In this document: positions 1 to 32,437 of the stretch, piece by piece
Layout of the letters: every line of letters starts with the position of its first letter
Position numbering within the stretch: position 1 is the stretch's first letter
Origin: an uncultured Granulosicoccaceae bacterium
GTDB lineage: Bacteria > Pseudomonadota > Gammaproteobacteria > Granulosicoccales > Granulosicoccaceae
Direction of reading: 5' to 3'
Assembly: GCA_937922015.1 (NCBI GenBank)
Contig: CAKZVB010000083.1
Span: 1-32,437 of the forward strand
Length of the DNA: 32,437 nt
Made by a program: the position numbers and the translations under genes
The notes under the pieces: model-generated
The model's input: the letters and a program-made list of their open reading frames with translations, nothing else
Told to the model about the DNA's origin: nothing
Database searches by the model: none

Positions 1-336
1 CATGACAATCGACATCGCAGCGAGGGCTGTTATGCGTTCCGGGTTTGTTCGAATGACATTCCAGATAACAAGTTGGAATTAGTGGTCACGTTGCATTAAC
101 CTTTCCGGCTATCCTAACTCGCGGGAGGGGAGATACAGCGCAATCAGTGCATGTGTTATGCTTGAAAAGCAAGTCACACAAGATGGCACCGATTTTTCCA
201 CAGTCATGTTTCCCGCATAGTTAAAGGTGCAAATTGTGCTTTTCGTTGGTTTGAAACTACAACAGATCGATGAAAATTATCAGGACAAAAAAGGCACAGT
301 TGTTTTCCGTGTGCCTAAGAAGTTGGATGTTAAAGG
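1..336. other. Intergenic region without a firm gene
   Basis: I find no long coding frame, RNA gene or strong repeat here. A 26-codon frame at 2-82 lacks a recognisable ribosome site and is probably chance. A possible 37-codon GTG-started frame at 227-340 is listed separately. Confidence 0.5.
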
Positions 337-340
337 ATGA
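227..340 (+). CDS. Possible small ORF coupled to the next small gene
   Basis: A 37-codon frame can start at GTG 227 and ends with TGA at 338-340. It overlaps the ATG of the following small membrane ORF (337) as ATGA, the same coupling used by many real gene pairs in this window. The predicted peptide has a hydrophobic start and a basic end (FRVPKKLDVKG). I recognise no family. An in-frame TAG lies just upstream at 218, so it is not the tail of a longer gene unless frameshifted. The start is weak, and the only support is the overlap. It could be noise. Confidence 0.2.
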   Translation: MQIVLFVGLKLQQIDENYQDKKGTVVFRVPKKLDVKG

Positions 341-498
341 ATTTGCTAACAGAAGCTATCTTGCTGGTTATCGGGGTGGCGTTATTTATCTATGCATTTC
401 TTAAAATGTCCGAGCAGGATGGATGGCTTGGTCATATTGCGGGTGTGCTGGGGCTGGGGCTGATAGCCGCGGCGGTTTACCTGTCGCGAACAGGTTGA
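337..498 (+). CDS. Small hypothetical membrane protein (53 aa)
   Basis: A 53-codon frame starts at ATG 337 and ends at TGA 496-498. The product has two hydrophobic stretches, roughly residues 4-23 and 34-50, separated by a short polar loop (KMSEQDGW). This fits a two-helix inner-membrane miniprotein. The AAAGG sequence abuts the ATG rather than sitting at normal spacing, so translation may depend on coupling to the overlapping frame ending at 340. It is convergent with the tct operon. I do not recognise the family and assign no function. Confidence 0.42.
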   Translation: MNLLTEAILLVIGVALFIYAFLKMSEQDGWLGHIAGVLGLGLIAAAVYLSRTG

Positions 499-513
499 CC
501 AGCAACTTGTATT

Positions 514-536
514 AAAAGCCGAGTTCATCGTCGGTT
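514..536 (-). terminator. Weak possible terminator of the tct operon
   Basis: Read on the minus strand just beyond the tctA stop, CCGA and TCGG form a 4-bp stem around an 8-base loop, followed by CTTTT. The stem is short for an intrinsic terminator, so this is a tentative call based on position and the T run. Confidence 0.25.
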
Positions 537-546
537 GATAAATAGC

Positions 547-2043
547 TTACTTTTTTTGATGTGCAGTTATCAGGCGATAACTGCAGCGTAATAGTGGTAT
601 CAGCCAGAGCAGTATCACCGTTATACCAAGCACTGCGGCAATAGGTCTGGAAAAGAAACCCGCCAGTTCACCATCGGCCTTGATCATCGAAGACATAAAA
701 TTGTCCTCAAGCATAGTGCCAAGTACGATACCCAGTATTGTTGGTGCTACCGGAAATCCGTTTTCTTCCATGATGTAGGCGATGACGCCCATCACCAGCA
801 TCACGCTGATTCCAAAGACAGAGTTATTGATAGCAAAGGAGCCTACTACACAGAACATCAGGATAATCGGGATCAGTACATGTCTTGGCACACGAAGCAT
901 CTGGCGGGATAAGCGGATTGCTAAAAAGCCAAGTGGTATCAGCGCCAGATTTGCGACGAAAAATACCACAAATACCGCGTAGATGAGTTCCGGCTGATTC
1001 ATAAACACGGTAGGGCCCGGGTTCATTCCCTTCATGTATAACACACCGATCACGATAGCAGTAATTGAGTCTCCGGGAATACCAAATACAATCGCCGGCA
1101 CCCACGCACCGGACAAACCGGCATTGTTTGCGGTGCCTGCGTCGACCAGTCCTTCCACATGGCCTGTACCGTATGCCTTTTTGTTTTTAGAGAATTTTTT
1201 CGATACCGCATACGCTATCCAGGCGGCTATATCAGCACCGGCGCCGGGTAGTATTCCAATCACAGCGCCGATAGCGCCGCCGCGAAATACATTTAATTTA
1301 TACTTACCGATAATTGATCCAAGACCCCTGAACACATTGCGAACCGGTTGTTGCGGTATTGACGGTCCGGTATCGGGTGAGGCAAGAAACCGAAGTACCT
1401 CGGAAATTGCAAACATGCCAATCATTGCGGGTATAAAACTGATGCCACCCATCATCTCCACGCTGCCAAAAGTGAATCGCGGATGTCCGGCAGTGATATC
1501 AATACCAATGGTCGATATAAATAAGCCGATTAACAGTGAGACAAAACCTTTTAAGGTCGAGCCAGTTGAGATGATTACCGCGCAGGATAAACCCAGACAC
1601 GCCAGCCAGAAATACTCGAATGAGGAAAATTTAATTGCAAACTCTGCCAGTGCCGGAGCAGTCAAGGCAAGTACGGCGGAACCCATCAGTCCACCGATTG
1701 CTGCACATACCAGGCTGATTCCAAGAGCGGTTTCTGCTTTGCCTTGTCTGGTCATGGCATAGGCTTCGTCGCAGTAGGCAGCGGAAGCAGGCGTGCCGGG
1801 AATTCTTAACAATGCACCGGGAATATCGCCTGCGAAAATAGCCATTGCAACAGTAGTAACGATGACTGCTATCGCGGGAACCGGCTCCATAAAAAAGGTA
1901 AACGGTATAAGTAACGCCGTTGCCATTGTGGCTGTCAGGCCGGGTATCGAGCCTACAAATAAACCGAACACTGCAGCGAGTAACATCACGCCTAAAACGT
2001 AGGGTGTGAACACAAGCTGGCAAGCCAGCAATAATGTATCCAT
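547..2043 (-). CDS. tctA: Tripartite tricarboxylate transporter, large membrane subunit TctA
   Basis: This is the large, multi-spanning permease subunit of a TTT transporter, which imports carboxylates using a periplasmic binding protein and an ion gradient. The 498-residue product has the family length and hydrophobic pattern. The N-terminal glycine/proline motif SIPGLT is at about residues 32-37. A second copy (GILPGAGADIAAW) occurs mid-protein, followed by TANNAG and GIPGDS, typical of TctA. A frame open to GTG 2049 is possible, but ATG 2043 is preferred because the tctB stop and this start form TGATG, a one-base overlap implying translational coupling. It lies last in tctC-tctB-tctA. The substrate cannot be read from sequence; the divergent sugar-acid genes hint at an organic or sugar acid. 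Confidence 0.93.
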   Translation of the reverse strand: MDTLLLACQLVFTPYVLGVMLLAAVFGLFVGSIPGLTATMATALLIPFTFFMEPVPAIAVIVTTVAMAIFAGDIPGALLRIPGTPASAAYCDEAYAMTRQGKAETALGISLVCAAIGGLMGSAVLALTAPALAEFAIKFSSFEYFWLACLGLSCAVIISTGSTLKGFVSLLIGLFISTIGIDITAGHPRFTFGSVEMMGGISFIPAMIGMFAISEVLRFLASPDTGPSIPQQPVRNVFRGLGSIIGKYKLNVFRGGAIGAVIGILPGAGADIAAWIAYAVSKKFSKNKKAYGTGHVEGLVDAGTANNAGLSGAWVPAIVFGIPGDSITAIVIGVLYMKGMNPGPTVFMNQPELIYAVFVVFFVANLALIPLGFLAIRLSRQMLRVPRHVLIPIILMFCVVGSFAINNSVFGISVMLVMGVIAYIMEENGFPVAPTILGIVLGTMLEDNFMSSMIKADGELAGFFSRPIAAVLGITVILLWLIPLLRCSYRLITAHQKK

Positions 2044-2513
2044 CACCACACCAGCCCTTGCAACAGCCCCGGAGGCAATGGCACGAGCAGTACTTTGGCG
2101 AAAATAAATTGAATGATCAGGGTGGCGGTAATCGCAACGGCTAAGGAAATATAAATAGTCGAACCCAAACGATACAGCAGAGTCGTCATGATAATTATCG
2201 ACATTGGAATGAAGCCGATGACCGAAGAAAACACAATGTATAGAAGCAGCGCGATCAAAAGAATACTTATGTTTACACGGGCGTCAGAGTTGTCGGTGTT
2301 TGTCTGGATCCATATCGGCTCCGTGCGGTAGGCAAGCAAGCCACGTGCAATAAGCAACAGGCCGCAGGCAATTAACCCCAGACCGATCAGTGTCGGGAAA
2401 AGATCAGGTCCGTAAGATTGGCCATGCAGGGAAGGGAAGGTGCGGGCGTAGGCGATTTCTGCCACGGCAAAAACCACCAGCGCCGCACCGGTAATGGCAT
2501 CGTTTAGACGCAC
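2043..2513 (-). CDS. tctB: Tripartite tricarboxylate transporter, small membrane subunit TctB
   Basis: The 156-residue product is a hydrophobic protein with about four membrane segments, matching the size and pattern of the poorly conserved TctB subunit. An N-terminal pair of helices (residues about 5-55) and a C-terminal pair (about 80-145) flank a polar loop. The only sensible start is GTG at 2513; no in-frame ATG precedes the hydrophobic core. It lies 26 bases after tctC and overlaps tctA by one base. Family assignment rests mainly on context and topology, since TctB proteins diverge strongly. Confidence 0.85.
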   Translation of the reverse strand: MRLNDAITGAALVVFAVAEIAYARTFPSLHGQSYGPDLFPTLIGLGLIACGLLLIARGLLAYRTEPIWIQTNTDNSDARVNISILLIALLLYIVFSSVIGFIPMSIIIMTTLLYRLGSTIYISLAVAITATLIIQFIFAKVLLVPLPPGLLQGLVW

Positions 2514-2539
2514 TTTGGAACTATTGTTGTAACGTTGAG

Positions 2540-3526
2540 CTATTTGGCAAGTCCGACCGCTTGCATTACTTCACCCAGTGCTGCATCGCTGCTGGTCATC
2601 CACTCGGCAAATTCGTCACCCGGCTTCCAGACCAGGCCAAATCCGCGCCCCTTCATGAAGTCTTGAAACTCCGCAGACTTCCATACTTTCTCTAACGCTG
2701 CAGTCAACGTAGCAGTGACATCATCAGGCAGTCCCTTCGGGCCGGCCAGACCACGCCATGCAGACATTTGCCAATCGAGACCGGTAGCTTCTTTAAGTGT
2801 GGGGACGTCTGGAAACGCACCAATTCTGTCGGTATCCATCACAGCGAGTGATTTTACTTTACCAGCGTCGATAAGCGCGGAAGCTTCAACGATAGAACAG
2901 GTCACGATATCCACGCCTCCAGCGACAAGTTCCTGCAAGCCGGGGGCAGCACCTTTAGATGGTACCCATGGAGCAGCGTCTGGTCCAAGCCCGCCGGTGT
3001 TTAACATGCCTGCCAGTGCCAGGTGCCAGATGCCACCCTGGCCGGTACCGGAACCCTTGTGTTCGCCCGGGTTTGCTTTGATCGCGTCAAATGCATCCTG
3101 TGCTGTTTCCCACGGTGAGTCTGCACGTACCTGCAATCCCGCTGCGTCGTAATTGTAGAGGGCTATAGGTGTGTAGTCAGCGCCGGTGAGTTCTGTCAGT
3201 CCGGCCCAATGCATCATGCCGGTCTCAACGGTGATAACACCGATGGTGTATCCATCGGGTTTTGCGGTGGCAATAGCGGAGTGGCCAACCACGCCGCTGC
3301 CGCCGGTTCGATTGACGACATTAAATGGCTGACCGAGTTCTTTTTCCATCAAACTACCGATCATTCTGCCGGTGGCGTCGGTACCACCGCCAGCACCCCA
3401 GGGGACAATCAGGGTGACGGGTCGCTCAGGATAAGCGGCGTGTGCTATTCCGCTCATTAGGCTGCAAAAAATGGAAACTGCACCCAGGCAGGTGACTAGT
3501 GATCGTGACGGTAGTAGTCTTTTCAT
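2540..3526 (-). CDS. tctC: TTT periplasmic substrate-binding protein (TctC/Bug family)
   Basis: This is a periplasmic receptor delivering a carboxylate ligand to TctAB. The start is set at ATG 3526, not the longer open frame to 3589, because GGAGG lies at 3537-3541 ten bases upstream and the protein then opens with a clean signal peptide (basic MKRLLPSR, hydrophobic core, cut near AHA, residue 30). The mature protein begins AYPERPVTLIVPWGAGGGTD, the hallmark Bug-family opening. At 328 residues it has the usual length. It heads the operon with tctB and tctA and is divergent from the sugar-acid gene at 3797. Bug receptors bind many organic acids and amides, so the ligand is open. Confidence 0.92.
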   Translation of the reverse strand: MKRLLPSRSLVTCLGAVSIFCSLMSGIAHAAYPERPVTLIVPWGAGGGTDATGRMIGSLMEKELGQPFNVVNRTGGSGVVGHSAIATAKPDGYTIGVITVETGMMHWAGLTELTGADYTPIALYNYDAAGLQVRADSPWETAQDAFDAIKANPGEHKGSGTGQGGIWHLALAGMLNTGGLGPDAAPWVPSKGAAPGLQELVAGGVDIVTCSIVEASALIDAGKVKSLAVMDTDRIGAFPDVPTLKEATGLDWQMSAWRGLAGPKGLPDDVTATLTAALEKVWKSAEFQDFMKGRGFGLVWKPGDEFAEWMTSSDAALGEVMQAVGLAK

Positions 3527-3796
3527 ACGATGTTTTCCTCCAATTGTAGGTGGCGTGCAGACCTGTGGCGGTCCGTCGCACTTTAGCAAACTAAACTACA
3601 TTAGCCTTGGTCACAAGGATTTTTGTTTGGGTTTTAGTCGTGATGTTGATTCCGCAATTGAGTGCGCCAGTCAATTTTAACCAGTGCCCATGTATTTGGA
3701 CAACAGCAACAAATATCGCAGAAAGGCGTGTGTGGATGATTTATTTGCCGGCAATCCCACTATAATGGCGCTCATGCGAGCAGATCATAAAAATCG
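3527..3796. promoter_or_regulatory. Divergent promoter region, tct operon / sugar-acid operon
   Basis: This 270-bp spacer must hold promoters for both directions. On the plus strand a perfect TATAAT lies at 3761-3766, about 30 bases before the gene at 3797, with only a weak -35 (GATTTA at 3738-3743, 17-bp spacing). On the minus strand the tctC ribosome site GGAGG is at 3537-3541. A stretch at 3648-3671 partly resembles the palindrome at 6714-6737, with about 14 of the first 20 bases alike, and could be a degenerate second site for the same regulator. Confidence 0.45.
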
Positions 3797-4948
3797 ATGA
3801 AAATCTCCGCCGTTGATATCTTTGTCCTGTCCACTCCTCTGGACACTCCTTTCGCGTTTTCACAGGGCTGGGTTCAGCGACGTTCTGCAACGCTGGTTCG
3901 CGTCACCACCGATGATGGTCTGACAGGGTGGGGCGAGGCTTTTGCGCAGGGTTTAGAGCCACCTGAAATTGCTGCCGCCGTAATCGAGCATGCCCTGAAG
4001 CCGCTATTGATTGGCAGGAACCCTCTGGATATCTCAGTGTTATGGCAAAGCATGTACACCCAAAGCAGAGATTATGGCCGCAAAGGATCTGTAATTTCGG
4101 CGATAAGTGCGGTAGACACAGCTCTATGGGACATCAGTGGTCACTTTTATCAGCAACCGGTTTATCAACTGCTTGGTGGCGCGCATCGGACCAGCGTTAA
4201 ACCCTACGCCACCGGTTTCTACCGGTTGGAAGGACAAAACGAGAGTGCCAGGCTAAGCGAAGAGGCGATACAACACCGCGATGCGGGGTTTAGCGCGATG
4301 AAAATAAAGCTTGGTTTCGGTGTTGCAGACGACATAGCAGTGATGGAGGCAATCAACAAAGCGCTTGATGATCCTGCTATCGAACTAATGGTTGACAGTA
4401 ATCATGCCTATGGTCGTTCAGAGGCACTCAAGCTTGGGCGTGCGCTTGAGCAATACAATCTGCGCTGGTATGAAGAACCCGTGGTGCCGGAAGATATCGA
4501 AGGCTATGCAGAGCTCCGGCGCAAGCTTGATGTTCCCATAGCGGGCGGTGAAAACGAACACACGGCCTACGGATTTAATCAATTGTTTCGACAGGATGCG
4601 CTGGATATCGCGCAGCCCGATATCGGTTCATGCGGGGGCATAACAGCGGCGCGTGATATCATAGCGCTGGCGCAGTCCAATGGGGTGGCGGTTAATCCTC
4701 ACGTATGGGGCAGTGCCATTGCTCAGGCGGCTTCATTGCAATTGATTGCAGCGCTGCCGGTGCCAAATCATTCCTTGTATGCACAGCAACCGATACTCGA
4801 ATATGACCGCTCATCGCACCCGTTCAGGCAACAGCTGATCACCGCCCCGTGGGCTATGCAGGGTGGCATGATCCATATTCCCGACGGGCCCGGGCTTGGT
4901 ATTGAGGTTCGTATGGATACCGTAGCGCAGTATCAGGTTAACGCGTAA
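3797..4948 (+). CDS. Enolase-superfamily sugar-acid cycloisomerase/dehydratase (galactarolactone cycloisomerase-like)
   Basis: This 383-residue protein belongs to the mandelate racemase/muconate-lactonizing group. All expected catalytic residues are visible: the KxK base K169/K171 (KIKLGFG), metal ligands D200 (VDSN), E226 (YEEP) and E252 (GGEN), and the His-Asp dyad D275 (QPD) and H302 (PHVWG). From memory it closely resembles Agrobacterium D-galactarolactone cycloisomerase, including EYDRSSHPFRQ and IPDGPGLGIE near the C-terminus. The next two genes make and cleave 2-keto-3-deoxy-6-phosphogalactonate, so the product here is probably 2-keto-3-deoxygalactonate. The substrate could be galactonate (DgoD role), 3,6-anhydro-galactonate (another enolase-superfamily cycloisomerase activity) or a related lactone. 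The start has no clear ribosome site but fits the N-terminus of the family. Confidence 0.9.
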   Translation: MKISAVDIFVLSTPLDTPFAFSQGWVQRRSATLVRVTTDDGLTGWGEAFAQGLEPPEIAAAVIEHALKPLLIGRNPLDISVLWQSMYTQSRDYGRKGSVISAISAVDTALWDISGHFYQQPVYQLLGGAHRTSVKPYATGFYRLEGQNESARLSEEAIQHRDAGFSAMKIKLGFGVADDIAVMEAINKALDDPAIELMVDSNHAYGRSEALKLGRALEQYNLRWYEEPVVPEDIEGYAELRRKLDVPIAGGENEHTAYGFNQLFRQDALDIAQPDIGSCGGITAARDIIALAQSNGVAVNPHVWGSAIAQAASLQLIAALPVPNHSLYAQQPILEYDRSSHPFRQQLITAPWAMQGGMIHIPDGPGLGIEVRMDTVAQYQVNA

Positions 4949-4955
4949 TTTCCCT

Positions 4956-5915
4956 ATGAGTGAACAGCGGATTGTGGCAGGGGTAGACTGGGGGTCGAGT
5001 TCATTCAGGGCGTACCGTTTTGATCACGGCAAAATAACAGACTCAATAACCGCACCAAAGGGTATTAAGTTTATCGATCAGCAGGCAGGTAAAAAATCTG
5101 ATCAATTTGAACAGCTGCTGTTTGACCTGATCGGAGGCTGGCTCGAGCCTGGTGATGGTGTATTGCTGTCCGGCATGATAACCAGCGTTAACGGTTGGGT
5201 TGAAACACCCTACCTTGAATGTCCGGTTAGTTGTCCGGCAGTTGCTACCCGGTTAACGTGCAAATCCGTAAGAGGTATTAATCTGAACTTTCTACCCGGC
5301 GTGTGTCAGCGTGTTCCGCACGCCGATGTTATGCGCGGTGAAGAGCTTCAGTTGTTGGGCGCAGGCATCAACAACACAACAAACTTAATGGTAATGCCGG
5401 GCACTCACTGCAAATGGGCGTTTACAGATTCAGATACCCTGTTGCAATTTCGAACCGTGATGACCGGTGAATTGTATGATGCGCTATACAACCATACATT
5501 GCTGGGGCAGTTCTCGTCGGGTGAACAATGGAGCAATGCGTCTTTCGTGACTGGTGTCGAAAAAGGCTATAGAAGTAACGCTATTGTCAGTGAGTTTTTT
5601 AGCTGTCGCTCAGGTGTGCTGTTAAACGAAATAGAAGCAGAGTATAGCCATTGCTACCTGTCGGGGCTTTTGATCGGCAGCGAGATCAGGGAAGGGCTGA
5701 CGATGATTCCAGCCGCCGAGTCTGCAGAGGTAACTTTAATAGGTACCGACTCTCTGTGTGATCGATATACCACAGCGTTTGAACATCTGGGAGTCGATGT
5801 GTCGCGGTTCACGGCGACTCAGGCATTGTCAGATAATTCAAACTATATAAACGATGCGGCCGCCGCCGGCTTTTCGATGCTGATCAATAACTTCAACAAG
5901 ACGGTCACTACATGA
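4956..5915 (+). CDS. dgoK: 2-dehydro-3-deoxygalactonokinase
   Basis: The predicted reaction is ATP-dependent phosphorylation of 2-keto-3-deoxygalactonate to its 6-phosphate in the cytoplasm. The 319-residue protein opens with the phosphate-binding motif GVDWGSSSFRAYRF (residues 9-22), typical of DgoK. It also shows LSGMITSVNGW, the acid and glycine-rich stretch VMPGTHCKW, and the C-terminal LIGTDSLCDRY characteristic of the family. Length is normal. It starts 8 bases after the cycloisomerase gene and overlaps the aldolase gene by ATGA. With its neighbours it completes the lower De Ley-Doudoroff route. Confidence 0.92.
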   Translation: MSEQRIVAGVDWGSSSFRAYRFDHGKITDSITAPKGIKFIDQQAGKKSDQFEQLLFDLIGGWLEPGDGVLLSGMITSVNGWVETPYLECPVSCPAVATRLTCKSVRGINLNFLPGVCQRVPHADVMRGEELQLLGAGINNTTNLMVMPGTHCKWAFTDSDTLLQFRTVMTGELYDALYNHTLLGQFSSGEQWSNASFVTGVEKGYRSNAIVSEFFSCRSGVLLNEIEAEYSHCYLSGLLIGSEIREGLTMIPAAESAEVTLIGTDSLCDRYTTAFEHLGVDVSRFTATQALSDNSNYINDAAAAGFSMLINNFNKTVTT

Positions 5916-6553
5916 TTGATTCTCTGGTGCAACAATGGCAGTCCGCACTGGACGATCTGCCGTTAATAGCAATACTGCGCGGCGTCACCCCCGATGAGGC
6001 GGTCCCGGTAGCCACTGCATTGATAAAATCAGGTTTCTCAATTATCGAGGTGCCACTAAACTCACCGACACCGCTGGAGACAATTAACATACTGAGCACT
6101 GAGCTTGGTGCCTGCTGTATTATCGGCGCAGGTACGGTACTGAACGATGTGCAGGCAAATGATGTGTATGAAGCCGGTGGTCAACTGATTGTTGCTCCCA
6201 ACTTCGCACCAGCTGTGGCGCGTGTCGCCAGAGAAACCTCGTTGATCTACTGCCCCGGTATTGCCACTCCGACAGAAGCTTTCAATGCACTGGATGCCGG
6301 TGCTGCGGCTTTAAAGCTGTTCCCTGCTGAAATGATCAGCCCGCAGGTTGTAGGCGCTATGCGTGCGGTATTACCCGCGGCGGTGCAGCTGTTGCCGGTG
6401 GGTGGTATTACTCCTGATAACATGGCAGCCTACGTCAGTGCCGGTGCAAACGGGTTTGGAATCGGCTCGGCTCTGTATAAACCGGGCGTCACAATTGACA
6501 GTATTAGCGCTAATGCACAAGTATTCGTTAAGGCTTATAAGAGTATTCAGTAG
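5912..6553 (+). CDS. dgoA: 2-dehydro-3-deoxy-6-phosphogalactonate aldolase
   Basis: This is a class I KDPG/KDPGal aldolase giving pyruvate and glyceraldehyde 3-phosphate. The 213-residue TIM-barrel protein carries PLIAILRGVTPDEA (residues 17-30), E46 in IIEVPLNSP, IGAGTVL (71-77), and the Schiff-base lysine K135 in ALKLFPAE. The C-terminal phosphate-binding loops VGGITPDN and GIGSALY are present. The pattern matches DgoA more closely than Eda. Its ATG overlaps the dgoK stop (ATGA). It is followed by a 223-bp gap with an apparent internal promoter, so the first three genes may form a distinct transcription unit. Confidence 0.92.
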   Translation: MIDSLVQQWQSALDDLPLIAILRGVTPDEAVPVATALIKSGFSIIEVPLNSPTPLETINILSTELGACCIIGAGTVLNDVQANDVYEAGGQLIVAPNFAPAVARVARETSLIYCPGIATPTEAFNALDAGAAALKLFPAEMISPQVVGAMRAVLPAAVQLLPVGGITPDNMAAYVSAGANGFGIGSALYKPGVTIDSISANAQVFVKAYKSIQ

Positions 6554-6672
6554 TAGTGTTTTTCAACGCCTTGTCCCGCTATTCAATTGTATTGTGGAAA
6601 CTCCAGGTCGCGGCATTGATCTACGTCTACTCTAATCCGTCAGATGGGTTAGTCACGGCGTCGTATTGACAA

Positions 6673-6701
6673 TTGCATAAAACTTTTGCCGGTGATAGCA
6701 T
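6673..6701 (+). promoter_or_regulatory. Candidate promoter for the sugar ABC operon
   Basis: TTGCAT (6673-6678) and TAGCAT (6696-6701) are separated by 17 bases. This would place transcription start near 6708, just before the 24-bp palindrome. An alternative -35, TTGACA at 6666-6671, has no well-spaced -10. Confidence 0.35.
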
Positions 6702-6713
6702 CGTCGTTCAACC

Positions 6714-6737
6714 GATTCTGCATTCGAATGCAGAATC
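6714..6737. promoter_or_regulatory. Perfect 24-bp palindrome, probable LacI-family operator
   Basis: The half-site GATTCTGCATTC is followed immediately by its exact reverse complement, with no spacer. The core TGCATTCGAATGCA has the central CG and the outer TG...CA expected of LacI/GalR-family operators. It lies right after the candidate promoter and 28 bp before the ribosome site of the binding-protein gene, a natural position for repression. The LacI-family gene at 13782 in the same operon is the obvious candidate regulator. As RNA it could also fold into a hairpin. Confidence 0.6.
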
Positions 6738-6776
6738 AGCAAAAATTTGTCCCAAATAGCCACCAGGAGGAATCAA

Positions 6777-8018
6777 ATGAACAAGATGGTAAAGTCATCG
6801 TTAATAGCGGTTGGTTTGTTGTCTAACTCAGCGATAGCGTTTGCAGGCTGTGGAATTACAGCCGGTACCGTAAATATTATCGGCAACGAGTTTCCGGCTA
6901 TCCAGACTATTGGCGCCGCTGCCAGTGAGTGCGCCGGTGAAGGGGTTGAGGTCAGTACTAATCTGACAAAGGAACATAAGGAAATACAGGTTCCCGGTCT
7001 CAGTGGTGATCCGGCTGAATATACAGCGGCTATTGTAGCAAATTCATCGATTGTTCCACTGATGAATGACGGGCTTGTCAGGCCGCTCGATGATCTGATA
7101 GCAAAGCATGGTGGAAACTTTACCGATAAACAGAAGATAACTATTGGCGGTAAAGTCATGGCGATTGGCTTCATGGCAAACGCCCAGCATCTTGTGTATC
7201 GCAAAGATATTCTTGAGCAGGCGGGTGTTGAGCCGCCAACCTCCTACGAAGATGTATTAGCAGTGGCGGAGGTAATAAAGTCCAAGGGAATCATGAAGTA
7301 TCCGTTTGGCGCTGCCTATGCTGCAGGTTGGGGCATTGCGCAGGAATTCAACAACATGTTTCTAGGCCACGGTGGTGATTTCTTCATCGAAGGATCTCCA
7401 ATGCCGAACATCAATAATCAGATGGGTGTCGACAGCCTGAACATGATGAAATCATTGACCGCCTATATGAACCCTGATTTTCTAACGTTGAATAACAATG
7501 AAATCAACGCAGAATGGAAGGCAGGTAATCTGGCTATTATGCAAATGTGGGGCTCGCGTGCAGGTCCGCTGCTCTCTGATGAAGGCTCTGCCCCCGGTGT
7601 TGCCGAGAATACAGTGCTGTTTAATCCTCCAACGGTAGGCGACGGCAAAGTGCCTGCTACCACATTGTGGTGGGACGGATTTACCATCGCAAGAAATATC
7701 TCTGATGAAGACGCCGAGGCTTCCTACCTGGCATTAGTCAATGCTATCGACCCGAAAATCATGACAGACGAAGTTGCCTCACAGGCGGTATGGATGATTG
7801 ACGGCTATAAGCCCACTCCAGCTTCTGCCGGAGTATTCGCCACTATCGAAGCAGGCGCAAAGCCTTACCCGATGATACCGTACGAGTCACTGCTGCACTC
7901 GGCGTTGGGTGCTGAATTGCCGGATTTTTTCTCAGGCAAAGAGTCTGCTGAAAAAACATTAGCTGATGTTGAAGCAGCCTATATCGTCGCTGCCAAAGAG
8001 AAAGGGTTTATCAATTAA
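6777..8018 (+). CDS. ABC sugar transporter, periplasmic solute-binding protein
   Basis: This is a family-1 extracellular solute-binding protein, the periplasmic receptor for the following permeases and ATPase. ATG 6777 is chosen over the upstream TTG 6747 because AGGAGG sits at 6765-6770 with 6-base spacing, and the protein then starts with a signal peptide (MNKMVKSS, hydrophobic core, cut near AFA, residue 23). At 413 residues it has the normal size. The mature part has the family features, including the ligand-contact stretch NAQHLVYRKDILEQAGVEPPTSYED and the tryptophan-rich MQMWGSRAG and TTLWWDGFTIA. A cysteine lies two residues after the likely cut, but the lipobox is poor. The ligand is unknown; a sugar, polyol or sugar acid fits the operon. 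Confidence 0.92.
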   Translation: MNKMVKSSLIAVGLLSNSAIAFAGCGITAGTVNIIGNEFPAIQTIGAAASECAGEGVEVSTNLTKEHKEIQVPGLSGDPAEYTAAIVANSSIVPLMNDGLVRPLDDLIAKHGGNFTDKQKITIGGKVMAIGFMANAQHLVYRKDILEQAGVEPPTSYEDVLAVAEVIKSKGIMKYPFGAAYAAGWGIAQEFNNMFLGHGGDFFIEGSPMPNINNQMGVDSLNMMKSLTAYMNPDFLTLNNNEINAEWKAGNLAIMQMWGSRAGPLLSDEGSAPGVAENTVLFNPPTVGDGKVPATTLWWDGFTIARNISDEDAEASYLALVNAIDPKIMTDEVASQAVWMIDGYKPTPASAGVFATIEAGAKPYPMIPYESLLHSALGAELPDFFSGKESAEKTLADVEAAYIVAAKEKGFIN

Positions 8019-8056
8019 AGCGCATCGGTAACATTTAAAAGTGATCGAACTGAATC

Positions 8057-8078
8057 GGGAGAGGTTTACACCTCTCCC
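8057..8078 (+). promoter_or_regulatory. Intercistronic stem-loop after the binding-protein gene
   Basis: GGGAGAGGT and ACCTCTCCC form a perfect 9-bp stem with a 4-base loop (TTAC). No T run follows, so it is unlikely to be a full intrinsic terminator. In binding-protein operons such structures often protect the upstream mRNA or attenuate, keeping the receptor in excess over the permeases. Confidence 0.7.
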
Positions 8079-8126
8079 ACGTTTGAAATACCTGCCATTG
8101 ATGCTTTTTTGTTATCCGGTTGCCCA

Positions 8127-9152
8127 GTGAAACATCGCACTTTTTTCTGGTTTTTTCTGCCTACAGCATTGGCAATGCTGTTGTTTATCTTTCTGCCAAT
8201 CATCTCGGTTATAACCCAGTCCCTGCACATAGCGCATGAACAGGTTTTTGTTGAAGTCGAAAATTGTGATTTTTTCGGTTGCAAGAAGTCGACTTCTGTT
8301 GATCGCGCCGCTACCGAGCAATTGCGCAGTGAGAAGCCGCTGGGTCGTTTTGTCGGACTGGATAACTATTTTAATCGCAGCCATCTGGCTTCGAGTGAAC
8401 TGGCTGCGGCGTGGGAATCTTCTGCGTCACTGGGTGAATTTTATAACCAGTTGTTCAATCTCCCTCTGTATAGAGCCATCATATTTACGCTGGTGTATAC
8501 CGCAGTAGTTACACCATTGCTGATCATATTCGGCTTTATTGTTGCCGTAGCGGTGAATTCCATAAACGAAAAGCTTAAAGGCCTGGTGATTTTCTTTTCA
8601 CTGTTGCCGATGATTGTCACACCATTGGTGGGGTCATTGATATTGTTCTGGATGATTGACGCGCGAGGGATAATTGGCAGTACACTGCAAATATTGCTGG
8701 ATAATCCTGATCTGTCGTTAAAAGCATCCACACCTTTGACCTGGATAACCCTGATCGTCTACGGGGTCTGGCACGCAACACCATTTGCGTTTGTTGTATT
8801 CTACGCCGGCCTGCAAACGCTGCCACAAGATACATTAGAGTCCGCAATGATAGATGGCGCCAGCCGCTGGGAGCGCATCCGATATGTGGTTATACCGCAT
8901 CTTATGCCATTGGTTACGTTTGTGGCACTGATACAGCTGATGGATAATTTCAGGGTGTTTGAACCGATTGTGGGATTTAATGCATCAGCGCATGCTACAT
9001 CGTTGTCATGGATTATCTACAATGATCTCGATGGCGAGTCCCGGTTATTGTCTTCAGCTTCCACCACATCAGTGCTTACTATTATCGGCGTGATTATTTT
9101 ATTGTCTCCGGTACTGGTGCGTGCATGGCGTGACTGGGACAGGCAGGCTTAG
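8127..9152 (+). CDS. ABC sugar transporter permease (MalF-like)
   Basis: This inner-membrane channel subunit has the EAA loop that contacts the ATPase: ESAMIDGASRWERIRYVVIPHL, ending in the usual proline. Starting at GTG 8127 gives a protein of 341 residues opening MKHRTFFWFFLP, right before the first membrane helix; a TTG at 8109 would add six residues. Neither start has a strong ribosome site. Between helix 1 and helix 2 there is a large periplasmic insert, about residues 35-130, with two nearby cysteines (C47, C52) that could form a disulfide. It pairs with the permease starting 2 bases after its stop. Confidence 0.88.
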   Translation: MKHRTFFWFFLPTALAMLLFIFLPIISVITQSLHIAHEQVFVEVENCDFFGCKKSTSVDRAATEQLRSEKPLGRFVGLDNYFNRSHLASSELAAAWESSASLGEFYNQLFNLPLYRAIIFTLVYTAVVTPLLIIFGFIVAVAVNSINEKLKGLVIFFSLLPMIVTPLVGSLILFWMIDARGIIGSTLQILLDNPDLSLKASTPLTWITLIVYGVWHATPFAFVVFYAGLQTLPQDTLESAMIDGASRWERIRYVVIPHLMPLVTFVALIQLMDNFRVFEPIVGFNASAHATSLSWIIYNDLDGESRLLSSASTTSVLTIIGVIILLSPVLVRAWRDWDRQA

Positions 9153-9154
9153 CG

Positions 9155-10039
9155 ATGAATTCATCTATAGTAGAAAACAAGCCGTTGTCATTAAAGTTGT
9201 TTTCCGGTGTGTTTATAATTATCTGGTTGTTCGTTGCAGCGTTTCCCTTTTTCTGGACATTCTGGGGTTCGTTTAAAGTAGAGCTTGATTTTTTCTCTAA
9301 AGAAAACTGGACCAATGCAATTACAGGCATTAGAACGCTGCATGAGACCGGTGGCAATTTTACCGGCAACGGATATCACGGCGCATGGGTACAGGAAGAG
9401 TTCTGGCGGGCGTCGCTCAATACAGGCATCGTCTGCTTCTTTGTGGTTTTAATTTCACTGACTATCGGCACGCTGGGTGGCTATGCACTGTCGCGCTCAA
9501 ATTTTCGATATGCCTTCTGGTTGTTGATCCTGGCGCTTGTGTTCAGAGCGATGCCGCCAATCACTCTGGTATCCGGTTACCTGCTGCCGTTTTTTGAATG
9601 GGGGCTGTGGGGAAAGCTGTCGACGACTATCGTGGTACTTGTAGCCATTAACCAGCCCTTTACTTTATGGATGTTGCACTCGTTCTTTAAGAAAATCCCT
9701 AAAGAGCTGGATGAAAGCGCAATGGTGGATGGCTGCACAGCGTTTCAGGCGTTTCGCCATGTCATTATTCCGGTAATGTGGCCGGGGGTGATCACCACTG
9801 GTTTGTTTTCATTTCTGCTTGCTTACAACGACTTTGCAGTGACAGCAATGTTGTTGTCCAAGGAGAATCAAACCATGGTGCCGAAAATCGCGAGTTTCAT
9901 GGGTACCACGCAAACTGAAGGTAATGTGATGTTTGCGGTGGCAGCGGTGGTTCTGGCTACAGTGCCGCTGTTTATACTGGTTATGTTCTTTCAACGTCAG
10001 ATTGTAAGCGGGCTGACCGCCGGTGCAGTCAAAGGTTAA
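9155..10039 (+). CDS. ABC sugar transporter permease (MalG-like)
   Basis: This is the second membrane subunit of the sugar ABC importer, 294 residues. The first helix (about 14-38) is followed by a periplasmic loop (about 40-85) and then a five-helix permease core. The EAA loop is at about residues 186-206 (DESAMVDGCTAFQAFRHVIIP). The C-terminal FFQRQIVSGLTAGAVKG is a typical MalG-type ending. It begins 2 bases after the first permease and ends 8 bases before the ATPase gene, so the three are co-translated. Confidence 0.92.
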   Translation: MNSSIVENKPLSLKLFSGVFIIIWLFVAAFPFFWTFWGSFKVELDFFSKENWTNAITGIRTLHETGGNFTGNGYHGAWVQEEFWRASLNTGIVCFFVVLISLTIGTLGGYALSRSNFRYAFWLLILALVFRAMPPITLVSGYLLPFFEWGLWGKLSTTIVVLVAINQPFTLWMLHSFFKKIPKELDESAMVDGCTAFQAFRHVIIPVMWPGVITTGLFSFLLAYNDFAVTAMLLSKENQTMVPKIASFMGTTQTEGNVMFAVAAVVLATVPLFILVMFFQRQIVSGLTAGAVKG

Positions 10040-10047
10040 CTGGTTAA

Positions 10048-11142
10048 ATGGCGAGTATAAGTTTAAAAAAGGTGAGCAAACGGTGGGGTGACTTTGTCGC
10101 GGTTCACGAGTTTGACCTCGACATTCAGGACAAAGAGTTTCTGGTATTGCTGGGGCCGTCGGGCTGCGGTAAAACCACCACCATGCGAATCATTGCGGGG
10201 CTTGAGACTTCCTCATCGGGCGAGGTCTGGATTGGTGATCGAGTGGTCAATAAACTGGAACCGAAAGACCGCGACGTCGCCATGGTGTTTCAAAGTTATG
10301 GTCTGTACCCGAACATGACTGTCTGGGAGAATATTCGATTTCCACTTAAAGTACGCAAGGTCGATCCATCTACCCATGACGAACGAGTGCAGCGCGCTGT
10401 CGATATGGTAGAACTCGGTGAATTTACCCACCGTCGACCGGCAGAGCTTTCCGGCGGTCAGCGACAGCGGGTGGCATTGGCAAGGGCGATAGTACGTGAG
10501 CCGACAGTATTCTTAATGGATGAGCCACTATCCAATCTCGATGCCAAACTGCGCGTATCAACCAGAGCGCAGATTAAAAACCTGCAGAATACACTTGCTA
10601 CCACCACCATCTATGTCACACACGATCAAATCGAAGCTATGACCCTTGCTGACAGAGTGGTAGTGATGAATGGAGGCAAGGTGCAGCAAGTGGGTACACC
10701 CGTCGAGATTTACGATAAACCACAGAATACCTTTGTAGCGGGTTTTATCGGCTCACCATCAATGAACCTCATCGAAGGCACTATTAACAATGGCACGTTC
10801 GCCTCGGAAAACGTTTCTGTCAGCGGTTTTGATCAATCCCTCAGTGGCGGTGTGACTCTTGGATTTCGGGCAGAAGATGCCGCAATAAATAGTCAGTCTG
10901 AGACGCAGGCATTTAGCGCCGGCACAGCGGATGGCATATCGGCACCGGTGTATTCTATGGAGCTATTGGGTGAGGCTACCATGGTAACGATGCGCGTGGC
11001 CGGTGCACTGGTATCGGTTAAGGCGGCCAAGGATTACCGCATAGCGATTGGCGAGCAGGGCCACATTAGTGTGCCAGCTAGAATATGTCATCTGTTTGAT
11101 CGAAATACCGGTAATAGACTGAAGGATGGTATGAATGACTGA
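10048..11142 (+). CDS. ABC sugar transporter ATPase (MalK/UgpC-like)
   Basis: This 364-residue ATPase energises sugar import. Visible motifs are Walker A GPSGCGKT (36-43), Q-loop Q82, signature LSGGQ (134-138), Walker B VFLMDEP (154-160), D-loop SNLD and the switch histidine H192. The C-terminal third (about 240-350) fits the TOBE/regulatory domain of the MalK subfamily, with PSMNL and GFRAED landmarks. It overlaps the next gene, an NTF2-like protein, by 8 bases, which ties transport directly to the downstream catabolic genes. Confidence 0.94.
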
Positions 11143-11656
11143 AGCAGATGCGCAAGAGCATAGAAAAAAATCGCAGGCTACGCTTAAGGTTATTAAGAAC
11201 ATGGAGCAGGCACTGGCCGACAACTCTAATGAGATGTCCGACTATTTTCACGATCACTTCAAATGGATAGGCAATTACGGCAGTGGTACCAAGGAAGGTT
11301 TGCAGGCGTTTAGAGATAACTGGCAGTTGCCGCTTCGGGCAGCATTTACGGAACGCCAATACAACACCGATAAATTTCTGGTCGATGGTGAATGGGCTTC
11401 CTGCTTTGGCCATATAGAGGCTACTCACAGCGGTATATTTATGGGTATTGAAGCAACTGGCAAGCGGGTAAAGATTCCCTACATGGACTTCTGGAAAGTC
11501 ACTGACGGAAAAATAGAAGATAACCGCGTATCAGTAGATTATGCATTTGTGATGGCTCAGTTAGGAGTGGATGTGTTTAACGGACACGGCTGGGAAGCTT
11601 ATGATCGTGGCGAAAGAATTCCTGAACACCCAGAAGATACTAATACCAGTACGTAA
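11135..11656 (+). CDS. NTF2/SnoaL-like protein, single domain
   Basis: The 173-residue product fits the NTF2-like cone fold used by SnoaL-type cyclases, hydratases and many small binding proteins. Landmarks are an N-terminal helix (about 8-35), the [18 protein letters not shown] segment, and the paired strands [28 protein letters not shown], the usual closing strands of the fold. The reaction cannot be predicted from sequence. The gene overlaps the ATPase gene by 8 bases and precedes the HisD-like gene by 33 bases. It is one of three NTF2-like genes in the window; the others each carry two domains. Confidence 0.8.
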
Positions 11657-11689
11657 ACTAATAGAAAGATCCAAGCGTGGACAGTGCAC

Positions 11690-13018
11690 ATGATTAATTA
11701 TCTGAAAAAAAGCATCGCTGAAGATGAAAAGGCTTTAGAAAAAAACAATGTCAAGGAGATTGTTGCCGATGGTTTGCGTCAGATCGAAGAGCACGGCGAC
11801 AATGCGGTGCGGGAAATGTCCGACCGTTTTGACAACTACTCACCAGCGGATTTCCGGCTTACTCAAGCCGATATCGACGCATTGATGGCGACACTGAGCG
11901 CACAGGAACTGACAGATTTAAAATTTGCGCAGGCACAGGTACGCAATTTTGCACTCGCACAGCGTGCATCAATGACAGACATCGAAGTAGAGACACTGCC
12001 CGGTGTTGTTCTGGGACACAAAAATATACCGGTACAATCCGTGGGCTGTTATGTGCCCGGGGGAAAATTCCCGATGGTCGCGTCAGCTCATATGTCCGTG
12101 GTCACCGCCAACGTTGCCGGAGTGCCGCGCATCGTCGCCATGACGCCGCCATTCAATGGCAAACCCAACGCCGCTGTTATCACAGCTATGCATCTGGGCG
12201 GTGCACATGAAATCTATGTGCTTGGCGGTATTCAGGCGGTAGGTGCAATGGCGCTGGGCACTGAGTCGATAAAACCCGTTCATATGCTGGTGGGGCCGGG
12301 CAATGCCTATGTTGCTGAGGCCAAGCGTCAGTTGTACGGGCGTGTAGGTATTGATCTGTTTGCCGGCCCGACCGAAACCATGGTCATCGCAGACGATACT
12401 GTCGATGCTGAATTATGTGCAACCGATCTGCTCGGTCAGGCCGAGCATGGCTACAACTCCCCGGCTGTGCTTATCACCAACTCCCGCCAACTGGCGGTTG
12501 ATACCATGGCCGAAATAGAGCGTCTGTTGCAAATATTGCCCACCGCCGAGACAGCCTCCATTAGCTGGAGAGACTACGGTGAGGTTATTGTCTGCGATAC
12601 CTATGAAGAAATGCTTGATATAGCCAACGAGATTTCATCAGAACACGTGCAGGTGATGACTGATCGGGATGACTGGTTTTTAGAGCACATGCATTCATAC
12701 GGTGCTTTATTTCTGGGTCCACGCACCAATGTTGCAAATGGCGATAAAGTCATTGGTACCAATCACACGTTGCCAACTGAAAAAGCCGGTCGCTACACAG
12801 GGGGCTTATGGGTTGGGAAATTTCTTAAAACACATACCTATCAGAAAGTACTGACCGATGAGGCGGCCGCCAATATTGCAGAATACGGATCACGGTTGTG
12901 TATCCTCGAAGGTTTTGTCGGCCACGCCGAGCAATGCAACGTGCGGGCACGACGATACGGTGGTCGAAACATACCTTATGGTGAAGCGGCACAACCGATA
13001 GATAAAGCAGATCTATAA
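11690..13018 (+). CDS. Histidinol-dehydrogenase-family polyol/alcohol dehydrogenase
   Basis: This 442-residue protein keeps the HisD zinc ligands Q250, H253, D352 and H412 and the catalytic residues E318-H319 (SSEHV) and H359 (GTNHTLPT). It lies in a sugar-uptake operon with no other his genes. From memory it aligns better with the HpsN group (sulfopropanediol 3-dehydrogenase) than with true HisD, for example [19 protein letters not shown] and [15 protein letters not shown]. It probably oxidises a primary alcohol to a carboxylate in two NAD-dependent steps. ATG 11690 is chosen; a GTG two codons earlier is possible. It joins the SDR gene by sharing one base (TAATG). The real substrate is unknown. 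Confidence 0.88.
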
Positions 13019-13782
13019 TGCATTTACCGCGAACCCCATCATTTCGACTGGAAGGTAAAAGAGCACTTGTTACCGGTGCTTCTTCAGGCATTGGCTTTGC
13101 CGCTGCGGTCGCGCTGGCCGAAGCCGGCGCGCATGTGGTGTTGGCAGCGAGAAATATTGACCAGGTCAACGAGTGCGTAACGGCGTTGACTGACGCGGGT
13201 TTTCAAGCCAGTGGTCAGCGCCTGGATCTCTCAGAGATTGAACAGACCGGCGCTGCCGTACTGGCGCTGGAGCCGTTTGATATTCTGGTCAACAGTGCCG
13301 GAAGTGCCCGACACAGTCCGGCTGAGCAAACCACAGAGGCTGACTTTGATTTTGTGTCAGATCTCAATATCAAGGGCGCATTTTTCATCACTCAGGCAGT
13401 AGCAAAGAACCTGCTGCAGGCGGGGCGACCGGGGTCATTGATTAATATCTCTTCTCAGATGGCGCATGTTGGAGGTGTAGACCGTGCTGTGTACTGTGCA
13501 AGCAAACACGCGGTGGAAGGTTTTACAAAGTCTATGGCAATAGAGTTTGGTCCGCACCAGATAAGAGTAAATACAATCTGCCCCACATTTATCAGAACGC
13601 CGTTGACGCAACCGACGTTTAATAATCCACAGCGTGTGGCCTGGATCGAAGAAAAAATAAAACTTGGTCGTGTTGGTGAGGTAGAAGACATCATGGGGGC
13701 AGTGGTTTATCTGGCGTCAGATGCCTCTGCGCTGGTGACCGGTACTTCGCTGCTGGTAGATGGTGGCTGGACGGCAGACTGA
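13018..13782 (+). CDS. SDR-family NAD(P)-dependent oxidoreductase
   Basis: This is a classical short-chain dehydrogenase of 254 residues. It has the nucleotide motif TGASSGIG (19-26), NSAG (92-95), the catalytic serine region ISSQ (144-147), the YxxxK pair Y159 and K163, and the C-terminal LVDGGWTAD common to this class. The R44-R45-type start of the second strand (VLAARN) suggests NADP may be accepted, but this is weak. It is coupled to the HisD-like gene upstream and to the lacI-type gene downstream (TGATG). A role as a sugar or polyol dehydrogenase acting with the HisD-like enzyme is inferred from the neighbours. Confidence 0.92.
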   Translation: MHLPRTPSFRLEGKRALVTGASSGIGFAAAVALAEAGAHVVLAARNIDQVNECVTALTDAGFQASGQRLDLSEIEQTGAAVLALEPFDILVNSAGSARHSPAEQTTEADFDFVSDLNIKGAFFITQAVAKNLLQAGRPGSLINISSQMAHVGGVDRAVYCASKHAVEGFTKSMAIEFGPHQIRVNTICPTFIRTPLTQPTFNNPQRVAWIEEKIKLGRVGEVEDIMGAVVYLASDASALVTGTSLLVDGGWTAD

Positions 13783-14864
13783 TGGCGAAGACAGTTGTCA
13801 CATCACAGCAGGTAGCAAGAAAGGCGGGGGTCAGTCAGTCTGCGGTGAGTCGGGTGTTTTCAAGCGGTGGCAGTGCCTCGAGGAAGATGACTGAAAGGGT
13901 GATGAAGGCCGCTGACGAATTAGGTTACCGACCAAACGTAATAGCGCGATCTCTGATTACGGGGCAGTCAAAAATGATAGGGCTGGTGGTAGCCTATCTG
14001 GAAAACCAGTTTTATTCCGATGCGCTGGAAAAGCTGTCTATAGCGTTGCAGGCGCAGGGCTATCAGGTGCTGGTTTTCATGTCGAAGCGCACCAATGAAA
14101 ATGCGGGTCAACTACTGGATGAATTGCTCGATTATCAGGTCGATGGAATCGTCATGGTGTCAGCGGCAATGTCTTCTGATCTGGCGGCGCGTTGTGACAA
14201 GGCCGGAGTGCCCGTCGTGCTGCTCAACAGAAGGCAGGATGATGAAACCTTGTCTGCTGTTACCTCCAATAATGTACTGGGTGGAAAAAAGGTAGCGCAA
14301 TTTCTAATAGCCGGCGGGCACCAGCGCATAGCGCACATCGCTGGCTGGGAGGGTGCTTCAACACAACGTGACAGAGAAACGGGATTTTTACGTGAACTCA
14401 ACGCGAGCGGTCGGGAGCTCTTCGCGCGGGAAGTTGGCGACTATCATTATCACTCTGCACAGAACGCCACCCGAGCTATGTTTTCGAAGAAACACACCCC
14501 CGATGCCGTGTTTGTCGGTAACGATCACATGGCGATAGCCGCCATGGATTGCATTCGATATGAATTCAAACTGCGTATACCGCAAGACGTTTCCATTGTC
14601 GGATATGATGATGTTGAGCAGGCTGGTTGGCCAAGCTTTGCGTTAACCACTATCCGCCAACCATCAAACAGATTGGTAGAAGAAACAGTAAAAACACTGC
14701 TTGATCAAATTAAAGTCTCAGATCAACCTCCAAGGCGTATTGAAATTGAAGGCGATCTGATAGTCAGGTCATCTGCGCGTATTCCTGAGGGCTGGAAAAT
14801 TCAAGCCAATGAAACTGCGCACCGTGCAGACGAACGCGAGCTATCCACCGAGGCCAGTCAATGA
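13782..14864 (+). CDS. LacI-family transcriptional regulator
   Basis: The 360-residue protein has an N-terminal LacI helix-turn-helix (about 7-26, VTSQQVARKAGVSQSAVSRV) and the hinge-helix region ending GYRPNVIARSLITGQS. A periplasmic-binding-protein-like effector domain follows (about 65-335, with VFVGNDHMAIAAMD and DVSIVGYDDVE). It is buried mid-operon and coupled on both sides (TGATG before, ATGA after), so it is probably autoregulated with the operon. The likely operator is the 24-bp palindrome at 6714-6737. The effector is expected to be a sugar-like pathway intermediate. The C-terminal tail of about 25 residues beyond the usual domain is polar and probably disordered. Confidence 0.95.
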   Translation: MAKTVVTSQQVARKAGVSQSAVSRVFSSGGSASRKMTERVMKAADELGYRPNVIARSLITGQSKMIGLVVAYLENQFYSDALEKLSIALQAQGYQVLVFMSKRTNENAGQLLDELLDYQVDGIVMVSAAMSSDLAARCDKAGVPVVLLNRRQDDETLSAVTSNNVLGGKKVAQFLIAGGHQRIAHIAGWEGASTQRDRETGFLRELNASGRELFAREVGDYHYHSAQNATRAMFSKKHTPDAVFVGNDHMAIAAMDCIRYEFKLRIPQDVSIVGYDDVEQAGWPSFALTTIRQPSNRLVEETVKTLLDQIKVSDQPPRRIEIEGDLIVRSSARIPEGWKIQANETAHRADERELSTEASQ

Positions 14865-15853
14865 AAGGGTTTGATGATCGCTGGAAAGATTTTCCAGATT
14901 ACATTATCGGGATAACCAATGAAATATGGGAGCAGCGGGGTATTGAGACGCTGAACCGTTATTACTCCCCGGACATTCCTGTGCGCTCACCAATGGGCAT
15001 TCAACTGGGCAATCAGGCGGTCATTGCCTCTACCATGGCAACGGTTAACGAGTTCCCTGACAGAGAGTTGTTTGCAGAAGATGTGATCTGGTCCGGTAGC
15101 CCCGACACCCAGTTATTATCGTCCCATCGCATCATGACCACTGCGACACACAGTCGGGACGGCGCTTTTGGTAAAGCTTCCGGCAAGCGGTTTAAAGTGC
15201 GTGTTATTGCCGACTGTGCAGCAAAAGACAACACCATTTTTGATGAATGGCTGATACGTGATTACGGTGGCATTGTCAGGCAGCTTGGCGTAGCGCCAAA
15301 ACGGTTTGCAAAAAACCTGATCGAACAGGAAGGTGGGATAAAAAAATGTGCAAAGCCGTTTACGCCGGCAAATGATGTTGCAGGCGACTATGTCGGTACC
15401 GGCAATGATAATCCCTGGGGAGTGAGATACGCAGAAGTCCTGACGCGTTTAATGAACAAGGAATTTTCTATTGTCCACAGTGACTATGACCGCGCTGTAC
15501 AAACCGAATACGCTGGTGGTGTCTCTGGTTTGTCGCGTGTATCAGTCAATGAATTCTGGCTGGGCCTGCGTTCATCGTTTCCCGATGCAGAATTCCGGAT
15601 TCATCATCAAATCGGCATGGATGGAGACATGTTACCCCCACGCTCAGCGATTAGATGGTCGCTCGACGGCACACATGACGGCTGGGGAACTTTTGGCAAA
15701 CCAACTGGTGCCGAGGTACATGTGATGGGCATGTGTCATGCGGAGTTCGGGCCTTTCGGTGACAAGGGCAGCTCTGTCAGGCGTGAATATGCATTGTATG
15801 ATGAGATAGCGATCTGGAAACAAATCCTGATGCACTCCCTGAAAAATACCTGA
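14861..15853 (+). CDS. Double NTF2/SnoaL-like protein
   Basis: The 330-residue product appears to contain two NTF2-like domains, about residues 5-150 and 185-325. Each runs from an acidic N-terminal helix to a closing aromatic strand (IFDEWLIRDYGGIVRQLG in the first, VRREYALYDEIAIWKQIL in the second). The second domain holds a conserved-looking histidine and acid set (HHQIGMDGD, HVMGMCHAEFGPFG). I cannot name a reaction; NTF2-like proteins include cyclases, dehydratases and binding proteins. It overlaps the regulator gene (ATGA) and the bicupin gene (TGATG). It resembles the product of 19303-20352 in layout. Confidence 0.75.
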   Translation: MKGFDDRWKDFPDYIIGITNEIWEQRGIETLNRYYSPDIPVRSPMGIQLGNQAVIASTMATVNEFPDRELFAEDVIWSGSPDTQLLSSHRIMTTATHSRDGAFGKASGKRFKVRVIADCAAKDNTIFDEWLIRDYGGIVRQLGVAPKRFAKNLIEQEGGIKKCAKPFTPANDVAGDYVGTGNDNPWGVRYAEVLTRLMNKEFSIVHSDYDRAVQTEYAGGVSGLSRVSVNEFWLGLRSSFPDAEFRIHHQIGMDGDMLPPRSAIRWSLDGTHDGWGTFGKPTGAEVHVMGMCHAEFGPFGDKGSSVRREYALYDEIAIWKQILMHSLKNT

Positions 15854-16878
15854 TGCACTCCCGGACGAATAGCAAGAGCAGCGTGATGACAACGGTGCAA
15901 ATGAATGATCGGATTGTCCGCTACGGTGAACTACAACCCTGCAAGACGGCATTTATAGATGCGCACACACCGGGCTCTGATCAAAAAGAAAACTTCACCA
16001 TCGTTGGCGCTGGTGTGTCTGAAAGTGCTGATCAGCATGTACATATAGCCGATACCCCGGGTTTTAATATTGGTGCTGCAGGGCAGCCACCGGGTTGTCG
16101 CAATTCATTGCATGTGCATACCACCGCTGAAGTGTTCTTTGTACTCAAGGGTCGCTGGCGATTTTTCTGGGGCCGCCATGGAGATGCCGGTGACGTCATT
16201 CTGGAAGAGGGCGATATTATTGATATCCCCACCGGTATTTTTCGAGGTTTCGAAAACATTGGCACCGACTACGGAATGATCATGGCTATTCTGGGCGGCG
16301 ATGATGCCGGTGGCGGTGTCGAATGGGCGCCGCAGGTTATACAGGACGCCACTGAACACGGTCTGGTGCTGGGGGACAACAGGGTGCTTTATGACACGAC
16401 GCAGGGGCAGCAACTGCCACAAGGTGTCGGACCGATGCCAGTGATGAGTGAAGAAAGTCTGGCTGGTATTCCTGAATTCAGCGCTGCTCAGGTGGTGCCC
16501 AATTTTGTTGCCCGCTATCATGATCTAATGGCGCTCTCCAGATGCCAGCCCGCCAGCGTAATCGGTGCTGATGCAATAATAAAAGACCGTCCCGGCTTTG
16601 ACGTTGATCTGCTGTCACGCGAATCCATCAGCAGGGATATGTACCAGCGGGAACATCATGAAATTCTTATGGTGATGCGCGGGCACTGGCGGCTGGGCTG
16701 GGGTCATGATGAAACCGCCGGCGAGGCCATTCTGGCGCCGGGTGATACCTGTGCCGTGCCTCCGGGACTGGCGCATTCGCTGTGGCCGTCAATGAGCGGT
16801 GAAGCCAGTCTTTATCGTGTAACCGGTAATGACGATCCTGCAGGGCCAACACAACTACCCGCCTCTTTTTCAATCTGA
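15853..16878 (+). CDS. Bicupin-domain protein
   Basis: Two cupin domains are visible in 341 residues. The first has the metal motif HVHTTAEVFFVLKG (H87, H89, E93) and the second half-motif GDIIDIPTGIFRGFEN, where the usual histidine is replaced. The second has REHHEILMVMRG (H268, H269 and E270 region) and GDTCAVPPGLAHSLWP with H308, so it looks metal-competent. Related bicupins include ring-cleaving dioxygenases and sugar-modifying enzymes; neither can be preferred here. It is coupled to the NTF2 gene upstream and followed after 16 bases by the MetE-like gene. The start has alternatives: an ATG at residue 12 also fits. Confidence 0.82.
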   Translation: MHSRTNSKSSVMTTVQMNDRIVRYGELQPCKTAFIDAHTPGSDQKENFTIVGAGVSESADQHVHIADTPGFNIGAAGQPPGCRNSLHVHTTAEVFFVLKGRWRFFWGRHGDAGDVILEEGDIIDIPTGIFRGFENIGTDYGMIMAILGGDDAGGGVEWAPQVIQDATEHGLVLGDNRVLYDTTQGQQLPQGVGPMPVMSEESLAGIPEFSAAQVVPNFVARYHDLMALSRCQPASVIGADAIIKDRPGFDVDLLSRESISRDMYQREHHEILMVMRGHWRLGWGHDETAGEAILAPGDTCAVPPGLAHSLWPSMSGEASLYRVTGNDDPAGPTQLPASFSI

Positions 16879-16894
16879 TAACGGTAAATTTGCC

Positions 16895-18016
16895 ATGTCT
16901 AAAGTACTGACTACCCATGTCGGTTCACTGCCCCGAACACAACATGTGGTCGATTTCATTTTTGCACGCGAAAACAACCAGCCGTTTAATCAGGCAGAGT
17001 TTGATCGCTGCATGACTGAGGCCTGTGACCAGACAGTGCTCAGGCAGGTAGAGGCGGGTGTCGATATTGTATCCGATGGCGAGACCTCAAAAATATCCTA
17101 TGCCACCTATGTTAAAGATCGCTACACCGGATTTTCCGGAGACAGTGATCGCAATGCACCCGGTGATCTGAAATTGTTTCCCGGTTATTTAAAACGGCTG
17201 GCGGACGATGGCGGCACACCAAAGTATGCACGCCCCAGGTGCACGGGAGCCGTGAATTCAAAAGGACAGTCTGAACTGGGTAAAGACATAGCCAACCTGA
17301 AGAAAGCTATGGCGGCGCATGGTGCAAAGCGCGGCTTCATGAACGCAGCCTCTCCGGGCGTTATTTCGTTGTTCCTGCAAAACGAATACTACAAGGATCG
17401 CGAGGCATATCTCGCTGCACTTGCGGATGCGATGAAAGCGGAGTACGAGACTATTGTAGCGTCGGGGCTTGATCTGCAACTCGATTGCCCCGACCTGGCA
17501 CTGTCGCGGCACATGCTGTTTGCTGATGTTTCAGACTCTGAGTTTATAAAAATAGCTAATACCCATGTTGAGGCATTAAATCATGCTCTGAGTGATATAC
17601 CACAGGAAAAGGTACGCCTGCACATCTGCTGGGGTAACTATGAAGGTCCGCATGTCTGCGATATCGACATGGACAAAGTCTTCAGTACGCTTATGGGTGT
17701 TAAGGCAAGCTATTTACTCTTTGAAACGTCCAACCCCAGACACGCACACGAGTGGACAGTGTTTCGTGATCGGGCTTCTGAGATACCAGACGACAAAATA
17801 CTGGTGCCCGGTGTTTTAGATACCACCACTAACTTTGTCGAACACCCGCAATTGGTGGCACAGCGCTTACAGCGGTTTATCGATATCGTCGGGAGTGAGC
17901 GTGTTGTAGCGGGTACTGATTGCGGTTTTGGCACATTTGCGGGCTTTGGAACCGTTGATCCGGATATTGCTTATGCAAAACTCAACGCTATGGCTGAGGG
18001 AGTGAAGTTACTGTAG
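16895..18016 (+). CDS. MetE C-terminal-like zinc methyltransferase, stand-alone
   Basis: The 373-residue protein matches only the catalytic C-terminal barrel of cobalamin-independent methionine synthase, with no N-terminal MetE domain. All four zinc ligands are in place: H243 and C245 (HICWG), E277 (LFETSN) and C343 (GTDCGFG). The N-terminal THVGSLPR and DGETSK are also family hallmarks. Stand-alone members activate a thiol for alkyl transfer, including demethylases and epoxyalkane:coenzyme M transferase relatives. ATG 16895 is chosen because the longer frame to 16829 overlaps the bicupin and reads unlike a coding extension. It ends the operon. A role in removing a methyl or other alkyl group from the substrate is inference. 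Confidence 0.87.
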   Translation: MSKVLTTHVGSLPRTQHVVDFIFARENNQPFNQAEFDRCMTEACDQTVLRQVEAGVDIVSDGETSKISYATYVKDRYTGFSGDSDRNAPGDLKLFPGYLKRLADDGGTPKYARPRCTGAVNSKGQSELGKDIANLKKAMAAHGAKRGFMNAASPGVISLFLQNEYYKDREAYLAALADAMKAEYETIVASGLDLQLDCPDLALSRHMLFADVSDSEFIKIANTHVEALNHALSDIPQEKVRLHICWGNYEGPHVCDIDMDKVFSTLMGVKASYLLFETSNPRHAHEWTVFRDRASEIPDDKILVPGVLDTTTNFVEHPQLVAQRLQRFIDIVGSERVVAGTDCGFGTFAGFGTVDPDIAYAKLNAMAEGVKLL

Positions 18017-18098
18017 CGATGAAGTGTAGTGGATTTCTGTTGTCGGAAGATCTGCAGCGGAGATCTGCTTTGGCGTTGGACCCTGCCAGTCGCCGCCA

Positions 18099-19253
18099 CT
18101 ATTTAGTAAGCCATTCAGGAGTCGGCGTATCCAGGCCAAGCACAGAGTTTTTCATTGATCGATTTACGTAAGGTATTGAAAGCAGTTTTGGACCGTACTT
18201 TTTAGCGACAGATGAAATCATCGACGACGAATTCATCTGTGTGGTCTGTTGATGCGTCATTTTTAATACTTTTTTAGCTACGGGTAGTCTCAATCCGGTG
18301 TAACTGCTTTCCTGTTCTGTTTCCAGTAACCAGGCCAGCGTAGCGGCATCTTCGATTCCGAGATTCATCCCGCGGCCACCAACGGGGGAATGGATATGGG
18401 CTGCATCGCCACACAGGAAAGAACGACCACGGTGGTAACGCTTTACCAATCGGTAGGAAACCCGGAACTCTGATTGCCAGTGGATTTTCGTGCACCTGTC
18501 TGCCATCGGATGAAGCTGCAGAATATTCGGACCGTTGTGAATCAGCCTTACAATGTTGTCTTCGATTGCGATGCTTGCAAAGGCCTGTCCGGGTCTAAGA
18601 TCGGCAATCAGTGTATGCGCCAGGGAGGTATCTTTGAGGGTTGCATCGGCCAGTGTCCAGGTTTGAGGATCGCTTTCACCGTCAAACGTATAACCGCCTT
18701 TAGTTCTTACTTGTGAATGTGCGCCGTCGCAACCGATGATGTAGCTGGCGGTAGTGTTGTTGGTCGCGCCGTCTGCTGTGTTGAAAGTGGCGGTTACAGC
18801 AGAGTCCGACTGAGTGAAGTCGGCCAGTTCTGTATTCCACTGTACCTGAACCCCCAGTGAATCCAGATGCCGGATCAGGATCCGTTCTATTTCTCCCTGA
18901 CGTATAATAAGCAACTGGTTGTTATCTGGCCGACTCGGGGCATCTGTATTTTCTGACTGAGTAGAAAGCGCAATGGGTAGCATCGGTATTTCTTTACTAA
19001 TCGAACCGTTCCAGCAAAGTCGGATTTGATCAATAGTATGACCAGCGCTGCAGATTTGTCTGGTGACACCGCTTGCTGCGAGTATGTCCTGGCTCCTCGC
19101 GTTAAATGCCAGTGCACGGCTTTCATGCAGAGGGGCGGGGCCGGCAGCTTTATCGACAATAGTGCAGTTAATACCCCGGCGTGTAAGCTCCGTGGCAAGC
19201 GTTAAACCGGAAGGCCCGGCGCCTATAATTAAAATGTTATTGTGGTCATCCAT
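18099..19253 (-). CDS. FAD-dependent monooxygenase (aromatic-hydroxylase type), short form
   Basis: This 384-residue flavoprotein has the dinucleotide motif GAGPSGL (11-17), the DG motif IIGCDGAHSQVR (172-183) and the FAD ribityl-binding GDAAHIHSPVGGRGMN (282-297). These place it in the PheA/TfdB/MhpA-like group of NADPH-dependent hydroxylases. Many members are 500-600 residues with a C-terminal thioredoxin-like domain that is absent here, so it is a short version, not obviously truncated by mutation. It lies 49 bases after the double NTF2 gene on the same strand and is convergent with the methyltransferase gene. The substrate, aromatic or otherwise, is unknown. Confidence 0.88.
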   Translation of the reverse strand: MDDHNNILIIGAGPSGLTLATELTRRGINCTIVDKAAGPAPLHESRALAFNARSQDILAASGVTRQICSAGHTIDQIRLCWNGSISKEIPMLPIALSTQSENTDAPSRPDNNQLLIIRQGEIERILIRHLDSLGVQVQWNTELADFTQSDSAVTATFNTADGATNNTTASYIIGCDGAHSQVRTKGGYTFDGESDPQTWTLADATLKDTSLAHTLIADLRPGQAFASIAIEDNIVRLIHNGPNILQLHPMADRCTKIHWQSEFRVSYRLVKRYHRGRSFLCGDAAHIHSPVGGRGMNLGIEDAATLAWLLETEQESSYTGLRLPVAKKVLKMTHQQTTQMNSSSMISSVAKKYGPKLLSIPYVNRSMKNSVLGLDTPTPEWLTK

Positions 19254-19302
19254 AATCTATATGTCCGTTGTTGTGCCGCGTTATTGCATGTGATTTTCAA
19301 TG

Positions 19303-20352
19303 TCAGGGCAGCAACGACCTTTTCAGTCTGTCCAGTACATCCAGACCCTGCATAGATAGATAATGAAGCAGGTCGATAAACACCCAGTTCTCTGCCAGCT
19401 TGTCCCCTTCACGGCGATAGACATCGACAACACGCATATCTGCACGAGTGTCATTGCCGGTCATGCCCAGAAAGCCACCACCAGCGGTATTGGTAAGGTT
19501 TGCCCAGCCGAAAAAACAGGCGTAGTTGCCTTCGGAAAAACGCGTTACATGACCATTGAAAACTTTGTCCCTGAGGTTTTCACGAAAAGGGTATTGGTGT
19601 TGTTTCTGGTAGCGTTTGATTGTGTAGGTGGCGCCAATGCCTGCGGGCCCGTACCAGATCATGTCCTCGCTCCAGCGGCGTGCCAGTAGTTCCGGAGGGC
19701 AGTTATCGTCACCGCTTTTATTCAGTTCGGATAAGTCATCAACCATGCGGTTTACCAGGTCCATGGTGATGGCGCCCTCTGCGGGGTCCTGTTCAGTGAG
19801 TAACAATCCATCGTGAGTGCGTGGCCCGGGATGCATAAAAAATGCACCGGTTTGAGGCGGCAGTGGATAGTGACCGGCTTGATGCATCACGCCAATGATA
19901 TCGCAAAAGAATGCACTTTCTGTGATCTTGTTGTTTTGTACGCAGTTGAATTCTGCATAGCGAAGAAACACCATTTTACCGGTGGGCGGAATGCCCAGCC
20001 ACGGTTGATCAAACAGTCCGAAGAAATGACCCATGCTGCAGACCCAGACTTTATCCCCGTTGTCGGCGCCTGTAACTGATCGGGATCCTGCATCCTGATC
20101 AACCACATTATCACCGGCCAGAAAGATATCGGGGCGTCTTTGCAGCGGTGAAAAAGCGTCGTGCAAAGGTTGCCAGAAGATGCGGGCTGTGGCTTCGGCA
20201 CCGTGTTGTTCATAGAACGGGTGCATGCCACGCCACAGGTAATCCTCGCTGGTGTATTCGTCCAGTATCGACGGCAGCATATTGCGATCTGCTGCATCTA
20301 TCGCGTCGTGAAATTGCAACACAAGTTGCTTGGCGTTTTGAAAAGCGGGCAT
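19303..20352 (-). CDS. Double NTF2/SnoaL-like protein
   Basis: The 349-residue product looks like two NTF2-like domains (about 5-160 and 195-345). It shows YLWRGMHPFYEQHGAEA in the first and MIWYGPAGIGATYTIKRYQKQHQYPFR in the second, both typical of the SnoaL/ester-cyclase subgroup. The second domain ends with RREGDKLAENWVFIDLLHYLSMQGLDVLDR, a classic closing pattern of this group. AGGA lies about 8 bases before the ATG. It heads a two-gene minus-strand unit with the FAD monooxygenase. Its architecture echoes the gene at 14861, which suggests a shared pathway, although the operons converge. Confidence 0.8.
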   Translation of the reverse strand: MPAFQNAKQLVLQFHDAIDAADRNMLPSILDEYTSEDYLWRGMHPFYEQHGAEATARIFWQPLHDAFSPLQRRPDIFLAGDNVVDQDAGSRSVTGADNGDKVWVCSMGHFFGLFDQPWLGIPPTGKMVFLRYAEFNCVQNNKITESAFFCDIIGVMHQAGHYPLPPQTGAFFMHPGPRTHDGLLLTEQDPAEGAITMDLVNRMVDDLSELNKSGDDNCPPELLARRWSEDMIWYGPAGIGATYTIKRYQKQHQYPFRENLRDKVFNGHVTRFSEGNYACFFGWANLTNTAGGGFLGMTGNDTRADMRVVDVYRREGDKLAENWVFIDLLHYLSMQGLDVLDRLKRSLLP

Positions 20353-20636
20353 GTTCAGGTCCTCGAAACTCAGTGCTCTATAGTACTGCTTAATTGTGCT
20401 CGATTTGCGGCAAATACTGATAAAGCATGCTGGCGTCGATGGTGTTGTGGCTGAACGTTGTTGCTACCTGCTTTAATTTGGGAAAGGATGGATTTGTCCG
20501 GTTTTGTGGCACAAAATGACCGGTGACCAGCCTCTTGCAGGCCTGATTTACAGTGCCCGAAATGCGAATATATGCAAATAATATGGGCAATTTAGAGCTA
20601 AGCTGCGTACAGGAAATAGTTCGGTAACCATGGTGA
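20353..20636. other. Divergent intergenic region, NTF2/monooxygenase unit and RND unit
   Basis: The 284-bp spacer separates divergent genes. For the RND unit a possible promoter is TTTACA (20547-20552), 16 bases, TATATG (20569-20574); it is weak. No convincing minus-strand promoter or operator palindrome was found. Confidence 0.3.
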
Positions 20637-22001
20637 GTGACCTTCGTGATTAATAAAATATTCGGCGGCCTCGGGCTGCTAATTGTGGCCGGGGTAATTG
20701 GCTGGTTTGTTTTCCCGGAAAACCCGATGAAATCGTGGCTGGGCAATTCCCCGGGCGTTGCTGGTGATGGCACCAACGAACGCCAGGTAAATGGTGCTCA
20801 GACACAGGGTGGCCGGAGTGGCGGCCAAAACAGTGACCGGGTTGCCGGCCAGGCTGATAAAGGCCAGTCCAAAGGGGGTGCCGGGCAGAATTCAAGCGCA
20901 GTGCGGCCATCCTCATCGGGACGTCGACGCGGCCCCAGAGAAGCGCTGGTGGTTACCAGTCCGGTTCGCATGGCAATCTCCGGCGACCGGCTAACCTCGA
21001 TTGGAGATGGCGAAGCATCCGCATCGGTGACAGTGCTGCCACGTGATACGGGTCTACTTACTGAAGTGATGATAGAGTCCGGTGATCAGGTAAGACAGGG
21101 CGACTTGCTGGCGCGACTTGATTCGGAATCCGAGGAGATAGCACGCGATCTGTCTCAGCGTGGCGTCGAATATGCCACAATTGCCCAGCAACGAATTGCA
21201 AAGCTTGTACGCTCGCGTGCCGGGTCCCAGGCCGATCTCGATCAGGCAAACAATGCATTGGCGCGGGCCAGGCTTGAGCTTCGCGATGCAGATCTTAAGC
21301 TTGCTCGACGATCAATCATTGCACCGATTAGTGGCACTGTCGGAATTATCAGCGTAACTCAGGGTAGTCGCGTTGCTACCAGCACCGAAATAGTTACCAT
21401 TGATGATCGCTCAAAACTACTGATTAATTTTCGCGTGCCGGAACGTTTTGCCAGTCGTATCAGAGTGGGGCAGGAAGTCGAAGCCACCTCATTCGCGGTC
21501 AACGGAATGCAAACAGGAGTAGTCGTTGGTGTGGGTAATCGCGTCGATAGCAATAGTCGTACACTGCCTGTGCAGGCTGAGATCGACAATTCGAATGATC
21601 AGTTGCGCACCGGCATGGCGTTCTCGGTTACATTGCGCTTCAAAGGCGAGCAATTTCCTGCCGTTGATCCGCTTGCCGTGCAATGGGATTCAAAAGGATC
21701 ATTTGTATGGAAGGTGGCAGATCAGAAATCCATGCGCACCGATATACAAATTGTGCAGCGAAATACAGACTCTGTACTGGTGCAGGCCAACCTCACCGAA
21801 GCTGATCAGGTGGTGGTTGAAGGCGTGATGTCATTGCGCGATGGCGGGGCGGTAAGGATGGCCGGCGGCGGTGGTGGTAAAAAACCACCGCAACAGCCTG
21901 CCAACGGTAAGACCGGCAATGGCAAGACCGGCAACGCCGGTAATGACTCAGCATCACCGGCACAGAGTAGGGAGCAAAAACCCACCGGAGACAATACCTG
22001 A
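20637..22001 (+). CDS. RND efflux periplasmic adaptor (membrane fusion protein)
   Basis: This 454-residue adaptor links an inner-membrane RND pump to an outer-membrane channel. It has an N-terminal membrane anchor (about 5-26), a G/Q/N-rich flexible linker (about 40-100), a lipoyl half-motif, a short coiled-coil hairpin (about 165-215) and the second lipoyl half IIAPISGTVGII. A beta-barrel domain follows, then a low-complexity tail containing GKTGN repeats and glycine runs. The start is GTG 20637 or GTG 20646; no ATG fits. The long linkers at both ends are unusual for an AcrA-type protein. It is coupled to the pump gene (TGATG). Confidence 0.9.
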   Translation: MTFVINKIFGGLGLLIVAGVIGWFVFPENPMKSWLGNSPGVAGDGTNERQVNGAQTQGGRSGGQNSDRVAGQADKGQSKGGAGQNSSAVRPSSSGRRRGPREALVVTSPVRMAISGDRLTSIGDGEASASVTVLPRDTGLLTEVMIESGDQVRQGDLLARLDSESEEIARDLSQRGVEYATIAQQRIAKLVRSRAGSQADLDQANNALARARLELRDADLKLARRSIIAPISGTVGIISVTQGSRVATSTEIVTIDDRSKLLINFRVPERFASRIRVGQEVEATSFAVNGMQTGVVVGVGNRVDSNSRTLPVQAEIDNSNDQLRTGMAFSVTLRFKGEQFPAVDPLAVQWDSKGSFVWKVADQKSMRTDIQIVQRNTDSVLVQANLTEADQVVVEGVMSLRDGGAVRMAGGGGGKKPPQQPANGKTGNGKTGNAGNDSASPAQSREQKPTGDNT

Positions 22002-25000
22002 TGGCTACCAACAATTCACTGCGGGCCAACGAGTCGGAGTCCGGCGGATTCACAGCGGTATTTGTGCGTCGCCCGGTGCTTGCCATTGTACTGAATCTGT
22101 TAATTGTACTGGCAGGTGTTGCGGCAATTCTCGGCGTTGAAGTGCGTGAACTGCCATCTGTCGACAGCCCGATTATCACCGTCAACACGGACTATTCCGG
22201 GGCCTCGCCTGAAACAATAGATCGGGAGGTAACCGCGGTCATTGAGCGTGCTGCCGGTCGCGTACCGGGTACAAAGTCAATTGCCGGGTCATCAAGGTTT
22301 GGTCGCAGCCGGGTCACTGTTGAATTTTCCAGCTCCACTAATCTTGATGTTGCAGCTTCGGACATGCGTGACGCGGTCAACCGTATTGCGCGGGAGTTGC
22401 CGGATGCCGCGGATGATCCCCGTGTCGTAAAAGCCGATGCTGATGCACAGGCGGTGTTGCGGGTTGCGGTCACCTCACCAACACTGACAGCAGAAGCGCT
22501 GACAGTGATCGTCGAGAATCAGGTAATTGATCGCTTCACCTCGGTCGACGGTGTAGCCGATGTGAGGGTGTATGGTGATCGTGAGCAGGTATTTAGAATT
22601 GACATAGACCAGGCCCGGATGGCCAGTCGCGGGCTGTCGATAGCAGACCTGACATCGTCGTTGTCTTCGGTGGCGTTTGATACGCCGGCAGGTTCGTTGT
22701 CAGGTACTACTCAGGATCTGTCTGTACGGGCGACTGCCAACGTAAAGAGTGCAGAAGCATTTGGCGCTTTGTTCATTGATGAGTATACCCGCATTGATGA
22801 CATCGCCTCTGTCACTCTCGGTGCCGATACCGGACAGAGTGCTCTGCGTGCCAATGGCCAGACCGGCGTTGGTCTGGCTATTATCAGGCAGGCGGGGTCA
22901 AGCACCCTCGATATCTCAGCCGCAGTGCGCGCGGCGGTTGATGCCCTGAATGATCAGCTGCCCGGAGACATTCAATTGCGTGTCACCAGTGACGATGCCA
23001 CTTTTATAAGTGGATCGATCAGGGAAGTTTTAAAATCACTGGCACTGGCGATAGGTATTGTGATCACTGTGATCTTTGTTTTTCTCAGGGACGTCAGAGC
23101 AACCCTGATCCCTGCAATCGCGCTGCCGGTGGCCCTGACAGGCACCGTAGCAGGTTTATGGTTTGCGGGTTTTTCAATCAACATTCTTACCCTGCTGGCG
23201 CTGGTGCTGGCGACGGGACTGGTCGTTGATGATGCCATCGTTGTGCTTGAGAACATTGTTGTAAAAAAGAGAGAAGGACTGGGCTCAAGGGCTGCTGCTG
23301 TGCTTGGTACACGCGAAGTGTTCTTTGCAGTGATCACCACAACAGCCACGCTTGCGGCAGTGTTTATTCCTATTTCTTTCCTGCCCGGTAAAGCCGGCGG
23401 GCTGTTTCGCGAGTTTGGATTCGTGTTGGCGATTGCTGTGGTGATTTCATCTTTTGTTGCTCTCACATTGTGCCCCATGCTTGCCTCGCGGCTTTTACAC
23501 AATCCTGAGGCGGGCGCAGTTCGGCAGTCATTTATAGCACGCCTTGGTCACGGTGCCGCCGGCGTTTACTCGCATCTGTTGGGCTTTTGTCTCAGGTTTC
23601 CAGCGCTGGTTTTGATTGCTGTCATAGGCTTTGCAGCGCTTGCCTGGGCGATTTTTGGCAATATAAAAGAAGAGCTGTTACCGCGTGAAGACCGTGCGGT
23701 AGCACTGATGAGAGTCTCTGCACCGCAAGGTGTCAGTCTTGACTTCACTACTTCCAAGTTACGTGAAATTGAAGAGATTGCAGCACCGATGGTGGCCAGT
23801 GGTGAAATACAAAACGTATTCTCCATCGCCGGTCGCGGTGGTGCCGCCAATGGCGGGTTTATGGTATTTACTTTGGCACCGTGGAACGAAAGGCAGCGCA
23901 GTCAGGATGAAATTGTCAGTGAGCTCAATCGCGGGGTGCGCACTATTACCGGTGTGCGCGCTTTTGCAATACAACCCAATAGTCTGGGTATTCGCGGTGC
24001 AGGTTCCGGTATAAAAGTAGCGCTTGCCGGTGAGTCATACGTCGAGCTTGCAGCGGCGGCCGAGGCACTAAAGCTGGAACTTGAATCGGATCCGTCCTTC
24101 GAGCGAGTGAGTGTTTCGTACAAAACAAATCAACCACAGCTGTCTATTAATATAGATCGCGAGCGTGCGACAGATCTGGGTATACCGATAGCCGGGCTCG
24201 ACAGTGCCATGCAGGCAGTGCTGGACGGTCGCACTATTGGTGAGGTGTTTATTGAAGATCGCGGTGTGCCGGTAAAGCTGGTTAGCACGTTGCAGCCGGT
24301 CAATGACCCCACCGATCTTGCCAACCTTTTCTTGCGTAGTGATAACGGTCAGTTTGTTCCAATGTCATCCATTGCCACTCTTAAAGAAACCGCTATTGCG
24401 CCATCACTGGAACGTGAGCAGCGTCTGCGCGCGGTAACCATATCAGCCAGTCTGGGTGATACCGTAGCGTTGCGTGATGCGATGAATCGACTGGAGTCAC
24501 TGGCAACGCCATTGTTACCCACCGGGGCTGTGCTGCTGCCACTGGCAGAAGCCGCCACTCTAAATGAAACTTCAAGTGGTCTGGCAATAACATTTGGTTT
24601 TGCGATTGTTGTTGTGTTTCTGGTGTTGGCGGCACAGTTTGAGAGCTTTAGCAGTAGTCTGATACTCATCTTCACGGTGCCTTTCGGTATTGCCAGTGCG
24701 GTGTTCGCCCTGTACCTGACCAATACCAGTCTTAATGTCTATAGTCAGATAGGGCTGGTGTTGCTGGTTGGTATAATGGCAAAAAACGGAATACTGGTGG
24801 TGGAGTTCGCCAACCAGCTTCGCGATCGGGGTTTGTCGGTGCGGGATGCCGCGCAGCAGGCTGCGATGCGTCGCCTGCGTCCCGTAACAATGACAATGAT
24901 TTCAACAGTGTTGGGTGGGGTGCCGTTAGTGCTGGCCAGTGGTGCCGGCGCCGAGGCGCGTATTGCACTTGGATGGGTTATTGTTGGAGGTCTGGGTATT

Positions 25001-25132
25001 GCAACCGTGTTTACCCTGTTATTGATTCCTGTTTCGTATCTGATGTTTGCAGGACTAGCGAAGCCCCGGGCCACTGAAAACGCACGCTTGGAGCAAGAGC
25101 TCTCTATGGCAAATAGTGATGGTCAGTATTGA
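22001..25132 (+). CDS. RND-family efflux pump, HAE1-type inner-membrane transporter
   Basis: At 1043 residues this is a full-length hydrophobe/amphiphile RND transporter. The first helix (about 18-45) is followed by a large periplasmic domain beginning ELPSVDSPIITV. The proton-relay aspartate pair is in LATGLVVDDAIVVLENI. A second helix block contains LVLAAQFESFSSSLILIFTVPFG and GIMAKNGILVVEF. A further conserved stretch, RRLRPVTMTMISTVLGGVPL, lies near the C-terminus. It probably exports organic compounds or drugs by proton antiport. No TolC-type outer-membrane gene is adjacent, so a shared one from elsewhere would be required. Confidence 0.95.
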   Translation: MATNNSLRANESESGGFTAVFVRRPVLAIVLNLLIVLAGVAAILGVEVRELPSVDSPIITVNTDYSGASPETIDREVTAVIERAAGRVPGTKSIAGSSRFGRSRVTVEFSSSTNLDVAASDMRDAVNRIARELPDAADDPRVVKADADAQAVLRVAVTSPTLTAEALTVIVENQVIDRFTSVDGVADVRVYGDREQVFRIDIDQARMASRGLSIADLTSSLSSVAFDTPAGSLSGTTQDLSVRATANVKSAEAFGALFIDEYTRIDDIASVTLGADTGQSALRANGQTGVGLAIIRQAGSSTLDISAAVRAAVDALNDQLPGDIQLRVTSDDATFISGSIREVLKSLALAIGIVITVIFVFLRDVRATLIPAIALPVALTGTVAGLWFAGFSINILTLLALVLATGLVVDDAIVVLENIVVKKREGLGSRAAAVLGTREVFFAVITTTATLAAVFIPISFLPGKAGGLFREFGFVLAIAVVISSFVALTLCPMLASRLLHNPEAGAVRQSFIARLGHGAAGVYSHLLGFCLRFPALVLIAVIGFAALAWAIFGNIKEELLPREDRAVALMRVSAPQGVSLDFTTSKLREIEEIAAPMVASGEIQNVFSIAGRGGAANGGFMVFTLAPWNERQRSQDEIVSELNRGVRTITGVRAFAIQPNSLGIRGAGSGIKVALAGESYVELAAAAEALKLELESDPSFERVSVSYKTNQPQLSINIDRERATDLGIPIAGLDSAMQAVLDGRTIGEVFIEDRGVPVKLVSTLQPVNDPTDLANLFLRSDNGQFVPMSSIATLKETAIAPSLEREQRLRAVTISASLGDTVALRDAMNRLESLATPLLPTGAVLLPLAEAATLNETSSGLAITFGFAIVVVFLVLAAQFESFSSSLILIFTVPFGIASAVFALYLTNTSLNVYSQIGLVLLVGIMAKNGILVVEFANQLRDRGLSVRDAAQQAAMRRLRPVTMTMISTVLGGVPLVLASGAGAEARIALGWVIVGGLGIATVFTLLLIPVSYLMFAGLAKPRATENARLEQELSMANSDGQY

Positions 25133-25278
25133 GATGATTAAGTTACACTGCATCAATTAGATCTAAACCCCGGCTAAATACGGCGTCTGGCAGCGTATAC
25201 AGTTTCGTTTTGAAAAGACATGTTGACGTAGTATCCTCACAACTCGGCAAGATGAGATCCGTAAATAAAGGAAGAGAC

Positions 25279-25656
25279 ATGCTTTTAGAGTTGGATCATA
25301 TAAACATAAGGACTGCGAATCTCGCAGGGATGTCTCAATGGTATGAGGCGGTATTGGGGATGCGGGTCGGGCCGCGTCCTGAGTTTCCGTTCGGCGGAGC
25401 ATGGTTATATTCGGGAGATCGGCCGGTAGTGCATTTAGTTGAAACAGATGAAACTGAACAAGCAAACAATGCTACACAGATTGAACATATGGCATTTAAA
25501 GGTGAGGACTTAACGAAATTTGTCGCACATTTAATTGCCAGCAAAATCGACTATCGCGAGAGTTTAATGAATGATCCGGTCGCCTCTATGATACAGGTGC
25601 ATGTGAAGGACATTGATGGCAATCACATTCATATCGATTTTCACGGTACTCCGTAA
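25279..25656 (+). CDS. VOC-superfamily (glyoxalase/dioxygenase-like) protein
   Basis: This 125-residue protein has a paired beta-alpha-beta-beta-beta layout typical of the vicinal-oxygen-chelate fold. Candidate metal ligands are H7 (LDHINI), the VVHLVE histidine, IEHMAFK and the closing acid in DIDGNHIHID, where GNHIHID replaces the more common GN-xE-L pattern. ATG 25279 is preferred over ATG 25210 because AAGGAAG lies at 25268-25274 and the fold begins immediately. It could be an isomerase, lyase or resistance protein; I cannot choose. It stands alone, 146 bases after the RND gene. Confidence 0.8.
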   Translation: MLLELDHINIRTANLAGMSQWYEAVLGMRVGPRPEFPFGGAWLYSGDRPVVHLVETDETEQANNATQIEHMAFKGEDLTKFVAHLIASKIDYRESLMNDPVASMIQVHVKDIDGNHIHIDFHGTP

Positions 25657-25809
25657 TCCCGCTTGTTTTGCTGAAGTTTAAAGTGCTCTGTTTTTCAAAT
25701 TAGACTGCTTACATCAAAAAACCGTCCTCCAGTGCCGTAGACTATTTACCGCTGCGGTCTTTGGGTAAACAACCTGAAAGAACCTGATTGCCCTAAAATG
25801 TAATTGACG
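25657..25809. other. Intergenic stretch before the sulfur-transport promoter
   Basis: No gene is seen. A weak imperfect hairpin is possible (TTTACC at 25745-25750 with GGTAAA at 25764-25769), but no T run follows and it is not claimed as a terminator. Confidence 0.4.
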
Positions 25810-25838
25810 TTGCATATATTCATATTCGTGAATATACT
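25810..25838 (+). promoter_or_regulatory. Promoter of the YeeE/YedE operon
   Basis: TTGCAT (25810-25815), a 17-base spacer and TATACT (25833-25838) form a good sigma-70-type promoter. The operator palindrome covers the spacer and runs into the -10, so a bound repressor would block polymerase. Confidence 0.65.
25815..25836. promoter_or_regulatory. Palindromic operator matching ATTC-N8-GAAT (SqrR/BigR type)
   Basis: TATATTCA and TGAATATA form perfect 8-bp arms around a 6-base spacer. The inner part is exactly ATTC (25818-25821), eight bases, GAAT (25830-25833), the published recognition pattern of the persulfide-sensing ArsR-family repressor SqrR and its relative BigR. Such repressors often control YeeE/YedE genes, which follow here. 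No regulator gene is in the window. Confidence 0.68.
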
Positions 25839-25881
25839 AAAACGATGTATGTCAGCGACATGAAACAATCCGGAGAAAACA

Positions 25882-25986
25882 GTGAGCCTGCATTTTCATG
25901 CGGATTCGGCGTGCAGAGAAACTAATGAAATATTTGTACAAAAACTAATGCCAGAATGTTTAAAGTGGGGAGAATTTTATGCATGA
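25882..25986 (+). CDS. Possible 34-aa leader ORF upstream of the YeeE gene
   Basis: A 34-codon frame starts with GTG 25882, preceded by CGGAGA with 6-base spacing, and ends with TGA 25984-25986, overlapping the next start by 8 bases. The peptide contains two cysteines and opens MSLHFHADSACRE. It could be a leader peptide coupling translation to the transporter gene. I recognise no family, and chance cannot be excluded. Confidence 0.28.
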   Translation: MSLHFHADSACRETNEIFVQKLMPECLKWGEFYA

Positions 25987-26407
25987 ATATATACTAGCGC
26001 TCATCGGTGGAACGATGATAGGACTAGCGGCTGTGATGCTAATGGCCTTTCAGGGTAACGTCATGGGTATCAGCGGTATCGCCAGTCGATTGTTGCCCCC
26101 GGTATCCGGTGATTGGTCATGGCGAATTAGTTTTTTCGCAGGCGTGCTGGTCGCACCGCTGCTGGCAATGGTCTATAGCGGAACCATGCCAACTGTTGAA
26201 ATAACAGGCAATGTACCATTGTTAATAGTTGCTGGAATACTAGTCGGTGCAGGTACGGTGATTGGCAATGGTTGTACCTCCGGTCACGGAGTTTGCGGGT
26301 TGTCGCGTCTGTCCAGAAGATCAATAGTCGCTACCGGCATTTTCATGCTTGCAGCTGTTGTCACAGTGTTTATCGTAAACCTCTATGGGGCGAGGGTGTC
26401 ATTGTGA
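25979..26407 (+). CDS. YeeE/YedE-family sulfur transporter subunit (PmpA-like)
   Basis: This 142-residue membrane protein has about four helices and the signature GNGCTSGHGVCG (96-107), with cysteines C99 and C106. In the YeeE/YedE family such cysteines relay sulfur from thiosulfate or related species. The N-terminal GLAAVMLMAFQGNVMGISGIA is the matching half-motif. A GGGGAG ribosome site lies about 7 bases upstream. The second half of the transporter follows in the next gene with GTGA overlap; other bacteria have both halves fused. The operator upstream suggests control by sulfide or persulfide. Confidence 0.88.
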   Translation: MHEYILALIGGTMIGLAAVMLMAFQGNVMGISGIASRLLPPVSGDWSWRISFFAGVLVAPLLAMVYSGTMPTVEITGNVPLLIVAGILVGAGTVIGNGCTSGHGVCGLSRLSRRSIVATGIFMLAAVVTVFIVNLYGARVSL

Positions 26408-26841
26408 AGCTTGCGATAAGTTTTCTGTCGGGCCTGATTTTTAGCGGCGGGCTCATTGTGTCTGGAATGATAAACCCTGCAAAAGTTATAGGATTTCTGG
26501 ATCTGTTCGGTCAATGGGATGCGTCATTGGCGTTTGTTATGGGTGGTGCTGTATTGGTAACGAGTATCGGTTACAACCTGATTCTTGAAAAACCCAAACC
26601 GTTATTGTCAGAATCTTTCTCGATACCTCAAAGAACTGATATTGATAGTGCTCTTGTGGCAGGGCCGGTACTCTTCGGTGTGGGCTGGGGGCTGGTGGGG
26701 TTATGTCCCGGGCCGGCCTTTGCGGCGCTCATCGCATCGCCACTCGCGACCATTCCTTTCTTTCTGGCTATGCTCCTTGGTATGTGGCTGGGGCGGAATA
26801 AATTTGTTTTCCCGCTGAGCAGAACGCACGCCTCGTCTTGA
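26404..26841 (+). CDS. YeeE/YedE-family sulfur transporter subunit (PmpB-like)
   Basis: This 145-residue membrane protein has the second-half family signatures GLIFSGGLIVSGMINPAKVIGFLDLFG (10-36) and GWGLVGLCPGPA (94-105) with cysteine C101. The start is GTG 26404, sharing bases with the TGA of the preceding gene (GTGA); the longer open frame to 26272 is out-of-frame read-through of that gene. The two subunits presumably assemble into one pore for a reduced sulfur compound. Confidence 0.88.
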   Translation: MKLAISFLSGLIFSGGLIVSGMINPAKVIGFLDLFGQWDASLAFVMGGAVLVTSIGYNLILEKPKPLLSESFSIPQRTDIDSALVAGPVLFGVGWGLVGLCPGPAFAALIASPLATIPFFLAMLLGMWLGRNKFVFPLSRTHASS

Positions 26842-27026
26842 TACAGCAGCAATCAATTATGGTGCGTGTGACTGCTCTGTTGAGAATGGGCTGTTGATTG
26901 GAATTTCAGGACTTATCAATAGGCGTGCTGCGTGGCATTGCAATGGTTTCGCGTTCGGCTCTGCCAATTGTCTATATTCCAGGGTTATGTTGTGATTTCC
27001 CGTCGATAAATCCGGGTGATTGGTAA

Positions 27027-28091
27027 TTAGTCCAGTGGGGCGTGCAATCTGGTTTGTTCTGTAACGATGCCGCCGCGATTACCGATTTCGATTGATCCGT
27101 AGCGTTGCCTGAAGCACTCCGGTAATGGTCGATCGTTTTCGATGGAAAGCCACAGACGCATAAGATGACGCCGCTTTACAGGCTCTGACCAGTCCGTAAA
27201 ACCGGTGCGGTCATGAAGTTGTGAATGGTTGTAGACAAATTGCATATCTCCGGGTTCCAGTTGCATAGCGAAGCAAAGATCCGGATCGTTTGCGAGTGCG
27301 TCAAACATATCAAGCGCTTCGATATGGGCCGGCGTCAGGGGCATTGCCTCTTTAAATCGTTGTGCACTATCGATGTATTGTCGTTGGTAAAATACAGTCA
27401 GGTATCCCTCGTGCCAGTTGAACACCGGAATTTCTACAAAAGGTTTTGCACCGCGTGGGATTTCCCCGCGCCGGTCTGTGGCAATGGGGTCAAATAATTT
27501 TGCCAGCAGGTCAGGGCGCTCGGTTTTCATGCGGTTGTAGATTGTCTCTGCGCTGACCAGCAGTGATTCGCCTCCCTCCTTCGCTTTTCTAATGCACAGC
27601 AGTCCAACGACATCGGCGCTGTCTGTGTGAAAAGACTGGCGTTCACTTGTCTGGTAGATGCGGGTGGTCGGGTCTTTGGCGTTTGCCCCGGTATCGCGAA
27701 CATGCCCGAGAATATGCCCTTGCGCATTCTGCGACCTTGCATGTCCAACGTGACTGCCAATGCCACAGAAGATGGTTGCAGCAAAGTAGTTGGTGTAGTG
27801 TTCGATGGGCAAACCACGTAACACCTCGACACCTGTGCCTTTGAGCATGGTGTTGGTTAACGCATCAATGTGACTGGCAAAAGTAGTGAGCGGGAAAGTC
27901 TCTTTGGTAATTTCACCGATATCACGGTCAAGTGACAGGAAATGATTTGCGGCATTTTCAAGATCGTCTATGTCCTTTTCGGTAAGCTGGTAGAGCCATG
28001 TCTCCGGTGAGCAGCGCATATCCCGACCCAGCCAGGTTGATGGACGTGAAACAAAGGGAAGATTGGCGATGTTTTGTGTTGGGGCGTTCAT
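27027..28091 (-). CDS. TauD/TfdA-family Fe(II)/2-oxoglutarate dioxygenase
   Basis: The 354-residue protein has the iron-binding triad H155 and D157 (FHTDSAD) and H293 (QLHDRTGF), plus the 2-oxoglutarate-binding arginine R312 (RRHLMRLWLS). It would couple 2-oxoglutarate decarboxylation to hydroxylation of a substrate, which may then break down. The TauD/TfdA family acts on taurine, aryloxyacetates, betaines and other acids; the active-site pocket cannot be read from sequence alone. It is divergent from the amino-acid ABC operon across 570 bp and convergent with the sulfur-transport operon. A link to the neighbouring importer is plausible but unproven. Confidence 0.9.
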   Translation of the reverse strand: MNAPTQNIANLPFVSRPSTWLGRDMRCSPETWLYQLTEKDIDDLENAANHFLSLDRDIGEITKETFPLTTFASHIDALTNTMLKGTGVEVLRGLPIEHYTNYFAATIFCGIGSHVGHARSQNAQGHILGHVRDTGANAKDPTTRIYQTSERQSFHTDSADVVGLLCIRKAKEGGESLLVSAETIYNRMKTERPDLLAKLFDPIATDRRGEIPRGAKPFVEIPVFNWHEGYLTVFYQRQYIDSAQRFKEAMPLTPAHIEALDMFDALANDPDLCFAMQLEPGDMQFVYNHSQLHDRTGFTDWSEPVKRRHLMRLWLSIENDRPLPECFRQRYGSIEIGNRGGIVTEQTRLHAPLD

Positions 28092-28122
28092 TTATGTATG
28101 TTGCTCGTGAGGTTTCGATTTA

Positions 28123-28163
28123 ACCTTTGATGAGTCATCGTCATTCGCGACCTTTGATGCGTC
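28123..28163. repeat. Tandem direct repeat upstream of the dioxygenase gene
   Basis: ACCTTTGATGAGTC (28123-28136) recurs as ACCTTTGATGCGTC (28150-28163), 13 of 14 bases identical and 27 bases apart, close to two and a half helical turns. Direct repeats just before a start codon are typical activator sites, for example AraC- or LysR-type, but no regulator is adjacent. Confidence 0.6.
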
Positions 28164-28369
28164 CATCAGTTTAATGATGAGCTATGCCCGGGGTGCTGAA
28201 ACCGGTGATGATGCGCTGAATTCATTCTTCCGGGCATTGCCATACTCTGACTCTTTCCAAGTATATCGACGTCCGGGTACATTGGACTGATAAACCTGCC
28301 TGATTTACTGATAAGCAGTACACCAGGCAGCGAACATCACGCAGGTAAGTGTCGACCTGTTATACCAGC

Positions 28370-28426
28370 TGCAACAATTGTTGCAACCGGCACTGGTTGA
28401 ACAGGTTGCACCACGGTGTCGCAACC
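28370..28426. repeat. 16-bp palindrome and related GCAACC repeats
   Basis: TGCAACAATTGTTGCA (28370-28385) is a perfect palindrome. GCAACCGG occurs at 28383-28390 and again at 28421-28428. GGTTGC (28404-28409) pairs with GCAACC (28421-28426) around an 11-base loop. The cluster looks like a multi-site regulatory element upstream of the amino-acid ABC operon; the protein is unknown. Confidence 0.55.
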
Positions 28427-28661
28427 GGAAAATACACGTTATTTTGTCAGGTGCAGGGGCATTTCAACGGAAAGAGGTCGATATGATAAGCTTTGCCAGA
28501 GCGGTTTCGCTGTTAATTTCCCGGAGGACCTGATTAATCCCTTGCGCGGATGTGCATTATTGAATTAAGTTGTGTAAGCATGACAGTCGTAATTGAACCA
28601 TGATCCATCCGGAATTACCTGTGTTGACAGGTATATTCTTCACAATAATCGAGGATTGAGT

Positions 28662-29498
28662 ATGAATTTTAAGAAAATTGCTATAGCAGGTATAGTCGCA
28701 GTATCACTTGGCGCAATTTCCAGTGTGGCCCAGGCGGCTTGCACCAATGACGTGTGGAATAAAGTGATGAAACGCGGCAAAATGGTTGTCGGGGTTAAAG
28801 CAGATTACAAGCCGTGGGGCTATCGAAATACTGATGGCAGTATCGTCGGTATGGAAATAGATCTGGCGCAAGCCGCCGCTGATGCGATGGGTGTTGAACT
28901 GGAAACTGTTGCAGTACAGTCTTCCAACCGCATGCAGTTTCTGGAGCAGGGCAAAATCGACATGATGATCGCCACCATGTCAGATCGCGCAGACCGACGT
29001 GAAATTGTCGGTATTGTGCAGCCGAACTACTACACCTCCGGCACCAATATCATGGCACCCAAAGCTCTGGGTTTTAAGCAGTGGGAGGATTTGCGCGGTA
29101 AGCCGGTGTGTGGAAAGCAGGGTGCTTTTTATAATGAAGTTGTCACTGAGCGCTACGGTGTAGATATCGTTGCTTTCACCGGCAACGCAGAGGCCAAGCA
29201 GGCACTTCGGGATAAAAAATGTGTTGCCTGGGTTTATGATGATTCATCGATCGGTTCTGACCTTTCATCAGGTGAGTACGACGACTTCGAAATGCCACTG
29301 GCGTCTGAAGATGATAATCCCTGGGGACTGGCGGTTCCACTTGCTGAGAAAGACTGTGTGTTCGGGCACTTCATGTCCGGTTTATCCTTCAACATGCATC
29401 AGTCGGGTCAGTTAATTGCGCTTGAGGAAAAGTGGGGCATACAAGCCACTCAATATTTACAGGATAAGAACCAGGCCTACGGCGACTGGATTAAGTAG
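28662..29498 (+). CDS. Polar amino-acid ABC transporter, periplasmic binding protein
   Basis: This is a family-3 (PBPb) periplasmic receptor of 278 residues. ATG 28662 is used, with GAGGA about 7 bases upstream and a clear signal peptide ending AQA near residue 25; the frame open from 28593 would add an unlikely leader. Typical features are GVKADYKPWGYRNTDGSIVGMEIDLAQAAADAMG, the NRMQFLEQGKIDMMIATMSDRADR contact region and KPVCGKQGAF. Cysteines near residues 148 and 186 may pair. It heads the ABC operon, followed by a stem-loop and the permease genes. The ligand is an amino acid or similar small polar compound. Confidence 0.93.
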   Translation: MNFKKIAIAGIVAVSLGAISSVAQAACTNDVWNKVMKRGKMVVGVKADYKPWGYRNTDGSIVGMEIDLAQAAADAMGVELETVAVQSSNRMQFLEQGKIDMMIATMSDRADRREIVGIVQPNYYTSGTNIMAPKALGFKQWEDLRGKPVCGKQGAFYNEVVTERYGVDIVAFTGNAEAKQALRDKKCVAWVYDDSSIGSDLSSGEYDDFEMPLASEDDNPWGLAVPLAEKDCVFGHFMSGLSFNMHQSGQLIALEEKWGIQATQYLQDKNQAYGDWIK

Positions 29499-29508
29499 AT
29501 AATTAAAC

Positions 29509-29533
29509 GCAGGGAGCCAATGACGCTCCCTGC
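29509..29533 (+). promoter_or_regulatory. Intercistronic stem-loop after the amino-acid binding-protein gene
   Basis: GCAGGGAGC and GCTCCCTGC form a perfect 9-bp stem with a 7-base loop, 10 bases after the stop codon. No T run follows. Its position and design match the stem-loop at 8057-8078 after the other binding-protein gene, pointing to the same role in lowering permease expression relative to the receptor. Confidence 0.7.
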
Positions 29534-29592
29534 ACAATCATCTATCGTAATTAATGAAACAAGATTGACTGCACGATCCGGGAACGCGCTGC

Positions 29593-30351
29593 ATGCTTGA
29601 AACTTTTGTAGAATTTTTCAGGCAACTGGCTGACGACTATCCGCGCTGGAACTTTATTTTCTTCTACGAACCCAGGCAATGGGCGCGTATCGTTAAAGGG
29701 CTTCAGTACACTCTGGTGTTGTCGTTTGCCTGTGTGATCTTATCGGTAGTGATCGGTATTGTCGGCGCGTGGATGCAGGGTTCATCCTCTGTCTGGGTTC
29801 GTCGCGTAGTTCAGGGCTATATTCAGTTTTTCAGAAACACCCCGCCATTTGTCCAGTTATTGTTTTTCTATTTTGCATTGGGTCAGTTTACCCCATCGGT
29901 TACCGGCCCGGACGGCTGGACCGAAGTACCAATCATCTCCAATGTGGGCTGGGCAATAATTTCACTGTCGATGTTTGCCGGAGCGTTTAATGTTGAGATT
30001 TTTCGTTCAGGCATTGAAGCTGTCCCGGATTCCACTCAGGAGGCAGCCTATGCGCTGGGGTTTTCGCGCCTGCAAATCTACAAAGAGGTGGTGTTGCCAT
30101 TGGCATTTCGTGTGTCGCTGCCCGCGTTAAACAATAACCTCGTCAATCTGGTCAAAACCACAACTCAGGCGATCGGCATCGCGGTGCCGGAATTATTGTA
30201 TCAGTGTGTGAGTATCTGGAACGACTATCCCAGTGCCCAGTACCCGACGATGCTACTGCTGTTTGTATCATTCATTGTATTGGTGGGCATACTGGTTTAC
30301 GGCATGCATCGCTGGGAGCGAGCTATTCACATACCAGGGTACGGGGGTTAA
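29593..30351 (+). CDS. Amino-acid ABC transporter permease, first subunit
   Basis: This 252-residue His/Glu/Gln/Arg-type permease has the family start (YTLVLSFACVILSVVIG), the FFRNTPPFVQLLFFYFALG motif (about 79-97) and the EAA-type ATPase loop EAAYALGFSRLQIYKEVVLPLAFR (about 149-172). The C-terminus WERAIHIPGYGG is normal for the family, so the adjoining inserted element did not remove coding sequence. It lies 94 bases after the binding-protein gene. The TAA stop touches the left end of the inverted-repeat element. Confidence 0.92.
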   Translation: MLETFVEFFRQLADDYPRWNFIFFYEPRQWARIVKGLQYTLVLSFACVILSVVIGIVGAWMQGSSSVWVRRVVQGYIQFFRNTPPFVQLLFFYFALGQFTPSVTGPDGWTEVPIISNVGWAIISLSMFAGAFNVEIFRSGIEAVPDSTQEAAYALGFSRLQIYKEVVLPLAFRVSLPALNNNLVNLVKTTTQAIGIAVPELLYQCVSIWNDYPSAQYPTMLLLFVSFIVLVGILVYGMHRWERAIHIPGYGG

Positions 30352-30623
30352 GCCCCATTATTCACAGGGCGACGGGTGAAAATTAACAAAATGTCTATGT
30401 ACAAAATTCCAAACACTATTTCGGGTACCGTTTTTAATTTCCCTGTGTGTCTGTTCACCATCAGTCGGACCTTATTTTCATTAACCTGGTGCTGCACATC
30501 TCGCATGATCAAGCTCGGCACGTGGCGGGCCACGTTTCCCGCTCGGTCAAGCAAGCTGTTTTACACCCCTGTTTTGATCAACTTGGCCGCAGAATGGCGA
30601 ATCCCTGTGAATAATGCGGGCTT
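30350..30623. mobile_element. MITE-like element with terminal inverted repeats
   Basis: The 274-bp segment is bounded by CATTATTCACAGGG (30356-30369) and its exact reverse complement (30603-30616). Beyond one extra base, AAGCCC and GGGCTT extend the repeats to about 20 of 21 positions. Inside there is no credible gene, but a 7-bp hairpin (30520-30535, arms ACGTGGC/GCCACGT) and a TGATCAA/TTGATCA pair occur. It fills exactly the gap between two permease genes that are normally adjacent. No clear target duplication was found. It could be a MITE or the remnant of an insertion sequence of unknown family. Confidence 0.6.
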
Positions 30624-30626
30624 GCC

Positions 30627-31526
30627 ATGACAAAGCGGCACACGATACCCGGGATACATAGCAAGCCGTTAACCGACCTGCCGGTATTAAAACCGTTTAC
30701 TGCGGTAGCAGCAGGTGAACCGGAAGATCTTTTATTCTCGCGCTGGCTTGTGTCAACTCCACTGTGGGCATGGGTGCTGTTATGTGTGGCTATTGTTGCC
30801 TGGCCGGCAGTCGGTATAGCGGCCACGGACTACACAATGACTCAGGCATTTCAGGCGCTGCTCAGATGGATACCGTTTATTGTTACCGGTGGCTTTTTTT
30901 TCAATGTCATTATTTCCTTTTTTGCCATGTTGATTGGTACCGTGTTCGGAGTGGTGCTGGGACTGATGCAAATATCACCATTGCGTCTTATCAGATTGCC
31001 TGCCCAGGTCATCACGCAGATATTTAGAAATTCACCGTGGCTGGTATTGCTGTTTATTGTATTGCTGGCGCTGCCATTTGAAATTGAAATAGGCGATACC
31101 ATCATTCGCATACCAGACTGGGTTAAAGCGGTATTCGGGCTTTGTCTGCCAATCATGGCCAATATTGCCGAAGTCGTTCGCGGTGCGATCAACTCAGTGC
31201 CAAGCGGTCAGTGGGAGGCGGCGGAGTCACTGGCTTACACAAGATCGCAAACACTTTGGCAAATTGTTCTGCCGCAGTGCTTCAAACGAATGATACCGCC
31301 ATGGATGAACTGGTATGCCATTCTCACCATGGCGACCCCGTTATGCTCTCTGCTGGGCGTTGAAGAACTCATCACACTGAGCCGGCAGGCAATTGAAGCT
31401 GAAAATAATCGACCTGAGTTGCTGGTACCTTTCTACGGCTTTGCGTTGTTAATCTTTTTTGCCTACTGCTACCCGATCGCCCGTGCCACCATCGCACTGG
31501 AACGACGTTATGCGGTCAAACTCTAG
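30627..31526 (+). CDS. Amino-acid ABC transporter permease, second subunit
   Basis: The 299-residue protein has an N-terminal extension (about 1-45) before the first helix, as in AapM/BztC-type subunits. The permease core follows, with IFRNSPWLVLLFIVLLALPFEIEIG (about 132-156) and the ATPase loop NSVPSGQWEAAESLAYTRSQTLWQIVLPQCFKRMIPPW. ATG 30627 begins only 3 bases after the right end of the inverted-repeat element, so its ribosome site would have to lie within the element; none is obvious. The ATPase gene starts 9 bases after its stop. Confidence 0.92.
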   Translation: MTKRHTIPGIHSKPLTDLPVLKPFTAVAAGEPEDLLFSRWLVSTPLWAWVLLCVAIVAWPAVGIAATDYTMTQAFQALLRWIPFIVTGGFFFNVIISFFAMLIGTVFGVVLGLMQISPLRLIRLPAQVITQIFRNSPWLVLLFIVLLALPFEIEIGDTIIRIPDWVKAVFGLCLPIMANIAEVVRGAINSVPSGQWEAAESLAYTRSQTLWQIVLPQCFKRMIPPWMNWYAILTMATPLCSLLGVEELITLSRQAIEAENNRPELLVPFYGFALLIFFAYCYPIARATIALERRYAVKL

Positions 31527-31535
31527 GACTAGCTG

Positions 31536-32291
31536 ATGACAAATAACAGTTGGACAGATGATCAGCCAATAGTATCTATAAAGGATGTGCACAAGTCGTT
31601 TGGTCAACTGGAGGTGCTCAAAGGCATTTCCATGGACGTAATGAAAGGCGAAGTCATATGTATCATCGGACCTTCCGGCTCTGGAAAGTCGACCCTGATC
31701 CGCTGTATAAACGCGTTAAATGATATTCAGTCAGGATCTATTACCGTTGAAGGGATAGAGGTTAACGACAAGAAGCTTAACAAACTGGAGTTGCGTAAGA
31801 GAGTTGGTATGGTGTTTCAGCAGTACAATCTCTTCCCGCACAAGACGGCGCTGGAAAATGTAATGATGGCACCCATCAAGGTGTTAAAACAATCGCCGGC
31901 AGAGGTAGAAAAAATTGCCCGTTCCCTGATCGAAAAAGTCAGGCTGCAGGGTAAGGAAGACAGCTACCCGGGTGAGCTGTCAGGCGGTCAACAGCAACGG
32001 GTAGCAATAGCGCGCTCATTAGCGATGAACCCTGAGGTTATGTTGTTTGATGAAGTAACAGCAGCGCTTGATCCGGAAACAGTGAAAGAGGTGTTAGTCA
32101 CTATTAAGAATCTGGCTGAAGAGGGCATGACCTGCATGCTGGTCACTCATGAGATGGGCTTTGCCAGGGAAATAGCCGATCATATCTATTTTACCGATCG
32201 CGGTGTCATTGTAGAGCACGGACCACCGGCAACATTTTTTGATAATGCTCAGGACCCTCGTACCAAAGAATTCCTGAGCCAGATACTCTAG
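31536..32291 (+). CDS. Amino-acid ABC transporter ATPase (GlnQ/AapP-like)
   Basis: This 251-residue ATPase is of the polar amino-acid uptake class. It has Walker A GPSGSGKS (45-52), Q-loop Q95 (VFQQYNLFPH), signature LSGGQ (148-152), Walker B VMLFDE (168-173) followed by VTAALDPE, and the switch histidine in LVTHEMGFA. The C-terminus ending PRTKEFLSQIL is typical of GlnQ-type proteins. It ends the operon; no clear terminator is visible in the remaining bases. Confidence 0.95.
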   Translation: MTNNSWTDDQPIVSIKDVHKSFGQLEVLKGISMDVMKGEVICIIGPSGSGKSTLIRCINALNDIQSGSITVEGIEVNDKKLNKLELRKRVGMVFQQYNLFPHKTALENVMMAPIKVLKQSPAEVEKIARSLIEKVRLQGKEDSYPGELSGGQQQRVAIARSLAMNPEVMLFDEVTAALDPETVKEVLVTIKNLAEEGMTCMLVTHEMGFAREIADHIYFTDRGVIVEHGPPATFFDNAQDPRTKEFLSQIL

Positions 32292-32437
32292 CAACCAGGA
32301 GCCTGCGCGGCAGAACCTCTGCTACTGCGAACGCGCCCTGACGGTGCGCCCAAGGCGATAGTAATTATCGATCATTTTCGTTACGTATGAACAACTATGC
32401 GCCTCAAATGATCGTACCATCATTTACTAAGACAAGG
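32292..32437. other. Downstream flank, no feature identified
   Basis: The last 146 bases after the amino-acid ATPase gene contain no recognisable gene, repeat or convincing terminator. Confidence 0.4.

Follow-up and report, generated by a model that had tools for sequence, protein, structure and literature searches.

Two abutting gene units in a Granulosicoccaceae genome, one of them probably a LacI-type catabolic regulon

The 14-gene block described here lies in a window of 32,437 nucleotides (the whole stretch of DNA that was analysed) from an uncultured Granulosicoccaceae bacterium and consists of two units, unit 1 at 3797-6553 and unit 2 at 6777-18016. We consider it fairly probable that the two are independent and abut at 6553/6777, unit 2 being a LacI-controlled catabolic regulon for a sugar-derived compound. 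An earlier note on this DNA had read the whole block as one undescribed pathway ending in 2-keto-3-deoxygalactonate (KDGal). That the pathway is undescribed is supported, the later genes forming a conserved, apparently co-regulated set linked to a sugar importer; our literature search, with most subscription papers outside its reach, found no description of this gene set. A galactonate ending as a general feature of unit 2 is rejected.

Layout of the two units

All 14 open reading frames are present and co-directional, and Pfam and NCBIfam profile searches bear out the family names first given to them (Table 1). The junction spacings are, in order, 7, -4, 223, 90, 2, 8, -8, 27, -1, -1, -4 and -1 bases, followed by 16 bases between the bicupin and the MetE-like gene with its corrected start. 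The chain is broken by 223 bases after dgoA, and this gap contains a perfect palindrome of the LacI-operator type.

Table 1. Features of units 1 and 2 and adjoining genes (window positions)
Feature	Position	Strand	Basis or remark
Unit 1: enolase-superfamily enzyme, DauB/AtGCI-like cycloisomerase or sugar-acid dehydratase	3797..4948	+	Pfam MR_MLE; PDB 5olc, 4ggb
Unit 1: 2-keto-3-deoxygalactonate kinase (DgoK/DauC type)	4956..5915	+	Pfam DGOK PF05035, 258.8 bits
Unit 1: KDPGal aldolase (dgoA)	5912..6553	+	NF006600, 275 bits (cut-off 207)
Start of unit 2: LacI-type operator candidate CTGCATTCGAATGCAG	6718..6733		perfect palindrome; related sites before core genes in relatives
Unit 2: sugar-type ABC solute-binding protein	6777..8018	+	Pfam SBP_bac_1; AGGAGG before ATG 6777
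Unit 2: ABC permease	8109..9152	+	Pfam BPD_transp_1
Unit 2: ABC permease	9155..10039	+	Pfam BPD_transp_1
Unit 2: ABC ATPase, MalK/UgpC type	10048..11142	+	Pfam ABC_tran, TOBE_2
Unit 2: Sno1, single SnoaL-fold protein	11135..11656	+	Pfam SnoaL; matches SnoaL 1sjw
Unit 2: HisD-family dehydrogenase with GKFPM	11684..13018	+	nearest solved structures are HpsN
Unit 2: short-chain dehydrogenase (SDR)	13018..13782	+	Pfam adh_short_C2; best NCBIfam KduD, below cut-off
Unit 2: LacI-family regulator	13782..14864	+	Pfam LacI, Peripla_BP_1
Unit 2: Sno2, tandem double SnoaL-fold protein	14861..15853	+	Pfam SnoaL; model pLDDT 94.3; SnoaL-type matches
Unit 2: bicupin	15853..16878	+	Pfam Cupin_2; model pLDDT 82.3; bicupin matches
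Unit 2: core MetE-like protein	16895..18016	+	Pfam Meth_synt_2; mechanical ORF from 16829
FAD_binding_3 monooxygenase-like gene adjoining Sno3r, membership doubtful	18099..19253	-	Pfam
Probable unit 2 member: Sno3r, double SnoaL-type protein	19303..20352	-	Pfam SnoaL, two stretches

Distribution and candidate operator of unit 2

The earlier note had proposed to look for co-occurrence of the later gene families across genomes, and the gene set does recur. Relatives of the bicupin are encoded in at least 550 stretches of public genomes, and the 80 loci analysed place unit 2 in Alphaproteobacteria and Granulosicoccaceae, their genomes being Roseobacter-group, rhizobial, Roseibium, Granulosicoccaceae, Paraburkholderia and others. 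Core genes are found as follows: bicupin in 79 loci, LacI in 56, HisD in 54, Sno2 in 51, SDR in 48 and MetE in 45; these and all later counts over loci and sites are raw and ignore phylogeny. Finding this gene order repeated across many genomes is far beyond what chance adjacency would give. An RraA gene accompanies the set in 35 of the 80 loci and an alpha/beta hydrolase gene in 31. Locus L035, from a separate set of 36 (L022-L057), has a HisD-SDR pair together with an aldolase of the HpaI type and an importer of the TAXI-TRAP type. The reverse-strand Sno3r gene is probably a further member of unit 2, since in other genomes genes related to it adjoin the core of the same cluster and diverge from MalK. 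Of 13 loci so arranged, 4 have a fuconolactonase-like gene next to the divergent Sno3r; no such gene was found in the 80 loci, many of which end near MalK.

A common palindrome, TTGCANNCGNNTGCAA, is the operator candidate of the relatives. It occurs at 36 sites in 79 loci (1,433,998 bases), as against none for the reversed pattern; 27 sites fall at the start of a core gene (-60 to +250 bases) and nine lie away from any such start. Where the bicupin is an orphan, with no other core gene beside it, the palindrome precedes it in 6 of 11 loci and is lacking in the other five. Fourteen whole genomes hold 39 sites versus 2 for the control. In two of these genomes (G057, G058) the orphan bicupin and the main cluster are on separate contigs and a palindrome marks the main cluster, and in a third (G069) one marks a detached ABC transporter; some whole-genome sites adjoin no core gene (L220) or another LacI gene (L221). 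Given that the palindrome is shared, stands mostly at core-gene starts and precedes 6 of the 11 orphan bicupins, unit 2 is probably a regulon. Unit 2 also has the makeup of a local LacI-type regulon, a regulator within the cluster and a conserved candidate operator before its genes.

The window's own palindrome carries C and G as outer bases and there mismatches the 16-mer of the relatives. Allowing two mismatches, the 14-mer is no more frequent in the window than expected by chance, and no palindrome was found near the Sno3r gene in the window. Over its own genome the loose 14-mer has 11 sites versus 3 for the control. Among the ten inspected, the window's alone is of the TGCAT-ATGCA type between genes; seven of the other nine lie inside or overlap open reading frames (one of them, L189, of the AACCGG type, in a short frame). 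Sites of the AACCGG type precede two genes, which we take, judging from their N-termini, to be alcohol-dehydrogenase-like and IolE-like.

Unit 1 and its relation to unit 2

Unit 1 would consist of a KDGal-forming enzyme, a kinase and an aldolase, leading from a galactonate-type or anhydrogalactonate-type acid to pyruvate and glyceraldehyde 3-phosphate. The known route that the earlier note had seen here holds for the last two steps, a KDGal kinase and a KDPGal aldolase of the D-galactonate (dgo) pathway both being present (the kinase has no NCBIfam match), but the first gene is not confirmed as a galactonate dehydratase: its product scores 208 bits against an equivalog cut-off of 311 (NCBIfam). 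This enzyme probably forms KDGal. Its top solved relatives are 5olc and 4ggb, termed cycloisomerases in PMC5698469, and the catalytic Lys, Asp, Glu, Glu and His given there are present and invariant in 17 of 17 sequences. These residues also occur in AtGCI and are therefore no specific sign of the dau route. Pfam searches of 28 window proteins showed no DauA-like dehydrogenase and no aldehyde dehydrogenase. As no GH127 enzyme (PF07944) was found in the genome (a MAG 80.6% complete), the carrageenan route was set aside, leaving other anhydro sugars or galactonate as candidates.

Could the two units act together? A single pathway from the dgoD-like enzyme to MetE, turning a modified or anhydro sugar into KDGal at least in this species, would explain why both units share a strand with only 223 bases, and no terminator-like site found, between them, and why the first enzyme resembles an anhydrogalactonate cycloisomerase. 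Moreover, the genome has no close RraA (best 41%; MAG 80.6% complete) and its cluster no alpha/beta hydrolase, both common in other loci, so that the last step is missing here and there is room for unit 1; lactonase-like genes adjoining some relatives' clusters likewise hint at a sugar-acid stage. The earlier note had, however, named separate placement of the dgo-like and later genes in relatives as the finding that would speak against their union, and of the 17 relatives that have both units, every one carries them on separate contigs. No relatives of DgoK or DgoA were found in the 36 loci L022-L057, and in the 80 further loci DgoK and DgoA occur once (L162), on the opposite strand and beyond other genes, and DgoD never. 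The window's palindrome lies downstream of dgoA, none was found upstream of dgoD, and none was found in the 16 dgo loci of relatives (228,309 bases). With the dgo genes unlinked in relatives and the palindrome after dgoA only, the proposed ending in KDGal is not supported, and the missing GH127 of the carrageenan route also argues against a joint pathway, which we regard as unlikely. It is quite improbable, too, that the junction is an assembly error and the neighbourhood unreal: the genome is a draft MAG of 332 contigs and such dgo-core adjacency is absent from the relatives examined, yet GC shows no marked change at the junction in 2-kb windows, a coarse test.

Chemistry of unit 2 and known systems

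The HisD-like enzyme passes the NCBIfam hisD model TIGR00069 (420.9 over 243.8), a point against our reading of unit 2. It keeps the zinc ligands and the catalytic Glu-His pair (Q252, H255, E320, H321, D354 and H414, each conserved in at least 97% of 52 sequences). Solved HpsN chains score 374 bits against it, solved HisD chains 261 or less. HpsN carries the motif GRY[AS]H with the substrate-binding His126 (PMC11382572); among 52 close relatives, window included, 47 have GKFPM and 5 GKYPM, placing Met at the position of His126 in all 52. The published HisD motif GSAPL is replaced by GKFPM here and by GKAAYPSS in the highest-scoring HisD of the same genome (552 bits), so GSAPL alone does not define the HisD family.

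The mechanically called MetE-like frame is probably too long, since the conserved part of its relatives opens at residue 30 and an ATG stands at 16895; we therefore place the start there and not at 16829. The protein has the makeup of a core methionine synthase, the zinc set H-C-E-C (H265, C267, E299, C365) and the homocysteine set S-E-D (S33, E85, D219) each being conserved in at least 97% of 46 sequences, with no folate domain; the residue roles come from PMC7857596 and were matched by motif. It scores far below the NCBIfam methionine synthase cut-offs. The folds assign no substrate: the bicupin model, weak at residues 32-58, has general bicupins alone among the 50 matches listed, and Sno2 has SnoaL-type matches (Foldseek). 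Nor does the binding protein assign one: its best solved relatives, binders of chitin oligosaccharides, sugars and sulfoquinovosylglycerol, match too weakly (E 1e-10 to 1e-7).

Argued from protein families, the chemistry of unit 2 might run as follows. The ABC importer would bring in a sugar-derived compound, on which the SnoaL-fold proteins may perform acid-base elimination, isomerisation or ring opening. By analogy with HpsN and sulfolactate dehydrogenase acting on sulfopropanediol, the HisD-like enzyme could oxidise a terminal vicinal diol to a 2-hydroxy acid, releasing four electrons, and the SDR would carry this to a 2-oxo acid. Ring or chain opening of the product may fall to the bicupin and, where present, to the enol-lactonase-like alpha/beta hydrolase. 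An aldolase of the RraA or HpaI type would then cleave it, and the core MetE-like protein might methylate homocysteine or some other thiol. We tentatively suggest, as a possibility well short of even, a new pathway that joins tandem SnoaL lyases or isomerases, a third kind of HisD that turns a terminal diol into a 2-hydroxy acid, and a core MetE that, free of folate, captures methyl directly on homocysteine; in such a pathway the compound would be sugar-derived and probably methylated.

Two other assignments of unit 2 were weighed. A sulfonate operon of the DHPS type, with the HisD-like enzyme as HpsN and the adjoining SDR as HpsO, would agree with HpsN being the best PDB relatives, but it is very unlikely and was rejected on the HpsN motif, Met standing for His126; in addition, no sulfolyase turned up when 28 window proteins were searched with Pfam, and GRYSH, the HpsN motif, is carried by a separate protein of the genome. 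An aromatic or polyketide-like glycoside route, in which SnoaL proteins and bicupin act on the ring and the FAD enzyme hydroxylates it, draws on the closest folds of Sno2 (polyketide cyclases), on quercetinase among the bicupin matches, on a PcaD-like hydrolase and on the FAD_binding_3 gene nearby. This route is improbable, as no relative of the FAD gene at 30% identity was found near the core in the 80 loci, and LacI with a sugar-type importer seems to fit a sugar better. The first cupin also has Arg131 in place of the third histidine that is usual at this position. Pantoate, betaine lipids and mycosporines were also weighed and set aside.

If the new-pathway reading is true, marine and soil bacteria would draw methionine supply from the breakdown of an algal and plant compound. 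A novel route would also supply functions for the multi-domain proteins now named ester cyclases, for a HisD paralogue that carries the label histidinol dehydrogenase and for a stand-alone MetE protein that carries the label methionine synthase. The common importer, regulator and operator candidate make the substrate directly findable.

Unit 2 resembles several known systems and departs from each. Like the local LacI-family sugar regulons of PMC4052901 it has its regulator in the cluster and a palindrome with central CG, although the part of that source available to us names none like it. With the HpsN/HpsO (DHPS-3-dehydrogenase) module it shares the HisD fold, zinc and catalytic residues and the SDR partner; it differs in Met for His126, in the lack of a visible sulfolyase and in its links to LacI, a sugar-type importer, SnoaL proteins and a bicupin. 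The core methionine synthases MesA-D likewise lack a folate-binding domain and keep zinc HCEC and homocysteine S/E/D, whereas the unit 2 protein sits in a catabolic cluster, far under methionine synthase cut-offs. The SnoaL domain and fold (Pfam, Foldseek) are those of the SnoaL-family polyketide cyclases, but in unit 2 they form tandem proteins in a cluster linked to a sugar importer. Unit 1, for its part, matches the dau/dgo lower pathway in kinase, aldolase and the DauB/AtGCI cycloisomerase residues of its first enzyme, and differs from it in having no DauA-like dehydrogenase in the window, no GH127 in the genome and a place outside the unit 2 regulon.

Two units and their junction

The window comes from a 5.0 Mb draft genome, and all 14 open reading frames that the earlier note described are present in it, with the families named there agreed by Pfam and NCBIfam. 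The reading of these genes as a single catabolic block gives way, however, to one of two units, unit 1 with the dgoD-like, DgoK kinase and dgoA aldolase genes and unit 2 with the ABC importer and the remaining core genes, because a gap bearing a palindrome separates them and the dgo genes of relatives are unlinked to the later genes. At 223 bases, the gap from dgoA to the binding-protein gene is the widest of the gene run and holds a perfect palindrome, CTGCATTCGAATGCAG, with a central CG, 43 bases upstream of the binding-protein start. A weight matrix built on the sites of relatives ranks position 6718 top in the window, and upstream of dgoD no palindrome of this kind is found at up to two mismatches. 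A simple scan detects no terminator-like site in the gap; read-through out of unit 1 is therefore possible.

Linkage was followed in 57 genomes, including that of the window, with Sno2 (a tandem double SnoaL-fold protein), DgoK, the dgoD-like protein and the bicupin as queries. With the window's genome set aside, the dgoD-like protein is encoded in 23 genomes (identity of at least 60%) and the bicupin in 26 (at least 65%); 17 encode both, in all 17 on separate contigs, which in draft assemblies give no distance. Sixteen dgo loci were read, 14 of them from these 17 genomes, with flanks of about 1-10 kb per side as contigs allow. Eight of the 16 have the three dgo genes side by side, seven have the dgoD-like gene without the other two and one is cut by a contig end; neither these loci nor their flanks hold relatives of HisD, SnoaL, bicupin, MetE or LacI. 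BLAST with the window proteins finds no DgoK or DgoA relative in the 36 loci L022-L057. The TctABC transporter of the window was not found by BLAST in the 16 dgo loci of relatives, and the FAD_binding_3 gene has no relative at 30% identity in the best 80 core loci.

Features of the window and of related loci
Feature	Coordinates	Remark
TctABC tripartite tricarboxylate-type transporter	547-3589	complete; divergent from dgoD-like gene
Palindrome	6718-6733	dgoA/binding-protein gap
FAD_binding_3 monooxygenase-like gene	18099-19253	beside Sno3r (double SnoaL-type)
HlyD-type adaptor and AcrB-type RND pump	20637-25132	directly behind block
VOC-type protein, Sulf_transp-like protein, TauD dioxygenase gene	25210-28091	Sulf_transp match weak, just under Pfam cut-off
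Amino-acid type ABC importer	28593-32291	binding protein, two permeases, ATPase
Vibrio pelagius plasmid, reduced version	L024:6505-16143	importer, four SnoaL-type proteins
Ensifer plasmid, reduced version	L026:9113-20937	importer, Sno2, HpcH aldolase, 3-oxo-tetronate kinase, aldolase
SAM-dependent methyltransferase gene, Ruegeria sp. AD91A	L022:16144-16746	between bicupin and MetE
HisD-like gene, Sinorhizobium medicae ml29	L028:10440-12100	two separate ORF matches; may be broken
HpsN-type GRYSH protein, window's own genome	L233 (G000:C303:4-1221)

Spread and gene content of unit 2

Judged from sequence comparison, unit 2 is widely conserved. A genome collection scanned with a bicupin alignment yields at least 550 confirmed relatives, and the joining of HisD-like, double-NTF2, bicupin and MetE-C families seen in the earlier note recurs among them as a cluster. 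In the best 80 of these loci, many of them cut by contig ends, which bears on the counts, BLAST finds bicupin in 79, LacI in 56, HisD in 54, Sno2 in 51, SDR in 48, MetE in 45, Sno3r-type in 36, MalK and PermA in 35 each, SBP in 32, PermB in 31 and Sno1 (single SnoaL-fold) in 22; DgoK and DgoA occur once each and DgoD in none. A relative of the Ruegeria methyltransferase is present in 2 of the 80.

Co-occurrence was examined for 21 gene pairs in the 47 loci that contain HisD and have sufficient flank. Ignoring phylogeny and the number of tests, Sno2 associates with Sno3r (31, 6, 1, 9; p 3e-5), with Sno1 (22, 15, 0, 10; p 8e-4) and with MetE (30, 7, 3, 7; p 0.004); pairs involving MalK, SDR or LacI give no association in these loci.

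Plasmid protein searches (E 1e-5, any identity) give relatives, many of them distant, of the double-SnoaL protein in 53 records, bicupin in 64, MetE-like in 43 and HisD-like in 381, 260 of these last below 60% identity. Annotated plasmids of Ruegeria, Paracoccus, Marinovum and Octadecabacter follow the order importer, Sno1, HisD, Sno3, SDR, LacI, Sno2, bicupin, MetE, alpha/beta hydrolase, RraA, each with at least one loss or insertion. Close Sno2 and MetE are missing from three clusters (Sinorhizobium medicae, Martelella and Labrenzia), which keep HisD, SDR, LacI, bicupin and RraA.

A candidate operator and its probable regulon

The pattern TTGCANNCGNNTGCAA has 36 sites in 79 bicupin loci (1,433,998 bases), and the same pattern read backwards has none. 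Of these sites 27 lie at core-gene ORF starts (-60 to +250 bases), distances that are rough as the starts were set mechanically. Among the other nine, those of L131 and L165 are of AACCGGTT type and are taken to belong to another regulator, that of L182 is just upstream of a bicupin match, and the rest stand beside unassigned ORFs. Eleven loci have bicupin and no other core gene, with a site at bicupin in six (L113, L114, L116, L138, L155, L182) and none in five; the six stand-alone genes lie directly 3' of the common palindrome, apart from the main cluster; bicupin may be a shared or limiting step.

When 14 whole genomes were scanned, 13 had sites; the total was 39, and the control pattern gave 2. 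L113 and L114 belong to genomes G057 and G058, where the main cluster, on a different contig, is marked by a second site, and in G069 one site marks a detached ABC transporter, so that the palindrome's link of bicupin or transporter to the main cluster is independent of neighbourhood. Counter-cases are G064 (L220), where the site read lies by no core gene, and G061 (L221), where sites lie by another LacI gene. Neither the 16-mer nor the 14-mer occurs in the 16 dgo loci (228,309 bases), and the 14-mer is present in 8 of 20 stretches around relatives' core genes, seven times at the cluster and once (L054) within another long ORF. Unit 2 is probably a catabolic regulon under LacI control, and its enzyme set is unusual and probably new. 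A survey of LacI regulons exists (PMC4052901, excerpt), and a literature search aimed at the unit 2 gene set found no description.

Predicted enzymes and proposed pathway

The first enzyme of unit 1 scores 208 bits against a galactonate dehydratase cut-off of 311, and its best solved relatives are 5olc, deposited as galactonate dehydratase, and 4ggb. An excerpt of PMC5698469 names 5olc DauB, 3,6-anhydro-D-galactonate cycloisomerase, and 4ggb galactarolactone cycloisomerase AtGCI; their Lys, Asp, Glu, Glu and His align with the first enzyme and are invariant in 17/17 sequences (window and 16 relatives). Given the kinase and aldolase behind it, its product should be 2-keto-3-deoxygalactonate. 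A carrageenan route is unsupported, because no aldehyde dehydrogenase is found among 28 window proteins scanned and no GH127 in the genome.

The HisD-like protein of unit 2 passes the NCBIfam hisD cut-off, but among solved structures it is closest to HpsN, at 374 bits, with the best HisD at 261. HisD carries the published motif GSAPL and HpsN the motif GRY[AS]H, whose His binds sulfonate (PMC11382572, excerpt), whereas the window protein has GKFPM. With relatives at 60% identity or more, this position reads GKFPM in 47/52 and GKYPM in 5/52, and zinc and catalytic residues are kept (n=52). Besides the window's, the genome holds three HisD-family loci, a 552-bit, presumably biosynthetic one with GKAAYPSS, one with GRYSH and a fragment. 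An HpsN identity is rejected, as all 52 proteins differ from GRY[AS]H and GRYSH belongs to a separate paralogue. This argument is firm; that against histidinol as substrate rests on context and paralogy, because the 552-bit HisD is likewise without GSAPL and another paralogue has GRYSH. The GRYSH protein itself suggests sulfopropanediol use.

In the pathway we propose, the HisD-like enzyme would convert a terminal diol to a 2-hydroxy acid and the SDR would convert this to a 2-oxo acid, which aldol cleavage would follow; the SnoaL proteins and bicupin may prepare the substrate and the MetE-like protein may take a methyl group. In L035 and L037 a HisD-SDR pair adjoins a TAXI-TRAP importer, with no SnoaL genes present, and in L035 an HpaI/GarL-like aldolase as well. 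RraA genes are found in 35 and PcaD-like hydrolase genes in 31 of the best 80 bicupin loci, adjacency not required; close RraA (62-67%) is present in four of 36 genomes searched (G002, G012, G015, G016), and the best match in the window's genome is 41%. Thirteen loci have Sno3r in the divergent arrangement; a fuconolactonase-like gene lies next to it in four of them (L022, L032, L216, L223), and two of the 13 stop at that point. Such a gene was found in none of the best 80 bicupin loci; L025 has an SMP-30 gene facing Sno3r, and one Ensifer locus has instead a kinase above the 3-oxo-tetronate kinase cut-off.

The Sno2 model (pLDDT 94.3) has polyketide cyclases as top structure matches, and the bicupin model (pLDDT 82.3) matches oxalate decarboxylase and quercetinase folds in general only. 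The first bicupin domain is the conserved one, and Arg131, invariant in 24/24, occupies the cupin position where a third histidine is usual. The MetE-like protein keeps H265, C267, E299 and C365 together with S33, E85 and D219 (numbering from 16829; conservation in 46 sequences); in our reading, with positions matched by motif, these correspond to the residues for zinc and homocysteine that an excerpt of PMC7857596 gives for MetE and core methionine synthases.
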